The position numbers and the translations under genes were made by a program. A DNA stretch of 64,000 nt, from contig NZ_NFIP01000006.1 of assembly GCF_002161805.1 (NCBI RefSeq), forward strand, positions 1-64,000, in the 5' to 3' direction. Of the stretch, positions 1 to 64,000 are shown one piece after another (positions within the stretch are counted from its first letter, which is position 1; each line of letters begins with the position of its first letter). This DNA comes from Collinsella sp. An307. Lineage in GTDB: Bacteria > Actinomycetota > Coriobacteriia > Coriobacteriales > Coriobacteriaceae. Below the pieces are notes generated by a model that was not told the DNA's origin, did not search any database, and saw only the letters and a program-made list of their open reading frames with translations.

Positions 1-108
1 GGGAGGGGCAGCGGCGAGGGGAGGTGGGCGGAAGCAAAGGCTCAGGGCGAGCAAGCGAGCAAGCGCGTCCGGAAGGCCCGCCGGCGGGGGCCGACGGGCC
101 GGGCGTCG

Positions 109-822
109 CTAGGCGGTCTTGCCACGGGGCTTTATGCAGGCGGTCTCCCCGTGCACGTAGTTGTTGGAGTTCCAGGAGAAGTCGCCGCCGTGGTCGTAGC
201 GGGCGACGTAGGGCAGGTCGGGATACGTGATGCTGACCCGTCCGTCGGGCGTCTCCACCCGGACGGCGATCGCGTTGCCGGCGGGCTGCCCGAAGCCGAC
301 CACGGGGTAGGCCCTCCAGCCGTTCTCGTGCTCGCGCAGCCACACCTCGTCGCCGACCTCGAGCTCGCCCACCGGCACCTCGACGGAGTCGAGGAACTCG
401 CCGAGGCGCAGGCCCTCCGGCATGGACTCGTCGAAGGAGCGCAGCATCTCGTCGAAATCGTAGGAGCGCTGCTCCTCGCACGGCTCTACGTCTCGGACGC
501 CGGCGGGCCTCCAGCCCTCGTCGTACTCCGTCGTGAGGCGCTCGGCGATTCTCCAGCCCTCGATGACGTAGATGCCGTTGTCCCCGGGATCCATGCTCGC
601 GTCGTCGGTGTAGGGGCCGATGCCGACCGACAGCGCGCCGCCGAAGAAGTTGCCGACGACCTGGCAGATGCGGGCCCACCCGTAGTTGTCGGAGCTGGGC
701 GGGCGGTAGCCCTGGAGCTCGCAGTACCGAAGCAGCGGCTCGACGGTGTCGCGGCCGCCGTTCCAGTGCAGGTAGAGCCCGATCTTCCTCTCGCGCGTGG
801 TGATGATCGCCCTGTTTCCCAT
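109..822 (-). CDS. conserved hypothetical protein of mobile elements
   Basis: A 237-residue soluble protein with no signal peptide or membrane segment. It begins MGNRAIITTRERKIGLYLHW and has an aromatic-rich N-terminal half (WNGGRDTVEPLLRYC, GNFFGGALSVGIGPYTDD). Proteins with this start recur on integrative elements and phages of anaerobic Firmicutes and Coriobacteriia, to my recollection, but I know no assigned function. The start has a clear ribosome binding site (GGAGG six bases before ATG). It is transcribed away from the nuclease gene at 1412 and is separated from it by about 590 bases. Confidence 0.72.
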   Translation of the reverse strand: MGNRAIITTRERKIGLYLHWNGGRDTVEPLLRYCELQGYRPPSSDNYGWARICQVVGNFFGGALSVGIGPYTDDASMDPGDNGIYVIEGWRIAERLTTEYDEGWRPAGVRDVEPCEEQRSYDFDEMLRSFDESMPEGLRLGEFLDSVEVPVGELEVGDEVWLREHENGWRAYPVVGFGQPAGNAIAVRVETPDGRVSITYPDLPYVARYDHGGDFSWNSNNYVHGETACIKPRGKTA

Positions 823-1131
823 CCGGGACCTCCTTCTCTTTCCTGGCTCCGCCCTGTGCTGAGCCCCGTTGGCGATCGCAGTCCGCGAGGCGCTTCCGGG
901 CGCAAGGGAGGAAGGGGAAACCGGAGGCTCGAGCTTCCGACGCAGGAGGAAGGTTTTCCGCGGCCCTTGCGCCCGCAGGGGCCTCGCGGTCGCATGGCGT
1001 CCGACGGGGCTGTGCGGGGCGGGGCGAAGGTGCGGATTCCGGGAACGGCATCATCCATCCCAAAGGAGAAGGCCGGCGCGTCCGATATAGCGGCACAAAT
1101 TGGCTCTCGATTGACCATCGCGATACCAAGT

Positions 1132-1178
1132 CTGTTTACACTGGTGCGAGCTAACGAAGCATGGCGAAGCGATTCGAC
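1132..1178 (+). repeat. degenerate copy of the abiEi promoter/start region
   Basis: These 47 bases match 2893-2939 at about 33 positions by eye. The match covers the GTTTACA stretch, the block CGAAGCATGG and the following codons. In the 2893 copy this is the operator and start of the AbiEi gene. The copy here has lost the right half of the operator palindrome. Confidence 0.5.
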
Positions 1179-1277
1179 GCGTCAGGATCGGGGCGGATTG
1201 TCGTTACGCGGTGGGAACTCGCCGCTGCCCAAATTCGGATCATCGAAATCGGGTTCTGCTGCGCCTGCACGTGGTGA
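1161..1277 (+). pseudogene. remnant of an AbiEi-like N-terminus
   Basis: An ATG placed exactly as in the abiEi gene at 2922 opens a 38-codon frame (MAKRFDASGSGRIVVTRWEL...) that ends at a stop. The segment GRIVVTRWELAAAQIR resembles the winged-helix start of AbiEi-type antitoxins, and further degenerate pieces follow up to about 1350. It has no ribosome binding site and no intact downstream toxin gene. It may be a decayed antitoxin gene or a recombination by-product of the copy at 2922. The rest of 823-1411 holds nothing else I can recognise apart from the palindrome at 1368. Confidence 0.35.
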
Positions 1278-1367
1278 ATATTGCAGGTGTCGAAAGTCGC
1301 ACGAAACAAAATCCGCGGGCGTATCGGGAGGAGCGAGCGTGGTAGCATCGAGACAATGCCGAGAACT

Positions 1368-1386
1368 CATTCGATTCAATCGAATG
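1368..1386. promoter_or_regulatory. 19-base perfect palindrome upstream of the Shedu-like gene
   Basis: CATTCGATT-C-AATCGAATG is a perfect 9-1-9 palindrome that ends 25 bases before the ATG at 1412, a typical place for an operator overlapping a promoter or leader. The binding protein is unknown. Confidence 0.55.
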
Positions 1387-1411
1387 CGCCTCGCTCGGAA
1401 AGGAGCAGCGT

Positions 1412-2734
1412 ATGCCTATTGGGTTCGACAAGGATGATAAGAGGATTCTCTTCCGGTATGAACCTGGGTATTCCTTTGATGCCATCTGCGCAAAGCTATG
1501 CATCGGCTTCGATGACTCGGGCGTCATCAGACGATACACTCCGGAGACACTGCCCGACGAGCTCGAGCAGAAGCGCCCGCCCACGCAAGACGACGCCAGG
1601 GCAACCATAAAGAGGGTTTTCACGTTTCTTCAAGACGACTTGGTCGATGAGATGTGCGAGAGCCTGACCGAGACCCTAGTATTCAAGTTCGCGGTACTCG
1701 ACGAAGCGAATCCGGGCTATTTCAGGGTCAACGGGCGCGTATTCGATTGCGAACAAGATATCCTGCTCGCTACCAATCTTCGGCTTGATTGGAGGCTGTT
1801 CTGCGTTGGATACGAGCGCCGCACATCGGTCATCGAGCGCATTGCCTCAATGCTCGACGACTCGGAGGCTTTCATCGCCATCGGCGGTGATGACGAAAGG
1901 GCAATTCCGGAGGAGACCTTCAAGGAGCTGCTGGATGGCTTTCCAACTACAGCGACCCTAAAGCGCTACGGCGACGCCCAGATAGAAAGCTATATCCAAG
2001 ACCACCTGTCCCTGAAAAAAGACTACGGGGCACAATACAGGCGATCTCTAGAGCGCAGGCGAACGAAAGCGTGCTTCAAACTTGGAAGCCCGACGATAGA
2101 CGCGAGCAGGATTACAGCATTGCGCGAAGCGGCCACCCAGCTACACGGCCTTTTGAATCAGGGGAAGGCCGTTCCTGAGGAAAGCTGGCAGAGAGGGATC
2201 CTATGCGTACTGCCCGTTTTGTTCCCTCAATACGTTGCCGTAATCCCAAAAGCAATAATAAAGGACACGCTTACAGGCAAGAAGCGGGAAGTGGATTTTC
2301 TGCTCGTGGACGCTTCGGGTAACGCGGATGTGCTCGAGATAAAGAAGGCTTTCGACAAACGCAACCTTCTCATGCGGGTCCCGTACCGAGACAACAAGGT
2401 CCCGGCGCGGGAGCTGAGCGGGGGGATAATGCAGATCGAGAAGTACATCCACCTCCTTCTCAATTGGGGACGGGAAGGAGAAGCGGCTCTCACTCGCAAC
2501 CATTCCGACCTTCTTCCCGATGGCCTTGCGATACGGTTCGTTAACCCGCGGGGAATTTTACTCATGGGTAATTGCGAGTTCGATGAAACCGAGCAACGCG
2601 ATTTCGATCTCATTCGGCGCCAGTACTCGCATGTTGCCGACATCATCACCTATCCCGACCTTCTCCACCGCCTCGAGAGAATGATTGAAGCCCTTGGCCC
2701 ATTGGAGAGTTCCCAAGATCCTGCGCCATCCTAA
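1412..2734 (+). CDS. sduA: Shedu-type anti-phage nuclease (SduA, DUF4263-like)
   Basis: A 440-residue protein. The C-terminal third carries a PD-(D/E)xK-like nuclease signature of the Shedu/DUF4263 family: EVDFLLVD (E293, D295), the core VLEIKKA (E309-K311), then an ELSGGIMQIEKY helix with Q341. Shedu proteins are single-gene anti-phage systems that nick or cut DNA. The N-terminal about 250 residues are the family's variable sensing region and match nothing I recognise. The start is supported by GGAAAGGAG upstream of ATG. A perfect palindrome at 1368-1386 suggests control by a repressor. The gene stands alone, ahead of the AbiE genes, inside the integrative element. The family call rests on motifs only. 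Confidence 0.8.
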   Translation: MPIGFDKDDKRILFRYEPGYSFDAICAKLCIGFDDSGVIRRYTPETLPDELEQKRPPTQDDARATIKRVFTFLQDDLVDEMCESLTETLVFKFAVLDEANPGYFRVNGRVFDCEQDILLATNLRLDWRLFCVGYERRTSVIERIASMLDDSEAFIAIGGDDERAIPEETFKELLDGFPTTATLKRYGDAQIESYIQDHLSLKKDYGAQYRRSLERRRTKACFKLGSPTIDASRITALREAATQLHGLLNQGKAVPEESWQRGILCVLPVLFPQYVAVIPKAIIKDTLTGKKREVDFLLVDASGNADVLEIKKAFDKRNLLMRVPYRDNKVPARELSGGIMQIEKYIHLLLNWGREGEAALTRNHSDLLPDGLAIRFVNPRGILLMGNCEFDETEQRDFDLIRRQYSHVADIITYPDLLHRLERMIEALGPLESSQDPAPS

Positions 2735-2894
2735 CAAGATGGAAGACGCTCAGAATAGGACTATGGGACCGGCGGGGCGAAGCAGGGTGCGGACTTCGGG
2801 GGGGCGGCATCGCCCACCTTGGAGAGGTGAGACGGCGCGCTCCCGATGCCGCAGCGGAAACCGTCCCTAGGTCGGATATCATGATGCTAAGTTC

Positions 2895-2912
2895 GTTTAC
2901 ATTCATGTAAAC
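2895..2912. promoter_or_regulatory. 18-base palindromic operator of the abiE operon
   Basis: GTTTACAT-TC-ATGTAAAC is a perfect inverted repeat ending nine bases before the abiEi ATG. AbiEi antitoxins are known to repress their own operon by binding inverted repeats in the promoter, so this is the likely site. It lies where a ribosome binding site would be, and no SD sequence is visible before 2922, so the mRNA may be leaderless or nearly so. Confidence 0.65.
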
Positions 2913-2921
2913 TATCGAAGC

Positions 2922-3947
2922 ATGGTAAAGCAATCTGACATATCGGAGCTGGAGCAGCTCGCCGCCTCCCAATGGGGGATGTTCACCACCGCCCAGGCGC
3001 AGGCGCTCGGGTTCAGGCGCAACCAGATCTCGCGCATGGTCGACTCCATGCGCGCCGAGCCCATGTGCTACGGGGTCTACCGGTTCGCCGCGGGGAGCGA
3101 GCCCGCGCACGCCGACCTCAAGGCGGCGTGGCTCTCGGCCTTCCCCAAGGAGACGGCGGCCGAGCGCCTCGCCAAGAGGCCCTTCGACGCCGTCGTCGCG
3201 GCGGAGACGGCAGCCGCCGCCCTGGGCGCCGGCGATTTTCATCTGTCCCCCTACACCTTCATCACGGCGGCCAGGAAACAGACGGTGCGCAAGGACATGA
3301 GATTCCTAGGGTGCTCGCTCGACGAGGCCGACGTCGTGATGATCGACGGGCTGCCGACGACGAGCTTCGAAAGGACCGTGTTCGACCTCCTTCGGATCGA
3401 CGAGGACCCCTCTCTCGTCGACGGGTTCATGCGCGACGCTGCCAGGAACCGCGCCCACGCCTTCGACTTCGAGAGGCTCTCGGAGCTCCTCGGCCCGATA
3501 GCGTCGCGGCACGGCTTCCCCGAAGGGGGCGCGGCCTTCGCAGCCGACCTCGTCCTGCGCAACGTGTCCGACGTGCTGGTCGACAGGGCGAACGACGCCC
3601 TGCGAAGCGCGATCGTCGACATATGCGGGAGCGAGGCGTTCCAATCTGCAGCGAAAAGCGCAAACGGCCTTCTTCTCGATATCCTAAGGAGCACTGGCAT
3701 CACATCCAAACTCGAAGAGATGCAGAGGACGCTCTTCGACTCGATTGGGAGCATGCATCTCGAAGCCATCAAAGAAATAGGGTTCCCCGGGACAGAAGCG
3801 TTTGCCAACGAGCTCGCGGCAGCAACCGATGCACTTCCGAAACCCAGCGCCGAAGGCGTTGCTTCGGCTCTAGCGAAAGCGACGAGAGCTCTTGATGCGC
3901 CAAGAGAGAGCAACAGAGCCGTGAACGCAGTAAGCGAGGAGAAATGA
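2922..3947 (+). CDS. abiEi: AbiEi-type antitoxin and autorepressor (type IV TA)
   Basis: A 341-residue protein with an N-terminal winged-helix region of the kind found in AbiEi (LEQLAASQWGMFTTAQAQAL..., residues about 8-50), followed by the YGVYRFA motif and the middle AbiEi domain (about 60-200). In the family the first domain binds DNA and the second neutralises the toxin. The protein is longer than usual: residues about 230-341 form an extra C-terminal tail rich in Ala, Ser and Lys, with lower GC than the rest. The stop overlaps the next start (ATGA), so antitoxin and toxin are translationally coupled. A palindromic operator sits directly upstream. Confidence 0.82.
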   Translation: MVKQSDISELEQLAASQWGMFTTAQAQALGFRRNQISRMVDSMRAEPMCYGVYRFAAGSEPAHADLKAAWLSAFPKETAAERLAKRPFDAVVAAETAAAALGAGDFHLSPYTFITAARKQTVRKDMRFLGCSLDEADVVMIDGLPTTSFERTVFDLLRIDEDPSLVDGFMRDAARNRAHAFDFERLSELLGPIASRHGFPEGGAAFAADLVLRNVSDVLVDRANDALRSAIVDICGSEAFQSAAKSANGLLLDILRSTGITSKLEEMQRTLFDSIGSMHLEAIKEIGFPGTEAFANELAAATDALPKPSAEGVASALAKATRALDAPRESNRAVNAVSEEK

Positions 3948-4867
3948 TGCCCAAGGAATATCAAAGCGCGCTTGCGCTGGAGCAGGCGGTCAAGGCGGCG
4001 GCGAGAAGGTCCGGGCAGGACGTCGGGCGCGCCGTGGAGGGATTCTACGTCGGCAGGCTGCTGGAGAGGGTCTTCAGCGAGGAGAGGAAGCCCTTCGTGC
4101 TCAAGGGCGGCAGGGGGATCCTCGCCAGGACCGTCGACGCCCGCTACACGACCGACACGGACTTCCTCTACAGGGGCGCCGACCTGGAGGAGGCCCTCGG
4201 GGAGCTCAAGCGCCTTGCCTCGAAGGACCTCGGCGACCGCATGGAGTTCCGGTTCGTCTCGGCGGACAAGATAGCCGCGACCCAGGAGTACCGCGACGGG
4301 TGCCGGGCGCGGTTCGAGGTCGTCCTCGACGGGACCAGGCGCAAGTCGGAGATAGCCATCGACCTCGTCGCCGATCCCGTCGAGCTCGGGAAGGCCGACC
4401 TGGTGACGCCAGCCAACAGGCTCGACGTGAAGGGCCTGGCCGTGTTCGACTACCTGGTCTACCCCGTGGAGAGGACCGTGGCGGACAAGGTGTGCGCCAC
4501 CATGCAGGCATACCCCGGCGGCAGGGAGTCGAGCCGGGTGAAGGACCTCGTCGACCTCGTGCTCCACGTGACCCGCTACGCCATGGCGGGCTCCGACCTC
4601 TCGAAGGCCATCGAGAGGGAGGCGGGAGTGAGGGGAATCGGCCCGCTCGACGCCTTCAAGGTGCCGGAATCCTGGCGCGGGCCCCGCGAGGGGGCGTACA
4701 GGAAGGCGGCCGCCGAGGCGAAGATCCCCGACCGGTGGCTCGGGGTCGCGGATGCCGAAAGGGTCGTCAAGGCGTGCGTCGACCCGGCGATAAGGCGGCG
4801 AGTCGAAGGGCTCGAATGGGATCCGGAAGCGCTGGGGTGGGCACCCGCACCACCATCGGAAAGATAA
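3944..4867 (+). CDS. abiEii: AbiEii-type nucleotidyltransferase toxin
   Basis: A 307-residue protein of the AbiEii/DUF1814 nucleotidyltransferase family, which stalls growth by modifying an RNA target (tRNA in related enzymes) when released from AbiEi. The catalytic segment is visible: FVLKGG (residues 51-56), then RYTTDTDF with the metal-binding aspartates D71 and D73. Later motifs are IAIDLVADPV and KGLAVFDYLVYPVERTVADK, typical of the family's second domain. The start ATG at 3944 overlaps the antitoxin stop by four bases and is preceded by AGGAGA. The KAP ATPase gene follows within 35 bases, so all three are probably co-transcribed. Confidence 0.85.
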   Translation: MMPKEYQSALALEQAVKAAARRSGQDVGRAVEGFYVGRLLERVFSEERKPFVLKGGRGILARTVDARYTTDTDFLYRGADLEEALGELKRLASKDLGDRMEFRFVSADKIAATQEYRDGCRARFEVVLDGTRRKSEIAIDLVADPVELGKADLVTPANRLDVKGLAVFDYLVYPVERTVADKVCATMQAYPGGRESSRVKDLVDLVLHVTRYAMAGSDLSKAIEREAGVRGIGPLDAFKVPESWRGPREGAYRKAAAEAKIPDRWLGVADAERVVKACVDPAIRRRVEGLEWDPEALGWAPAPPSER

Positions 4868-4902
4868 AGATGAAAGCAGACGGCGGACAAGGAGCGGCCA
4901 AG

Positions 4903-6753
4903 ATGGACGAGACCAGCATCATCGGCGTCGTGAGGGGGTACCTCGAGGACAGGGAGAACTCGTACGCCCTCATGCTCACCGGGGAATGGGGATGTGGGAA
5001 AACCTACTTCGTCAAGCATGCGCTGACCGAGAACCTGGAGGCGGGTGAGAGCCGGCATCCTGTCGTGGTGGCGTCCGCCTACGGCGTCAAGGACTTGGCG
5101 GAGCTTTGCGGGGCGATCGAAGCGGGCTTCATCTCGAAATGCGCAATAGGGCGCGCGGACAGCGGGAAGAAAAGCAGGAAGGACTCACTCGTCGAGTTCG
5201 CCAAAGACACGGGCGTGTCGTTCCTCGGGAAGAAAATCAGGGAGCTGGAGAAGAAGGCGGGCGTCGACCTCAAGATGGCGCCGCTGAACGCAGTGAACCT
5301 CATCATCGGCCCCGAGGCCCTTCTCGTCATAGACGACGTGGAGAGGTGCGACATGGGGCTTAGAGAGCTGCTTGGAGCGGTCGACCACCTCGTCGTCGGC
5401 TGCGGGAAGAAGGTCATCCTCGTCTGCAACGAGGACGAGTGGAGGAAAAGGATAGAGCCGAAGGATGGGAAGGGCCAGGACGCGAGGGGGACGGCCAAGG
5501 AATACGAGAATCTCATCGAGAAGACCGTCTGGCGGAAGTGCCGATTCGAGCCCTCGGTCGACTCGGTTGTAGAACGCGTTCTGGGAGACGTCTTGCGTGA
5601 CGTCTACCCGGAAGCGATCGAGGACGCAGCCTCAGCGATAAGGGAAAGCGGATCGCCGAACTTCCGGTCCCTCGGCAAGATGCGCCCCGTGCTTGTCGGG
5701 ATGGTGAAATCCGGGTTCTTCGCCGAACCCGCCGACCCGGAGTCCGCCAGGGCGGTCTTCAGGGAGGCTTGCGGATTTGCAGCGGGGGCGGCGAAGGGGA
5801 AGCGCATCGAGCCGCCGTCGAGCCGGGAGGACTCCGTCCTTAGGGGAGGCATCTTCGAGTCGCGCCGGCTCAAATACGCCGCCTTGGACTTCATCTCCTG
5901 CTTTTTCGAAAGGTGCGAGGGGGTTGATCCCGAGCACGTCCGTTTCTGCCTGGATGACTACCTTGCTACCTTCCACCCCGACGGGCCGGCCGCCCGGGAA
6001 GCCCTCAGGTGCATCGAAAAGATCAGGGACGTCGCGTTCCGCGACGCCGAGATCCCTGGTCTGGTGGAGGCGATAGTCGCCGGGATCGCCCCCGAGGACG
6101 GGAGCCGCGGCTTGTCGTTCGACGTCTATCCCGACGCCCTGCGCGCCGTCAACGGCATAGCGGATGATTTCGCGGACGCCCTTCCCGGGGGGACCGCGCC
6201 GCTCATCGAGGCGATGGAATCCTCCATCGGGCGGGATCCCGAATCTGCGGTGAAGTCGATCAGGAAGAATCGGGTCGAATGGCAGGAAATTCCTTTCGAC
6301 TCGAGCGGAACGTACGCAATTCCGGTCTTGGAGGAGATCGACAGGTTGAGAAAACTCGCCTTGACGACGCTGCGCGAAAGGGAATCGAGGTCTCTCGGCA
6401 ACGTCTTGGAAAACGCGCACGACCAATTCGCGGAAAAGCTCTATCTGACTTTCTCGAAATTAGATGATCGATCGGAGCCCATCCTGTCTCTCATTTCCCT
6501 CGACGCTTCTCTCTTCATGAGGGCGTTGGAGAAGATGTCTCCCGGGGACATTCGGCTTGTGCACAGGGCTCTCTCTCCGGACGGCCTCATGGGGTCGCGT
6601 CCCGCCTCGTTAAAGGATGAGGACAGGAAGGCCCTTGCAGCTTGGGCCAAAAGGATCGAATCAGAGATCGGCGAGGTCGAGGCCAAGGAATACTACCAAA
6701 GAATCTACTTCGAGGCCATATCCCGCAGCCTCGATGAGCTTGCCCATCTCTAA
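4903..6753 (+). CDS. KAP-family P-loop ATPase, probable defence protein
   Basis: A 616-residue protein. Walker A is GEWGCGKT at residues 27-34; Walker B is ALLVIDDVERC near residue 140. The Asp-Asp/Glu-Arg-Cys pattern and the following LVCNEDEW are typical of KAP-family NTPases. The rest is helical, with no membrane insertion segment visible, so this is a soluble KAP. KAP ATPases occur in phage-exclusion and other defence operons. The start at 4903 is chosen because AAGGAG precedes it; an upstream in-frame ATG at 4870 has no SD. The gene has no promoter of its own that I can see and lies 35 bases after abiEii. Confidence 0.75.
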   Translation: MDETSIIGVVRGYLEDRENSYALMLTGEWGCGKTYFVKHALTENLEAGESRHPVVVASAYGVKDLAELCGAIEAGFISKCAIGRADSGKKSRKDSLVEFAKDTGVSFLGKKIRELEKKAGVDLKMAPLNAVNLIIGPEALLVIDDVERCDMGLRELLGAVDHLVVGCGKKVILVCNEDEWRKRIEPKDGKGQDARGTAKEYENLIEKTVWRKCRFEPSVDSVVERVLGDVLRDVYPEAIEDAASAIRESGSPNFRSLGKMRPVLVGMVKSGFFAEPADPESARAVFREACGFAAGAAKGKRIEPPSSREDSVLRGGIFESRRLKYAALDFISCFFERCEGVDPEHVRFCLDDYLATFHPDGPAAREALRCIEKIRDVAFRDAEIPGLVEAIVAGIAPEDGSRGLSFDVYPDALRAVNGIADDFADALPGGTAPLIEAMESSIGRDPESAVKSIRKNRVEWQEIPFDSSGTYAIPVLEEIDRLRKLALTTLRERESRSLGNVLENAHDQFAEKLYLTFSKLDDRSEPILSLISLDASLFMRALEKMSPGDIRLVHRALSPDGLMGSRPASLKDEDRKALAAWAKRIESEIGEVEAKEYYQRIYFEAISRSLDELAHL

Positions 6754-6872
6754 AGTTGCCGCTTTAGCCGAGTCGAGAGGCGGCGGCGCTTGATATCGTC
6801 GGCGAGTTACCGACGGCCGCTCTACCGCGGAGATGAGGGTTCCTCATTTCCGGGGCATCCTTCCCGTATGGC

Positions 6873-7082
6873 CTAGACTCCCGCCCAGGCGTCGTCGAGG
6901 TCGGACGCGCAGCTTTCCACCACGCACCTCACGGCGGCAATCTCCGACGGGGTCACGCTCCCGCTGCCGGCCTTCTCCTCGAGCATGGCGAGGATGGATG
7001 CGGCTCCTTCGAGGCGCTCGGTCGAGCGCACGATTGCGTCGATGGATTCTTGGGGTAGATTGGTGCTGCGGATGCCTTCCAT
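6873..7082 (-). CDS. small hypothetical protein
   Basis: A 69-residue, mostly helical acidic protein (MEGIRSTNLPQESIDAIVRS...). The ATG at 7082 has AAGGGAG about five bases upstream, which is why I prefer it to an ATG seven codons further out. Its codon pattern looks genuine. It lies between the defence cargo and the inverted-repeat unit at 7161, on the same strand as the ParA operon. Function unknown. Confidence 0.5.
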   Translation of the reverse strand: MEGIRSTNLPQESIDAIVRSTERLEGAASILAMLEEKAGSGSVTPSEIAAVRCVVESCASDLDDAWAGV

Positions 7083-7160
7083 GGGGCTCCCTTTCCTTGG
7101 CACGGCGGTCGAGGGAAGGATGTCCTCCGGGGCATGAAGAGAGAGGCATCCACCTCAGTT

Positions 7161-7251
7161 GTCACCCTGTTGGGAAATGTACGCCAAATACCCAAAACGG
7201 CAGATGCCCCTCTGTCCGGTATTTGGCGTACGAGTATTCAGTTAGGGTGAC
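7161..7251. repeat. 91-base interrupted inverted repeat (MITE-like or att-like)
   Basis: The outer arms GTCACCCT (7161-7168) and AGGGTGAC (7244-7251) and the inner arms TACGCCAAATACC (7180-7192) and GGTATTTGGCGTA (7218-7230) are perfect inverted repeats. No target-site duplication is obvious. It separates the defence cargo from the Rep/Par operon. Confidence 0.6.
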
Positions 7252-7336
7252 CGCCCTATTATACGCGCCGCGGCACCGCTTCGCCCGAAATGCACAACGC
7301 GGCAGGGCGGGAGCGGCGCGCGGCGGCGCCGTGCGC

Positions 7337-7396
7337 TCACATGAAGCGGAAGACGGCCTTGAAGAGCCATCGCGCGAACCTCGCCACGATCCTCAT
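7337..7396 (-). CDS. 19-residue cationic peptide coupled to the rep gene
   Basis: The frame encodes MRIVARFARWLFKAVFRFM. Its ATG overlaps the stop codon of the replication-initiator-like gene (ATGA) and has GGAGGG upstream, so re-initiation is likely. The sequence alternates Arg/Lys with Phe, Trp, Val and Leu, as an amphipathic helix would. It could be a membrane-active peptide or only a fortuitous frame; its size makes this uncertain. Confidence 0.4.
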   Translation of the reverse strand: MRIVARFARWLFKAVFRFM

Positions 7397-8613
7397 GACG
7401 CAGCCCTCCTCCCGTCCGCCGGCGCGGCGCCGCGGCGGCCGCCTCCGTGCAGCAGCTCGCAGATCGCGAGGTAGCGCCCGTAGCGCTCCTCGCACGCCGC
7501 CATGTACTTCCCGTAGAGCCTGTCGCCGGCGCACCTCTCCGCCACGTCCTCCTCGCTCGCCCCGGGCCGCTCGTCGTAGAGCAGCGAGCGCACGATGCTG
7601 CGCCGCGACTCGACCTTGCGCCAAAGGGGCGCGAACTCGGGGTCGGCCTTAGCGAGGCCGGGCATGTCGAGGGGCTCCCCGTCGCATCCCAGAAGGTCGG
7701 GAGGGACGGGCTCGTCCGCCCACGCGGCGAGGCCGTCCTCGCCCTCGATCCAGCGCAGGAGGTTCTTCGCGAGGCGCCTGTCGTCGCCGTTGCGCAGCCA
7801 GTAGCTCCTCGAGTACGCCGCGTAGGCGTCGGCGATCTGGCCGGGGAGGAACCCCGAGGCGACCTTGCGCCGCCACGCCTCGTGGCAGTCGCGCTTGAAC
7901 CTCAGCGACGCGACGGGCTTGAGCGACATCGCGCACAGCCGCTCGAACGCCTCGGGGAACTCGCCCCTCCTGTACGGCCTGAAACCGCCCGTCTCCTCCG
8001 CCTTCCCGGCCGCCTCCGGGGGGCAGGAGGGGGGTTGTTCATCAGGGTCAGTCTTTCCATCCTTTGAGTAGTTTATAGGGGCGGATTCCCCAGATATGGG
8101 TTTTCCGGATGTGGCTTCCCCGGATGTGGCCGCGCCAGATACGGGTTTTCCCGTTCTGGGTACGACCTGGGCTTTTTCGGGGGCGCCCTCCCCGCCGCGC
8201 CCGCCATGGGGGTCGGCGCCGGACGCCTCGTCTGCCGGCTGGGCGTCGCTTCTGGAAAACTCGGAGAGGACGGCGAACCCGTCGGCCTTGAGCTCCTCGG
8301 ACACTGCGCCGTGCATGGCGGGGTCGTCGAGCGTGATCCAGGTGGCCTCCTCCGCCTTGAGAAAGCGGCCGTTCTCGCTCCTCTTGCGGGCGCGGATGAT
8401 GTAGCCGGCCGCCTCGAGCTCCTTGATCCCGGCGGTGACGGCGTCCACCCCGTCTCGGACCAGCGAGGCGAACCCCCGGATGGTGAAGACCCACTCGGGG
8501 TTGCTCTCCAGCGAGCGGATCTGGCAGTAGATGCCCTTTGCCTTCAGGCTCAGCGAGCGGTCGAAGAACACGGTGTTCTCGACGTGGGTGAAGGAGCCCT
8601 TGCCCCTGTGCAT
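7393..8613 (-). CDS. replication-initiator-like helix-turn-helix protein of the element
   Basis: A 406-residue protein. Residues 1-100 (GSFTHVENTVFFDRSLSLKA..., IRGFASLVRDGVDAVTAGIK, AAGYIIRARKR) match the winged-helix domain of RepA/DnaD-like initiators of plasmids and conjugative elements. A low-complexity linker (about 125-200, Gly/Ser/Pro rich) leads to a C-terminal helical domain with many Arg, Trp and Tyr residues. The start ATG at 8613 overlaps the parB stop by one base (TGATG), so the genes are coupled. It probably opens the element's origin during circular replication, by analogy. An in-frame GTG one codon upstream is an alternative start. Confidence 0.68.
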   Translation of the reverse strand: MHRGKGSFTHVENTVFFDRSLSLKAKGIYCQIRSLESNPEWVFTIRGFASLVRDGVDAVTAGIKELEAAGYIIRARKRSENGRFLKAEEATWITLDDPAMHGAVSEELKADGFAVLSEFSRSDAQPADEASGADPHGGRGGEGAPEKAQVVPRTGKPVSGAATSGEATSGKPISGESAPINYSKDGKTDPDEQPPSCPPEAAGKAEETGGFRPYRRGEFPEAFERLCAMSLKPVASLRFKRDCHEAWRRKVASGFLPGQIADAYAAYSRSYWLRNGDDRRLAKNLLRWIEGEDGLAAWADEPVPPDLLGCDGEPLDMPGLAKADPEFAPLWRKVESRRSIVRSLLYDERPGASEEDVAERCAGDRLYGKYMAACEERYGRYLAICELLHGGGRRGAAPADGRRAAS

Positions 8614-9578
8614 CACATTGCCCACGGCTCCCCTCCCTTCTCCTGGGCGGCGCGCCTGCGTTCCGCCTGCTCGAGCAGCTCGAGGGCGCGAACGATGCGG
8701 CCCTCGATCTCCTCGCGGGTCGCGGAGGGGTCGAAGAACCGGGCGATGCTCCTCTTGGGGATCTTCACCTGCTCGACCTGGTTGGGCTTCTCCTCCTCCA
8801 TGATCGACTGGACGAGCGCGGGGGTGAGGCAGCGCGCGCTCGAGTAGCGCTTCAGCTTGAGCGCCTGTGCGTGGGAGGGGGTGCAGGCGCAGGCCCGCAT
8901 CGAGTCGAGCAGCCATTCCTGCTCGTCCTTCGAGAGGTAGCTGGCCTCCACCGCGGGCAGCATCCTCATGCGCCCCTCGTCGACGAGGGCGAGCAGCTCC
9001 GGGATGAGGTTTGTGAGCCTGATGTAGCGCCTCACCTTGGCGCCGCTGACTCCCAGCTCCTCGGCCAGGACGTCGCGTGAGCGCTTTCCTTCCAACTTGT
9101 GTTCATTTTGCACACAAGTTAGGTCGGTGCGCTTCCCTTGGCGGTTCATGGCCTCGAGGCGCATCGCGTAGGCGAACGCGCGCTCGCTGGGCAGGATCGA
9201 CTCTCTCTGGAGGTTGGAGTCCACCATCGCGATGACGGCCTCGTCGTAGGACATCTCCTTGACGATGCACGGGACGCTCTCGAGCCCCGCGCGCTCTGCG
9301 GCGGCCTTGCGCCGGTGCCCGCTGACGAGTCCGTAGCGGCCTCCGTCGACGGGCCTCACCGCGAGGGGGACGAGGACGCCGTTGCGCGCGACGCTCTCGA
9401 CGAGCGCCTCCATCTCCTCGTCGTCGGCGACGCGGAAGGGGTGCTCTGGGAACGGGTCGATCTCTCCGAGCGGGATCTGGCGGACCTCGTCGGCGAGGGC
9501 GCGGTCGCGCTCCTCCTGCGAGGTGAAGAGGTCTTCGATGGCGGGAAGCCCGATGGAGGCGCCCTTCTTCCTAGCCAC
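8613..9578 (-). CDS. parB: ParB-like partition protein
   Basis: A 321-residue protein with the ParB/Spo0J layout. The N-terminal nuclease-like domain includes IPLGEIDPFPEHPFR and the GRYGLVSGHRRKAAAE box (ParB box II). A helix-turn-helix follows (RSRDVLAEELGVSGAKVRRY, about residues 165-190), then a C-terminal coiled region rich in Glu and Arg. Modern ParB proteins use CTP through the GHRR box. It overlaps parA by eight bases and the rep-like gene by one, which makes a compact parA-parB-rep operon. It would bind a centromere site; a candidate lies at 10442-10469. Confidence 0.85.
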   Translation of the reverse strand: MARKKGASIGLPAIEDLFTSQEERDRALADEVRQIPLGEIDPFPEHPFRVADDEEMEALVESVARNGVLVPLAVRPVDGGRYGLVSGHRRKAAAERAGLESVPCIVKEMSYDEAVIAMVDSNLQRESILPSERAFAYAMRLEAMNRQGKRTDLTCVQNEHKLEGKRSRDVLAEELGVSGAKVRRYIRLTNLIPELLALVDEGRMRMLPAVEASYLSKDEQEWLLDSMRACACTPSHAQALKLKRYSSARCLTPALVQSIMEEEKPNQVEQVKIPKRSIARFFDPSATREEIEGRIVRALELLEQAERRRAAQEKGGEPWAM

Positions 9579-10356
9579 GGCGGTCCACCTCCTCCGCGAG
9601 ATCGGCGAAGGCCCTGGCGGCCCTGCCGGAGGCGTCGTAGGAGAAGACGCTCTCGCCCGCGGCGGCGGACTCGGCCGCGGAGACGGCGCGCGGCACCACG
9701 GTGTCGAAGACGCGGAGCGCGGCGCCGTACTGCTCCCGGATGGCGCGCTCGACGTCGCGCGCGAGGTTGTTGCGGGAGTCGTAGAGCGTCACCAGGATGC
9801 CCTCGACGGACAGCCCGGGGTTGATCTGGCGCCTCACGCGCCCGACGGTCTTGAGCAGCCCCGCCATGCCCGAGGCGGGGAGGTACTCCGCTGACACGGG
9901 GATGATCACGCCGTCCGCCGCGACGAGGGCGTTGACGGGGATGATGCCGAGCGTGGGGGCGCAGTCGAACAGGATGTAGTCGTAGTCTGCGCGCAGGGGC
10001 TCCGCCCACGTCTTCAGGATGCGCTCGCGGGACATGGCCATGAACACGGCCATCTCGAGGCTGGCGAGCTCGATGTTGGCGGGCATGAGGTCGACCCCCT
10101 CGCGATGGCCCAGGATGCCCGCGCGAGGGTCCTCGTCGGCCCCCTCGATGACCGCTGCGATGTGGGTCGCGACCGTCGTCGCGATGGAGTCGGGGTCGGC
10201 CCATCCGAGCGATTTGGTCAGATCCCCCTGCGGGTCGGTGTCGACCAGCAGCACGCGCCTGCCGCGCCGTGCGAGCGCCACCCCGAGGCTCAGCGTGGTG
10301 GCCGTCTTGCCGGTGCCGCCCTTCTGGTTGGCGACCGCTATTGCCTTGCATGGCAT
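9571..10356 (-). CDS. parA: ParA-like partition ATPase
   Basis: A 261-residue ParA/MinD-family ATPase. The deviant Walker A motif is KGGTGKT (residues about 12-18), Walker A' is LLVDTDPQGD, and Walker B is YILFDCAPTLGI. It lacks an N-terminal DNA-binding extension, so it is the short (type Ib/Soj-like) form. The start at 10356 has GGGAGG seven bases upstream. First gene of the par-rep operon; the truncated tRNA-Gly promoter at 10751-10779 points toward it. Confidence 0.9.
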   Translation of the reverse strand: MPCKAIAVANQKGGTGKTATTLSLGVALARRGRRVLLVDTDPQGDLTKSLGWADPDSIATTVATHIAAVIEGADEDPRAGILGHREGVDLMPANIELASLEMAVFMAMSRERILKTWAEPLRADYDYILFDCAPTLGIIPVNALVAADGVIIPVSAEYLPASGMAGLLKTVGRVRRQINPGLSVEGILVTLYDSRNNLARDVERAIREQYGAALRVFDTVVPRAVSAAESAAAGESVFSYDASGRAARAFADLAEEVDRRG

Positions 10357-10441
10357 GTTGCTTCCTCCCTTCCGCGGACTTGCGCCGCGTCCCGGGAGGT
10401 CAGAAGATATTGGCTTGCAGTTTGGGGAAGCTGCAGGAGGG

Positions 10442-10469
10442 CCGCAGGCGGGCGTCACGCCCCTTGCGG
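10442..10469. promoter_or_regulatory. candidate parS/operator palindrome upstream of parA
   Basis: CCGCA...GGGCGT-C-ACGCCC...TGCGG forms a 28-base imperfect palindrome centred on 10456, 86 bases upstream of the parA start. Partition loci often carry such a site for ParB, or for ParA autoregulation. No second copy was noticed nearby. Confidence 0.4.
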
Positions 10470-10683
10470 TCTCTCCGCCTCTGCCGCGTATCGGGTTCGA
10501 GGACAGGCGTTCCCGGCCTGATGACTTCGGTCGCAGCCGCTGGAACTGGACGGAAATACCGCGTTTTTCCAGTGCGAACCGATTGATTCCAGTAAATGAT
10601 GGATAGCGAAAACAGCCGTTTGACGTGGTGTTTTATAGAAACCAGCTGTTTTGGGGTTCGAATCGGATGCGGGTTACTATGTA

Positions 10684-10720
10684 TTGGGAAGCTGATGCCT
10701 TACCACTTGGCGATGCCCGC
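10684..10720 (-). pseudogene. 5' half of tRNA-Gly(CCC), cut at the anticodon loop
   Basis: Read on the minus strand, this is the acceptor strand GCGGGCA, a complete D arm (GCCAAGTGGTAAGGC), the anticodon 5' stem and the loop TTCCCAA with anticodon CCC. The pairing strand GCTGA, the T arm and TGCCCGC are absent; unrelated sequence follows directly. A promoter sits in the correct place upstream. This is the expected footprint of an element integrated in the anticodon loop. The 3' half should lie at the far end of the element or have been replaced. Confidence 0.72.
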
Positions 10721-10750
10721 ATATCACGTCGTCGCAACGACGTAGGGGAT

Positions 10751-10779
10751 AGTATACCGTGCCGGTTTTGGCGGGACAA
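10751..10779 (-). promoter_or_regulatory. promoter of the interrupted tRNA-Gly
   Basis: On the minus strand a -35 TTGTCC (10774-10779) and a -10 TATACT (10751-10756) are separated by exactly 17 bases. They lie about 30 bases upstream of the tRNA 5' end. Transcripts would now run through the half-tRNA into the element's parA operon. Confidence 0.65.
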
Positions 10780-10952
10780 GGCTTCGCTCTTAGAACCGCC
10801 GCGGTCGCCACGCATTCGACTCATACCACAGCATTACTACCCCTGTGTACCAAGCAGACAGAAGTTCAGAACCAGCCTCTTGTAACAAGGGATATCTCTC
10901 CTCTCGAAAAAGATAGATAAATCTAACTTTTCACCTACCGGTCGCCTTTTAT

Positions 10953-10969
10953 CTGATAAGTTATATCAG
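10953..10969. promoter_or_regulatory. CTGATA-N5-TATCAG inverted repeat before the DUF3793 gene
   Basis: A perfect 6-5-6 inverted repeat 26 bases upstream of the ATG at 10995, in an AT-rich promoter zone. Its place ahead of a flavodoxin/ferrochelatase cluster suggests an iron-responsive repressor site (Fur or DtxR type). The regulator is not identified. Confidence 0.4.
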
Positions 10970-10994
10970 GTTAACACTTAAGCGAGGAGAGTCT

Positions 10995-11738
10995 ATGGAC
11001 CGACCGCTGTTAGGCGAAGAGCTCGAGAAAGCATTCGTGCGCTCGTGTGGCCCCGTCCTGCTCGGCGCCAAACCTGCCAACCTGTTTACCTTCTGCGGGC
11101 GTTTTGATGAGAACTGCTCCGTATGCGACAAGGGCTGCCGACAAAACCAACCACGTGAAAGAAACCCTCTGGTTGAGCAGCGCCGCAAGAAACTCGCACT
11201 CCTCGTTGATGAGCTCGATGCGAAGCTGTCGGCATGCGGTGTGCGTTGCGTTGTCCTTGCGTGGAGGCCTTTCGGCGCTCTCGTGTACGGATACCGTCCC
11301 TCACTCGTAGCACATCACATCAAACACGCCCCAATCGCCCACGACCTATTGGTTCGTGGATACCCCATAGAGAGGCTAGCGGACCGTTCACGCCCTCTAC
11401 CTTCGGAGATGCCCTCCTGCAACATCAATCGGCCGATTCGGCATGAGGAGTTCCTGGCTCCGTGCATCGCCCATCTCGCCAAGCGGTTTCTAGAGCAGCC
11501 GGTCCCACACGAAATCGGCTATTTCCTTGGATATCCCGTCTCAGATGTGCGCGGCTTCATCGAGCACGAAGGCCGAAACTTCCTTTGCTGCGGCTGCTGG
11601 AAGGTATATGCCAACGTCCGCAGCGCGCAATACCGCTTCGCGCGTTATAAGCGCTGCACCCGAAGGGCGATTCGACTATACAACGCAGGAGTTTCGATTG
11701 TTGATCTGGCACGAGATCCCACCGTCAAGGTTGCGTAG
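10995..11738 (+). CDS. DUF3793-family protein
   Basis: A 247-residue soluble protein. Its N-terminal cysteines (FCGRF...CSVCDKGC) and the motif EIGYFLGYPVSDVRGFIEHEG are hallmarks of the DUF3793 family. This family is typically found beside flavodoxin and iron-starvation genes in Clostridia and Coriobacteriia. The motif FLCCGCWKVY gives further Cys residues that could bind metal. The start has GCGAGGAG upstream. A flavodoxin gene follows after 64 bases, and an inverted repeat precedes it. The biochemical role is unknown; involvement in iron-limited growth is inferred from context. Confidence 0.75.
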   Translation: MDRPLLGEELEKAFVRSCGPVLLGAKPANLFTFCGRFDENCSVCDKGCRQNQPRERNPLVEQRRKKLALLVDELDAKLSACGVRCVVLAWRPFGALVYGYRPSLVAHHIKHAPIAHDLLVRGYPIERLADRSRPLPSEMPSCNINRPIRHEEFLAPCIAHLAKRFLEQPVPHEIGYFLGYPVSDVRGFIEHEGRNFLCCGCWKVYANVRSAQYRFARYKRCTRRAIRLYNAGVSIVDLARDPTVKVA

Positions 11739-11802
11739 CCAGGCGTCCAGATTGGTAACCCGGTTCGGCAAAGGGCCGACCTCAACGTAGAAAGGAACGA
11801 AC

Positions 11803-12222
11803 ATGAGCAAGGTCGCGGTTGTGTACTGGAGCGGCACGGGAAACACTGAAGCGATGGCGGAATTCGTCGCCGAAGGCGCCCGGGCCGCAGGTGCCGAGGC
11901 AGAGGTTATCGCTTGCGCTGATTTCTCTTCGGCAAACCTGGACGACTTCGACGCTTTTGCCTTCGGATGCCCCGCCATGGGCGCCGAAGAGCTGGAGAGC
12001 GAAGAATTTGAGCCCATGTGGGACGATGTCGAGCCAGAGCTTCCAGGTCGTCGCGTTGCACTGTTTGGTAGCTACGACTGGGCAGACGGCGAGTGGATGG
12101 ACCTGTGGCGCGAGCGCGCTGAGGGCGCGGGCATTACGGTCATCGGCACCGTTATCGCTAAAGATTATCCTGATGAAGAGGCGACCGCTGCTTGCAAGGC
12201 GCTCGGTGCCGAACTAGCATAA
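11803..12222 (+). CDS. flavodoxin
   Basis: A 139-residue short-chain flavodoxin. The FMN phosphate-binding loop WSGTGNTEAMAE is at residues about 8-19. Later loops CPAMGAEELE (around the first aromatic position) and GSYDWADGEWMD contact the flavin in the family. It replaces ferredoxin as a low-potential electron carrier when iron is short. AGAAAGGA precedes the ATG. It sits between the DUF3793 gene and the ferrochelatase gene, both on the same strand. Confidence 0.93.
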   Translation: MSKVAVVYWSGTGNTEAMAEFVAEGARAAGAEAEVIACADFSSANLDDFDAFAFGCPAMGAEELESEEFEPMWDDVEPELPGRRVALFGSYDWADGEWMDLWRERAEGAGITVIGTVIAKDYPDEEATAACKALGAELA

Positions 12223-12278
12223 AGGATACCCATACCGACAAACAACAAACAGTTTGCATGCTACCTAGGGGGATCTGG

Positions 12279-13307
12279 ATGAATCAACAACGTGCGCAGG
12301 GGCCAACCGGCGTCCTGCTCATCAATACCGGATCCCCCTCCCCCCCAACACCGGAAGCAGTCCGCACCTACCTAGGGCAATTCCTCATGGACGACCGCAT
12401 CCGGCCATTGCCTGCGCCGGTGTGGAGGGCGATTCTTGAACATATCATCTTGCCGCGACGGTGCCCCGCATCTGCCCAGAAATACGCTGCGATATGGGGT
12501 GACAAAGGCTCTCCGCTTATTGCGGGCTGCTGCGAGCTCGCCTCCCAAGTTGAGACGATTATCCGATCCCGAGGGCGCGAGGGGCGGAGTGCCTCGGCTA
12601 CAGACGTGCCGCTTGTCCGCGCAGCAATGACCTACGGGGAGCCGTCTGTTGCCTCGGTTCTTAAGGAGCTCAAAGACGCAGGGTGCACGCAGCTCATCGC
12701 GCTCCCCCTGTACCCGCAATCCGCCTTCGCCACAACCGCTGCGGCGTTGGGCGCCCTTGATCGCAACCTCAAGCAGATGGCATGGCAGGTGCCGACCATA
12801 TCAATCGAAGCGTACGGGGATAACGAGGCATATCTCGACGCCGTTGCAGATTCGATACTTCAGGCAGGCTATCGCCCCCAAAGCGATTATCTCCTCCTGT
12901 CGCTGCACGCAATTCCGCTCCCCGACATCGATGCGGGAGATACCTATACCGAGCAGGTTCGTCGTTCATCTCACGCCATCGCTGAGCGACTTGGCGCTCC
13001 CAGCGGTGCCTGGTCGATTGCCTATCAGTCACCGTTTGAGGACGGCAGGCGTTGGACCGGGCCCTATACGGCGCGCGTTGTCACCAGACTCGCCAAAAGC
13101 GATAGCCGGCGCCTCACGGTGGCATGTCCGGGCTTTGCGGTTGACTGTCTCGAAACTCTCTACGACATCGACCGGATTCTTCGCGCAACGTACCGGGATG
13201 CACAAGGCAATCCCGCGAACGACCTTCTATATGTCCCCTGTTTGAATGCCTCAAAATCGCATGCAGAGGTCCTCGCAGAGATTGTTCTACAGGCGATGAA
13301 CGAGTAG
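12279..13307 (+). CDS. hemH: ferrochelatase-family protein (HemH/CpfC)
   Basis: A 342-residue protein of the class that inserts Fe(II) into protoporphyrin or, in actinobacteria, coproporphyrin III. Family features are the start GVLLINTGSPSPPTPEAVRTYL, the segment LPLYPQ, the active-site histidine in SLHAIP, and the late CPGFAVDCLETLYDI with the conserved glutamate. The start at 12279 has AGGGGG upstream; an earlier in-frame ATG at 12258 lacks a good site. No other haem-synthesis genes are in the window, but a multihaem cytochrome is encoded at 60183, so haem is needed. Confidence 0.88.
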   Translation: MNQQRAQGPTGVLLINTGSPSPPTPEAVRTYLGQFLMDDRIRPLPAPVWRAILEHIILPRRCPASAQKYAAIWGDKGSPLIAGCCELASQVETIIRSRGREGRSASATDVPLVRAAMTYGEPSVASVLKELKDAGCTQLIALPLYPQSAFATTAAALGALDRNLKQMAWQVPTISIEAYGDNEAYLDAVADSILQAGYRPQSDYLLLSLHAIPLPDIDAGDTYTEQVRRSSHAIAERLGAPSGAWSIAYQSPFEDGRRWTGPYTARVVTRLAKSDSRRLTVACPGFAVDCLETLYDIDRILRATYRDAQGNPANDLLYVPCLNASKSHAEVLAEIVLQAMNE

Positions 13308-13395
13308 CCTTCGCCTAAAGATAGCGAGGGACACGCACGCTTGGGTATCTGCAGCTGTCAGCAAAGCCAAGCGCGCGCATCCCGTAATAGCACCG

Positions 13396-15129
13396 CTAGA
13401 GCGTCCACTCCGCGCTCGCGGTCTGCAGATGCACCATACGGGCAAAAAGACCATTGGCAGCCAGGAGCTCGGCGGGGCTGCCCTGCTCGACCACGCGGCC
13501 ACCATCGAGCACCACGATCTTGTCTGCACTCATGACGGTACGCATGCGGTGAGCGATGACGATAACGGTCTTGCCGACAAGCAAATGCGAGAGCGCCTCT
13601 TGCACCTGCGTCTCGTTCTCCACGTCGAGCGATGCCGTGGCCTCGTCCAAGAGCACAACCGGAGCGTCTTTGAGCAGCGCTCGGGCGATGGAGATGCGCT
13701 GACGCTCGCCGCCGGAGAGCTTGGAGCCGTTCTCGCCGATCATGGTGTCGTAACCCTTAGGCAGGCGGCTCACAAACTCATCGCAGTTGGCCGCGCGCGC
13801 CGCCGCGAGCACCTCCTCGTCGGTGGCGCCGCGCCGACCCAGGCGAATATTGCCCATTACCGTATCGTCAAAAAGCAACACATCCTGGAATACCACGGCA
13901 AAGTCGCGCAGCAGCACCTCGGAATCCACGCCAGACACGTCCACACCGCCCACGGTTACGCGGCCCGCATTGGCATCCCACAAGCGACAGCTCAAGCGCG
14001 CACAGGTAGACTTGCCGGAACCGCTTGGCCCCACAAGCGCCATGACCTCGCCTTCGCACGCAGTGAACGTCACCCCGTCGAGAACCTTCTCGCCACCATC
14101 GTAGGAGAAGGACACATCTTCAAAGGCGACGTCGTGGCCGTTTGGTTCGTACGTCTCGCCGCCCTGTGCAAGCGGCTCCTCATAGAAGCTCTTCATGCGC
14201 GACGCAGCGGTCTTGGCCGAGAAGAGCTCGGCGATGAGCATGAGGCACTGATCAAAGGGCGCGTAGATGCGGCTCACCACCACAAGAAAGGCAAAAAGCG
14301 TCATGAACGTGCAGGAGCCCTCCAAGATGAAGGTTGCACCGGCGAGAACCGTCGTGGCGAGGCCGAGGCGCAGCACAACTTGGGCACCGTTGACGGCGAT
14401 ACCGCACGCAACTTCGGAACGGGCCGCCTGTCGCTCAGCAGCATCGATGTCGGCATGGATGTGCTCGAGGTAGCGGTCCTCCTGGTTTGTGGCGCGCACC
14501 TCTCGCACGCACTCGAGAGCCTCTTGGATATCCTCGGAGGTAGCGAGTCCACGCAAACGCGTGGCCTCCATCATGGGCTGGAGCGTGCGGCGAGCCCCAA
14601 AGAGAATCGCAAGCCCCACCGGACAGCTCCAGAGCGATGCGAGCGCAAGCCGCCAGTCGAAGAAAAGAAGTCCTATGGCGGCGACAGCGAGCGTGATGTA
14701 GGCACCATAGAGCTCGGGGAGCACGTGGCTATAGGCGTGCTCGGTGGTCTTGACGTCGGTCATGAGGGTCTCGGTGAGGTCGGCAAGGTCGCGCCGGCCA
14801 AAAAACGAGAGGGGCAGTTTGCGCAGGCGCTCCGCGAGGCCGATGCGCTGCCGGCCACTTTCCTTATAGATGACGCCGTACTGGTAGTAGTAGGCAAGGT
14901 ACTCGGTCGCAAAAAGCACGACGGCAAAGATTACAATCGCAGCTGCGTACGGGGCAAGCGGGGGTAGCGGCGCGCCCTCGGTGAGGTGCGCCATGAGCGC
15001 CTCCATAAGCAGGTAGACAATACCCACCCCACCGAAGATGACGAGGTTGGAGGCGGCCGTCCATACGGTGCCAAGCTTCACATTTCTCATGCCCTCGTCG
15101 GTGAGGGCGTACTTCTCTTGGATACTCAT
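13396..15129 (-). CDS. ABC transporter, fused permease-ATPase (YbtQ/IrtB-like half)
   Basis: A 577-residue half-transporter. Six membrane helices fill residues about 20-300, followed by a complete nucleotide-binding domain: Walker A GPSGSGKST, signature LSGGERQRI, Walker B VVLLDEATASLD and the switch histidine in IAHRM. It begins directly after the stop of the 611-residue partner with no spacer, so the two form a heterodimer. The layout with a divergent AraC regulator matches yersiniabactin-type YbtP/YbtQ and mycobacterial IrtAB, which import metal-siderophore complexes despite exporter folds. Substrate is inferred. Confidence 0.83.
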   Translation of the reverse strand: MSIQEKYALTDEGMRNVKLGTVWTAASNLVIFGGVGIVYLLMEALMAHLTEGAPLPPLAPYAAAIVIFAVVLFATEYLAYYYQYGVIYKESGRQRIGLAERLRKLPLSFFGRRDLADLTETLMTDVKTTEHAYSHVLPELYGAYITLAVAAIGLLFFDWRLALASLWSCPVGLAILFGARRTLQPMMEATRLRGLATSEDIQEALECVREVRATNQEDRYLEHIHADIDAAERQAARSEVACGIAVNGAQVVLRLGLATTVLAGATFILEGSCTFMTLFAFLVVVSRIYAPFDQCLMLIAELFSAKTAASRMKSFYEEPLAQGGETYEPNGHDVAFEDVSFSYDGGEKVLDGVTFTACEGEVMALVGPSGSGKSTCARLSCRLWDANAGRVTVGGVDVSGVDSEVLLRDFAVVFQDVLLFDDTVMGNIRLGRRGATDEEVLAAARAANCDEFVSRLPKGYDTMIGENGSKLSGGERQRISIARALLKDAPVVLLDEATASLDVENETQVQEALSHLLVGKTVIVIAHRMRTVMSADKIVVLDGGRVVEQGSPAELLAANGLFARMVHLQTASAEWTL

Positions 15130-16965
15130 CTAATCCACCTCCCGGGCGCTCGTGATGCGCCAGCTCACAGACCGTTCGTAGTCCGCCCACATGCGCGCGT
15201 AAAGACCGCCCGCCGCTAGGAGCTCCTCGTGCGTCCCTTGCTCAACCACGCGCCCCGCGTCGAGCACCACGATTTTGTCGGCTTCGCGCACAGTGGAGAG
15301 CCTGTGGGCAATCATGAGGACCGTGCGAGGCTCACCGTTGCGACCGCGGGCGAGGCGCTTGAACGCTGTCTGGATCTTGACCTCGTTCTCCGGGTCGGCA
15401 AAAGCCGTCGCCTCATCGAGCACCACTACCGGCGCGTTCTTCAAAATGGCGCGTGCGATCATGAGACGCTGCACCTCACCTCCCGAGAGGTGAGCGCCGC
15501 CTGTGCCCACAAGGGTATCGACGCCGTTAGGCAGCTTCTCCAGAATATCGCCGCACTGAGCGGCCTCGAGTGCTTCGAGTGCCTCGCCGCGGGTAGCGTC
15601 CGGACGGGCAGCGCGAACGTTTTCGAGCACCGTCTGTTTAAACGGGCGATTTGCCTGGAAGACAAAAGCAACACGGTCCATGAGCTCGGCAGGGTCCATG
15701 TCCCGCACGTCCGCACCACCAAGCTCCACGCGCCCCGAGTCAACGTCCCAGAAACGCGGAACGAGGCTCGCCGCCGTGGTCTTACCGCCGCCGGAAGGGC
15801 CCACGAGCGCTACCGTGGAGCCGGCAGGCACCTCAAAGCTCACATGGTCGAGCGCCGGCGCCTCCGCTCCCTCGTAGGTGAAGGTAACGTCCTCGAAGCG
15901 GACGGCGTTGCCCTGGGGCATGCGAGGATTCACGGGTGCCGAGATGACAGGCGCGGCGAGCACCTCTTCCACGCGCGTCACCGCGTCTGCCGCCGACTGA
16001 AACGCCTCGGACATGAACATCACGCGCGTGACGGCGGTAGGAACCACGGCTGAAAAGATTGCGTAGAAGGCGAAATTAGCGACAAAGCGCGCAACGTCGC
16101 CCTCGCCAGGCGCTAGCAGAATCGCCGCGGGCACCAAAAAGATCGCGACGCCGTTTAGGACGGTAAGCGAGAGCGACTGTGGGGTCTGGCACCACTTGAC
16201 TGCATAGTCCTGCGCGAGCCGCGTGAACTCGTCTATGGCGTCGTGGAACGCGCGGAAACTGTAAACCGTCTGCTGGAAGACCTTGACCACGGGGATGCCG
16301 CGCACATACTCCGTACCCGTCTTGTTCATCTTGACGAGCGACTCCATGTAGCGCGTCATGAAGTCCATACCGCGCCCGCCCATCATGTAAAAGAGGCAGG
16401 CAAGCGACACGATCACCGATATCATGCACGCAAGTCCAAGGCGCCAGTCGAAGACGAAAAACAGGGCTATCATCCCAACGATCATGGCCACAGACCCGGC
16501 CGTGTCCGGGAGCTTGTGGGCGAGCAGGCCCTCGGTCTCGGCGGCGCAGCCGTCCACGACGCGGCGAAGCGCGCCGCTTGCGTGGGTATCGAAGTAACCC
16601 AGGCTCGCATGCATAAGGTGGTCCGTGGTGCGCTTGCGCATGTTGGACGCGCAGCGGAATGCCGCAAGGTGCGTGCACATGAGACCGGCAAAGTAGAGCA
16701 GGATGCTCGCGCCCGAAAGCCCGAACGCCCACCAGCCATACACAGCGATTCCCGTTGCAGCGCCCCAGTCGGGTGCGACTGCGATGAGATCACGCGCTAC
16801 GAACCAAACACAGATGTACGGCCCAAAGCTCACGAGCATCGAAACCGCCGAAAGAGCGCAACCCAGATACGTGAGCGCGCGGCGAGAGCCGGCGAAAGCA
16901 AGCAGGCGCCCCACGGCGCCCTTGCCACGGGCACCGCCCTCTGCCGCCGAGCGTGAATCAGACAT
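15130..16965 (-). CDS. ABC transporter, fused permease-ATPase (YbtP/IrtA-like half)
   Basis: A 611-residue half-transporter with six predicted membrane helices (about 25-320) and an ATPase domain: Walker A GPSGGGKTT, signature LSGGEVQRL, Walker B VVVLDEATAFADPENE. The DEATAFADPENE block is characteristic of siderophore-type exporters/importers of the YbtP/IrtA group. The start at 16965 has GGGAGG upstream; the first 18 codons of the longer frame lack support. It is the first gene of a two-gene operon divergent from the AraC regulator (88-base shared promoter region), next to a ferrochelatase gene. Confidence 0.83.
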   Translation of the reverse strand: MSDSRSAAEGGARGKGAVGRLLAFAGSRRALTYLGCALSAVSMLVSFGPYICVWFVARDLIAVAPDWGAATGIAVYGWWAFGLSGASILLYFAGLMCTHLAAFRCASNMRKRTTDHLMHASLGYFDTHASGALRRVVDGCAAETEGLLAHKLPDTAGSVAMIVGMIALFFVFDWRLGLACMISVIVSLACLFYMMGGRGMDFMTRYMESLVKMNKTGTEYVRGIPVVKVFQQTVYSFRAFHDAIDEFTRLAQDYAVKWCQTPQSLSLTVLNGVAIFLVPAAILLAPGEGDVARFVANFAFYAIFSAVVPTAVTRVMFMSEAFQSAADAVTRVEEVLAAPVISAPVNPRMPQGNAVRFEDVTFTYEGAEAPALDHVSFEVPAGSTVALVGPSGGGKTTAASLVPRFWDVDSGRVELGGADVRDMDPAELMDRVAFVFQANRPFKQTVLENVRAARPDATRGEALEALEAAQCGDILEKLPNGVDTLVGTGGAHLSGGEVQRLMIARAILKNAPVVVLDEATAFADPENEVKIQTAFKRLARGRNGEPRTVLMIAHRLSTVREADKIVVLDAGRVVEQGTHEELLAAGGLYARMWADYERSVSWRITSAREVD

Positions 16966-17053
16966 ATCATCCTCCCTGTCCGTTGAGGCCTTGATTGGCA
17001 GCACCCCGCAACGTATCATGTGATGAGCAGAAAGTTAGTATTAGTTAACTCAT

Positions 17054-18088
17054 ATGAGACAACCTCTCATGAAAGGCGGACGAATCTTCAAGATGACGGG
17101 CGCAGGAAGCATTTCCCGTGAGCTGGTTGCTCTCTTTGAGCCTCAGGTCGAGCAGCTTGGCATACGCCTGGAACGAAGGGGCGGCATCTGGACGGGCTTT
17201 GCCGCGGGTGGCAAAGCGCAGGGGTCGATGTGGCTCTGCACGCCTTCGCCGCACTGCCTTGTGCTCTGCCATGACGTAATTCCGCTCGAAGATATGCCGC
17301 TCTTTGAAGGATCCCTGGGCCCGTACGCCTGCGCCTGCACGATGGGCTTCGATGCCGTTGAGTGTTCTCGGGACTGCGGCCTTCCCGTCAGGTTCGTCGG
17401 CACCGAAAGCTGCAGGCAGCGGCCAGGAGACGAAGTCGCCACATTCGTGGAGCAGGGCCCACGCTCACTATCCAGCCGCCTTGTCGCCGGCCGTGTCTAC
17501 CGCTCCCGCTCCATCATCATGTTGCCCGAGCTCTTTGATGAGCTGGAGCGCCGGTACTCAGGGGAATTCAGCAAGCTTTTCCCTGCGTTCGGTAAACGCT
17601 GGGGGACCAGCTCTGAGCTCGCAATCCGCGATGCTCTTGATGCCATCCCCACGCACCCGCCAACTCATCCCGGCAGCGAATTGGGGCTCCTCTCGACCGT
17701 CACTTCATTGCTGGCATCGCTCGTGACAGACGGGACAGGCGCTTGCCAGGATACGGAGGACCTCGCACGCCGTGCAGAAAGGCTCATAGCCTCTGCAATC
17801 GAGGTGAACGGAGTGCCGCCCTCTGTCGACGACCTTACAAACGCGCTCTACATAAGCCGGTCACGACTCTGCGATGCGTTCAAGCGCTCGACTGGCCATA
17901 GCATAGGCGCATACGCGCGGAAGCTGAGGATGGCACGGGCGTGCCGCCTCCTTGAAGGCGGTGGGCTCTCCATAGCGGAGGTTGCCGCGACCTTGGGCTA
18001 CCCGAGCCCATCGGCATTCTGTCATGCCTTTGCCTCTGCCATGGGGCTCTCTCCCCGCAAATGGGTCGAACTACAACAGAGACGTTAG
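17054..18088 (+). CDS. AraC-family transcriptional regulator
   Basis: A 344-residue protein. The C-terminal about 100 residues hold the double helix-turn-helix of AraC/XylS proteins: SVDDLTNALYISRSRLCDAF, then GLSIAEVAATLGYPSPSAFCHAF and the closing GLSPRKW. The N-terminal about 230 residues have several Cys residues and no recognisable sugar cupin. It is divergent from the YbtPQ-like transporter, as YbtA is in Yersinia, and probably controls it in response to siderophore or iron. The start is uncertain: no strong ribosome site precedes 17054, and ATGs at 17069 and 17093 are alternatives. It overlaps the convergent acetyltransferase gene by four bases. Confidence 0.82.
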   Translation: MRQPLMKGGRIFKMTGAGSISRELVALFEPQVEQLGIRLERRGGIWTGFAAGGKAQGSMWLCTPSPHCLVLCHDVIPLEDMPLFEGSLGPYACACTMGFDAVECSRDCGLPVRFVGTESCRQRPGDEVATFVEQGPRSLSSRLVAGRVYRSRSIIMLPELFDELERRYSGEFSKLFPAFGKRWGTSSELAIRDALDAIPTHPPTHPGSELGLLSTVTSLLASLVTDGTGACQDTEDLARRAERLIASAIEVNGVPPSVDDLTNALYISRSRLCDAFKRSTGHSIGAYARKLRMARACRLLEGGGLSIAEVAATLGYPSPSAFCHAFASAMGLSPRKWVELQQRR

Positions 18089-18555
18089 AGGCGAAGCAGC
18101 ATGAGCGCCTCCTCGTCGTCGCCACCTTCCTCTACAAAACCTAGGCGCTGGTACAGATGGATGGCGCGGTTGGCACGCTGGGCAGAAAGCGAAACGGCAG
18201 GAAAGCCTGACTCGCGCAGGCGCTCGATCAGCCCACGCAGCAGTTGTGTCCCCACGCCCCGGCCGCGCCATTGGGGCCAGAGGGCGATGGCGATCTCGGG
18301 CACGCCCTCATAGAGAAAGCCGCAGCTATGGATCAGGCGCGCCCATGAGGCGCCGACTATCTCGCCATCAACCTCGGCCACAACGCCAATATCCCCCGCG
18401 CGCTTACCAAAGTCCTCAACATACGCACGGAATTCCGGCTTGTTGAGGATGCTCCGCGGAAAGGGCTCCTGCCCCTCGGGGACAAAGATCGACTCATAGA
18501 GAATGTCATCGAGCAGCGGTATCTCTTCCTCTGCGATATCTCGAATCTGCACCAT
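18085..18555 (-). CDS. GNAT-family N-acetyltransferase
   Basis: A 156-residue protein with a single GNAT domain. Motif A, WRGRGVGTQLLRGLI (about residues 95-109), binds the acetyl-CoA pyrophosphate, and SLSAQRANRAIHLYQRLGF is the usual motif B. The N-terminal IRDIAEEEIPLLDDILYES is the typical first strand and helix. The substrate is unknown. It is divergent from cysE and convergent with the AraC gene. Confidence 0.88.
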   Translation of the reverse strand: MVQIRDIAEEEIPLLDDILYESIFVPEGQEPFPRSILNKPEFRAYVEDFGKRAGDIGVVAEVDGEIVGASWARLIHSCGFLYEGVPEIAIALWPQWRGRGVGTQLLRGLIERLRESGFPAVSLSAQRANRAIHLYQRLGFVEEGGDDEEALMLLRL

Positions 18556-18699
18556 AGCCCACCTCTTCTGCGCACCTGAGCGTTACGACTCGTGCTAAAT
18601 CCTAGTAATCCTATAGACATTTGCACGACGCACCTCTACCATACTGGCATCGACGCGTGGCGCGCAAGCTCGCCGCGCATCCCAGAGGGGAGTCTCACC

Positions 18700-19470
18700 A
18701 TGAGCTTCATCGCAACCGTCCGCGAGGATATCGCCACCGTTAAGCGCAACGACCCCGCAGCCCAGAGCGCGTTTACCATCTTCATCTCTTACCCCGGCCT
18801 GCATGCCAAATGGATGCACACGCCAGAGAACTGGCTCTGGCGCCACGGCCTGCGCGGCCCGGCCCGCGTCCTCAGCCAAATCACCCGCTTCTTCACGGGC
18901 GTGGAGATTCACCCCGCGGCGCAGATCGGCCGGCGCTTCTTTATCGACCACGCCATGGGTGTCGTCATCGGCGAGACCACCATCGTTGGCGACGACTGCG
19001 TGCTCTACCAGGGTGTCACCTTGGGCGGCACCGGCAACGAGGACGGCAAGCGCCACCCCACCCTCGGCAACAACGTCGTAGTGGGAAGCGGCGCCAAGGT
19101 GCTCGGCAACATCCACATTGGCGATAACGTGCGCATTGGCGGCAACTCCGTCGTGGTGAAGGACGTCCCCGCCAACTCCACGGTGGTGGGCATCCCCGGG
19201 CGCGTCGTGCGCCGTAACGGCTGCCGCGTGCTCACCGAGCGCTACGATGCGAAGAGCCGCCACGAGAGCATGCCCGACCCGGTGCGCGAGGCGCATGCGT
19301 GGAACCGCGAGAAGATCAACGACAACGCACGGCGCATCCGCCAGCTTGAGGAGCAGGTCGAGGTGCTTACCTGCATGCTCGAGCGCCGCGGTGTCCCGGT
19401 GCGCGTCGATGCGTCTGCAGAAGACGGCCCGACGCCGTGCGACAACGAGGTTTCCGCCAGCGGCAGATAG
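18700..19470 (+). CDS. cysE: serine O-acetyltransferase
   Basis: A 256-residue enzyme that makes O-acetylserine, the acceptor for sulfide in cysteine synthesis. The short form lacks the long N-terminal domain of the E. coli enzyme. Family motifs are [21 protein letters not shown] with the catalytic His, [15 protein letters not shown] and the left-handed beta-helix repeats through [18 protein letters not shown]. After residue about 200 there is a charged coiled extension of 55 residues. The start at 18700 has GAGGGGAG upstream. It is probably a single-gene unit. Confidence 0.92.
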
Positions 19471-19534
19471 GTCGAACGAGTCGCGCGAAGCCGTATAATG
19501 TTGACGTTATGACCCCGATAGTCAAAGGAGCCGT

Positions 19535-20371
19535 ATGGCACGTCTTTCCGTCGACTACTTCTCCGCGGCGCTCATGCGCACGACCACCCTCGACGTCATC
19601 CTCCCCATCGACAACACGGGCGAGGCGTACGGCGCCGACTACGAGCGCAGGCATGACGCATCTGCCTGGGACCGGCGCGACTACCCCCGCACCAAGGGGC
19701 CGTTCAAGACGCTCTATCTTTTGCACGGTATCACCGGCAACCACACCGACCTCATCTCCGAGACGCGCATCCGCGCCTGGGCCGAGGAGCGTCGCATCGC
19801 GGTGGTCATGCCGTCCGGCTACAACGCCTTCTACCTCGACCACCCCGAGACGCACAACTACTACGGCCGCTTTGTGGGCGAGGAGCTCCTCGACGTGACG
19901 CGGAGCATGTTCCCGCTCTCCGACCGGCGCGAGGATACGTTCATCGGCGGCGTCTCCATGGGCGCGTACGGTGCGATGCGCAACGGCCTTAAGTACTGCG
20001 AGAACTTTGGGTCAATCATCTCGCTCTCCACGGCCATGGTCATCGACGGGTTTGACCAGATTATCTCCGACGGCCTCTTCTTCTTGGAGCGCTCCTACCT
20101 CGAATCGATTTTTGGCGATCTCAACCAGGTCGTCGGCTCCGATAAGGACCCGGCACGCCTTGCCGCCGACCTCGTCTACTGCGACCGGCCGCGCCCGCGC
20201 GTCTTTATGGCGTGCGGCAACGAGGACCCGCTCGCGAGCGCGAACCGCATGCTCGCCGAGCGGCTTCGTGGCACCGGCCTCGACGTAACCTATCATGAAC
20301 TTCACGGTGGGCACGACTGGAACCTGTGGAACCAGGCGCTGCCCCAAGCTATGGATTGGCTGCCCCGCTAA
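19535..20371 (+). CDS. esterase D / tributyrin esterase-like hydrolase
   Basis: A 278-residue alpha/beta hydrolase of the esterase D family, which includes S-formylglutathione hydrolases and EstA tributyrin esterases. The oxyanion/HG motif is LYLLHGITGNHTD, the nucleophile elbow is GVSMG, and the acid and histidine lie in GNEDPL and HGGHDW. No signal peptide, so cytoplasmic. AAAGGAG precedes the ATG. A paralogue follows after 41 bases, suggesting an operon of two diverged acyl esterases. Confidence 0.87.
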   Translation: MARLSVDYFSAALMRTTTLDVILPIDNTGEAYGADYERRHDASAWDRRDYPRTKGPFKTLYLLHGITGNHTDLISETRIRAWAEERRIAVVMPSGYNAFYLDHPETHNYYGRFVGEELLDVTRSMFPLSDRREDTFIGGVSMGAYGAMRNGLKYCENFGSIISLSTAMVIDGFDQIISDGLFFLERSYLESIFGDLNQVVGSDKDPARLAADLVYCDRPRPRVFMACGNEDPLASANRMLAERLRGTGLDVTYHELHGGHDWNLWNQALPQAMDWLPR

Positions 20372-20412
20372 GTGGCTTGCCGCCGACGCACCATGCGGTA
20401 AGGAGGAATACC

Positions 20413-21300
20413 GTGGCACTGCTCCGAGTCGACTTCTATTCCCGTTACCTTCAGCGCAACGTCGTCCTGACGGCCGTCATTCCGGTCGACAAGATGGACG
20501 GCGACAAGCTCGCCAAACGCCGCCAAGGCCCGTACCGCACGGTCTACCTCCTGCACGGCCTCTTTGGCCGCGACTATGACTGGATCGACAAGACGCACGT
20601 GGTCCAAACGGCCGAGGCGCGCGATGTTGCCATCATCATGCCCTCGGGCGAGGACGGCCTGTACCTCGACAAACCCGAGATCAACGAGTGGCATGGGAAG
20701 TTCATCTCGGAGGAGCTCGTAGAGATCACGCGGCGTCTCTTCCCCTTATCGCGCAAGCGCGAGGATACTGCGCTCGCCGGCATCTCCATCGGCGCGTACA
20801 CCGCGCTTATCAACGGCCTTTTGCGCCCCGACCGCTTTGGGTCGATCGTGGCGCTCTCGGGCGCGTTCATGCGCGACCGCGTGCTCGACGCCGTTGAGTC
20901 GCACTCGCCGCGCAAGCGCAAGTACTACGAGCGGTTCTTTGGCGACCTCGATACGGTCATTGGCTCGGAGAAGGACTACGTTGCCCTGATCGACCGCTTC
21001 CGCAACGACCCCGACCTGCCCAAGCCGCGCTTCTACGGCGCATGCGGCAAATCGGACAACCTGTGCAACGCAAACCGCGAGGTCGTGCGCCTGCTCGAGG
21101 ACGCCAATTTTGACGTGACCTACTGGGAGCCCGGCATCGGCGGGCACGAGTGGCCGTTCTGGAACGCATGGATCGACTGCGCTCTCGACTGGTTTGCGCC
21201 CGGCCCGCTGCGCCCCTCCTCCGCCGGCGGCGACTACACGGCGCTCACCGAGCTGCGTCCGCCCGACGAGGGCAAGGGTATTCCCATGAACCAGGACTAG
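20413..21300 (+). CDS. esterase D / tributyrin esterase-like hydrolase, paralogue
   Basis: A 295-residue paralogue of the preceding gene with the same order of motifs: VYLLHGLFGRDYDW, the elbow GISIG, the acid region GACGKSDNL and the histidine in GIGGHEWPFW. The start codon is GTG at 20413, fixed by AAGGAGG eight bases upstream. The C-terminal 35 residues extend beyond the catalytic fold. Substrate unknown; acetylated sugars or short acyl esters are usual. It ends at a strong bidirectional terminator (21312-21350). Confidence 0.86.
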   Translation: MALLRVDFYSRYLQRNVVLTAVIPVDKMDGDKLAKRRQGPYRTVYLLHGLFGRDYDWIDKTHVVQTAEARDVAIIMPSGEDGLYLDKPEINEWHGKFISEELVEITRRLFPLSRKREDTALAGISIGAYTALINGLLRPDRFGSIVALSGAFMRDRVLDAVESHSPRKRKYYERFFGDLDTVIGSEKDYVALIDRFRNDPDLPKPRFYGACGKSDNLCNANREVVRLLEDANFDVTYWEPGIGGHEWPFWNAWIDCALDWFAPGPLRPSSAGGDYTALTELRPPDEGKGIPMNQD

Positions 21301-21311
21301 CGCCCCTATAC

Positions 21312-21350
21312 AAAACGGGGAGGGCCGTTCAGGTTAGCCCTCCCCGTTTT
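21312..21350. terminator. bidirectional terminator
   Basis: AAAACGGGGAGGGC and GCCCTCCCCGTTTT form a perfect 14-base stem with an 11-base loop. T-runs arise on both strands. It separates the esterase operon from the convergent ABC exporter operon. Confidence 0.9.
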
Positions 21351-21369
21351 GCTGTCTGTCGTTCGAATC

Positions 21370-23289
21370 CTACGCAAACTGGCTCTGGTAGAGCTCCGCG
21401 TAGGACCCGCCGAGCGCGAGCAGCTCCTCATGCGTGCCCTGCTCGATGATGTTGCCGTGATCCATCACCAGGATAAGGTCGGCGTCCACGATGGTGGAGA
21501 GCCGGTGCGCGATCACAAAACTCGTGCGGCCCTGCGTGAGCGCCTCCATGGCCTGCACAATCGAGCGCTCGGTACGCGTGTCCACGCTCGAGGTCGCCTC
21601 GTCGAGGATGAGGATCGCGGGGTTTGCGAGTAGCACGCGCGCGATGGTCAAGAGCTGGCGCTGACCCTGGCTGATGTTCTCCGCGTCGTTCTCCAGCTTG
21701 GTGTCGTAACCCTGTGGCATCGTACGGACGAAGAAGTCCACCTGCGCGGTCTTTGCCGCCTGGATGATCTCCTCGCGCGAGGCACCCGGCGCGCCGTAGG
21801 CGATGTTCTCGGCAATAGTGCCCTCGCGCAGCCAAGCGTCCTGCAGCACCATGCCAAAGTGGCCGCGCAGCTCGGAGCGCGTCATAGCGTGCGTGTCGAC
21901 CCCATCGAGCGTGATACGTCCGCCGTCGATCTCGTAGAAGCGCATGAGCAGATTGATGAGGGTGGTCTTGCCGGCGCCCGTGGCGCCCACGATGGCAACC
22001 TTCTGCCCGGGCTCCGCCGTGAAGTTCACGTCCGTCATGAGCGGGCGGTCGGGGTCGTAACCAAAGCGCACATGTTCAAAGGCCACGCGACCCTGCACCG
22101 GCTCCACCACGTGGGCGGGCGTGGCCGGGTCAGGCTCGATCTCGGGCTCGTCGAGCACGCCAAAGACGCGCTCCACCGCAGCAAGCGCGCTCTGGAGCTG
22201 GTTCACCGTGAGCGAGAACTGCGTGAGCGGCTCGGAGGCGGTGTTGACGTACTGGAAAAACGCCTGCAAGGTACCGATGGTAAGGCCGCCCGCCATAAGG
22301 ATGCCCGTGCCCATGAGCGCAAGCACCACCTGCGAGAGGCGCACGAGGCAGCGCACCATGGGCGCCACGACGTTGGTGACAAAGTCGGTACGGCGCATGG
22401 TGTCGGCGAGCTGCTGGGTCGCCTCGTGGATGCGCGCGGAGCTCGCCTCCTCCTGGTTGAACGCCTTGATGACAATACGGCCGGAGTACGCCTCCTCCAC
22501 ATGGCCGTTCAGAATACCGACGGCGCGCTGCTGCTCGGCGGCGAGCACGAGCGTACGCTTGGCCACAAGGCGCGTGCCGGTAATGGCAATGAGGGCAAAG
22601 CAGAGGAACACAAGCGAGAGCGTAAGGTTCAGGCGCACCATCATGATGGCGGCACCAGTAACCGAACCCACCGCCATGAGCATGGAGAGCAATCCGCGCT
22701 GCAGCACCTCGGAAACCTTGTCGAGGTCGTTGGTCGCGCGGCTCATGACATCGCCCGGCTTGTGAGCGTCGTAGAACTTAAGCGGCAGCACGTTGAGCTT
22801 GGCGGCAATGCGGCAACGCAGGCGCAGGTTCAGCCGCTCGGCAAAGCTTGCCATGGTGAAGCTCTGGACGGTATAGAACGCCCAGGCAACAGTCCAGATG
22901 CCCACAAACGTTGCGAGCTCGATGCCGCCCGTCGTCCACGAGATGGTAAAGATCTCGCCGCGGGCGTGCGCCTCTTGGATGTTTGCCCACAGAAGGTCAA
23001 TCAGGTGCGCACTGTAGGCAGGCGCCGAGATCTGGGCGATGGTGTAGCAGATGACGCACACGACCACCACGGCGAAGCGCCAGTGCTCGCCGCGGGACTC
23101 GCGCCAAAGGCGGGCGATCACAGCACGAGCGTCCTTGGGAACCTCGAGCTCCTGCTCACTCTTAGGCTCAGGCGCGCCCGAGCGAGCGGGCTCGTGCGGG
23201 TCGGCAAAGCGCGCCGGCGACGCGGCGCCACCCTCGGCGGCAACTTCGTTTTCGTTGACCACGCGTAGATCCTTCTTCTCCTCTGTCAT
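21370..23289 (-). CDS. heterodimeric ABC multidrug exporter subunit (catalytic half)
   Basis: A 639-residue half-exporter with a hydrophilic N-terminal tail of about 70 residues, six membrane helices and an ATPase domain. Walker A is GATGAGKTT, the signature is ISQGQRQ, Walker B is ILILDEATSSVD with the catalytic Glu, and the switch is IAHRLST. The altered signature (ISQGQ in place of LSGGQ) is typical of one partner in EfrAB/LmrCD/TM287-288 heterodimers. It starts inside the stop of the partner gene (ATGA). The pair lies downstream of a MarR repressor, as multidrug exporters often do. Confidence 0.86.
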   Translation of the reverse strand: MTEEKKDLRVVNENEVAAEGGAASPARFADPHEPARSGAPEPKSEQELEVPKDARAVIARLWRESRGEHWRFAVVVVCVICYTIAQISAPAYSAHLIDLLWANIQEAHARGEIFTISWTTGGIELATFVGIWTVAWAFYTVQSFTMASFAERLNLRLRCRIAAKLNVLPLKFYDAHKPGDVMSRATNDLDKVSEVLQRGLLSMLMAVGSVTGAAIMMVRLNLTLSLVFLCFALIAITGTRLVAKRTLVLAAEQQRAVGILNGHVEEAYSGRIVIKAFNQEEASSARIHEATQQLADTMRRTDFVTNVVAPMVRCLVRLSQVVLALMGTGILMAGGLTIGTLQAFFQYVNTASEPLTQFSLTVNQLQSALAAVERVFGVLDEPEIEPDPATPAHVVEPVQGRVAFEHVRFGYDPDRPLMTDVNFTAEPGQKVAIVGATGAGKTTLINLLMRFYEIDGGRITLDGVDTHAMTRSELRGHFGMVLQDAWLREGTIAENIAYGAPGASREEIIQAAKTAQVDFFVRTMPQGYDTKLENDAENISQGQRQLLTIARVLLANPAILILDEATSSVDTRTERSIVQAMEALTQGRTSFVIAHRLSTIVDADLILVMDHGNIIEQGTHEELLALGGSYAELYQSQFA

Positions 23290-25103
23290 TTGCGCTCACC
23301 TCCCTTCGCGGCGGAATCTTCCATAAGTGCCTCCAGCTCCTCGGCGCGCAGCTGCGAGCGGGCGATCTCGCGATACGCCTCGCACGTGCGCATGAGCTCC
23401 TCGTGCGTGCCAAGGCCCTGAATGCAGCCGTCTTTGAGAACCACGATCTGGTCGGCCGAGAGAATGGTGTTGATGCGCTGGGCGATGATGAGAACCGCGG
23501 CGTCGGCCACCTCCTCGGCAAGGGCGTGGCGCAGCGCTGCGTCGGTCTTGAAGTCGAGCGCCGAGAACGAATCGTCAAAGATGTAGAGGTCGGCCTTCTT
23601 TACCAGGGCGCGCGCGATGGAAAGACGCTGGCGCTGGCCGCCGGAGAAGTTGGTGCCACCCTGCGCCACGCGGTGGCCGAGGCCCTCGGGCAGCTCGCGG
23701 ACAAAGCCCGACTGCGCCACGTCGATGGCGTGCCAGAGCTCCTCGTCGGTGGCGTCCGGCGCGCCGTAGCGGAGGTTGTCGGCAATGGTGCCCGAGAAGA
23801 GCCACGCCTTCTGCGGCACGTAGGAGATGTGCTCGCGCAGGGCGTGCTGCGTGAGCTCGCGCACGTCGGTACCGCAGAGACTCACGCTGCCGTCCGTCGC
23901 GTCGTGGAAGCGCAGCAGCAGCTTGGCGATGGTCGATTTGCCCGAACCCGTGGGGCCGATGATGGCGGTTGTTGTGCCGCGGCGGCAGAGGAAGTTGATG
24001 TGATGAAGCGTGTCCTCGTCGGCGTCCGCAAAGCGGAACGACGCGTTGCCAAAGTGGGCGACCACCTCGCCGAGGACCTCACGTGCGGGAGCATTGCCAG
24101 CGTCAGCGGGCGTAGCCGAGGCGCGCTCCGGCAGGCTCTCGAGTTCACCGTCGGCAATCGAGGGCGCATGCTCGATAACCTCGCGGCAGCGCTCGATGCA
24201 CACGAGCGCGCGCGGCAGCATAAGGGCGCCAATCTGGGCCATCATGATGAAGAAGAGAATCATCATCGCGTACTCAACGCACGCCGAAATCGAGGCGATC
24301 TCCATCGCATGCGCGCCCACGCGGTTGCCACCGAGCCAAAGAATCGCCACCTCGGCGATGTTCATGATGAAAAACGCCGAGCAATCGAACGTCGCAAAGA
24401 TCCAGTTCACACGGATGGCGTTGGTTGCGTAGTCGGAGAACGCCTCGTCGAGGCTCTCCTGCTCGGAGGCCTCCTTACCAAAGGCGCGGATGACGCGCAC
24501 ACCGGTGATGCTCTCGCGCAGACGCACATTCATGCGGTCGATGAAGCGCTGCAGGCGCTGGAAGATACGCGCGGCCTTCTTCACGCTCAAAAGCGCGATG
24601 ACGGCGACCACCGCCACAAACGCCAGAAGCATCATGCCCATCTGATAGTCGACCGACCAGGCGAGCGCGATGCCGATGACCATGGCAAACGGCACGGGCA
24701 GAATCATCTGCACGGTGATGGAGATGGCCATCTGGATAACGTTGACGTCGTTTAGGGTGCGCGTGATCATCGAGCCGGTGCCGAACTTCTCGAAGTCACC
24801 GCCCGAGAACGCAAGCGAAGCGTCGTAGACGGCGTTGCGGATGTCGCGGCCCACCTTGGTGACGAGGTCGGCGCAGAAGTAGCTGCACGCAAACGCGCCC
24901 GCGCCCGATACCACCGCCGCGACGAGCATGAAGCCGCCTTGGTTCAGGATGAAGCCAAAGTCGCGGGATGACACGCCGATGTTAATCATATTGGCGAGGA
25001 TCGTGGGCACGAGCAGCACGCCGGCGAGATTCACGCCGAGCGCGATGAGCACGCCGAACGTTTGGAGCTTATAGGGCTTGAGAAAGCGCAGAAGCGTCTT
25101 CAT
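23286..25103 (-). CDS. heterodimeric ABC multidrug exporter subunit (degenerate-site half)
   Basis: A 605-residue half-exporter. Walker A is GPTGSGKST, the signature FSGGQRQ is intact, and Walker B is LYIFDDSFSALD, where Asp replaces the catalytic Glu. In the TM287/LmrC/EfrA subclass this makes one ATP site non-hydrolytic. The start at 25103 follows a weak GAAAGGAT; codons before it come from the tandem-repeat region and are not credible. A 166-base gap separates it from the marR gene upstream. The substrate is not predictable beyond drugs or lipids. Confidence 0.86.
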   Translation of the reverse strand: MKTLLRFLKPYKLQTFGVLIALGVNLAGVLLVPTILANMINIGVSSRDFGFILNQGGFMLVAAVVSGAGAFACSYFCADLVTKVGRDIRNAVYDASLAFSGGDFEKFGTGSMITRTLNDVNVIQMAISITVQMILPVPFAMVIGIALAWSVDYQMGMMLLAFVAVVAVIALLSVKKAARIFQRLQRFIDRMNVRLRESITGVRVIRAFGKEASEQESLDEAFSDYATNAIRVNWIFATFDCSAFFIMNIAEVAILWLGGNRVGAHAMEIASISACVEYAMMILFFIMMAQIGALMLPRALVCIERCREVIEHAPSIADGELESLPERASATPADAGNAPAREVLGEVVAHFGNASFRFADADEDTLHHINFLCRRGTTTAIIGPTGSGKSTIAKLLLRFHDATDGSVSLCGTDVRELTQHALREHISYVPQKAWLFSGTIADNLRYGAPDATDEELWHAIDVAQSGFVRELPEGLGHRVAQGGTNFSGGQRQRLSIARALVKKADLYIFDDSFSALDFKTDAALRHALAEEVADAAVLIIAQRINTILSADQIVVLKDGCIQGLGTHEELMRTCEAYREIARSQLRAEELEALMEDSAAKGGERK

Positions 25104-25167
25104 GAAGCGGCGATCCTTTCGTGAACGCGGGTTCTCTGGACAAGGGCGCGGAAGCGCTCCGGTTGGA

Positions 25168-25247
25168 GCGCGGCGCGTGGGCCGCAGGTGCGCGGCGCGT
25201 GGGCCGCAGGTGCGCGGCGCGTGGGCCGCAGGTGCGCGGCGCGTGGG
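25168..25247. repeat. 22-base tandem repeats between marR and the exporter genes
   Basis: Three complete identical copies (25168-25189, 25190-25211, 25212-25233) and a 14-base partial copy of a GC-rich unit that contains GTGGGCCGCAGG. The period is not a multiple of three, so this is not a coding repeat. Confidence 0.85.
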
Positions 25248-25269
25248 CGCGTGGCGCGCGGGCGGGGCG

Positions 25270-25788
25270 CTACCGGGACTCCCCTTCCGCCGTATCGACA
25301 GCGGCAAGCTGGGCGTCGAGCGCGTCTGTATAGCGGCGGACCAAGCGGATGAGGTCTTGCTGCTCGTCGGCGCTCAGATAGGAGAACGCCCGCTCCTCGG
25401 CGCGGATTGCGGGCAGGATGTGCCGGCGCGAGAACGTCCGCCCGTCCTCGGTGAGCGTTGCCTGCTTGCTCTTGCGACTGCCCTCCACATAGGAAAGCTC
25501 GACGAGGCCGCGCTCGCCTAGCACCTTGAGAGCGGAGTTGATGGTCTGTTTGCTATAGGACCACGACGTCGTAAGCTGCGTGAGCGGTAACGTCCCGCCC
25601 GCCACCTCGAGGTCGTAGAGCATCCAGTAGGCGCAGTCCGATACGCCACAGCCGTGGGCATAGGCGTGGTAGAGCTTGTCGATCTCGTTATAGAGGTAGT
25701 CGAGCTCGCGCGCAGAAGCGGCACCGTCTGGACTTGCGCATGGCACGCGGGTCGAGCGCTCGACCGATCGCATCTCCTCACTTGGCAT
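25270..25788 (-). CDS. MarR-family transcriptional regulator
   Basis: A 172-residue protein with a MarR winged helix at about residues 45-130: LPLTQLTTSWSYSKQTINSA is the recognition helix region, and LVELSYVEGSRKSKQATLTE is the beta wing. N- and C-terminal helices would form the dimer. It is followed on the same strand by the ABC exporter pair, so it probably represses itself and the exporter. A promoter and palindromic operator lie at 25817-25845. Confidence 0.9.
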   Translation of the reverse strand: MPSEEMRSVERSTRVPCASPDGAASARELDYLYNEIDKLYHAYAHGCGVSDCAYWMLYDLEVAGGTLPLTQLTTSWSYSKQTINSALKVLGERGLVELSYVEGSRKSKQATLTEDGRTFSRRHILPAIRAEERAFSYLSADEQQDLIRLVRRYTDALDAQLAAVDTAEGESR

Positions 25789-25816
25789 AGCTACCCCCTA
25801 TCGTCACACAAGCCAG

Positions 25817-25845
25817 AGTTTAGTCCGATTTCGGATGACCGTCAA
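25817..25845 (-). promoter_or_regulatory. marR promoter with an operator in the spacer
   Basis: On the minus strand -35 TTGACG (25840-25845) and -10 TAAACT (25817-25822) are separated by 17 bases. The spacer contains the palindrome TCCGA-AA-TCGGA (25824-25835), where a bound MarR dimer would exclude RNA polymerase. Confidence 0.7.
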
Positions 25846-25859
25846 CGTACCGCTACACA

Positions 25860-25891
25860 AAAAGCCGCCGACGCGCGAACGCGCCGGCGGC
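25860..25891 (-). terminator. terminator of the 101-residue protein gene
   Basis: GC-rich stem GCCGCCG...CGGCGGC (25864-25870 with 25885-25891) plus an inner CGCG pairing, followed on the minus strand by a T-run (the A-run at 25859-25863). Confidence 0.75.
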
Positions 25892-25919
25892 AGGGGGCTC
25901 ATCTGTTGTGAGACAGACG

Positions 25920-26225
25920 TTACTGATCCCAGCCCTCCTGGTCGGACTCATAGAACGTTGCCTGATCAAACAGGTCGTGGACGCTCTTGCCATCGCGGAA
26001 CGGCAGCTCGATTACCTCGGGCATGGTGGCAACAAGCTCGGAGCAATCGGTGAAGCGGCCCTTGTCGTTCAGCTTGGAGCAGTCCTGAACGCGCCAGTAC
26101 CCGTCGGTGTGCGTGATGTAGTACTCGTCACCGTCAACATCCATGAACACGCGCGTCTTGGAACGCAGGTAGGTCTGGAACCCTTCGAAATCGATCTCGA
26201 GCGGCTCCTCGGCTTTGCGACCCAT
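25920..26225 (-). CDS. small acidic protein of unknown function
   Basis: A 101-residue acidic, aromatic-rich protein (MGRKAEEPLEIDFEGFQTYL, then MDVDGDEYYITHTDGYWRVQD). The second part looks like a small beta fold that reads like a house-keeping domain of Coriobacteriia, but I know no function. The start has AGGAGGA upstream and the gene ends at a clear terminator, so it is a real single-gene unit. Confidence 0.7.
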   Translation of the reverse strand: MGRKAEEPLEIDFEGFQTYLRSKTRVFMDVDGDEYYITHTDGYWRVQDCSKLNDKGRFTDCSELVATMPEVIELPFRDGKSVHDLFDQATFYESDQEGWDQ

Positions 26226-26354
26226 AATGTTCCTCCTTGAAGACGGGCGCCCGGGGGCGCCGGCGGATAGTACCCGATATATCTAGTAAGCCCGTCTCGT
26301 CCGATATCCATACACACAATCTGGTGAGCGGTTGCGCTCGCAGGGTGGGCGGAA

Positions 26355-28043
26355 TCAGAGCGCAACATCAAAGCTCGTGCCCAAGACGCGGCGCGAGAGC
26401 TCGCTGACCCACAAATGGGGGTCGCTGATGCCTGTGAGCAGCTCATTTGCACGTGCTTGATCGTCGGTGTAGGCGGCGAGCGGATAGATGGTCTCGGCCC
26501 CCGCCTCACGGTGGTCCACAAGCGGGCGCAACACGATGTTCTCGATGGCAACCGAGCGGCCGGAAGCAGAAGCCTCCTCGGCATTGAGCTTGGTGAAATC
26601 ACAGGTGAGCATCAGCGAGACCGCCGCATCGACGTTCTCGGCATCGGCGCTTACGAGGTCTCCCAGGCCAAAGGCCACAAGCGTGCGGCCACCGGCGCCC
26701 TCGACCCACTCCACCGGCTGGATCACGCGGGTTCCGCAACCCAACACCACGTCGACGCCCGCGTCGGCGAGCTCCTGTGCGCGGGTGCGCTGCGCATCAC
26801 CGGGATCGTGCGCGTACGCCGCACCGCCCCAGAGCGAGACCACCACCACATCGGCGACCTCGCGTGCGCGCGCAACGTCTGCGCGCATGGTCTCTGCGTC
26901 GTAGCGAACAAGGTAGAAATCCTCGGAGGGCGTGTCGTAGGTCGCGCCATCATCTGGGCACCAGTACGAGAGGAAGGCGATGTCGACGCCGTTGCAGGTT
27001 GCGGCACGCACGGCGTTGCGGTCGGCAGCGCTCGAGAAGCTTCCTGTTGTGAGGATGTCCGTACCCTTACCGTTCCAGACGCTCAGAGCGTGGGTGATGC
27101 CCTCGTCTCCCCCGTCAAAGGCGTTGGCGCTCGCTAGCGCGACCACGTCCCAGCCGGCGCCGACGATTGCGTCTGCCAGCGAGTCGGGCGTGGCAAAGGG
27201 TGCAACGCCGCCGGCGGAATTCTGATCCGCTCCGGTAAGCGGGGTGGCCTGGCTTATGAAGGCGACGTCGCTCGCGGCGAGCACGTCGCGCAGCCCGCTG
27301 TAGAGCCTGCTGAAATCGTAGGCGCCGTCGCCCGACTCGCCAGAAGCAGCATCTGCCTGGACGAGCTGGACATCATTTACAAAGTTGTCGCCAACTGCGG
27401 AAAACGTTACACGGCCCGCCGCCGCCGTGGCCGCGGCAGGGGCAATCACCCGCGAGGAGGGCACCTCGGCCTCGATTGCCGCAACGGAGGGGCTAGCGGA
27501 CAAGACGCTCGCCAGAGCCTGCACCGAAGCCGCGGGCTCGGGTTCCTCGGCGCTGCCTTTGCCAAAGGGACCCCAGCCGGTCTGCACGGCAGTGCCCACG
27601 CCCCAGACCAACAGGACCGCGGCGATGATGCCGAGCGCGTAGGGAAGCACGTGAAGGATATGGGAGCGCGCGGCACGCTGGCGAGCGCTCCCGCCAAACG
27701 GTCCTTTGCGGATGTAGCCGAGCGAGCCGTTGTGCTGAACGGTCGAACCAATGACGCCACTGCGGCCGGCGCCGCGCGGAACTCCCTTGGCGAGGCGCTC
27801 GCTCACGGTGGGGTAGCCGTAGCGCGTCCGCCTGACATGCGTTCCCGATTGACGGCGCGAAGACGGACCGCGACCAGTGCGCTCGGCACCCCTGCGGGAA
27901 GAGGGTCCGGTACGACGGGGCGAGGGCGCCTGCCGCGCTCCGCCAGACGACGCCGACGAGCGGCCCGCCAGCTGCAACGGGCGATGCGTCGGGCGCGACG
28001 CGTTGCCGCCCGTCCAAGAACCGCCTTGGCCTGCAGAAGCCAT
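26355..28043 (-). CDS. CapA/PgsA-like metallophosphatase-fold protein, membrane anchored
   Basis: A 562-residue protein. Residues 1-130 are a disordered Arg/Ser/Gly-rich cytoplasmic tail, residues about 132-155 (VLPYALGIIAAVLLVWGVGTA) form one membrane helix, and the outer part carries a CapA domain: VTFSAVGDNFVND at its start, VVALASANAFDGGDEG, VVVSLWGG and DVVLGCGTRVIQPVEW. CapA/PgsA proteins act in poly-gamma-glutamate or surface polymer export, but single copies without capBC, as here, have unknown roles. The usual GD/NH metal ligands are partly changed (SANAFD replaces the family's NNH motif). It lies 81 bases after purN. Confidence 0.75.
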   Translation of the reverse strand: MASAGQGGSWTGGNASRPTHRPLQLAGRSSASSGGARQAPSPRRTGPSSRRGAERTGRGPSSRRQSGTHVRRTRYGYPTVSERLAKGVPRGAGRSGVIGSTVQHNGSLGYIRKGPFGGSARQRAARSHILHVLPYALGIIAAVLLVWGVGTAVQTGWGPFGKGSAEEPEPAASVQALASVLSASPSVAAIEAEVPSSRVIAPAAATAAAGRVTFSAVGDNFVNDVQLVQADAASGESGDGAYDFSRLYSGLRDVLAASDVAFISQATPLTGADQNSAGGVAPFATPDSLADAIVGAGWDVVALASANAFDGGDEGITHALSVWNGKGTDILTTGSFSSAADRNAVRAATCNGVDIAFLSYWCPDDGATYDTPSEDFYLVRYDAETMRADVARAREVADVVVVSLWGGAAYAHDPGDAQRTRAQELADAGVDVVLGCGTRVIQPVEWVEGAGGRTLVAFGLGDLVSADAENVDAAVSLMLTCDFTKLNAEEASASGRSVAIENIVLRPLVDHREAGAETIYPLAAYTDDQARANELLTGISDPHLWVSELSRRVLGTSFDVAL

Positions 28044-28124
28044 GGCCCCTCCGTTCACTCCCCCGAGGAGCGCCCGCGCCCCGCAGCGGGACGGGCGCCC
28101 CGGCATGAAAACGCTTTGCGGCGA

Positions 28125-28841
28125 CTAGCCCACCGCGACCGTGAGGTCGTCGCGCACCTGCACGCGACCCTCGGCAAGAAGGCCAATCACCTGCGGGTAA
28201 AGCACGTGCTCGACCGCGTGAATCGCCTCCTCGAGCTCGTCTACGCTCCAGCCTTCCTCAACGCGCACGGGCTCCTGGGCAATAATGGGCCCCTGATCGT
28301 ACGCCGCGTTGGCGAAGTGCACCGTCACACCCGTGACCTTCACACCGCGGTCGTAGGCGTCCTGGATGCCATGCGCGCCCTGGAAGCTGGGCAGAAGCGC
28401 CGGGTGCAGGTTGACAACGCGGTTGGGGAAGGTCGCCAGAAGCGGCGCGTGGACCTTGCGCATGTAGCCCGCCATGACCACGTACTCCGCGCCCGCGGCG
28501 ATGAGCTCGTGGGCGATGACCTCGTCCGCGGCGATGGGATCGGCGTACACCTCTTTAGAGAGGGAGAGCGTCTGGATGCCCGCTGCCTCGGCACGCTTAA
28601 GGCCATAGGCCGAGGGCCGGCTCGCAACCACAAGCACGATCTGGGCGGCAAGGCTGCCGTCGGCAATGCGGTCGATAAGCGCCTGCAGATTAGTGCCGGA
28701 GCCAGAGACGAGCACGCCGATCTTGAGCGGCGCGAGTTCCTCGCCCGCCTCGCGTGCGGCGGCGCGCGCCGTCTGGATGGCGTTGTTATCGGGAATCTCG
28801 AGATACGAGACGGCCTCGGTGGAAACCTCGTTAGCGCTCAT
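28125..28841 (-). CDS. purN: phosphoribosylglycinamide formyltransferase
   Basis: A 238-residue enzyme for the third step of purine synthesis, using 10-formyl-tetrahydrofolate. Family motifs are KIGVLVSGSGTNLQALID at the phosphate site, VVMAGYMRKV, and the catalytic NLHPALLPSF...HG block with Asn and His, then TGVTVHFANAAYDQGPIIAQ with Asp. An N-terminal 38-residue extension exceeds the usual length. It overlaps purM by 11 bases. Confidence 0.95.
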   Translation of the reverse strand: MSANEVSTEAVSYLEIPDNNAIQTARAAAREAGEELAPLKIGVLVSGSGTNLQALIDRIADGSLAAQIVLVVASRPSAYGLKRAEAAGIQTLSLSKEVYADPIAADEVIAHELIAAGAEYVVMAGYMRKVHAPLLATFPNRVVNLHPALLPSFQGAHGIQDAYDRGVKVTGVTVHFANAAYDQGPIIAQEPVRVEEGWSVDELEEAIHAVEHVLYPQVIGLLAEGRVQVRDDLTVAVG

Positions 28842-29946
28842 CGGCGTACACCACCTGGCCCGAACCCTCTACGCAGGTGCCCACGCGGAACGGGTGCTCG
28901 CCCGCAGCCTCAAGGGCCTCGGTGAGCGCAGCCTCGTCCTCGGGCGCGCAGATGAGCATGAGGCCCACACCCATGTTGAAGGTCTTGCAGGCCTCGTTGG
29001 GGGTGAGCCCTGCCTTGCGGGCGATGTAGGAGATAACAGGCGGCATGTCCCAGGTAAAGGTGCCGTCCGCCGCGCGGTCGACCACGGCGTCCACGTCCGC
29101 GGCGAGCGCGCGGTTGAGATTCTCGGTAATACCGCCGCCGGTGATGTGGGCAATGGCGTGAACCGTACCGGCCGGTACGCGGTCGAGCACCTCGAGCACG
29201 GGCTTCACATAGATGCGCGTGGGCGCCAGAAGGGCATCCGCCAGGCTCTTGCCGCCGAGTTCCTCGAGGGGCTGCTCAAGCTCGGCGCGCTTGGCCTCGG
29301 CCTCGGGCGTGCCCGGGATGAGCCCGTCGACACCAATGACCTTGCGCACGAGCGAGTAGCCGTTGGAGTGGATACCGGTGGAGGAAAGGCCCAGGATGAC
29401 GTCGCCGGGACGGACGTTTGCGGGGTCGAGCATCTTAGGGCGATCGACCACGCCCACCGTGAAGCCGGCGAGGTCGTAATCGTCCGGGCGCATGACGCCG
29501 GGATGCTCGGCCATCTCGCCGCCCACCAGGGCCGCGCCCGCGAGCTTGCAGCCGTCGGCCACGCCCTTCACGATCTTGGCCATGTGCTCGGCCTCAATAT
29601 GGCCGATAGCGATGTAGTCGAGGAAGAAGAGCGGCTCTGCGCCCGACGCGAGGATGTCGTTCACGCACATGGCAACGAGGTCCTGGCCCACCGTCTCGTG
29701 ACGGTCGAGCAGCTGCGCCAGCACGAGCTTCGTGCCCACGCCGTCCGTGCCGCTGATGAGGATGGGGTCCTCCATGTCCTTTAGCGCAGCGGCCGAGAAG
29801 AGGCCGCCGAAGCCGCCGATACCGCCGATAACCTCGGGGCGATTGGTGGAGGCGACCATCTGCTTGATCGCATCGACGGCGCGTCCGCCCTCAGCGGTGT
29901 CGACGCCGGCGTCCTCGTAGGTAACGTGCTTGGGAGTTTCGCTCAT
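28831..29946 (-). CDS. purM: phosphoribosylformylglycinamidine cyclo-ligase
   Basis: A 371-residue AIR synthetase. Motifs are VTYEDAGVD at the start, the glycine-rich GGIGGFGGLF, LISGTDGVGTKL at the ATP site, and the late HITGGGITENLNRAL and NMGVGLMLI. The start at 29946 is set by GGAT before ATG and by homology to the family start MSxxxxTYxxAGVD. It lies 100 bases after purF and overlaps purN, giving a purF-purM-purN order. Confidence 0.96.
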   Translation of the reverse strand: MSETPKHVTYEDAGVDTAEGGRAVDAIKQMVASTNRPEVIGGIGGFGGLFSAAALKDMEDPILISGTDGVGTKLVLAQLLDRHETVGQDLVAMCVNDILASGAEPLFFLDYIAIGHIEAEHMAKIVKGVADGCKLAGAALVGGEMAEHPGVMRPDDYDLAGFTVGVVDRPKMLDPANVRPGDVILGLSSTGIHSNGYSLVRKVIGVDGLIPGTPEAEAKRAELEQPLEELGGKSLADALLAPTRIYVKPVLEVLDRVPAGTVHAIAHITGGGITENLNRALAADVDAVVDRAADGTFTWDMPPVISYIARKAGLTPNEACKTFNMGVGLMLICAPEDEAALTEALEAAGEHPFRVGTCVEGSGQVVYADER

Positions 29947-30046
29947 GGGGATCCTTTCCGCACGGGTCACGTAGAACACCATCATATCAGGATGGCGCTG
30001 GCAGCTACCGTGCGGATGGAGCCTTCTTCGGTAATTGAGGCTGGCT

Positions 30047-31597
30047 TTACGCCTCGCCGTGGGCCGCCTCCCAGCTGTGGTCGCGATCTTTGGCAACCAC
30101 CACGTCGCGCGGCAGGCGCACCGGCTCGGTCATGTTAAAGGGGTCGTAGCCGGGCATGAACTTGTCGCGCCCAAAGCTCTCGGGCACCGCAACCGGGTAG
30201 ACGCCCGTGAAGCACGCCGTGCAGTAGCCGCGCGAAGTGCCACCGGGCAGCTCCTCGCCTATTGCGGGCATGCAGGCGAGCAGTCCTTCGACCGAGAGGA
30301 ACGCGAGCGAATCGGCCCCAATGAAAGCGCGAATCTCGTCCACCGTCTTATTGGCAGAAATGAGCTGCGCTTGCACGTCGGTATCGATGCCGTAGAAGCA
30401 CGGCCACACGACCTCGGGCGAATTGATGCGCACATGGACCTCGGCCGCGCCCGCCTGGCGCAGCATCCGCACGAGCTGCATCATGGTGGTGCCGCGCACG
30501 ATGGAGTCGTCAATCACCACGAGGCGCTTGCCGGCGATGTTGTCGCGCAGGGGGTTCAGCTTCATGCGCACGCCCATAGCGCGGAGCTCCTGCGTGGGTT
30601 GGATGAACGTACGGGCGACGTAGCGGTTCTTGATGAGGCCCTCGCCAAAGGGGATGCCGCTCTCGCGCGCAAAGCCCTCCGCCGGCGGCAGGCCAGAATC
30701 CGGCACGCCGATGACCATGTCCGCCTCAACCGGCGACTCTTGCGCCAAGCGGCGGCCCATATCGTAGCGGCAGGCGTAGACCGACTTGCCGGCCATGATT
30801 GAATCGGGGCGTGCGAAGTACACCTGCTCGAAGATGCACTCGGCGCTCTCCTGCTCGGGCGCCACGCCCTGCTCGGAAACGAGCCCCTCGGCAGAGATGC
30901 GCAGAATCTCGCCGGGGCGAATGTCGCGCACGTACGTGGCGCCCACGATGTCGAGCGCGCACGTCTCGCTCGCTACAACCCAGCCCTCCTCCGGAAGTTT
31001 GCCGAGTACAAGCGGCCTGATACCGTACGGATCGCGGAAGGCATAGAGTGCCTGCTCGTTGATGAGCGCCATGGCGTATCCGCCGCGTACGAGCTCCATG
31101 GTCTTGCGGATGCCCTCGCGCAGATGACGCGTCTTTTGCGTGAAGTAGCCAATGAGCTTGGCCGCGACCTCGGAGTCGGAATTGGAGAGGAAGCGAACGC
31201 CCAGATCGATGAGCTGACGACGCAGCTCGTCGGTATTGACGAGGGTGCCGTTGTGCGCGAGCGCGATGATGACGTCGTTAATGGTCGAGAGGTGCGGCTG
31301 CGCGGCCTCCCAGCTCTTTGCGCCCGCCGTGCCGTAGCGCACGTGTCCAATAGCGAGCTGACCGGGGAGTGCCGCCAAGTCGGCGTCGGTAAAGACCTGG
31401 CTTACAAGGCCGAGTTCCTTGCGGACCATAACGGTGCCGCCGTCGCCAACCGCGATGCCCGCCGACTCCTGCCCGCGATGCTGCAGTGACATCAGGCCAA
31501 AATAGGTGAGGCGCGCCACATCGCGCCCCGGTGCCCACACGCCAAATACGCCGCACTCCTCGTGCAGCGCGTCGTCTGCCAGCGGTCTTGTTGCCAT
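30047..31597 (-). CDS. purF: amidophosphoribosyltransferase
   Basis: A 516-residue enzyme of the first committed purine step. A short propeptide ends before C15 (EECGVFGVW), the catalytic N-terminal cysteine after processing. The glutaminase half has LQHRGQESAG and IGHVRYGTAG, and the transferase half has VIGVPDSGLPPAEGFA and the PRPP loop LVVIDDSIVRGTTM. The propeptide form usually goes with a [4Fe-4S] cluster; late cysteines (LLACM, GYCTACFTG) fit this. Confidence 0.97.
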   Translation of the reverse strand: MATRPLADDALHEECGVFGVWAPGRDVARLTYFGLMSLQHRGQESAGIAVGDGGTVMVRKELGLVSQVFTDADLAALPGQLAIGHVRYGTAGAKSWEAAQPHLSTINDVIIALAHNGTLVNTDELRRQLIDLGVRFLSNSDSEVAAKLIGYFTQKTRHLREGIRKTMELVRGGYAMALINEQALYAFRDPYGIRPLVLGKLPEEGWVVASETCALDIVGATYVRDIRPGEILRISAEGLVSEQGVAPEQESAECIFEQVYFARPDSIMAGKSVYACRYDMGRRLAQESPVEADMVIGVPDSGLPPAEGFARESGIPFGEGLIKNRYVARTFIQPTQELRAMGVRMKLNPLRDNIAGKRLVVIDDSIVRGTTMMQLVRMLRQAGAAEVHVRINSPEVVWPCFYGIDTDVQAQLISANKTVDEIRAFIGADSLAFLSVEGLLACMPAIGEELPGGTSRGYCTACFTGVYPVAVPESFGRDKFMPGYDPFNMTEPVRLPRDVVVAKDRDHSWEAAHGEA

Positions 31598-31642
31598 AGT
31601 GCTACCTCACAACCCCATACGCGTCAAAAATACCGAACTATT

Positions 31643-31687
31643 ATGCCGCCCGCGCCCTCATACGGTGGGCACGGGCGGCATATTTTT
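31643..31687 (+). terminator. hairpin between purF and the MoaE-like gene
   Basis: ATGCCGCCCG (31643-31652) and CGGGCGGCAT (31672-31681) pair perfectly and a T5 run follows on the plus strand. Both flanking genes are on the minus strand, so it may work as a weak terminator for the MoaE-like gene or as an insulator before purF. Confidence 0.45.
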
Positions 31688-31733
31688 CGTGTCGACACAA
31701 AAGGTGGGACAGCGTGGTGTGGGGTCGACGCGT

Positions 31734-32141
31734 TTACGCGGGATGCTCGACCTCGGTCACGCACTCGTTTTTGAGCGTGGCGACAAGCGACTGGAGAGCG
31801 TCGATCACGCGCGGGCGGATATCGCCGCCCACGAGGACGTACATGATGTCGTCACCCACGGAGAGCTCGCCTTCGTTGAGCCAAACGCGCACGTAGAAGA
31901 TACCCGGCAGCTCACGGGTGCGGGCGATGGCGGCGTCGACCTTTGCCTGGTCGTAGCCAAAATAGAGGCCACCGACCTTGTCGCCGGGCTGCACACCATC
32001 GGTCGCGATGCCGCGTGCCTCGGCCTTAGGCGTCTCGCGCACCACGCCGTTGTGCACAAGGTACATGCCGCACTGCGCGGCAGACTCGTCTGCTTTGGCC
32101 TCAGCGAGCCATGCGTCCATCGAGGGAACGGGACGTGCCAT
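31734..32141 (-). CDS. MoaE-like protein (molybdopterin synthase large subunit homologue)
   Basis: A 135-residue protein with the MoaE fold signature: GMYLVHNGVVRETPKAEA, LYFGYDQAKVDAAIARTRELPGI, then VRVWLNEGELSVGDDIMYVLVGG and a closing helix (ALQSLVATLKNECVTEVE). The classical catalytic KxxE/WK motifs near the C-terminus are altered (LKNECVTEVE). MoaE with MoaD adds sulfur to the pterin for molybdenum or tungsten cofactor. No moaD, moaC or mog gene is nearby. It would fit a need for the tungsten-type oxidoreductase at 60885. Confidence 0.7.
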   Translation of the reverse strand: MARPVPSMDAWLAEAKADESAAQCGMYLVHNGVVRETPKAEARGIATDGVQPGDKVGGLYFGYDQAKVDAAIARTRELPGIFYVRVWLNEGELSVGDDIMYVLVGGDIRPRVIDALQSLVATLKNECVTEVEHPA

Positions 32142-32191
32142 GTGTGTCTCCTATCTGATTGGGCGGGCGAGCGCCGGCATGTGCCCTGCGT

Positions 32192-33211
32192 TTACCCTTG
32201 GGAAGCGACGGCCAGACTCGGCGTCTGCTCATCAACCGAAAGAACCATGACCGTTCGATCGGCGCCGGGCAGCTCACCCGAGCAGGTGATAAGCGTGAGC
32301 ACCTGGTCGACCGTGGCGATGCGTTCCTCGGCGTCGTCCGCCTCGGCACGCATGTCGGCGTGCATCTCGCGCAGGTAATCGGCGAGCGAGTGCGTGTCGG
32401 AGAAGTTTGCCTGACGCGCATCGACAAAGGTCTCGTCAATAACGCAGGTCATGAGCGGCGCGCAGCGGTAGGTCGCGTCGCGCGTGATGTAGTAGACCGC
32501 CTCGATCTTGTCGAACGCGGCCTGGTCGACCGTGTCGTCAATCTCGTAGAACATGCTGCGGTTGTTCATGTGGTGACCGTACACCGGCGTCTGCTCGTCA
32601 ACAATACCCGGCGCGGTGGCGTCCGCGTCGAGGAAGATGCTTCCCGAGCTGTTGGACGTCCCGTCGAACAGGCGGTACAGGTACTCGCTGTTGTCGTCGC
32701 CCTGGACCACGGGATAGTTGATATTGGTGTTGGGAACGTAAATCCACGCCACGATATCGGGGTTGATCTCGGCCAGCGCATCAAAATCGACCACCGGGAG
32801 GCCCGAGCTCGACGAATCGTCGACGGGCGCGTACTCGGCCAGGCTGCCGTAGGTCTCCTCCGCCTGGCGGTAGCCCAAAAGCGCGTGGACAAAGATTCCG
32901 CCCGCCACCAGAAGCAGGATAACGCCGAGGGCGATGAGGAGCTTGGGGACGATGCTCTTGCGGCGCGCGGGGCGCTGCTTGGCAGGCGCGGGCGCGGCTT
33001 GGCGGTAGCGTGTTCCGCCCGCAGAGGTTGAGGCGGCCGAACGAGGCGGGACAACGCCTGCAGGGGCGCTGCTTGAAGCGGTGCGGAATCTCGTGCCACC
33101 CGTGGTGCTGCCCGCGTCCGCGGCGCGGGCATGGGCGCCGCGTGCAGCGGCCGGGCGGGCGCTGCTGTCCGGCTGCGTCTTCTTGAAGCGTTTCCCCTGA
33201 TAGTCAGCCAT
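32192..33211 (-). CDS. class B-like sortase
   Basis: A 339-residue membrane enzyme. A disordered Ala/Arg/Ser-rich N-terminus (1-85) precedes one membrane helix (IVPKLLIALGVILLLVAGGIFV). The sortase fold follows: VDFDALAEINPDIVAWIYVPNTNI, INYPVVQ, the catalytic His in TPVYGHHM, Cys in LTLITCSG and Arg in GADRTVMV. The WIYVPNTNINYPVVQ start is typical of SrtB-type sortases. No LPxTG substrate gene lies beside it, so it probably serves proteins elsewhere, including pilins. Confidence 0.9.
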   Translation of the reverse strand: MADYQGKRFKKTQPDSSARPAAARGAHARAADAGSTTGGTRFRTASSSAPAGVVPPRSAASTSAGGTRYRQAAPAPAKQRPARRKSIVPKLLIALGVILLLVAGGIFVHALLGYRQAEETYGSLAEYAPVDDSSSSGLPVVDFDALAEINPDIVAWIYVPNTNINYPVVQGDDNSEYLYRLFDGTSNSSGSIFLDADATAPGIVDEQTPVYGHHMNNRSMFYEIDDTVDQAAFDKIEAVYYITRDATYRCAPLMTCVIDETFVDARQANFSDTHSLADYLREMHADMRAEADDAEERIATVDQVLTLITCSGELPGADRTVMVLSVDEQTPSLAVASQG

Positions 33212-33255
33212 TACGCTACCTTTCGGCCGCTAAACCTCCGCGTTAGGCGTTCTCT

Positions 33256-33729
33256 TTACGCCTCGGCCATCTCGGCCTTGAGCTTCTCGACCGTAGCGCG
33301 ATACTCCGGCATGGTGGCGCCGAGGATCTGCGTGGCGTAGATGGCGGCGTTCTTGGCGCCGTTGATGGCCACGCACGCAACCGGCACACCGGAGGGCATC
33401 TGGACCATGGAGAGCAGCGAGTCCAGACCGCCGAGGTCGCTCGTCTTCATGGGCACGCCAATGACCGGCAGCGGCGTGAAGGCGGCAACGACGCCGCCCA
33501 GGTGCGCAGCCTTGCCGGCGGCAGCAACGATGACCTTGATGCCACGGTCGGCGGCGGTGGCGGCCCACTCGTGCACCTTGTCGGGCGTACGGTGAGCGCT
33601 CGCGATCACGAGCTCGTAGGGCACACCGAGGGCCTCGAGCTCGGCGGTGCAGCCCTCCATAACGGGCAGGTCGGACTTGGACCCCATGATGATGCCTACA
33701 AGCGGCGTCTTCTCTGCGTTCTCGGACAT
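33256..33729 (-). CDS. purE: N5-carboxyaminoimidazole ribonucleotide mutase
   Basis: A 157-residue class I PurE. Diagnostic motifs are [32 protein letters not shown] with the catalytic His, [17 protein letters not shown] and [27 protein letters not shown]. The start at 33729 has AAGGAGGAG upstream. It stands apart from purFMN and purC, so the purine genes are dispersed here. Confidence 0.96.
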
Positions 33730-33826
33730 GGCTCCTCCTTGGAATCGACGTACATACGTCCAGTATAGCGGCATCGTTGGCGGCCGCGGACACAGGGGGC
33801 ACCAACGCAGCTCCTCTGGTTACAAA

Positions 33827-33950
33827 AAATGCGCCACGTGCACTCGATGGGAACGGGTGCCCGGCAGAGGCTCCTTATGGCTGCTTCCTCCCGGACCTGA
33901 CCAGGTTCGGAACATATCGTCACCCGAACCCATCGAACGCGCGCGGCGCT
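33827..33950 (-). ncRNA. ffs: signal recognition particle RNA (small bacterial type)
   Basis: On the minus strand the conserved apical domain IV reads GGTCAGGTCCGGGAGGAAGC, the Ffh-binding GGAAGC-type loop with its symmetric bulge. The two ends (GCGCCGCGCGCG... and ...CACGTGGCGC) pair to close a long hairpin of about 120 bases without an Alu domain. A T6 run follows at 33824-33829 and a promoter precedes it. It directs membrane and secreted proteins to FtsY and the translocon. Confidence 0.93.
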
Positions 33951-33958
33951 AGAATCTA

Positions 33959-33987
33959 ATACTACCCGCTTGCGCCCTCCACGTCGA
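33959..33987 (-). promoter_or_regulatory. promoter of the SRP RNA gene
   Basis: -35 TCGACG (33982-33987), 17-base spacer, -10 TAGTAT (33959-33964), placed about nine bases before the RNA 5' end. Confidence 0.55.
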
Positions 33988-34038
33988 GAGGCTCTCGATT
34001 TCTCCTTCTTGCCAAGTTTGGCGAGCTGGTCACAAGCT

Positions 34039-34064
34039 ATACTGTATGGCACATTATGTATAGC
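34039..34064. promoter_or_regulatory. operator of the RelB-like/PIN toxin-antitoxin operon
   Basis: CTATAC and GTATAG flank an AT-rich core (with TGTAT/ATTATG) just upstream of the AAGGAGG ribosome site of the antitoxin gene. Ribbon-helix-helix antitoxins usually bind such repeats to repress their own operon. Confidence 0.5.
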
Positions 34065-34075
34065 AAGGAGGAATC

Positions 34076-34414
34076 ATGGCTGCATCCCAGATGAACATTC
34101 GCATGGACAACATGCTCAAGCAATCGGGGAACGCGGCGCTCAGCAGCCTAGGAATCACCCCATCGCAAGCAGTTCGAGCACTATGGGAGTTTCTAGCCAT
34201 CCAGCAAACGCTTCCTTCCGAGCTTCTGCGTCTTCTCCACCCCAAAGAAACCCCGCATGCCACGGAACTTGATTCCGGGCATGAGGGGGCGCGTCTTGTC
34301 GCTAGATTCTATGAAATAACGGGCATCCCAGAACCCGGCGAAGACCCGCTGGACTACGACGAACTCAAAGACCTCGCTGCGGCCGAGCAGCTAGAAAAAT
34401 GGGGCCTTTCATGA
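34076..34414 (+). CDS. RelB/DinJ-like ribbon-helix-helix antitoxin
   Basis: A 112-residue protein. The N-terminus MNIRMDNMLKQSGNAALSSL and GITPSQAVRALWEFLA form the ribbon-helix-helix DNA-binding dimer typical of RelB/DinJ antitoxins. The acidic C-terminal half (EPGEDPLDYDELKDLAAAEQ) would wrap the toxin. The ATG has AAGGAGG upstream and the stop overlaps the toxin start (ATGA). Confidence 0.83.
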   Translation: MAASQMNIRMDNMLKQSGNAALSSLGITPSQAVRALWEFLAIQQTLPSELLRLLHPKETPHATELDSGHEGARLVARFYEITGIPEPGEDPLDYDELKDLAAAEQLEKWGLS

Positions 34415-34923
34415 TGACCGACCCTAAGCGAAACAACGTTTTACGGTTGCTGCTAGACACTAATATCTGGCTTGATTACTTTCTCGCCCGCAGCACGCAT
34501 CACGCTGTTGTCGACACGCTTATTGCAAGTGCGGCAAATCGCGAAGATATTGCCCTGTACGTCACGTCACTTTCTCTAAAAGACATTGCCTACCAGCTCG
34601 CAGCGCAAATGCAGGCGGATGTGCGGCGCTCCGGCAAACGGGTAGACGAAAACAGCGCATCGGCGGCCCGTGAGGTCGCGTGGGGGTGCGTACGCAATGT
34701 GCTAGAAAAGGCAATCGTTTTGCCCATTGGCTACGACGAGGTCCTCCGCGCGTTCACCTTTAAACCTTTACACGACGACTTGGAAGATGACCTTGTGTTG
34801 GGCGCTATGGAGGCATCGGGCGTTGCCGTGCTTGTCACGCATGACCAGAAGCTTGCAAAACACGCAGAGGGAATCTGCTTTACAGCAGAAGAGGCGCTTG
34901 CGCTGCTTGACGGTCGTGGTTAA
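34411..34923 (+). CDS. PIN-domain toxin
   Basis: A 170-residue PIN-domain ribonuclease-type toxin. The acidic catalytic set is LLLDTNIWLDYFL with the first Asp, a middle Glu/Asp helix, and DDLEDDLVLGAME...VLVTHDQKLAKHA with the last Asp residues. The ATG at 34411 overlaps the antitoxin stop by four bases; a second ATG directly follows. PIN toxins are usually paired with VapB/Phd-type antitoxins, so pairing with a RelB/DinJ-like partner is a less common mix. Confidence 0.83.
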   Translation: MMTDPKRNNVLRLLLDTNIWLDYFLARSTHHAVVDTLIASAANREDIALYVTSLSLKDIAYQLAAQMQADVRRSGKRVDENSASAAREVAWGCVRNVLEKAIVLPIGYDEVLRAFTFKPLHDDLEDDLVLGAMEASGVAVLVTHDQKLAKHAEGICFTAEEALALLDGRG

Positions 34924-34961
34924 AGCCGCAGCAGAGCACCGTCACCGCGTGCGTCGTTTAT

Positions 34962-36743
34962 CTACGGGCGGCGAAGAGCCATGCGTATGGCGGTCTCGCC
35001 GGCAGCGATGAGGTTCGCGCGGGTCTCGGCGGGGTTGAGCGCCTCGGCAAGAGGCATCGGACGCCGCAGGATGGGAAGGGCGGCGTCGATGCCCTCGTCA
35101 TAAACCGCATTGAGATCGTCTGCCCGGCTGCCGCAGACGGCAACTACGAAGGCGCGCGGATTAGCGCGCTTTGCGCGGCGCGCCACACCAACGGGGACCT
35201 TGCCGGATGCCGTCTGCTCGTCAAGCGCTCCCTCGCCCGTGATCACTGCATCTGCTGCGCGCGCCGCTTCGTCAAATGCTGCGAGGTCGAGCACGGCATC
35301 TATACCGGAAACGAGCGAACCGCCGAGGGCAAGCACTGCGGCGCCCAAGCCGCCCGCCGCCCCCGCACCCGGCACGCCGGCGAGCGCACGGGGCCGTGCG
35401 CCCGGCGCGGGAACGGCGAGGTCGGTGCCGTCCAGCGCGTCACGCGCCCGCGTGAGCTCGGCAGCGTAGCGCACCATCCAGCCCTCGGCAGCGTTGATGA
35501 GTTCGCCCTCTTTGGGCAGGCCCTTCTGCGGGCCAAAAACGCGCAGCGCACCACGCGCCCCCACGAGCGGCGCGCGCACGTCGGTGAGCGCAACAAGCGT
35601 CACGCCCTTGAGAAGGCGCCGCGCCGGCGCAAGGTCTATGTGCGCCAGATGCTCGAGCCCGGCAAGCCCAGGAGCTACAGGCACGCCATCCTTTTGCAGA
35701 AGCTCGGCGCCAAGGGCCTGGAGAAACCCTGCGCCGCCGTCGTTGGTGGCGCTTCCGCCCAGGCCAAGATAGATGATGCGAGCACCCGCCTCGACCGCCG
35801 CGCGCACAAGCGCGCCGACGCCCGCCGTGCTGGCGGCAAGAGCGTCTGCCTCGGTTCTGCTTGTGAACGAAAGCCCCGCCGCGCGCGCCATCTCGACCAC
35901 CGCGATCGGAGCGCCCGACGTATCTGCTGTGCGCAGATAGGTAGCATCGACCACATCCCCCAAAGGACTGGGTACCGAGCAGTGAGCGTCTTCTCCCCCG
36001 CACGCAGCATGCACGGCGTCGAGCGTTCCCTCGCCACCGTCTGCCACGGGGATAGCCCGGACCTCGACAGGCCGCCCAAGCTGCGCCGCGGCGCGTTGTG
36101 CACCCTCGGCCAGCCACGTCTCCGCCTCGGCGCTCGTGGCCGAACCCTTGAAGGAGTCCACGGCAAGTAACGCGCGGGCGGGCGGCAGCGCGGCAAGGCG
36201 CTCGTTGCGCGAGACGCGCACAGAGGCGCACGCCTCCTGTGGCGCGGGGGCACCGCCGACAACCTTGCCCGCACGACGCGACGCAAAAAAGGCGGACAAG
36301 AGCTCCGCGCACTCATCGCCCAGCACGCCCGCCGTCACGGGAAAAGCGTGGTTTAGGCGCTCGTCATCATGCAGACGGTACAGGGAGCCGGCAGCACCAC
36401 CCTTGGGGTCGGCCGCGCCGTACACGCAGCGGTCGATGCGAGCGTTAACCATAAGACCCGCGCACATGCAGCACGGCTCAAGCGTCACATACACGGTGCA
36501 GCCCGTGAGGCGCCAGCGGCCAAGAGCGCGTGCCGCGGCAACCATGGCGGAGAACTCGGCATGCGCCGAAGGGTCCGCGTCCGCCTCGCGTCGATTATGC
36601 GCGCGGGCGATGACCTCGCCATCATGCACTACCACGGCGCCTATGGGAACCTCGCCCTCGGCGGCGGCCAAGCGAGCTTCGGCCAGCGCTTCGCGCATAA
36701 AGTGCTCGTCATCATACACGCTCACGCCCTGCTTCATGTCCAT
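34962..36743 (-). CDS. TadA tRNA deaminase fused to glycerate kinase
   Basis: One uninterrupted 593-residue frame with two enzymes. Residues about 10-165 are TadA, which converts A34 to inosine in tRNA-Arg: the zinc site is DPSAHAEFSAM (His, catalytic Glu) and LEPCCMCAGLM. Residues about 205-593 are a type 2 glycerate kinase: LLAVDSFKGSATSAEAE, VADGGEGTLDAV, YLGLGGSATNDGGAGFLQALG and AVITGEGALDEQTASGKVPVGVA. A 40-residue linker joins them. The two activities have no metabolic link. The start at 36743 has only a weak GGGG site; ATG at 36737 is an alternative. Divergent from tRNA-Ser. Confidence 0.85.
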   Translation of the reverse strand: MDMKQGVSVYDDEHFMREALAEARLAAAEGEVPIGAVVVHDGEVIARAHNRREADADPSAHAEFSAMVAAARALGRWRLTGCTVYVTLEPCCMCAGLMVNARIDRCVYGAADPKGGAAGSLYRLHDDERLNHAFPVTAGVLGDECAELLSAFFASRRAGKVVGGAPAPQEACASVRVSRNERLAALPPARALLAVDSFKGSATSAEAETWLAEGAQRAAAQLGRPVEVRAIPVADGGEGTLDAVHAACGGEDAHCSVPSPLGDVVDATYLRTADTSGAPIAVVEMARAAGLSFTSRTEADALAASTAGVGALVRAAVEAGARIIYLGLGGSATNDGGAGFLQALGAELLQKDGVPVAPGLAGLEHLAHIDLAPARRLLKGVTLVALTDVRAPLVGARGALRVFGPQKGLPKEGELINAAEGWMVRYAAELTRARDALDGTDLAVPAPGARPRALAGVPGAGAAGGLGAAVLALGGSLVSGIDAVLDLAAFDEAARAADAVITGEGALDEQTASGKVPVGVARRAKRANPRAFVVAVCGSRADDLNAVYDEGIDAALPILRRPMPLAEALNPAETRANLIAAGETAIRMALRRP

Positions 36744-36806
36744 CGGCCGCACACCCCTTTGCCCTCCGCGCGCATCAGTTGATTCGATGCTATCATTACC
36801 TCTCAC

Positions 36807-36896
36807 GGAGAGATGGCAGAGCGGTTGAATGCGGCGGTCTTGAAAACCGTTAGGCGCGTGAGCGTCTCGGGGGTTCGAATCCCCCTCTCTCCGCCA
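36807..36896 (+). tRNA. tRNA-Ser(TGA)
   Basis: Acceptor stem GGAGAGA/TCTCTCC, D arm, anticodon loop CTTGAAA (anticodon TGA), a long variable arm (TAGGCGCGTGAGCGTCTC region) as in class II tRNAs, the T arm GGGGGTTCGAATCCCCC and an encoded CCA end. Confidence 0.97.
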
Positions 36897-36909
36897 GTTG
36901 CGACTTGCG

Positions 36910-36946
36910 CGAACCCCATCCGGCGCGTCCGGGTGGGGTTCGTTTT
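36910..36946 (+). terminator. terminator of tRNA-Ser
   Basis: CGAACCCCATCCGG pairs with CCGGGTGGGGTTCG around a five-base loop and is followed by TTTTCGTTTT. Confidence 0.9.
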
Positions 36947-36981
36947 CGTTTTGCGGGCGCTTGCGCGGGCGGTTTTTCAAC

Positions 36982-37099
36982 TATTCAACAATCTTCGCCG
37001 CGCTGTTGGAGTATCTGTCCAAAACAGGCTCCATTTCCCTGCGGTTTTGCTGATGGCCCGAGGGCTCTATCTCGACATGCGCGCCTAGATTGTTGAATA
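36982..37099. repeat. 118-base unit bounded by 13-base inverted repeats
   Basis: TATTCAACAATCT (36982-36994) and AGATTGTTGAATA (37087-37099) are perfect inverted ends around about 92 bases with no credible coding content. MITE-like; no clear target duplication. With its flanks it fills the gap between tRNA-Ser and ilvE. Confidence 0.55.
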
Positions 37100-37176
37100 A
37101 CTGCATTTCTGAGCGACAGGTGCTTCCGGGTGGCACGTTTCGCTTTTGCCCAGAGATGAGCATGCTGCGTGAAATA

Positions 37177-37211
37177 GGGGCGGGCACGGCTTCAAAGCCC
37201 ATGCCCGCCCC
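37177..37211 (-). terminator. hairpin terminator of ilvE
   Basis: GGGGCGGGCA pairs with TGCCCGCCCC around a 15-base loop, 46 bases downstream of the ilvE stop; the T-run on the minus strand is weak (TATTTC). Confidence 0.6.
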
Positions 37212-37256
37212 CGTTTAGGACGCATATACGAGCATCAAAAGACGCTTGGAGAAACC

Positions 37257-38303
37257 CTACGCGATCTTGACGACCCAGCCCTCGGGCCCCTCGATCTCGC
37301 CAGCCTGAATGCCGGTGAGCGTCTCGCGGAGCTTCTGCATGACAGGACCGACGTGGTCCATGCCGCCCTCGCCAAAGACGATCTCCTCACCACCCTTGAC
37401 GACCTTGCCCACCGGGCTGATGACGGCGGCGGTGCCGCACATGCCGCACTCGGTGAACTCGTGGAGCTCGACCTCGCTGAAGGGCACCGGGCGCTCGACA
37501 ACCTTCATGCCAAGCATGTGCTCGGCCACATACACGAGCGAGCGGCGCGTGATGGAGGGCAGGATGGAGTCGGTCGCGGACTTGGGCACCACGAGCGTGC
37601 CTGCGTGATCAACGAACAGGAAGTTCGCGCCGCCGGACTCCTCCACATAGGTGTGCGTCTGCGGGTCGAGGAACATGTTGTCAGCAAAGCCCTCGGCATG
37701 GGCCTCGACGCTTGGGTAGAGACTCATGGCGTAGTTGAGGCCCGCCTTGATGTTACCGGTGCCGTGGGGCGCCGCGCGGTCGTAGTCGGGAACCTTGACG
37801 GCAACCGGCTTGACGCCGCCCGAGTAGTACGGGCCAACGGGCGTCACGAGAATGCGGAACTGGTACTCGTCCGCCGGGGCGACGCCAATGACCTCGCCCG
37901 TTGCCACCATGAAGGGGCGCACGTAGAGCGTCGCGCCCGAGCCAAAGGGCGGGACCCACGCCTCGTTAGCCTTGACGACCATCTTGACGGCCTCGATGAA
38001 CTTGTCCTCCGGGAAGGGCGGCATCACGATGCGGCGCGCCGAGTCGGCCATGCGGCTGGCGTTGAGGTCGGGGCGGAAACAGACGATGTCGCCGTCCTTG
38101 GTGGTGTAGGCCTTAAGGCCCTCGAAGACCTCCTGGCAGTAGTGGAAGATGCCCGCGCACTCGGACAGCGTAAGGGTGTGGTCGGTCGTGAGGCCGCCCT
38201 CCTCCCAGGCACCGTTTTTGTAGTTGCAGACGTAGCTGTAGTCGGTGGGCTGATAGGCAAAGCCGAGGCTGCCCCAATCGATATCCTTCTTCTCCGCTGC
38301 CAT
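37257..38303 (-). CDS. ilvE: branched-chain amino acid aminotransferase
   Basis: A 348-residue class IV aminotransferase that interconverts Leu, Ile and Val with their keto acids. The long (BCAT, eukaryote-like) form. Motifs are QEVFEGLKAY, LYVRPFMVATG, the PLP lysine in GNIKAGLNYA, VEESGGANFLFV and EVELHEFTECGMCGTAAVISPVG. The CxxC pair (CGMC) resembles the redox switch of BCAT enzymes. Single-gene unit. Confidence 0.95.
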   Translation of the reverse strand: MAAEKKDIDWGSLGFAYQPTDYSYVCNYKNGAWEEGGLTTDHTLTLSECAGIFHYCQEVFEGLKAYTTKDGDIVCFRPDLNASRMADSARRIVMPPFPEDKFIEAVKMVVKANEAWVPPFGSGATLYVRPFMVATGEVIGVAPADEYQFRILVTPVGPYYSGGVKPVAVKVPDYDRAAPHGTGNIKAGLNYAMSLYPSVEAHAEGFADNMFLDPQTHTYVEESGGANFLFVDHAGTLVVPKSATDSILPSITRRSLVYVAEHMLGMKVVERPVPFSEVELHEFTECGMCGTAAVISPVGKVVKGGEEIVFGEGGMDHVGPVMQKLRETLTGIQAGEIEGPEGWVVKIA

Positions 38304-38444
38304 GGCGAACTCCTTTGCGTACCGGGTATAGCGAAGGACTCCCGCCCAAAAGCGAGAGCCCGTATGCGTTGTGTTCCCGATTGTACTCCCGCCTGCGCTG
38401 CCTCGGAGTTTGTTTACCGCAGCGTAACGTTGCGCGGCACGCCG

Positions 38445-39989
38445 CTAGCTCTGCACCTCGAGCGTAGCGAGGAGCGCCCGGTGATCGGTGCCGCTTACGG
38501 CAACCGTCTCGAGGTCGCTCACCGCGAGACCCGCGTCGCGCACATAGACAATGTGGTCGATCTCCACGAGTGAAGGAATCACGCTGTTGGAGGGGTAGGT
38601 CATGTGGAAGCCCTCGCCCGCCTGCTCGCTCGCGTCAACAAACGAAGTGCCCAAAAGCTCGCGGAAGCGCGCGTGGTCCCACGTGGAGTTGAAGTCGCCC
38701 ATGATGATATAGGCATGGTCGTAGTCCGACAGGGACCCAATGGTGGAGAGGCCCTCCTCCCATAGGTCCTGCGCGCCACGCACCGGCGAGTTGGGGTGCA
38801 CGCCCACCACGCGCAGAGCGCGACCGCCGATGGTGATGGTCACCGCGGGCATGGAGCTCGTCTGGATGGGGAGCAGGTTCTGCGAGATGTTGCTCATGGG
38901 GGTGAGCGTCCAGATGCCGTTGCGTCCGCCGTTGTTGACGCCCGAGGCGCCGAGCGAGATGACGTGGTACGGCAGAAGCTCGTCGATGCCCGCCGCCGAG
39001 AGCTCCGCCGCAAAGTCGTCGGAAAGCTCCTGCAGGCACAGAATTTCGACGTGCTGCTCGCGCACGATCTTGACAATCTCCTCTGCCGAGGCGCGGCCCG
39101 CGAGCGTGTTGAGGGTCATGATGCGGGCGGCGTTGTCTTCTGCCGAGGCGGCCGTCGCGACCGCAGTCTGCGCCACAGCGGAGACGCGCGCCGAGGGGAT
39201 GAAGTAACCCGCGTGCCACCAGCCCATAACGGCGAGCGCGACCACGGTGAGCACCGCGAGAACGCGTCGGCGCCAAAGCACCGCAAGCGCGAGGCAAACG
39301 ATAAGCGGCACGAAGATAATCGGGATAAGGGAAACGAGCTCCGGCACAGCGCGGCCGTTTGCCATGCTTGCCGGCAGGCAGCGGAGCGCCATGAACGCAA
39401 CCGCCACGGCAAGGCCAATCCAGAGAAAGAAACTGAGGCATCCGTGCTTGGCGCGCTTGTGCGGCCGCGGAGCACGACGCTCCGGGGCCTCCGCGGCAGC
39501 TGACGGCCGGTAAGCGGACGCAGGAGCAGCTTGGGACGCCGACGCCGCCTGTGCACCGGGGCGTTGCGCGGACGCGCGGGACCGACGAGCGACACCCTTC
39601 TTGGAAGCGGTCTGTACCGGCGCGGTAGTGCCCACGGGGATTCTCCCGCGCTCGATGCTTTTTCTGGAACCGGCCCATGATGTGGGCCGCATCACCGTTT
39701 GATCCGCCGCGGCAGGCGTGCCTACCGGCCGATACGCCGGCGGCTCGGGCGCGGGTGCGTCACCAAAGGGATCAACAGCGGCGGGATTTGCTGCAGAACG
39801 CGACGCGGGCCGTGCCGCTTCGGGCGCCGACGCGGCACGACGAGCCGCAGCGGCGTCCGTCACAGGGCGCGCATCGGGACGTGCGACCTCGCTTACGCCT
39901 GCGGCATCGTTCTGGAACCTCCACGCGTCATCCGACAAGGGCTCCCAACGCGCACCGGTGTCCTCGGTATCGAAATCGTCGTATGGCAC
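38445..39989 (-). CDS. membrane-anchored endonuclease/exonuclease/phosphatase-family protein
   Basis: A 514-residue protein. Residues 1-195 are disordered and rich in Ala, Pro and Arg. Three membrane helices follow (CLSFFLWIGLAVAVAFMALR, LVSLIPIIFVPLIVCLALAV, VLAVLTVVALAVMGW). The C-terminal catalytic domain has the metal and active-site motifs IMTLNTLAG, EILCLQEL, IIMGDFNSTWD and SGTDHRALLATL. The catalytic domain faces outward, so it may act on lipids or extracellular nucleic acid. The start is GTG at 39989, set by AAGGAGG upstream. Confidence 0.82.
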   Translation of the reverse strand: MPYDDFDTEDTGARWEPLSDDAWRFQNDAAGVSEVARPDARPVTDAAAARRAASAPEAARPASRSAANPAAVDPFGDAPAPEPPAYRPVGTPAAADQTVMRPTSWAGSRKSIERGRIPVGTTAPVQTASKKGVARRSRASAQRPGAQAASASQAAPASAYRPSAAAEAPERRAPRPHKRAKHGCLSFFLWIGLAVAVAFMALRCLPASMANGRAVPELVSLIPIIFVPLIVCLALAVLWRRRVLAVLTVVALAVMGWWHAGYFIPSARVSAVAQTAVATAASAEDNAARIMTLNTLAGRASAEEIVKIVREQHVEILCLQELSDDFAAELSAAGIDELLPYHVISLGASGVNNGGRNGIWTLTPMSNISQNLLPIQTSSMPAVTITIGGRALRVVGVHPNSPVRGAQDLWEEGLSTIGSLSDYDHAYIIMGDFNSTWDHARFRELLGTSFVDASEQAGEGFHMTYPSNSVIPSLVEIDHIVYVRDAGLAVSDLETVAVSGTDHRALLATLEVQS

Positions 39990-40161
39990 GGCCCCTCCTT
40001 CGAACGCGCAAGCATAACAACAATGCCGTCCATGGTACCCGCCGCGTCCCCGCTCCACCGCAATCCAATATCATCGTCACAATGCGCGCATGGACGTGAA
40101 GACGGGCACGGCTGCGTCCTAAGGGCGCATACGCCCGTCAAAACCAATAGATTAACCCCCT

Positions 40162-40328
40162 GGTGCGCAAAAATCGGTTTGCTGACCCAAAAGCATGCCC
40201 TGCATACCAAGACAGGTCAGCATTATCTGGGGTTTTTCATCTTTGAAATAAGTCGAATCGCCTCTAGGAAATCGGGCACCCAAGAAACCCCAGATATCTT
40301 GAGGTCAGCAAAACGATTTTTGTGCACC
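40162..40328. repeat. 167-base palindromic element with nested inverted repeats
   Basis: The 26-base ends 40162-40187 and 40303-40328 are inverted repeats with 24 matches (both begin or end with GGTGC/GCACC and carry TTTGCTGACC). Inside are perfect inverted repeats ATCTGGGGTTT (40225-40235) and AAACCCCAGAT (40285-40295), and a further GGTCAGC copy at 40215. The remaining part of 39990-40468 holds no gene I can support. Confidence 0.75.
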
Positions 40329-40410
40329 CGGCAGCAAGGAAAACGCTCATGCGCTCACGCGCACGAATTCGTATGCATAATTAACGAATATTCCCGGAAA
40401 TATATGCAAT

Positions 40411-40442
40411 GCGGCGCCGTCACATGACCATGACGGCGCCGC
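40411..40442 (-). terminator. terminator of ftsH
   Basis: GCGGCGCCGTCA pairs perfectly with TGACGGCGCCGC around an eight-base loop, 27 bases after the ftsH stop on the minus strand. Confidence 0.8.
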
Positions 40443-40468
40443 TTACACACGATGTATTGCGCAGCAGA

Positions 40469-42693
<2,225 letters not shown>

Positions 42694-42694
<1 letters not shown>

Positions 42695-43242
42695 TACGAG
42701 TAAACCTCCGGCTTAAGGATGCCCACATAGGGCAGGTTGCGGTAGTGCTCGGCATAGTCGAGACCATAGCCCACCACAAAGGCGTCGGGGCAGTGCGTGC
42801 CCACGTACTTGGGGTCGATAGCGGCCTGCTTGCCCTCGACGTCCTTCCACAGGAAGGTCGCGACCTCAAGCGATGCCGGGCCGCGGTTGGAAAGGTTCTG
42901 CATAAGGTATTTGAGGGTGAGGCCCGAGTCGAGAATGTCCTCGACAATAAGCACGTCGCGCCCCTTGATGTCCATGTCGAGGTCCTTCACGATGCGGACA
43001 ATACCCGAGCTCTTGGCGTTGGCGCCGTAGCTCGACACGGCCATGAAGTCGATGGACAGCGGCACGTCGATCGCACGCATGAGGTCGCCCATAAAGACCA
43101 CGGCGCCGCGCAGAACCGCGATAAGGACGAGGTCCTTGCCCGCGTAGTCGCGCGAAATCTGCTCGCCCATGCGCTTCACGATCTGGGCGATATCCTCCTC
43201 GGAGAAGAGAACGGATTCTACATCGGGATGAAGCGTAGTCAT
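42694..43242 (-). CDS. hpt: hypoxanthine phosphoribosyltransferase
   Basis: A 182-residue purine-salvage enzyme that makes IMP and GMP from free bases and PRPP. Motifs are [19 protein letters not shown], the PRPP loop [14 protein letters not shown] and the late [24 protein letters not shown] precedes ATG at 43242. It lies between tilS and ftsH, an arrangement conserved in many Gram-positive bacteria. Confidence 0.96.
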
Positions 43243-43332
43243 GAGCAACCTTTCTGCTGTGGTGGAACACCTGCTTATCTTAGCAGCCCGCGCGGGCAGC
43301 TGCACCCGCAAACGGGCGGGCACACGCGCCTC

Positions 43333-44895
43333 TTACAGGGAGCGGAGCGTGAGCTTGATGAGGATGCGGGTCGACGCGGTGCACTTGAACCGGTCGTCAA
43401 GCCGGATGCCCGCCGCCCACACGATCGCGCCGCCGGGGGCGGTGCGCACCACCGGCACAAGCGGGCGCTCGGCCACGGGCACGCGCTCCTCGCCCAGGAT
43501 ATCGGAGAGCTTCTTGCTGCGGCCCTGCATGCCCAAGGGGCACATCACATCGCCCGGCGCGGGCGCGTCAGCCCACAGGCGCGCGGCGCGCACCTCGGCG
43601 GGCAGATCGGTGCCGCCCTCCTTGAGGCGGATGAGGTCGCCCTCGGCATAGCCAAGCGCCGCCGCATCGATGCAGGCGACGTTGCGGCCCGACCGGTCGT
43701 CGGCGTCGTCTGCCTGCGCGCGCGCAAGGTCGCGGGCAAGCGCCACGGCGTCGGTGCCCGCCGGAACCCGCATGACCTCGGCCTCAAGCACGGCCTCGTT
43801 GGCAAGCGGCATATGCCCCGGCACCGCCAGCCATCCGGCGGCGAGTGCCTCACGCGCCGCCGGGGTGCGGAGCGAGAGCGTGCCAAACTCCATGCGCGCG
43901 TCGATGCCGTCCGGCAGCGTGAGCGAGCCCTCGCCCGCCGCCACGCAGGCAAGAACCGCCTCCACATGCCGCATCTCTAGGCGCGCGTCACGGTCGAGCG
44001 AACGCACGGCCAGGCGCACCATGCGGCGCGCGATGACGAGCTCCGCCGCAGCAAGACGCGCCCCATCGAGAACGATGAGCCCCGTCTCCGCGCGGCGCGT
44101 GCAGGCACGCAGCGCGGTCGCGGCGAGCTGCGAGAGGAAGGCGTCCTCGTCACCCAAGATGTCGCAGGTGGTCCCTACGGTGCGGGCAATTTGGCCGTTG
44201 CGCTCCGCGGCGAGGGGCATCACCTCGTGGCGCACAAAGTTCCGCAGGTACGAGGTATCGTAGTTGCTCTCGTCCTCGCGCCAGGCAATGCCCGCCATCT
44301 CGAGGTAGCGGCAGAGCTCCTCATGCGTACGGTCGATCAGGGGCCGGACGATAATGTTGCGCCGCCTAGGGATGCTCGAAAGCCCCGCCGGGCCGGCACC
44401 GCGAATAGCGTTCATAAAAAAGGTCTCGGCGCGATCACTCGCCGTGTGCGCCGTCGCAATGCGCGCCGCGGTGCGCGGACACCCCGCCTCGGCGCAGAGC
44501 TCGCGCGCGTAACGGCGGGCCGCACGGTAGCGCGCCTCACGCGCGGCTGCCTCCAGGTTTTGCCCGCCCAGATCGTCAAAGGTCGCGTGCTCCACGCAAA
44601 GGGGCAGGCCAAACCGGTCGCAGAGGCTGCGCACGTACGCCTCGTCCCCATCGGACGCTTCGCCGCGCAAATGGTGGTTCACATGAAGGACATGCAGGCG
44701 CTCGCGGGCGATGCGCGCCGTTCCGCGGCCGTCGGCAATATCGAGCGCACCCGTGCAGGCCATAACCAGAAGCGCGGTTGAGTCCGCACCGCCTGATACC
44801 ATAAGCACCACAGGCGCCGATTGCGCACGCGCCGCGTCCCCCGCCGGGGCGCCGCCGCGGGCGCGCTTCCCAAAATGCTGTGCTACCGTTGGCAC
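43333..44895 (-). CDS. tilS: tRNA(Ile)-lysidine synthetase
   Basis: A 520-residue enzyme that adds lysine to C34 of tRNA-Ile(CAT). The PP-loop is MVSGGADSTALL. Downstream motifs are HVNHHLRG, IATAHTASDRAETFFMNAIRGAGPAGLSSIPRRR and the C-terminal TilS substrate-binding domain (VRAARLWADAPAPGD, RSKKLSDILGEERV). The start is GTG; 44895 has GGAG six bases upstream, whereas the GTG at 44901 directly abuts it. First gene of tilS-hpt-ftsH. Confidence 0.93.
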   Translation of the reverse strand: MPTVAQHFGKRARGGAPAGDAARAQSAPVVLMVSGGADSTALLVMACTGALDIADGRGTARIARERLHVLHVNHHLRGEASDGDEAYVRSLCDRFGLPLCVEHATFDDLGGQNLEAAAREARYRAARRYARELCAEAGCPRTAARIATAHTASDRAETFFMNAIRGAGPAGLSSIPRRRNIIVRPLIDRTHEELCRYLEMAGIAWREDESNYDTSYLRNFVRHEVMPLAAERNGQIARTVGTTCDILGDEDAFLSQLAATALRACTRRAETGLIVLDGARLAAAELVIARRMVRLAVRSLDRDARLEMRHVEAVLACVAAGEGSLTLPDGIDARMEFGTLSLRTPAAREALAAGWLAVPGHMPLANEAVLEAEVMRVPAGTDAVALARDLARAQADDADDRSGRNVACIDAAALGYAEGDLIRLKEGGTDLPAEVRAARLWADAPAPGDVMCPLGMQGRSKKLSDILGEERVPVAERPLVPVVRTAPGGAIVWAAGIRLDDRFKCTASTRILIKLTLRSL

Positions 44896-44941
44896 GTGCA
44901 CCTCCTAGCCTCGTACCCATTGTATCCGCAACGAAAGAGCC

Positions 44942-45805
44942 ATGATGACATCCAAGACACTCCCAAGCAACTCCCCGCACACGCCCGCGCCCCATGCGCT
45001 TCGCCTGCACATTCTGGGCAGCGGGTCAAAGGGCAACTGTGCGCTTGTCGAGGGGCCAGAGGGCTTCATCATGATCGACAACGGCTTCTCGCGGCGCGAG
45101 ACCATCTCGCGCATGCATGAGCTCGACCTTGACGAGAGCCGCGTGCGCGCGCTCATCCTCACCCACGAGCATTCCGACCACGTGAGCGGCGTGTCGGTGT
45201 GGTGCCGCCGTTTTGAGGGCGAGCTTTGGGCGAGCAACGGCACCGCCGAGGCGCGGCCGTACCTCGCCGCGCTGCCATTCCAGACCTTCATGCCGGGCGA
45301 TGTGCTCGATGTTGCCGGCGTGCGAGTCGTGACGTTTCCCAATACCCACGACGTGGTGAATCCTGTGGGCTTTCGCTTTGAGTGCGCGGGCGACACCATC
45401 GGCTTTGCGACGGACACCGGTGCGCTGACCCCTGGCGCCCTGCGCGCACTGGCGGACGTGCGCGTGCTCGCGCTGGAGTCAAACCATGACGTGCCAATGC
45501 TCCGCACCGGCTCCTACCCGCGCTACCTGCAGGACCGCATCATCAGCGAGCGCGGCCACCTCTCCAACGCGCAGGCGGCAGAAGCCGTGTGCGAGCTTGT
45601 GACCGAACGCACCGAGGACGTGGTGGCGATGCACATCTCGCAAGAGAATAATCGCCCAAGCCTTGCCGTACGCGCGCTGGCCGAGGCACTCGGCGCGACG
45701 CTCGACAACGAACTCGGCAGCTCCGCCACGCTCACACGCGAACCTGGCCTGCCTCCGCTGCGCATCCGCGCCGCCGGCCAAAACCGACCGATCAGCGTCG
45801 GCTAA
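44942..45805 (+). CDS. metallo-beta-lactamase-fold hydrolase (WalJ/YycJ-like)
   Basis: A 287-residue soluble hydrolase. The zinc motif THEHSDHVSG, the preceding FIMIDNGFS and the later FATDTGAL and HISQENNRPSLA match the YycJ/WalJ family, which acts in cell-wall or DNA 5'-exonuclease processes. Residues 1-20 are a variable tail. Divergent from tilS with a 46-base gap. It ends just before the 23-base tandem repeats. Confidence 0.87.
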   Translation: MMTSKTLPSNSPHTPAPHALRLHILGSGSKGNCALVEGPEGFIMIDNGFSRRETISRMHELDLDESRVRALILTHEHSDHVSGVSVWCRRFEGELWASNGTAEARPYLAALPFQTFMPGDVLDVAGVRVVTFPNTHDVVNPVGFRFECAGDTIGFATDTGALTPGALRALADVRVLALESNHDVPMLRTGSYPRYLQDRIISERGHLSNAQAAEAVCELVTERTEDVVAMHISQENNRPSLAVRALAEALGATLDNELGSSATLTREPGLPPLRIRAAGQNRPISVG

Positions 45806-45817
45806 GTCCGCGCACTC

Positions 45818-45930
45818 GGACAACTCCCTAAACGAAAACAGTCCAACTCGCCAAACAAAAACGGTCCAACTCCCTAACTAATTTCGGTCCAACTCCCTAA
45901 ACAAAAGCGGTCCAACTCGCCAAGTCGAGG
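45818..45930. repeat. five 23-base tandem repeats
   Basis: Copies begin at 45818, 45841, 45864, 45887 and 45910, each with the core GTCCAACTC (GGACAACTC in the first), and alternate between CCTAA and GCCAA after it, followed by A-rich or T-rich tails. The period is exact and there are no unique spacers. Confidence 0.9.
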
Positions 45931-45960
45931 CGTCTAGCTCGTACTTTGTAGATACATGGC

Positions 45961-45992
45961 AAGGGGAGAGCCCCTCTCGAGGCTCTCCCCTT
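45961..45992 (-). terminator. terminator of the hsp20 gene
   Basis: AAGGGGAGAGCC and GGCTCTCCCCTT form a perfect 12-base stem with an eight-base loop. It lies 66 bases past the hsp20 stop and may act in both directions. Confidence 0.7.
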
Positions 45993-46057
45993 CTCGTGTC
46001 TTATCGACGCTCAGACGGCCTTGGCCGTGGCGTCATCCGCGGCCGCTAGAGCTGCAA

Positions 46058-46486
46058 TTAGTCGATGGCGATCTTGGTGACGTTCTTCTTCTCGACGATC
46101 TTGGGCACGGTGACCGTCAGCACGCCATCGGCGTACTTGGCTGCCAAGCCCTCGCTCGCAGCGTCCTTGAGGTAGACACCGCGCGTGGCGCTGTAGGACG
46201 TGAACTCCTTCTGCAGGTAGTTCTTGCCCTTGTCCTCTTCCTTCTCCTCCACGTTGACGGAGATGGAAAGACGGCCCTCGTTGAGCTCGACGTCGATGTC
46301 GTCCTTGTTGACGCCGGTGAGATAGGCCTTGACCTCGTAGCCCTCGCCCGTGTCCTCAACATCGATGGGGAACGCCTTGGCGAGCGGCGCCTGGGCGAAA
46401 TCCATCATGTCGTCGAACGCGTCGAGCAGCGACGTGTTGAAGGGACGGAGACCAAAAACCGAACGATACGGAACCATGCTAGACAT
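46058..46486 (-). CDS. small heat shock protein Hsp20
   Basis: A 142-residue holding chaperone with an alpha-crystallin domain at residues about 40-140: PIDVEDTGEGYEVKAYLTGV, INDID-type strand ELNEGRLSISV, the YLKDAASEGLAAKYADGVLTVTVPK block and C-terminal K-rich end. The C-terminal I-x-I/V anchor is present as TKIAID in altered form. AGGAG lies nine bases before ATG. A 10-7-10 palindrome at 46620 may be its operator. Confidence 0.94.
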   Translation of the reverse strand: MSSMVPYRSVFGLRPFNTSLLDAFDDMMDFAQAPLAKAFPIDVEDTGEGYEVKAYLTGVNKDDIDVELNEGRLSISVNVEEKEEDKGKNYLQKEFTSYSATRGVYLKDAASEGLAAKYADGVLTVTVPKIVEKKNVTKIAID

Positions 46487-46619
46487 AACCGATCACTCCT
46501 TAGTGACGACCCGCGGCAATGTCTGCTGTCGCGGGATTTCGTTAACCGCTTTTGTTATGCCCGCGCAAGGCGGTTCTATTCGCGCAGTCACAGATTTTTT
46601 AAGCGTCACAGTATCATCA

Positions 46620-46646
46620 AATCTAAGTATGACTGACTTAGATTTA
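46620..46646. promoter_or_regulatory. 10-7-10 perfect palindrome upstream of hsp20
   Basis: AAATCTAAGT and ACTTAGATTT flank seven bases, about 135 bases upstream of the hsp20 start. The long leader between it and the gene has no other feature I recognise. It is not a CIRCE or HAIR consensus. Confidence 0.55.
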
Positions 46647-46806
46647 GCTTACAGGCGAGCATGCATCGCCCACAAAGGAGCATCCCGACATATGTCACCC
46701 CCATGAACCCTCCGTGAATATGCCGGCGTTTTGCGATTGAGGACAGGCGGGCGCACCTCAGACCGTACAATAGCCTCAACGCCAGCCGACTATAAAGGGG
46801 CACGTG

Positions 46807-47169
46807 ATGGACAACCTGGGCAACACGGGAGAGCGACCGCGCATCGATCAGCGCGCAGACACCCCCTCCCCCCGCCGGCTCCACATGGGCGTCGCGACCT
46901 CGGATCCTCAGTATCTTCCCGTTACCGAACCGGCACGTCGCGCACCGCGCGGCGCCGCACCGGGCACCGCGCCCCAAGGCCCCGCGCACCCCGTTAGCGA
47001 GCAGCGGGCGCCCCTCCATTACGATCGCTATCTCCAGACTCCCAAGCGGGGCCGCGCCATCTTCTCGTCGCGCCAAGGGCGCGCCCGGCGCCGCACGCGC
47101 GTCTTGCTCGCGCTGCTCGTTTTGGCTGTTATCATCGTCGCGTTCGTGTGGTTCGTTATCCTCCGCTAA
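46807..47169 (+). CDS. small C-tail-anchored membrane protein, unknown
   Basis: A 120-residue protein. Residues 1-92 are disordered, Pro/Arg/Ala rich and basic near the membrane; residues about 94-118 (TRVLLALLVLAVIIVAFVWFVIL) form one C-terminal helix. AAAGGGG precedes ATG at 46807 and the gene runs into the cysteine desulfurase gene after 26 bases. No domain recognised. Confidence 0.65.
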   Translation: MDNLGNTGERPRIDQRADTPSPRRLHMGVATSDPQYLPVTEPARRAPRGAAPGTAPQGPAHPVSEQRAPLHYDRYLQTPKRGRAIFSSRQGRARRRTRVLLALLVLAVIIVAFVWFVILR

Positions 47170-47195
47170 GGTTTTCGCGTACGACCGAAACGACC

Positions 47196-48425
47196 ATGGA
47201 CGAGAACACCCCGTATATCTACGCCGACAACGCCGCCACCACGCCGCTCTCGCCGCGCGCGCTTGAGGCGATGATGCCCTACCTAACCAGTGTGTTTGGC
47301 AACCCGAGCGGCATCCATCGCGTCGCCCGTGACGCCGCGGCCGCCCTTACAGACGCGCGCGAACGCGTCGCACAGGCCCTTGGCGCCGAGGCGCAGGAGA
47401 TTTACTTCACCAGCGGTGGATCGGAATCGGACACCTGGGTCCTCCGTGGCGCGGTGCGTCGTTTTCGCGACCTCTACGGCGCAGACGCGCCCGTGCGCCT
47501 TATCACCTCTGCCATCGAGCACCATGCCGTGCTTCACACCTGCGAGACACTCGAACGCGAGGGTGTCGAGGTCACCTATCTGCCCGTGGACGCCCTCGGC
47601 CACGTTGACCCCGCCGATCTTGAACGCGCGCTCGCCGATGCCGAGGACAAGAACCGCATGGCAGGAGTCACCGCGCCTGCCTGCGCGCTCGTCTCTATCA
47701 TGCTTGCAAACAACGAGGTCGGCACCATTGAGGACGTACGCGAGCTTGCCTGCGTCGCGCACGCGCACCAAGTGCCCTTCCACACCGATGCGGTGCAGGC
47801 AGTCGGCCATATTCCCGTCGATGTTGCCGAGCTTGGGGTCGACGCGCTCTCGCTCTCTGCCCATAAGTTCCATGGGCCTCGCGGCACCGGTGCGCTCTAC
47901 CTGCGCGAAGGCTTCTCCATCCCGCCGCTTATCCAGGGTGGCGCGCAGGAGCGTGGCGAGCGCGCGGGGACCGAGAACGTTGCCGGCGCCGTAGGCCTTG
48001 CCGCTGCGCTCGAGGAGGCCGTCGAGGACCTTCCCATGCGGCGCGAGCGCCTGGCGCACCTGCGCAACGAGCTTGTCCGCCGCATCGTCAATGCTGCCCC
48101 CGACGTACGCGCGACCGGCGACCCCGACCCCGCGCATCGCCTGCCTGGCACGGCGTCCTTCGTCTGCCATAACGTGGATGGCGAGCTCTTGGTGGTGCTC
48201 CTCGACCGTGCCGGCGTAGCGGCAGCAACGGGTTCCGCCTGCTCAACCGGCGAGACCGGCCCCTCCCATGTTATTGCCGCGCTCGGGATCACCGACCCGC
48301 GCTGGGCGCTGGGAAGTCTTCGCCTCACGCTTGCCGATGACATCACGGCAGAAGAAATCGATCTGCTTGCCGAGCGCGTCATCTCCACCATCAAGCGCAC
48401 GCGCAACCTCAGCGCCGCCGTCTAG
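47196..48425 (+). CDS. cysteine desulfurase (NifS/IscS class)
   Basis: A 409-residue PLP enzyme that supplies sulfur for Fe-S clusters or tRNA. Motifs are YADNAATTPLSPRALEAM, TSGGSESDTWVLRG, AIEHHAVLHTCE, HTDAVQAVGH, the PLP lysine in SLSAHKFHGPRGTG and the catalytic cysteine loop ATGSACSTG with the short class I-like spacing. An iscU/nifU gene is not next to it. The start at 47196 lacks a good SD (CCGAAACGACC), which may mean coupling to the preceding gene. Confidence 0.92.
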   Translation: MDENTPYIYADNAATTPLSPRALEAMMPYLTSVFGNPSGIHRVARDAAAALTDARERVAQALGAEAQEIYFTSGGSESDTWVLRGAVRRFRDLYGADAPVRLITSAIEHHAVLHTCETLEREGVEVTYLPVDALGHVDPADLERALADAEDKNRMAGVTAPACALVSIMLANNEVGTIEDVRELACVAHAHQVPFHTDAVQAVGHIPVDVAELGVDALSLSAHKFHGPRGTGALYLREGFSIPPLIQGGAQERGERAGTENVAGAVGLAAALEEAVEDLPMRRERLAHLRNELVRRIVNAAPDVRATGDPDPAHRLPGTASFVCHNVDGELLVVLLDRAGVAAATGSACSTGETGPSHVIAALGITDPRWALGSLRLTLADDITAEEIDLLAERVISTIKRTRNLSAAV

Positions 48426-48430
48426 GCAGC

Positions 48431-48463
48431 AAAAAGGGCGGGCACCCGTTAAGGTACCCGCCC
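48431..48463 (-). terminator. terminator between the desulfurase and phosphohexomutase genes
   Basis: GGGCGGGCACC and GGTACCCGCCC pair, with a T5 run on the minus strand (A5 at 48431-48435). It serves the mutase gene and could block read-through from the desulfurase gene. Confidence 0.8.
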
Positions 48464-48516
48464 GAGTCGCCCTAGTATGACCGGCCGTTATACCCAGTCA
48501 CAAGGTAAAAGCCGTG

Positions 48517-50211
48517 CTACGAGAGCAGCTTGCGGCCGTCCTCCTCAATCTTGTCCATAAGCGCGTCAGCCGCGGCGGCGTCCTCGCCCTTGGCGAAGAT
48601 GTAGAGCTTGATCTTGGGCTCGGTGCCGGACGGACGGACGATGGCCTTGTTGCCGCCCTCGAGGTCAAACTCGATAACGTTGGCCTTGGGCAAACCGTTC
48701 ACGCCCTCACCGTAGTCAACAACGGCCTCCACCGGCGAACCGGCAATCTCGGTCGGCGCGGTCTCGCGAAGCGCGGCCATAATGCCCGCCATCTTGGCGG
48801 CCCCGTCGGCGCCGGGGTAGCTGAGCGAAATGGTCTTGTTGTGGTAGTACCCGTACTTCTCGTACAGCGCGCGCATGGCCTGGACGAGGTTCAGGCCCTG
48901 GAGCTTGTAGTACTGCGCCATCTGGCAGATAAGCAGCGACGCGTTGACGGCATCCTTGTCACGCACATGGTCGCCCGAGAGGTAACCGTAGCTCTCCTCA
49001 AAGCCGAAGATGTAGCGGTCGACCTCGCCGGCGTCGGAAAGACCGGTGATGATGTCGCCAATGTACTTGAAGCCGGTGAGGCAGCGGCGGAGCTCAAAGC
49101 CGTACTCAGCGGCAAGGGCGTCGACCATAGCGGAGGACACGATGGTGGTCACCGCGACCTTGTTGGTGAGGTCCTCGCCACGCTCGGCGCGCATCTTGCA
49201 GATGTAATCGAGCAGAAGCACGCCCATCTCGTTGCCGGTAAGCAGCGTGTAGTCGTCGCCGTCCTGGCAGGCAACGCCCACGCGGTCAGCGTCCGGGTCG
49301 GTAGCGAGCAAGAGGTCGGGCTGCACCTCAGCGCAAAGGTCGATGCCCTTCTGCATGGCCTCGCGAATCTCGGGGTTGGGGTACGGGCAGGTGGGGAAGT
49401 CACCGTCCGGATCCTTCTGCTCGGGCACGATGGTGATATCGGTAATACCGGCCTTGTTAAGGACGGTCGTCACCGGGATGAGGCCCGTGCCGTTGAGCGG
49501 GGTGTAGACGAGCTTGAGCGGCGCGCCCGCAACCTGCTCATCGGTAAGGTTGGAGACAGAGCACTTGAGAACGGCGTCGTAGTAGGCGTCGAGCACCTCG
49601 TCGTCAATCCACTTGACGAGGCCCTTCTCCACGGCCTCATCGAAGTCCATCGTCTTCACGTCGGTGAAGGGGTTGGTGGCCTCCATAGCGGCGGAGATGG
49701 CGTCGGCGGCCTCAGAGGTGATCTGGCAGCCGTCGGGGCCGTAGGCCTTGTAGCCGTTGTAGGGCGCAGGGTTGTGCGAAGCGGTCATGCAGATGCCGCC
49801 GGAGCACTTGAGGTAGCGCGTGGCCCAAGAGAGCGTGGGTACCGGGCTGATCTTGGGGTAGACGTAGGCCACAACGCCGTTAGCGGCGAGGATGGCAGCC
49901 GTCGTCTTAACAAAAAGCTCGCCCTTGTTGCGGCTGTCGCGCGCGATGGCGACGGTGGGGTTCTCAAAGTTCTTGTTGAGGTAATCGGCAAAACCCTGGG
50001 TGGCGCGGCCGACCGTGTAGATGTTCATGCGGTTGGTGCCGGCGCCGATGGTGCCGCGCAGGCCCGCCGTACCAAAGGCGAGGTCCTGGAAAAACGCATC
50101 GGTAATGGCGTCCTCGTCGCCCGTGCCCTTCATAGCCTGGAGCTCGGAGAGAAGCTCCTCATCCTTGACGTTGGCAATCCATGTGTCAAGGAGCTCATGT
50201 ACATCTGCCAT
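48517..50211 (-). CDS. phosphoglucomutase/phosphomannomutase
   Basis: A 564-residue alpha-D-phosphohexomutase (long type, like Bacillus PgcA). Substrate groups are the phosphoserine loop MTASHNP, the FGTAGLRGTIGAGTNRMN entrance, the metal loop LLATDPDADRVGVA, the sugar loop FGFEESYGYLSGDHVRDKD and the C-terminal phosphate loop VRPSGTEPKIKLY. It links glucose-1-phosphate and glucose-6-phosphate. ATG at 50211 is set by AGGAAGGA upstream. Confidence 0.94.
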   Translation of the reverse strand: MADVHELLDTWIANVKDEELLSELQAMKGTGDEDAITDAFFQDLAFGTAGLRGTIGAGTNRMNIYTVGRATQGFADYLNKNFENPTVAIARDSRNKGELFVKTTAAILAANGVVAYVYPKISPVPTLSWATRYLKCSGGICMTASHNPAPYNGYKAYGPDGCQITSEAADAISAAMEATNPFTDVKTMDFDEAVEKGLVKWIDDEVLDAYYDAVLKCSVSNLTDEQVAGAPLKLVYTPLNGTGLIPVTTVLNKAGITDITIVPEQKDPDGDFPTCPYPNPEIREAMQKGIDLCAEVQPDLLLATDPDADRVGVACQDGDDYTLLTGNEMGVLLLDYICKMRAERGEDLTNKVAVTTIVSSAMVDALAAEYGFELRRCLTGFKYIGDIITGLSDAGEVDRYIFGFEESYGYLSGDHVRDKDAVNASLLICQMAQYYKLQGLNLVQAMRALYEKYGYYHNKTISLSYPGADGAAKMAGIMAALRETAPTEIAGSPVEAVVDYGEGVNGLPKANVIEFDLEGGNKAIVRPSGTEPKIKLYIFAKGEDAAAADALMDKIEEDGRKLLS

Positions 50212-50411
50212 AGCATTCAGTCCTTCCTGTTGGGACATGCCTACCGGTTCGCCGCACGCCAAGGAGGTGGCGGTTGTGCCTGGGCGCACCGCACCCAGTA
50301 TCTTGCATCATACGGCAACGCACCATCTCCCGCGCGCGTCCATCGGTAAGCGTACAGGTTTATCGGGTGGATGCGTTGCGGTGGCACGCAACGTGGTACA
50401 ATAGCCGCCAC

Positions 50412-50484
50412 GGGCCGTTAGCTCAGCTGGCAGAGCAGGGGACTTTTAATCCCAAGGTCTAGGGTTCGAACCCCTAACGGCCCA
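50412..50484 (+). tRNA. tRNA-Lys(TTT)
   Basis: Acceptor GGGCCGT/ACGGCCC, D arm GCTCAGCTGGCAGAGC, anticodon loop CTTTTAA (TTT), T arm AGGGTTCGAACCCCT, discriminator A. CCA is not encoded. A TACAAT -10 lies just upstream. Confidence 0.97.
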
Positions 50485-50679
50485 CCCGTTGATGCGAACG
50501 CCCCCTACCATGGGGGCGTTTTTGGTTTGGGGCCCTTCCGAGGGCCCGAACCCGTAAGGGCCACATGGCGAGAAAAGCGCATGAGCGTCTTTGCCACTAT
50601 GTGTCACAAGGGGACCGCCGGGTCTCCGCAGCTCCTGCGGGCGGCACCAGCCGCACGCAGAACCCCTAACGGCCCACCC
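50469..50679. repeat. 19-base duplication of the tRNA-Lys 3' end (att-like)
   Basis: AACCCCTAACGGCCCACCC occurs at 50469-50487 (end of tRNA-Lys) and again at 50661-50679. A weaker copy (GAACCCGTAAGGGCC) lies near 50549. Direct repeats of a tRNA 3' end are the mark of integrase attachment. The 170 bases between hold no gene. Confidence 0.65.
50497..50524 (+). terminator. terminator of tRNA-Lys
   Basis: AACGCCCCC pairs with GGGGGCGTT, followed by TTT (T5 with the stem end). Confidence 0.9.
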
Positions 50680-50776
50680 CATGCTTACCATGATGCCCTC
50701 TTCCTAGAAGACATTCATAATTTGGCTAGCGTTCCAAGGCGTCAGAATCATTGAGAGCGCAGGCCGAAGGGCCGCA

Positions 50777-50814
50777 AGGTGAACAACTATACGCACAGAC
50801 GTCGTTGTTCACCT
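50777..50814. repeat. 11-base inverted repeat, possible terminator
   Basis: AGGTGAACAAC and GTTGTTCACCT form a perfect stem with a 16-base loop, 17 bases past the stop of the minus-strand membrane protein gene. No T-run. Confidence 0.45.
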
Positions 50815-50830
50815 CGCGACGCAAAACAAA

Positions 50831-51136
50831 TCACCGTTGACTGCAAATAAACGCATACGCCTTCTTCAGTGTTCCAAAATTCACTGTAACCCAACAAGGA
50901 AAAATCAAGAAGGTGGCACGGAGCAACGTAGGAGCAACATCGGCAACCAGAGAGGAATCGCCCGTCTCAATCATCTTAATGGCACCAGCAATAAGCATGC
51001 TAAAGGAGAGGAATGCGAATAACGCACTCACGGCAGCACAAACCAACCGCCTTTCAAGCCTGTCTGGCCAGAGCGCATTCGCAACAACAGACAACAGCAG
51101 AGACGCTGCTATCGCACCAAGACCTCCCAAAAACAC
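50831..51136 (-). CDS. small membrane protein, unknown
   Basis: A 101-residue protein with about three hydrophobic segments (FLGGLGAIAASLLLSVVANA, LVCAAVSALFAFLSFSMLIA, LLRATFLIFPCWVTVNF). The base composition is more AT-rich than the core genes around it. No clear ribosome site was found, and the domain is unknown. It is the first gene of the low-GC islet behind tRNA-Lys. Confidence 0.5.
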   Translation of the reverse strand: MFLGGLGAIAASLLLSVVANALWPDRLERRLVCAAVSALFAFLSFSMLIAGAIKMIETGDSSLVADVAPTLLRATFLIFPCWVTVNFGTLKKAYAFICSQR

Positions 51137-51201
51137 AGCATGCTCCCTTCGCTGCCGGCGAAACTGTATGGAGACATAGAAGTGACCTATTTACCGACCC
51201 G

Positions 51202-51765
51202 TTAGTTACAAGTATATGGGTTAACCGATGTTTTCCAGGGCTCCAAGTTCCACGGCAGTTTTATCCCACTCGCCAAACGCCAATGGCAGAAAAACTGTTC
51301 CTGCATTGAAGCGGAATTTGCCCAATTAGAATTCCTATGGAATCTTGCAAACACGGTATTCCACGCATTGTTTGCATCAGACAAAACCCAAATCCCGCCA
51401 TTCCGAGGATGAAGCGACAGCGAGATGCCCGCCTCGCGATCAATCCACCTTCCGTAGAAAAAATAGTTCGGAAATTGACCACTCCAGTATGTCTCATCCG
51501 GATCGGCCATAGGTACAATTGCGGACGAAGAAGAGCTGGCGGCAAATTCAATCTCCTTGTCGAGTGTTGATTCCCCAAGCTCAATCAGCCATTCCTGCGT
51601 TTCTTTATCCCCATCCTCAACAGCCTGGAGGTAAGCTTGACGCATCTCTTCAAAACTCTCAAAAGGTGCGTATATGTTGTTAAGCTCTTGCGCTAAAGAT
51701 GGTACTGGGGAGAATATTGTGATGCCGGCAATCAATATTAGCAAGCAGATACCGAATCGTTTCAT
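51202..51765 (-). CDS. secreted DUF2599-like protein
   Basis: A 187-residue protein with a Sec signal peptide (MKRFGICLLILIAGITIFSP, cut after about residue 25, PSLA-QE). Residues about 95-187 resemble DUF2599: GRWIDREAGISLSLHPRNG, a central AWNTVF and the closing KLPWNLEPWKTSVNPYTCN with paired cysteines (FFCHW, YTCN). The DUF's function is unknown; members are secreted by Firmicutes and actinobacteria. GGGAGG stands five bases before ATG at 51765. It is AT-rich and divergent from the thioredoxin-like lipoprotein gene. Confidence 0.72.
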   Translation of the reverse strand: MKRFGICLLILIAGITIFSPVPSLAQELNNIYAPFESFEEMRQAYLQAVEDGDKETQEWLIELGESTLDKEIEFAASSSSSAIVPMADPDETYWSGQFPNYFFYGRWIDREAGISLSLHPRNGGIWVLSDANNAWNTVFARFHRNSNWANSASMQEQFFCHWRLASGIKLPWNLEPWKTSVNPYTCN

Positions 51766-51860
51766 CATTGCCTCCCATCTGCCTTTCAATCGGCCTTTTG
51801 ACCAATTGTGGTGTTATAATATTATTTCTTAATTTGAACTTGATTCCTTTCATTGGGGAA

Positions 51861-52451
51861 ATGATGGACGAACGGCAATATAGCTCGACAAGCGGTACGG
51901 CCATCACGTCAACCGTATTGCTTCTGATTTCCCTCTTTGTCTTTCTTTTAGCAGCTTGTTCCACAGCTAATCTGGAGAAATCCACCGATTCAAATCATTC
52001 GAATGCTGCACACTCGCAAAGTTCCACCAAATCAGATACAGGCAGCGGGGGAAGGGCAGAGAATGGATTGCTTTATCTCGAATTGATCGGTTACGAGAAT
52101 GCCATTAAAACCTTTAGGGAAATCAACAGCGGAGAGGCACAAACAAAGATTAACGCTGGAGATTGCTTCTTTCTCTTCGTTGGAAGAAGCACATGCGAAT
52201 GGTGCCGTCGACTTGCCCCCTCTGTTCAAGAAGTGTTTACTAAGAAAAATATAGAGGTGTTCTATATCGACAGCAGCGAGACTGATATTGATTCTAGGCT
52301 TAATGATTTTAGGATTCGCTATCATATCGACACCGTCCCATCCATTCTTTTCTTTGCAAACAATGGAAGTTATTCGAAAGTGTCTGTTGACCTTGCTGAG
52401 CCCTCTATCAATTCCCAAATTGAAAGGCAACTAGAACTCCTAGGGTACTAA
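51861..52451 (+). CDS. thioredoxin-fold lipoprotein (bacteriocin-accessory type)
   Basis: A 196-residue protein. The signal VLLLISLFVFLLAACS has a lipobox ending in Cys, so the protein is lipid-anchored outside. After a Ser/Asn/Thr linker the thioredoxin fold has the active site STCEWCRRLAP (CxxC), the strand VFYIDSS and the cis-proline DTVPSILFFANNG. This layout resembles bacteriocin transport accessory proteins and disulfide isomerases. The ATG at 51861 follows GGGGAA. Strongly AT-rich compared with flanking core genes, so probably acquired. Its neighbour is a secreted protein with two cysteines, a plausible substrate. Confidence 0.78.
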   Translation: MMDERQYSSTSGTAITSTVLLLISLFVFLLAACSTANLEKSTDSNHSNAAHSQSSTKSDTGSGGRAENGLLYLELIGYENAIKTFREINSGEAQTKINAGDCFFLFVGRSTCEWCRRLAPSVQEVFTKKNIEVFYIDSSETDIDSRLNDFRIRYHIDTVPSILFFANNGSYSKVSVDLAEPSINSQIERQLELLGY

Positions 52452-52825
52452 GGAAGTCTTTATCTTGCTATCAGTGGTTCTTGAGCTTAAACGTTGCGTC
52501 CCGCTTCGGTAAACAGGGCTTCCACTTATTCAGAGCTTTATCTAATCCTTGCACGCTCCGGTAGACACAAGAATACGGCACCGTCCCGAAATGTTTTTAC
52601 ACTTGTCCAACGTTAAACGTTGCTCAAATAGGCTTAGCCGTCCAAATGCGTCTGGTGCCGCAGCAACAAGTGACAAAAGCTCTGGGCAGAGCATGCGGAA
52701 GCGAGAGGCACCGCAAGTTGCTTAAGCAAGAACACTACGCGAGCGACGGTTTGAACGGCAACCTACGGAACCTCGGCGCCGCGCGGCAGCGGCCGTTCCG
52801 CGGTAGGTATAACCGCGGAACTACT
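52452..52825. other. intergenic region without a supported gene
   Basis: Contains a perfect palindrome CAACGTT-A-AACGTTG near 52609-52623 and a hairpin TTCCGCGGT/ACCGCGGAA (52796-52804 with 52812-52820) that may terminate the convergent aminopeptidase gene. GC content rises from left to right, marking the end of the islet. Frames through it look non-coding. Confidence 0.6.
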
Positions 52826-54106
52826 TCACTCCCAGCTCCACTGCCCGTTCACGAAGACCGGAACCTCGGTGCCGTCTGCCATGATACCGGTGATGTCCAT
52901 GTCGTCGGTGCCGATCATAAAGTCGACGTGCGTGGCGGAGGTGTTCACCCCGTGGGCGGCGAGCGTCTCGGCATCCATGTCGTAGCCGCCCTCGTAGCAC
53001 TCGGGGAAGCCAATGCCGAGCGCCAGGTGGCAGCTCGCGTTTTCGTCGTAGAGCGTGTCAAAAAATAGTGTGTCGCTCTCGCGGATGGGCGTGTTCTTGG
53101 AGATGAGCGCAACCTCGCCCAAGCGGCAGGCGCCCTCATCCGTCTCGATGATGGAGCGAAGGGTCTCAAGCCCCTGCTCCGCACCGTAGTCGACAACCTT
53201 GCCCGCCTCAAAGCGCAGCCAGAAGCGGTCCACCTTGTTGCCGTGGTGGATGAGCGGCAGCGCGGAGTGGACGATGCCGTCGGCGCGCATGCGATCGGGC
53301 GAGGTGAAGACCTCCTCGGTGGGGATGTTCGGGAAGAACGGGTGACTCTCGGGCGTCTCGCCCTTGCCGCCCGCCCAGATGTGGCGGTCGGTGAGGCCGA
53401 TGGTGAGGTCGGTGCCGTTGTCTGCGGTGTAGTGGAGCGCGTCGAAGTGATGCTCGTTCAAGAAACGCAGGTTCTTGTCGAAGGTCGCGTCGTGGAGTTC
53501 CCAGTCGCTCTCGGGGTCCTCGCCGTCGGCACGCGCCGCAGAAAGGATGGCGCACCACAGCTTGTAGATGGCGACCTCGTCCTCGAGGTCCGGGAAGACG
53601 TGGCGCGCCCAAGCCGCAACGGGGGCTCCGGCGATGCACCAGGGATTGATATTGAAGTCGAGCCCGCGGCGGTAGATCTTGCACTGGGAGTTGCGCGCCT
53701 TGGAGGCGGCCGCCGGCTTGGCCGGGTCGATGCCCTTGAGGGCCTCGGGGTCGGAACCCTCGACAAAGATGAAGCAGGCACCGGCGCGGGCGAGCGAATC
53801 GAGCTGCTCGACCTGCCAGGAGGGCGTCTTCTCAAAATACGCGGTCGCGACGTTCTCGTAGGTGAGGCGCGTTACCGCGTCGTCCGACCAGATGACTGTC
53901 ACATGGCCGGCGCCGGCAGCGTACGCCTCGCGCACAAGCACGTGCACAAAGGCGTTTGACTCCACGGGCGCTTGCACAACAACCTCTTGGCCCTGCTTGA
54001 CGTTCACGCCCTTGCGCACGATGAGGCGCGCGTAACGCTCGATCTTGGGCGCGAGGTTGCGCATGCCGGCACGAGCGTCCTCAACGGTCAGTGCGGCTCG
54101 AATCAT
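52826..54106 (-). CDS. M29-family aminopeptidase
   Basis: A 426-residue cytoplasmic metallo-aminopeptidase of the AmpS/AmpT/PepS family. Motifs are LIVRKGVNVKQGQEVVV, DNGTDLTIGL, the metal ligands in NIPTEEVFTSPDRMRADG (Glu-Glu), GLETLRSIIETDEGACRLGEVAL, and NTSATHVDFMIGTDDMDITG with His and Asp. GGAGG lies six bases before ATG. It releases N-terminal residues for peptide use. Confidence 0.94.
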   Translation of the reverse strand: MIRAALTVEDARAGMRNLAPKIERYARLIVRKGVNVKQGQEVVVQAPVESNAFVHVLVREAYAAGAGHVTVIWSDDAVTRLTYENVATAYFEKTPSWQVEQLDSLARAGACFIFVEGSDPEALKGIDPAKPAAASKARNSQCKIYRRGLDFNINPWCIAGAPVAAWARHVFPDLEDEVAIYKLWCAILSAARADGEDPESDWELHDATFDKNLRFLNEHHFDALHYTADNGTDLTIGLTDRHIWAGGKGETPESHPFFPNIPTEEVFTSPDRMRADGIVHSALPLIHHGNKVDRFWLRFEAGKVVDYGAEQGLETLRSIIETDEGACRLGEVALISKNTPIRESDTLFFDTLYDENASCHLALGIGFPECYEGGYDMDAETLAAHGVNTSATHVDFMIGTDDMDITGIMADGTEVPVFVNGQWSWE

Positions 54107-54139
54107 ACTAACCCTCCTGCCAGGGTGCTCTGTCTTGAG

Positions 54140-54802
54140 TTACCTGCGAGAACGCTGGTTCTTCTTGGGCTTTTTGGCCGACTCCACGGTGGTGTTCGCA
54201 GAGCCCTCCGCCACCTCGGCGGCGTCCTTGCCGGAGCCCTTAGACCCCTTGGACGAAGCCGCAGCGAGGACCTCGGCGATCTTGCGCTCGGACATGCCCT
54301 CGGCCTTGGAGCGGTAATAGTTGCGGATGGGGCGGATCTTCACCATATCGAACACAAAGGCGCCGATGATGGCCGCATAGGAGACCACAATGCCCACGAT
54401 CTCGAGCGGGTTGCCGCTCTGACCCACGTGGTCCTGCTGGCCACCCAGCAGCACGTACCACGTCACCACGATGGCCGCCATGCCCACACCAAGAATCGCC
54501 CAGAAGATCTTGCGGTACTTGTTGTAGTCCTCGTCGGCCTTGAGCAGAACGCTCGAGGCGTCGTACAGACGGTCCTCACGGGCGCGCTCCTCGCGCTTAC
54601 GGGCGCGCTTCTCCTCCTTAGAGAGACCCTCGAGGTTCTCGCCGCGCTCGGCGGCCTTGCGGCGCGCCTTTGCCGAGGCGGGAACGACGCGAACCGACCC
54701 TGCGGCCGCGCGGGCGGGCTTGGCGGAGCTGGCGCCCTTACGGGTGGCGCCGGCGTACTCGTGCTCCAGCGTGCGCTTGTTGGTGGCGCTGCGCATACTC
54801 AT
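54140..54802 (-). CDS. membrane protein of unknown function
   Basis: A 220-residue protein. Residues 1-95 are very basic and coiled (KARRKAAERGENLEG, KEEKRARKREERARED). Two membrane helices follow (IFWAILGVGMAAIVVTWYVLL and IVGIVVSYAAIIGAFVFDMV), then a basic, Ser/Lys-rich tail. The two-helix core with charged ends resembles the TIGR-type proteins seen beside purC in Coriobacteriia, function unknown. Its ribosome site AAGGAG lies inside the last codons of purC, so translation is coupled. Confidence 0.78.
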   Translation of the reverse strand: MSMRSATNKRTLEHEYAGATRKGASSAKPARAAAGSVRVVPASAKARRKAAERGENLEGLSKEEKRARKREERAREDRLYDASSVLLKADEDYNKYRKIFWAILGVGMAAIVVTWYVLLGGQQDHVGQSGNPLEIVGIVVSYAAIIGAFVFDMVKIRPIRNYYRSKAEGMSERKIAEVLAAASSKGSKGSGKDAAEVAEGSANTTVESAKKPKKNQRSRR

Positions 54803-55690
54803 TTACTGGTTCTCCTTCATGCTGACAAAATCGGTTCCGGTGATGATCTGGAACGCCTCGCGATACCGCGCGGACGTACCCTCGACCACCTCGGCGGGCA
54901 GGTGCGGCGGCTCGCCGGTCATGTCCCAGTTGGCGCGCAGCCAGTCGCGGACATACTGCTTGTCATAGCTCGGCTGGACCTTGCCCTCCTCGTAGGTGGC
55001 AGCGGGCCAGAAGCGGCTCGAGTCGGGGGTGAGGCACTCGTCGATGAGAGTCACGCGGCCGTCGATGATGCCGAACTCAAACTTGGTGTCGGCGATGATG
55101 ATGCCGCGGGTCGCCGCGTACTCGGCAGCGGCGGTGTAGATCTTGAGCGACAGGTCGCGCAGCTGCTCGGCAATGTCGGCACCCACGATCTCGACGGTAC
55201 GGTCAAACGAGATGTTCTCGTCATGGTCGCCGATGGCGGCCTTGGTGGACGGGGTGAAGATGGGCTCGGGGAGCTTGGACGCCTCGGTGAGGCCGGCAGG
55301 AAGCTTGATGCCGCAGACGGTGCCGTCGGCATCGTAGGTCTTCTTGCCCGAACCGGTGAGGTAGCCGCGGACGATGCACTCGATGGGCAGGGTCTCGGCG
55401 CGGCGCACGAGCATGGCGCGGCCGGCAAGGTAATCACGGTACTCGGCAAACTCCGCCGGGAAGTCATCCACGTCGATGGAGACAAGGTGGTTGGGCACGA
55501 GCTCGGCAAACTTGTCGAACCAGAAGGCCGAGATGCGATTCAGGACCTCGCCCTTAAACGGGATCTCATCGGGCAGGATGAAGTCGTAGGCCGAGATGCG
55601 GTCGGTTGCCACCATGAGCAGGTTGTCGCCAGCCTGGTAGATGTCGCGGACCTTACCGCGGGAATCGGGACGGCGCTCGAGCGTAGTCAC
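54803..55690 (-). CDS. purC: SAICAR synthetase
   Basis: A 295-residue purine enzyme that joins aspartate to CAIR. Motifs are RGKVRDIYQAGDNLLMVATDRISAYD, FKGEVLNRISAFWF, IECIVRGYLTGSG, IADTKFEFG and LIDECLTPDSSRFW. It is the eukaryote-like long form. It directly abuts the following membrane protein gene. It stands apart from purFMN and purE. Confidence 0.96.
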   Translation of the reverse strand: MTTLERRPDSRGKVRDIYQAGDNLLMVATDRISAYDFILPDEIPFKGEVLNRISAFWFDKFAELVPNHLVSIDVDDFPAEFAEYRDYLAGRAMLVRRAETLPIECIVRGYLTGSGKKTYDADGTVCGIKLPAGLTEASKLPEPIFTPSTKAAIGDHDENISFDRTVEIVGADIAEQLRDLSLKIYTAAAEYAATRGIIIADTKFEFGIIDGRVTLIDECLTPDSSRFWPAATYEEGKVQPSYDKQYVRDWLRANWDMTGEPPHLPAEVVEGTSARYREAFQIITGTDFVSMKENQ

Positions 55691-55783
55691 GTGGGATCAC
55701 TCCTTAGAGACGAGCCGGGTACGAGGGCGCACCCCCTCGATGCACCCCGCCGCGCCGCCGTTGCTAGCCAGCAAAAGACAGCG

Positions 55784-57298
55784 CTAATTTTCCATTGTAG
55801 TGGACGGCGTCTCGGGCGTGTGCTCACGCGGCAGATGAATCGTAAAAGTCGTACCTTTTTCAAGCTCGGAATCGACCGCGATGTAGCCGTGATGGCGCTC
55901 GATAATCTGCTGGGTGAGGGAGAGGCCCACGCCCAGGCCGCCCGCCTCACGCGCGCGGCTCGCGTCGGCGCGCCAGAACCGGCTGAAGATGCGGGGCAGG
56001 TCCTCTTTGGCAATACCGATACCGGTGTCGCTCACCGATATGAGCACGTCGCGCTTGCCCGTCTTGACCGACACAACAACCCAGCCGCCCTCGGGGGTGT
56101 AGCGCATGGCGTTGCTCATGATGTTGATGATGGCCTGGGTGATCATATCGGGGTCGCACTCCACCACCGCGTCGCGACCCTGTGTCTCGTCGTTGAAGCG
56201 CAGGCGTAGGTCGTGGTCGTGGAACAGCTGGTGCTGGCCCGATACAATCTGTCGCACGAACGAGACCATGTCGACCTCTTCGATGTTGAGAGGCGCGCTC
56301 TTGGCTTCCATGCGCGACAGGTCGAGCATCTGCTGGACGAGGCGTGCTAGGCGGCGCGTCTCGGCGGCGACGGTCTCCAGGTGCTCGTCGTCGGCGGGCA
56401 TCACGCCATCTTGCATGGCCTCGACCGTGGCGAGCATGCCCATAAGCGGGGTGCGCAGCTCGTGCGCAACGTCGGAGGTGATGCGGCGCTCGTGCTTGAG
56501 GTCGCGCTCGAGCGAGGTTGCCATCTCGTCAAAGGTCTCGCCCAAGCGATCTATCTCGTCGTCGCCACGCATGTTGGTGCGCGCCGAGAGGTCGCCGTCG
56601 CGCACCTGCTTGGCGGTTGAGGTGATGCGCCTAAGCGGCGAGGTGAGCATGTGCGAAACAAGAAAGCCGATCACAATCGAGATGCACACCGCAATGAGCG
56701 CGGCAAGCGCCATGGCGTTGAAGGTGCGGTCGCGGAAGGCGCTGTCCGCCTTGCTGAGCAGCACGTCGGAGCCGAGCACCCACACGCGAACGGTGCCGAC
56801 GGTCTCGCCGTCGGCGGTAACGATCGACTTGGTGACCGAGCCGCCGGCGTCGGTTGGCGCGGTCGAGGTGAGGCTGTGGCCGCGCTTGGCGGGAACAGCG
56901 GGCCAGGTATCGTCGTAGATGATCTCGCCCGTGGCATCGGAAACCTGGATGCCGATGTCGCTCGAGAGCGTGGTATCCGCCACCGATGACAGGTACTCTG
57001 CCGTCCACGGCCCACTCTGGTCATATGATGCGGCAAGGCGCTGGGCCGTAACGGAGGCAATGTCCTCCATATTGGCGCGCGTGTAATCAGAAAAGACGCC
57101 ACCCCACACCACGCTGACCACGCCCACCATGATGAGCACGGTCATGACGGAGGTGGCCGCAAAGCTGAACGCCATGCGCGTGGCATAGGAGATGCCAGGA
57201 CGGTTGTCCTTGCGCGGCGTATTCCAACTCGCCCGGGAAGACACCTTCTCGGGCGAGCTCTTGTGTCGTTTACCTATTTCGAAGCGCGCTGAGGGCAT
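55784..57298 (-). CDS. sensor histidine kinase
   Basis: A 504-residue membrane kinase. Two membrane helices (about 40-65 and 190-215) flank an extracytoplasmic sensor, then HAMP (SPLRRITSTAKQVRDGDLSA), the phospho-acceptor helix SDVAHELRTPLMGM, the N box NIMSNAMRYTPEGG, and G boxes DTGIGIAKED and GGLGVGLSL. It pairs with the OmpR-type regulator nine bases upstream. Signal unknown. The start is supported only by a weak AAGG. Confidence 0.93.
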   Translation of the reverse strand: MPSARFEIGKRHKSSPEKVSSRASWNTPRKDNRPGISYATRMAFSFAATSVMTVLIMVGVVSVVWGGVFSDYTRANMEDIASVTAQRLAASYDQSGPWTAEYLSSVADTTLSSDIGIQVSDATGEIIYDDTWPAVPAKRGHSLTSTAPTDAGGSVTKSIVTADGETVGTVRVWVLGSDVLLSKADSAFRDRTFNAMALAALIAVCISIVIGFLVSHMLTSPLRRITSTAKQVRDGDLSARTNMRGDDEIDRLGETFDEMATSLERDLKHERRITSDVAHELRTPLMGMLATVEAMQDGVMPADDEHLETVAAETRRLARLVQQMLDLSRMEAKSAPLNIEEVDMVSFVRQIVSGQHQLFHDHDLRLRFNDETQGRDAVVECDPDMITQAIINIMSNAMRYTPEGGWVVVSVKTGKRDVLISVSDTGIGIAKEDLPRIFSRFWRADASRAREAGGLGVGLSLTQQIIERHHGYIAVDSELEKGTTFTIHLPREHTPETPSTTMEN

Positions 57299-57307
57299 GG
57301 CCAGCCC

Positions 57308-58024
57308 TTACTCGTCGGACTTCTTCTCCTGAGCGGGAGCCTCAAAGCGGTAGCCCACGCCGTGCACCGTGAAGAGCCACTTGGGATGGCGCGGGTCGTC
57401 GCCGAGCTTGGCGCGGAGGTTCTTAACATGGGAGTCGATGGTGCGCTCGTAGCCCTCAAAGTCGTAGCCGAGCACCTTTTCCACGAGCTCCATGCGGTTG
57501 TACACGCGGCCCGGATGACGGGCGAGCGTAGCGAGCAGCTTGAACTCGGAGGCCGTGAGGTCCACGTCCTTGCCGTCGACCAGAATCTTGTGGCCGGAGA
57601 TATCGATAACGAGCTCGCCAAAATCGAGCACATCAACCTCGGGCTCAACGTGGGCGCGGCGGAACATGGCGCGCACGCGGGCAACAAGCTCGCGCGGGGA
57701 GAACGGCTTCACAATATAGTCGTCCGCACCGAGCTCGAGACCGATGATGCGGTCCTCGACCTCGCCCTTGGCGGTAAGCATGATGATGGGCACGGCGGAC
57801 TGCTTGTCGCGAATGATCTTGCAGACGCGCTCGCCCGATAGCTTGGGGAGCATGAGGTCAAGAATCACCAGGTCAAACTTGTGCTTCTCGAACTCGTCAA
57901 CGGCGGCCTTGCCGTCGCCCACACCCACGACCCAATAGCCCTCACGGTCGAGATACGCCGCAACAGCGTCACGAATGGCCTTCTCGTCTTCAACCAAAAG
58001 GATACGCTTTGCATCTGAAGCCAT
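57308..58024 (-). CDS. OmpR-family response regulator
   Basis: A 238-residue regulator. The receiver domain has VEDEKAIRD, the phospho-Asp in LVILDLMLPK, LTAKGEV and the lysine of DDYIVKPFSPREL. The winged-helix output has LTASEFKLLATLARHPGRVYNR and RTIDSHVKNLRAKLGDDP with the wing HGVGYRF. GGAGG precedes ATG at 58024. First gene of the two-component operon. Confidence 0.95.
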   Translation of the reverse strand: MASDAKRILLVEDEKAIRDAVAAYLDREGYWVVGVGDGKAAVDEFEKHKFDLVILDLMLPKLSGERVCKIIRDKQSAVPIIMLTAKGEVEDRIIGLELGADDYIVKPFSPRELVARVRAMFRRAHVEPEVDVLDFGELVIDISGHKILVDGKDVDLTASEFKLLATLARHPGRVYNRMELVEKVLGYDFEGYERTIDSHVKNLRAKLGDDPRHPKWLFTVHGVGYRFEAPAQEKKSDE

Positions 58025-58205
58025 GACCGGCCTCCTGTCTTGCCGTCGAGTTTGCCTCGTCCATTGTACCGCACCGGACGGCGCCGGCCCGTGAGCACGT
58101 GCTCCGCCTCCTATAAGCGTGCGAAAGTGCCCGCCGAGGGCGGAAAAGTACTCTCCTGTTGTTCCATTATGCCCAGGGTGACCCGATTTCTTTCGGGTCA
58201 TTCAC

Positions 58206-59459
58206 TTAGAGGTTGAAGACGCGCGCCACCACGCGCTCGGGAACGCCCCGATCGTTGCGGATGGTCGCATAGCTCAAGAAGCGGTCGACCACGCCCTCGC
58301 TCGCCGGCCAGTCGCCAAAGTCCACGCTGCGGTCCGGGGCGAGCAGCGTCGCGTAGGTCTCGGCCTCCGTATCCACCACAAAGTGCGAAGTCTGAGCTTT
58401 GACGAGGTAATTGGTGCCCTTGGCAACCACGCAGGCCAGCGGCTCGCGGCGCACAAAAATGTACGGGCCGCCCTCGCGCCCAATGTAGGTTCCCATGTTG
58501 CCGAGGCTGCCGCGCCCGCTGTAGCTCGCCTCGATGGAGAAGACAAACTGCTCGTTCATATAGATTGCCTCAAACGGGGCGACCGACGAAGGGAGCACGA
58601 GCTGGTCGCGGCGTGTGAGGTTGCCGTCGGTGAGGTCGAGCGCCGTCATGCCGTAATAGACGCCCTCGTCGTCGTTCACACGCGGCGTGATGGTGAGAAT
58701 GCCGTCCACCACATGCGGCGAGGCCGCAAAGCGACCGTGCGAGGTCCAGAGCTCACGACCCTCGGTATCGCCAAGTGTCCATTGGTAGCAGTGCGAGTCC
58801 TCGGCACGCGCCGTACCTGTTGCCAGCGGCATGCGCTGCCAGATGACGCTCGTCTCCCACGTGGTGAAGCGGGGCGGTTCCCAATCGGCGTCGCCATGAT
58901 CAAGCTCGACAGGCTCGCCCGTCAGCTGCCCGTTGGAAAGCCCCTGGGCAATGAGCGCCCATTCGCGCGTGGCGTAATCGACCTCGACCCACGCAAAGAC
59001 GTCGTCGGTGGCGCGCACATCATGAAAGCCGTACGTGCCGCCAAGGGTCGGGGACTCTATAAGCGTGTTGAGGTTGCCGCTCGCCAAGCTCATGACGCCG
59101 AGCGTGTTCACATGCGTGGACGACTCGGGCGTGAGCAGCGCCGCCGCCCACGAGCCGCCGCTGTGGAACAACAGCGTCCCCAACGGGAGCGTGAACTCCT
59201 GCGCCGCCGCGTAGGGGCAGTCGGCGCTCTGGTAGTCGCCGTCGAGCACGGCGACAAGCTGCGAATCGTCGACCACCTGCGGCTCGCCGGTAGCCTCGGG
59301 GACATCGCTGGACCCGCATGAGGAGAGCGAGATGGCAGCCATGCCCGCGCCGATGGCGGCAACGCTGCCAATAGTGAAGCTGCGGCGCGTGACCCCCCGG
59401 GAACTGGCAGACGCACCCGAGCCGCTCGCTCGGGCTATAAGGCGGTCGAGTATGCTCAT
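58206..59459 (-). CDS. Tat-exported lipoprotein, unknown function
   Basis: A 417-residue protein. The twin-arginine signal is TRRSFTIGSVAAIGAGMAAI with a lipobox LSSC at about residue 48, so it is exported folded and lipid-anchored. The rest is beta-rich with repeated short strands (LDLTDGNLTRRDQLVLP, GNMGTYIGREGGPYIFV), which suggests a propeller, but I cannot name a domain. Its ATG overlaps the stop of the TSCPD gene (ATGA), so they are coupled. Confidence 0.8.
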   Translation of the reverse strand: MSILDRLIARASGSGASASSRGVTRRSFTIGSVAAIGAGMAAISLSSCGSSDVPEATGEPQVVDDSQLVAVLDGDYQSADCPYAAAQEFTLPLGTLLFHSGGSWAAALLTPESSTHVNTLGVMSLASGNLNTLIESPTLGGTYGFHDVRATDDVFAWVEVDYATREWALIAQGLSNGQLTGEPVELDHGDADWEPPRFTTWETSVIWQRMPLATGTARAEDSHCYQWTLGDTEGRELWTSHGRFAASPHVVDGILTITPRVNDDEGVYYGMTALDLTDGNLTRRDQLVLPSSVAPFEAIYMNEQFVFSIEASYSGRGSLGNMGTYIGREGGPYIFVRREPLACVVAKGTNYLVKAQTSHFVVDTEAETYATLLAPDRSVDFGDWPASEGVVDRFLSYATIRNDRGVPERVVARVFNL

Positions 59460-59722
59460 GCGCGAGCCTGCTCCTGGGCCGCGTCGAGCGCGCAGCAGAG
59501 CTGATCGGCACACGACGTGCCCTTGTTGCCGCAGAGGTTGCCGCGCAGGATGCCGGTGACCTCCTCAACGGTTCGGCCCGTGACGAGCTTGGAGACGGCC
59601 TTGAGGTTGCCGTTGCAGCCGCCCACAAACGAGACGCCCTCGATGGTGGTGCCGTCGTCGCTAAGGTCGACGTGGATGTTGCGCGAGCAGACGCCGCGCG
59701 GCGTGAAGTCGATTGAAATCAT
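59456..59722 (-). CDS. TSCPD-domain protein (TIGR03905-like)
   Basis: An 88-residue protein with conserved cysteines: TPRGVCSRNIHVDL, VSFVGGCNGNLKAVSKLV and GNLCGNKGTSCADQLCCAL. The TSCPD motif is found alone in small proteins and at the C-terminus of some class II ribonucleotide reductases, where it probably binds metal or a cluster. GGGAGGG precedes ATG at 59722. The upstream leader to about 59830 is GC-rich with a hairpin (CACGGCA/TGCCGTG). Confidence 0.83.
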   Translation of the reverse strand: MISIDFTPRGVCSRNIHVDLSDDGTTIEGVSFVGGCNGNLKAVSKLVTGRTVEEVTGILRGNLCGNKGTSCADQLCCALDAAQEQARA

Positions 59723-59905
59723 AAAACCCTCCCCTGGGTTTGAAGCGTCAGCTAAACCATATCGGACGGCTTGGCCGTTGCACGGCAGGAATTGCCGTGC
59801 CGTGGGGGCCACAGTCCGGTAACGACTGCCATTATCCCCGTTTCGCCACACCTCCGCACGTCCGGCACAGGGATTACATGCGCAGGGGTGCCTATCTGCC
59901 TCAAA

Positions 59906-60064
59906 ATTGTGTATACCGAAAGATTGTGTATGGTGAAACTGCACCAACTCTCAAGCACGATATCCTCAACAAGCTCTGTAGCTGGGAATACGTTCGAACC
60001 ACATTTTAGGGCCGCAACTTTCGGTATACACAATTTTTCGGTAGGCACCTTCGGTATACACAAT
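59906..60064. repeat. 159-base unit with repeated inverted ends (MITE-like)
   Basis: ATTGTGTATACCGAAAG (59906-59922) and its exact inverse (60018-60034) enclose about 95 bases. A degenerate extra copy follows the left arm (59923-59937) and a perfect extra copy TTCGGTATACACAAT follows the right arm (60050-60064). The interval is AT-rich and non-coding. Confidence 0.75.
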
Positions 60065-60111
60065 GTTTGCCTAGACCCCCTCGTCGGCGCATCACGAAAG
60101 CCAAACCGTAC

Positions 60112-60145
60112 AAAAAGCCCCCGAGAAGATGGTCTTCTCGGGGGC
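60112..60145 (-). terminator. terminator of the oxidoreductase operon
   Basis: GCCCCCGAGAAGA pairs perfectly with TCTTCTCGGGGGC around a three-base loop, with a T5 run on the minus strand, 37 bases past the cytochrome stop. Confidence 0.92.
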
Positions 60146-60182
60146 TTCGGTCAGCTTATACAAGCAACAAGCTTATGCGAGC

Positions 60183-60863
60183 TTACTCCGTGGTAGTCGC
60201 CTCGAACAGGTCGGGGGTAGTCCAGCCATCGGGCACCGCGCCGGTCTTGCCGTCGTAGCCGAGGTCCTGGACCGTCCAGCCCTCGGGCACGCCGCCCTCG
60301 CCCTCCCAGGCGCCGACCTGGTGGCAGGTGGCGCAGGTGAAGACGCTCTGGTCGTGCATGCGGTGGCAGGTGTTGCACTGCTGCACGCCATGGTAATCGC
60401 TGTGCGGGTCAAAGCTCAGGTCAGCCGTCGAGGACTCGGTCGCACCGGGCATCACGCCAGCGCCGGTGTGGCAGCCGCTCTGGAGGCAGAACTCGTTGGA
60501 GTAGCTCTCCTTGGCGAGCGGGGTGTCATAGCCGCCGGAGAGCTGCGCCTGGATCTGCGAGCCCATCTGGCCGAGCGTCTGCTCGTGGCAGCCGAGGCAC
60601 TGGTTGTCCACAACGCCCTTGTGCGCATAGGCAAGTGACGTGGTGTCGTTCTCGAAGGACTGATAGTACTTGCCCATGGTGCTGTGGCAGAGGCTATCGC
60701 AGAACTCCGGAGTGGAGCGCCAGGCCCAGCCGGCAACACCGAGGACCGTGACCACCACGACGGCGGCGATCACGATCGGGAGGCGCTTGGCCTTCCAATT
60801 AATCTTCTTCTTCGGAGCATCAGCGGTCTCGGCCGCCGTGGTCTCCTGCTTCTCTTCAGCCAT
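60183..60863 (-). CDS. membrane-anchored pentahaem c-type cytochrome (NapC/NrfH-like)
   Basis: A 226-residue protein. One N-terminal membrane helix (LPIVIAAVVVVTVLGVAGWAW) anchors an outer domain with five haem-attachment motifs: CDSLCH (CX3CH), CLGCH, CLQSGCH (CX4CH), CNTCH and CATCH. NapC/NrfH proteins pass electrons between menaquinol and outer enzymes. It is the last gene of the operon with the aldehyde oxidoreductase and its ferredoxin, and is the probable quinone link. The two unusual spacings are noted among the findings. Confidence 0.88.
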   Translation of the reverse strand: MAEEKQETTAAETADAPKKKINWKAKRLPIVIAAVVVVTVLGVAGWAWRSTPEFCDSLCHSTMGKYYQSFENDTTSLAYAHKGVVDNQCLGCHEQTLGQMGSQIQAQLSGGYDTPLAKESYSNEFCLQSGCHTGAGVMPGATESSTADLSFDPHSDYHGVQQCNTCHRMHDQSVFTCATCHQVGAWEGEGGVPEGWTVQDLGYDGKTGAVPDGWTTPDLFEATTTE

Positions 60864-60884
60864 CGGTATCTCCTCTCAGGCAGC

Positions 60885-63140
60885 TTAGGCCAGCGCCGGG
60901 TTGTCGCCGCAGTAATCGGCGAGCACGCCGGCGTACTTGCGGGTGCGCTCGTCATAGGACTTGCCGCCCTCGGTAAGGAGACCAAGCTCCTCGAGGTCGG
61001 AGGCAACGTCGTCGAGGCCGAGGTCCGTGAGGCACTCCTTGGTCGGGCAGCCGAGCTCGGCGTCCCAGCCAAAGCGCTCGTACATCATGGTGAGGGCCGT
61101 CTTCCAGTCCTCGCGCTCCATCTTGTTGGTGCCCTTGGTGAACGGCTCGATGTCCGGATCCTTGGTGAAGACCCACTCGGTGATGACGTCGTGGACGTTG
61201 CGGAAGTCATTGCAGCCCAGGTTGCCGTCGGCGTCTTTCATGCCGCGGGCGGTGTTGGCGCGCTGGAGGGTCATAACGCGCTCGGCGGCCTTGTAGAGGT
61301 CGTCGATCGTGATCTCCTGGCCGGTGACCGCGGTGTAGAACTGAGCCTCAAGGTCGAGGTCGCCGCGGTAGCTGCGCTCCTTGGCAGGGGCCATGGCCAT
61401 CGGCCACACCCAGTTGCAGAGCGTCAGGCAGTCATGCAGCACGTCGGTGACGATGCTCCACCAAGCGAACTCGGCCTTGTACTCGTTCATGGGCGTGTAG
61501 TCGTTGTTGGGGTCGATAGCATCCTCGGAGCCCCACATCTCGGCCGCCATCTCCTTCTTGAGGTCGATGGGAAGACCGCAGCCCTGGAAGTTCACCGCAG
61601 AGTGAATCATGTCGTCGCGGTTGAAGACCATGTTGTAGAGGCCGCCGGTCTGGCCGAAGCACTCGATGGCGTGGTGGACGGGCCAACCACGATAGTTGAT
61701 GAGGCAGGAGGTCGCGTTGTCGAACCACTCCATGTGGTCCCACTCCTTGCACCACACGATCGGGCCGTGGCCAAGAAGCGCGATGGGCTTCTTCTCGACG
61801 TCGTTCTCGGCGATGTCGCAGAGGATCTTGATGAACGAGGTCGGGTCGCCGTTGTTCACGATGGCGTCGAAGTTGTACTCGGCCATCTGCTCGGGCGTGC
61901 AGTGCTCGGCGAGGATGCCCTTGGTGTAGGTCCAGGCGATGTCGCGGTAGAGCTGCGCGTAGTTGCACCACAGGCCGAGGTCGTCGACCGTGTTGGAGAT
62001 GAGCTGATCGTAGAAGACGGAGGTGTCGGTGTTGGTGCCCTCCTCGGTCTTAAGACCGGTCGCCTTCATGATCGGCTGCATGTAGCTCGAGAACGGGAAG
62101 TTCGGCACGCAGGTGTTACCCGAGGACTGGTAGCCCGTGGCCTCGTAGACGCGCGGGTCCTGGATCTGCGAGTAGCAGCGCACGGGGCAGCCGTGGCAGC
62201 CGGCCATCTTGACGGTGTACTTCTCCGCCTCGGGGCCGAGGTCCTTGGTGGACTTCATGCAGCGGTAGCCCATGGTGTTGGGCTCGAAGGGCTTGGGCTC
62301 GCCGGTCTCGATGGGGCCGCCCTCGGCAGCTGCCCAGTAGAGGCCCTTGCGAGCGGTCCAACGCGAGCCGGAGTCGTAGTACTCGGCCCAGGACTGCTGG
62401 GTGCTCGGCACGACGTGGTTGTTGTTGGAGCCGAGGACCTGGGCGATCATGTAGTCGGAGAGGTCGGCGACCATCTGCGGGTCGGCAACGTTCACGGCCT
62501 TGGTGCCCTTGACGACAACGGCCTTGCACTTCTTGGAGCCAAGGACCGCGCCGAGGCCCGCGCCCGCGGAGTGGCTACGGGTGTTCATGACGCACGCGTA
62601 GGGGAGCAGGTTCTCACCGGCAGGGCCGATGGTGGCAACGCAAGCCTCGAGGCCGTGCTTCTTGCAGAGAGCCTCGGTGGTCTCGCGGGTGCCCTTGCCC
62701 CAAACGGCGGAGGCGTCCTCGATCGAGATCTTGTCGTCGTCGATCAGGATGTAGACGGGCTTGTCGGAAGCGCCCTCGATGATCAGGCCGTCATGGCCGG
62801 AGTACTTGAGGGTGGCACCGAGCTGGCCGCCGCAGTGAGCGTCGACAACGAGGTAGTCCGTGGTGAACGTGGAGAGCGTCGCCCACGTGGAGCGGCCGCC
62901 CAGAGGCACACCCGAACCGGTGAGAGGGCCGACGGCGAGGACAGCCTTGTTCTCGGGCGCGTCCCACGCGGTGCCGGCGGGCACCTCGTCATACATAATC
63001 TTGTTGGCGAAGCCCATGCCGCCGATGTAATCGGCCTGCATGGCCTCGTCGGACTCGACGGAGATGTCTCCCGTCGTGAGGTTGACGCGCGCGATCTGGC
63101 CCGCCCAACCGTAAGAACCATAGGTGGCAGTATCAGCCAT
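60885..63140 (-). CDS. tungsten-type aldehyde ferredoxin oxidoreductase-family protein
   Basis: A 751-residue protein of the AOR family: N-terminal AOR domain starting GWAGQIARVNLTTGDISVES, GGMGFANKIMYDEV and VGPLTGSGVPLGGRSTWATLST; the cluster motif AGCHGCPVRC with the fourth cysteine late in the protein (DCLTLCNW); and pterin-contact segments around NTRSHSAGAGLGAVLG. These enzymes use a W (or Mo) bis-pterin cofactor and one [4Fe-4S]. There is no signal peptide, but its partner ferredoxin has a Tat signal, so it may be exported as a complex. Substrate unknown; it is longer than archaeal AORs. Confidence 0.88.
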   Translation of the reverse strand: MADTATYGSYGWAGQIARVNLTTGDISVESDEAMQADYIGGMGFANKIMYDEVPAGTAWDAPENKAVLAVGPLTGSGVPLGGRSTWATLSTFTTDYLVVDAHCGGQLGATLKYSGHDGLIIEGASDKPVYILIDDDKISIEDASAVWGKGTRETTEALCKKHGLEACVATIGPAGENLLPYACVMNTRSHSAGAGLGAVLGSKKCKAVVVKGTKAVNVADPQMVADLSDYMIAQVLGSNNNHVVPSTQQSWAEYYDSGSRWTARKGLYWAAAEGGPIETGEPKPFEPNTMGYRCMKSTKDLGPEAEKYTVKMAGCHGCPVRCYSQIQDPRVYEATGYQSSGNTCVPNFPFSSYMQPIMKATGLKTEEGTNTDTSVFYDQLISNTVDDLGLWCNYAQLYRDIAWTYTKGILAEHCTPEQMAEYNFDAIVNNGDPTSFIKILCDIAENDVEKKPIALLGHGPIVWCKEWDHMEWFDNATSCLINYRGWPVHHAIECFGQTGGLYNMVFNRDDMIHSAVNFQGCGLPIDLKKEMAAEMWGSEDAIDPNNDYTPMNEYKAEFAWWSIVTDVLHDCLTLCNWVWPMAMAPAKERSYRGDLDLEAQFYTAVTGQEITIDDLYKAAERVMTLQRANTARGMKDADGNLGCNDFRNVHDVITEWVFTKDPDIEPFTKGTNKMEREDWKTALTMMYERFGWDAELGCPTKECLTDLGLDDVASDLEELGLLTEGGKSYDERTRKYAGVLADYCGDNPALA

Positions 63141-63156
63141 TGCGTATCTCCAATCT

Positions 63157-63879
63157 TTAAGCGACCTTGCCGCCGCCGACGAAGTCCTGCTGCTCGCCTA
63201 CGAGCGGGTACGGATTCTCCTGACGGGTCGGGCCAGACGAATGGCTGACATCCTCCCACTCGATGAGCTCGATGGCGCCGTTGGGGCACTGCGCTGCGCA
63301 GCGGCCGCAGGCGACGCACTTGCGGGACTTGCCGGTGACGGTGTTGATCACGGGCATGTCGTACGGGCAGGCGGTCACGCAAGCGCCGCAGCCCACGCAC
63401 TTGTCCTCGTCAACCACGCGAACGCCGTTGTCGTTGGTGGTGATGGCGCCGTGCGGGCAGGCGGTCTGGCAAAGGGCCGTCTTGCACATGTAGCACGCGC
63501 GGATGGTCCACTCCATGGAGTAGAAGATACCGTCGCCCGAGCCGAGCTCCTTGCCGTACTGGTAACCGTCGTGCACGTGAATACGCGCAGCGGCCGGCTG
63601 GCTCACGCCGTCGAGGGCGAGCGTGCAGGCCATCTCGCAGCGCTGGCATCCGGTGCAACGGGCACGGTTCACCTTGAGCACGTGGGACGGCGTGGCGTAG
63701 TAGTCCAGGTCGCCCATGGAGCTCGTCGGCGCGGCGGCCGCCTCCTCCGGGAGCAGGCCGAGCGCCACCATGCTCGCCACGAACGCACCCGAGACCTTCA
63801 CAAACCCGCGACGGGTGAAGAAGGATTCGAGGCGATCCGCGCCCGAGCCCACCAGCTCTGTGGTGGTGTTCTCTTTCAT
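63157..63879 (-). CDS. Tat-exported ferredoxin subunit with four [4Fe-4S] clusters
   Basis: A 240-residue polyferredoxin. The signal FFTRRGFVKVSGAFVASMVAL contains the twin-arginine motif and a cleavage region EAAAAP. Four cysteine groups follow: CTGCQRCEMAC, CYMCKTALCQTACP, CVGCGACVTACP and CVACGRCAAQCP, as in DmsB/HybA-type electron-transfer subunits. It is the first gene of the operon with the AOR-family enzyme (16-base gap), and GGGGAGGG lies just before its ATG. It would carry electrons from the enzyme to the multihaem cytochrome. Confidence 0.92.
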   Translation of the reverse strand: MKENTTTELVGSGADRLESFFTRRGFVKVSGAFVASMVALGLLPEEAAAAPTSSMGDLDYYATPSHVLKVNRARCTGCQRCEMACTLALDGVSQPAAARIHVHDGYQYGKELGSGDGIFYSMEWTIRACYMCKTALCQTACPHGAITTNDNGVRVVDEDKCVGCGACVTACPYDMPVINTVTGKSRKCVACGRCAAQCPNGAIELIEWEDVSHSSGPTRQENPYPLVGEQQDFVGGGKVA

Positions 63880-63899
63880 AGTTCCCTCCCCTACTGGTT

Positions 63900-63917
63900 A
63901 CGGCGGTTCCCCGCCGT
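63900..63917. promoter_or_regulatory. hairpin in the leader of the ferredoxin gene
   Basis: ACGGCGG and CCGCCGT pair with a four-base loop about 20 bases upstream of the ATG at 63879, close to the ribosome site. Confidence 0.45.
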
Positions 63918-63963
63918 GGTTCGATATGACGTGCGCACCTGGCGACGGTACGCATTTCGCCGC

Positions 63964-63992
63964 ATATCATTGTCACCTTTGTTTGTTCGCAA
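63964..63992 (-). promoter_or_regulatory. promoter of the oxidoreductase operon
   Basis: -35 TTGCGA (63987-63992), 17-base spacer, -10 TGATAT (63964-63969) on the minus strand, about 85 bases before the ATG. Confidence 0.5.
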
Positions 63993-64000
63993 GCCTCACC

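Follow-up and report, generated by a model that had tools for sequence, protein, structure and literature searches.

The half tRNA-Gly(CCC) gene near the left end of the window (the whole 64,000-nucleotide stretch analyzed here, which is the start of contig C14 in the 17-contig draft assembly of Collinsella sp. An307, genome G000) is very probably the attL scar left by a site-specific integrative element that brought with it a complete tRNA-Gly of the same anticodon, and whose attR was later deleted in this genome. The left 10.7 kb of the integrated element occupies window positions 1–10683 and continues on contig C17 (positions 1–22679), with an order of parts that is conserved in complete relatives.

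The gene fragment lies at 10684–10720 on the minus strand and represents positions 1–38, the 5′ half of the native host gene and the left side of attL. Read from 10720 to 10684 it is GCGGGCATCGCCAAGTGGTAAGGCATCAGCTTCCCAA, followed by unrelated sequence beginning TACATAG, and its last base is the final base of the anticodon loop (position 38). All 37 of its bases are those of the intact tRNA-Gly(CCC) genes at the syntenic locus in G002 and G007, and ARAGORN called no complete tRNA at 10684–10720. On the same strand, a consensus scan placed a promoter-like site at 10751–10779, with a −35 element TTGTCC (10779–10774), a 17 bp spacer, and a −10 element TATACT (10756–10751); it matches the consensus at 9 of 12 positions and is conserved in relatives. 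An earlier note made from the sequence alone had described the 5′ half of a tRNA-Gly(CCC) with a well-spaced promoter, ending at the 3′ edge of the anticodon loop. The sequence, the promoter scan, and the intact genes of congeners confirm this description, with the refinement that, within the extent of 10684–10779 it assigned, the half gene proper covers 10684–10720 and the remainder (10721–10779) is leader and promoter. The minimal attachment core, GCTTCCCAA (10684–10692, minus strand), consists of the anticodon loop and two stem bases and is common to attB and the inferred attP in 10 of 12 elements analyzed; GCCTTCCAA takes its place as minimal core in both elements at tRNA-Gly(TCC).

Two genomes of the same genus, G002 and G007, preserve the empty site. 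Both match the window at 94–95% from 10684 on, the match ends at 10684, and both hold an intact tRNA-Gly(CCC) in place of the half gene; the left 10.7 kb of the element is absent from them. The left flank of their site corresponds to window 10684–21300 (95.7–95.9% identity) and the right flank to C17 from its tRNA to 27965–28279 (95–98%). Because these flanks match outside both segments, window 1–10683 and C17 from position 1 to the tRNA are inserted DNA, and the comparison identifies 10683/10684 as one attachment junction of an element of ~33.4 kb (window 1–10683 plus C17 1–22679). The idea that C17 continues rightward into the element was ruled out, as its right side is host chromosome that matches the flank in G002 and G007. 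That an element with par-rep genes starts at an attachment junction at 10683/10684, and that relatives without those genes should hold an unbroken tRNA-Gly(CCC), had both been proposed in the earlier note, and both proposals are borne out by the two empty sites, as is its placement of the crossover within the anticodon loop, where an integrase would have acted. Fragments of tRNA genes are common in genomes, and the half gene might be imagined as a decayed or duplicated relic with no tie to integration. This reading is almost certainly wrong and is refuted by the empty sites, since relatives lacking the par-rep genes have a complete gene exactly there and their match ends at 10684.

The far end of the element was located on C17. 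There, a small HTH_17 protein resembling an excisionase (20796–21116) and a tyrosine integrase, whose open frame ends at 22500 (Pfam Phage_integrase), lie directly before a second tRNA gene. An integrase gene had been predicted outside the window, and this one carries a Pfam tyrosine-recombinase domain; by profile comparison with the PDB set it matches structures of Tn1549-type Int and of Xer. Roughly 100 bp beyond the integrase frame is a complete, element-borne tRNA-Gly(CCC) (C17 22605–22679) with its own promoter, similar to the native one, and directly after its CCA comes host flank ~95% identical to G002. The expectation that the other junction would carry the 3′ half therefore holds in part: related elements do have a displaced native 3′ half at the far end, together with a complete element tRNA, whereas the far end in G000 lacks the displaced half and has a whole second tRNA-Gly(CCC).

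Viewed alone, G000 shows one half gene and one complete gene, which is also what a classical tDNA island would leave if an attP fragment (promoter and 5′ half) joined the native 3′ half at attR to rebuild the host gene; among 3919 mapped islands, 2083 have anticodon-centered sites and 159 have 5′ fragments (PMC4383910). For G000 such an island is nonetheless very improbable. The 3′ half of the C17 tRNA has eight differences from the native 3′ half in 38 positions, yet the flank that follows it is ~95% identical, and it forms 12 of 12 stem pairs with its own 5′ half versus 10 of 12 with the native 5′ half. For the relatives this reading is refuted, as they hold a complete element tRNA and a separate native 3′ half. 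An element that carries just a promoter and 5′ half to rebuild the gene was likewise ruled out, given that the 3′ half on C17 is non-native. Judged from these sequences, the host gene appears to have been replaced by a spare copy rather than rebuilt from two ends.

The same arrangement recurs across a widespread family of elements in gut actinobacteria. Homologous integrases were detected in 22 of 396 sampled Coriobacteriia genomes, and also in named records from Slackia, Gordonibacter, Enterorhabdus, Adlercreutzia, and an uncultured Collinsella. Nearly all readable loci display the order integrase, promoter, complete tRNA-Gly, terminator, CCAGT repeats, core, and displaced native 3′ half; the exceptions are decayed or contig-end loci, the fused cases in G000 and G013, and tandem cases. 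Both ends were recovered for 12 elements, five of them each on one contig (80 kb in Gordonibacter pamelaeae, 62 kb in G200, 53 kb in G204, 48 kb in G242, and 40 kb in G280) and seven with ends on different contigs, paired by inference. When the native halves were rejoined, ARAGORN accepted a tRNA-Gly in all 12 elements, and the acceptor and anticodon stems formed 12 of 12 Watson–Crick pairs in 11 elements and 11 of 12 in the remaining one. Element tRNAs pair at 11–12 of 12 stem positions, mixed native and element halves at 9–10 of 12. The native 3′ half lies 171–208 bp beyond the element tRNA, and the core common to the target and the inferred attP spans 10–17 bp in these 12 relatives, always containing GCTTCCCAA or GCCTTCCAA. 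Element and target anticodons agree in all 12 pairs (ten CCC and two TCC, the two TCC elements being related to each other and thus not independent events). Searches with a native tRNA in the chromosomes of G088, G200, G204, and G242 (one or two contigs each) recovered no full-length tRNA-Gly(CCC) apart from the element tRNA; the other matches were the two halves and tRNA-Gly genes that are more distant.

We propose that the anticodon loop of the host tRNA-Gly(CCC) gene is where the tyrosine integrase makes its crossover, using a short core that comprises GCTTCCCAA and a few further bases. A core of this length could not restore the gene, so integration would divide it into the promoter-bearing 5′ half seen in the window and, at the opposite end of the element, a 3′ half. 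The host would keep a working tRNA by expressing, and coming to depend on, the element’s complete tRNA-Gly of the same anticodon, located between the integrase gene and the attachment site, since this gene comes with a promoter and, in relatives, with a terminator too. Precise excision in relatives should rejoin the native gene.

The element in G000 departs from this family pattern at its right end. G242 has the same type of element tRNA as G000, with one difference from the C17 tRNA, and its right end is intact. C17 and G242 are 89.7% identical as far as the final base of the CCA (22679), after which C17 switches to host flank. The right end on C17 lacks the terminator and the repeats as well as the core and the native 3′ half, and attL alone is present in G000. 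In G013, which belongs to another genus, an element-type tRNA sits beside an integrase remnant and is fused with flanking sequence related to that in G024. The host 3′ half is gone in both G000 and G013, and the element-borne gene is the sole complete tRNA-Gly(CCC) found in either. The element tRNA and the native 3′ half end in the same 10 bases (GCCCGCTCCA), and the simplest reading for G000 would be a later deletion between these two copies, an event that would have removed the right attachment core along with the native 3′ half and left the element tRNA fused to host flank. We also considered that attR is really intact and that its absence from C17 is an assembly error collapsing two tRNA 3′ ends. 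The assembly is a short-read draft in 17 contigs, the 3′ ends share 10 identical bases, and both contigs break inside the element; but a repeat of ten bases is short to cause a mis-join, C17 extends for 105 kb beyond the point where tRNA meets host flank, and G013 has the same fusion of element tRNA to native-type flank. We consider such an error unlikely.

If the deletion of attR is real, the element in G000 would be left without its usual way out, and its tRNA would be the only complete tRNA-Gly(CCC) of the host. A tRNA-Gly(TCC) is present in G000 and could decode GGG through wobble, so the host may be able to do without the CCC gene. Whether integrating elements offer a route for the permanent swap of a host tRNA gene for a foreign one, in which the element tRNA-Gly(CCC) becomes the only copy after attR deletion and persists through decay of the element (in G013 an integrase remnant alone is left beside it), seems to us evenly balanced.

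The gene content of the G000 element combines a backbone common to its relatives with cargo. Nearest the junction, on the minus strand, are ParA (9571–10353; Pfam AAA_31/CbiA), with homologues 73–74% identical at the same end of the G204 and G280 elements, ParB (8613–9578; Pfam ParB_N), with homologues in G204, G280, and G242, and a probable replication initiator (7393–8619) that matches Pfam HTH_36 below the curated cut-off and has a 65% identical homologue in G280. A fourth backbone protein beside the contig break (109–822, minus strand) has no assigned function and no Pfam match, and its homologues in G204 and G280 are 63–65% identical. The cargo genes lie on the plus strand and were identified by Pfam and PADLOC as a Shedu SduA nuclease (1412–2734; Pfam SduA_C, PADLOC 1.1e-111), an AbiEi–AbiEii pair (2922–4867), and a KAP-family NTPase that is a candidate defense protein (PDC-S49; 4876–6753). 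PADLOC extends this defense-like block (window 1412–6753) across the contig break to C17 486–4603, which includes Hachiman HamAB. We infer from relatives that the junction of C14 and C17 falls within one element: comparison with G204 and G280 places C14:1 beside C17:1 with an estimated gap of ~70 bp, from which the ~33.4 kb total follows, with a somewhat different offset given by the Gordonibacter alignment, and no direct sequence overlap was found between the starts of the two contigs. Neither a relaxase nor a coupling protein was found in G000, so the relaxase and transfer genes by which an integrative and conjugative element (ICE) is recognized are lacking there. A conserved mobilization region (C17 ~4650–5330) holds a NikA-like remnant (4887–5297); beyond it, at the place of the relaxase gene in relatives, the sequence is unrelated, which suggests that mobilization was lost in the G000 element.

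Complete relatives carry ParA, ParB, and the HTH_36 protein at their attL end, the backbone they have in common with G000. A MobA/VirD2-type relaxase is encoded in the Gordonibacter, G204, G242, and G280 elements, and a coupling protein with a VirB4-like ATPase in those of Gordonibacter, G204, and G242, with PrgI confirmed in Gordonibacter. Relatives of the integrase were absent from 50,697 phage records (E 1e-20), from IMG/VR viral contigs, and from plasmid records, and no structural phage gene was recognized among the subset of proteins examined. With par-rep, relaxase, and type IV secretion genes in relatives and an integrase without phage relatives, the elements do not resemble temperate phages; gene content indicates a non-phage family, several members of which would be conjugative.

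Several loci bear on the spare tRNA itself. One element tRNA, in G255 (C21 ~27150–27600), has been broken in two, and the ParA gene of a different element comes next; because of this split by a second element, it appears that spare tRNAs can become targets in their turn. In G254 (C1 287800–289000) the left-end sequence of another element stands immediately after the core that lies downstream of the element tRNA, and G118 (C1 2302300–2321300) has a tandem or nested arrangement of these elements. Position 38 is T instead of A in several element tRNAs (G000, G242, G021, G013, and G244), altering the attachment core, and this might lower recombination into the element’s own tRNA. G006 (loci L048 and L090) has no such integrase, and the region of its native promoter, tRNA, and terminator resembles the element cassettes of G242 and G021, hinting that the tRNA cassette was captured from a host of its genus.

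Other sequences at this tRNA gene were also observed. G062 (L086; C33 128853–128927 and 133908–133955) has an element of ~5 kb at the same tRNA-Gly(CCC) anticodon loop, with a different tyrosine integrase of 454 aa, a displaced 3′ half at one end, and a complete gene at the other; it is apparently of the classical restoring type. Downstream of tRNA-Gly(CCC) in L055, L057, and L059 are GC-rich stretches of ~150 bp that repeat the tRNA 3′ end and an apparent terminator, and that look like small repeats or scars left by integration.

Catalogued tDNA islands restore the gene they disrupt through an attP fragment (Islander database, PMC4383910). The elements described here are like the anticodon-centered islands in that catalogue in their tyrosine integrase, their crossover in the anticodon loop, and a displaced tRNA fragment that marks one end; unlike them, both host halves are displaced in the relatives and a complete, separate gene substitutes for the host’s. 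Half tRNA genes that tDNA-island finders could misread would thereby be explained. The 80 kb Gordonibacter pamelaeae element, which shares its par-rep backbone with that of G000, is like ICEs with MOB/T4SS modules, in contrast to the G000 element with no detectable relaxase or coupling protein.

The closest counterpart is tRNA-dependent lysogeny, shown experimentally for actinobacteriophages (Fionnbharth, Gabriela, OneUp, and others; Guerrero-Bustamante and Hatfull 2024, PMC10865867) in a study that asks how prevalent it is beyond them. We found no example of a non-phage element with a complete replacement tRNA in the open-licence literature. Both systems have a tyrosine-family integrase, an attB in a host tRNA gene with a short core that does not rebuild the gene, and a complete tRNA of the same isotype on the element; the phage core of ~8–11 bp (PMC10865867) is too short to rebuild a tRNA, and the core in the 12 family elements is 10–17 bp. 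Tandem integration into the element’s own tRNA is another possible likeness. Unlike those temperate phages, the present family is non-phage and has ParA/ParB, relaxase, and type IV secretion genes; its tRNA lies between the integrase and attP in every intact case, and its target is tRNA-Gly(CCC) or tRNA-Gly(TCC). By this comparison, the mechanism appears to correspond to that of tRNA-dependent lysogeny, but in a non-phage family. This suggests that elements other than phages, too, bring along a tRNA gene in order to survive integration: a whole family with conjugation genes seems to be built so, its members keeping the spare tRNA at a constant place between integrase and attachment site, with an anticodon that agrees with that of the target. 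The arrangement also offers a possible path for replacement of a host tRNA gene by a foreign one, and its CCC and TCC versions could serve as a natural test system for the joint change of element and target specificity.
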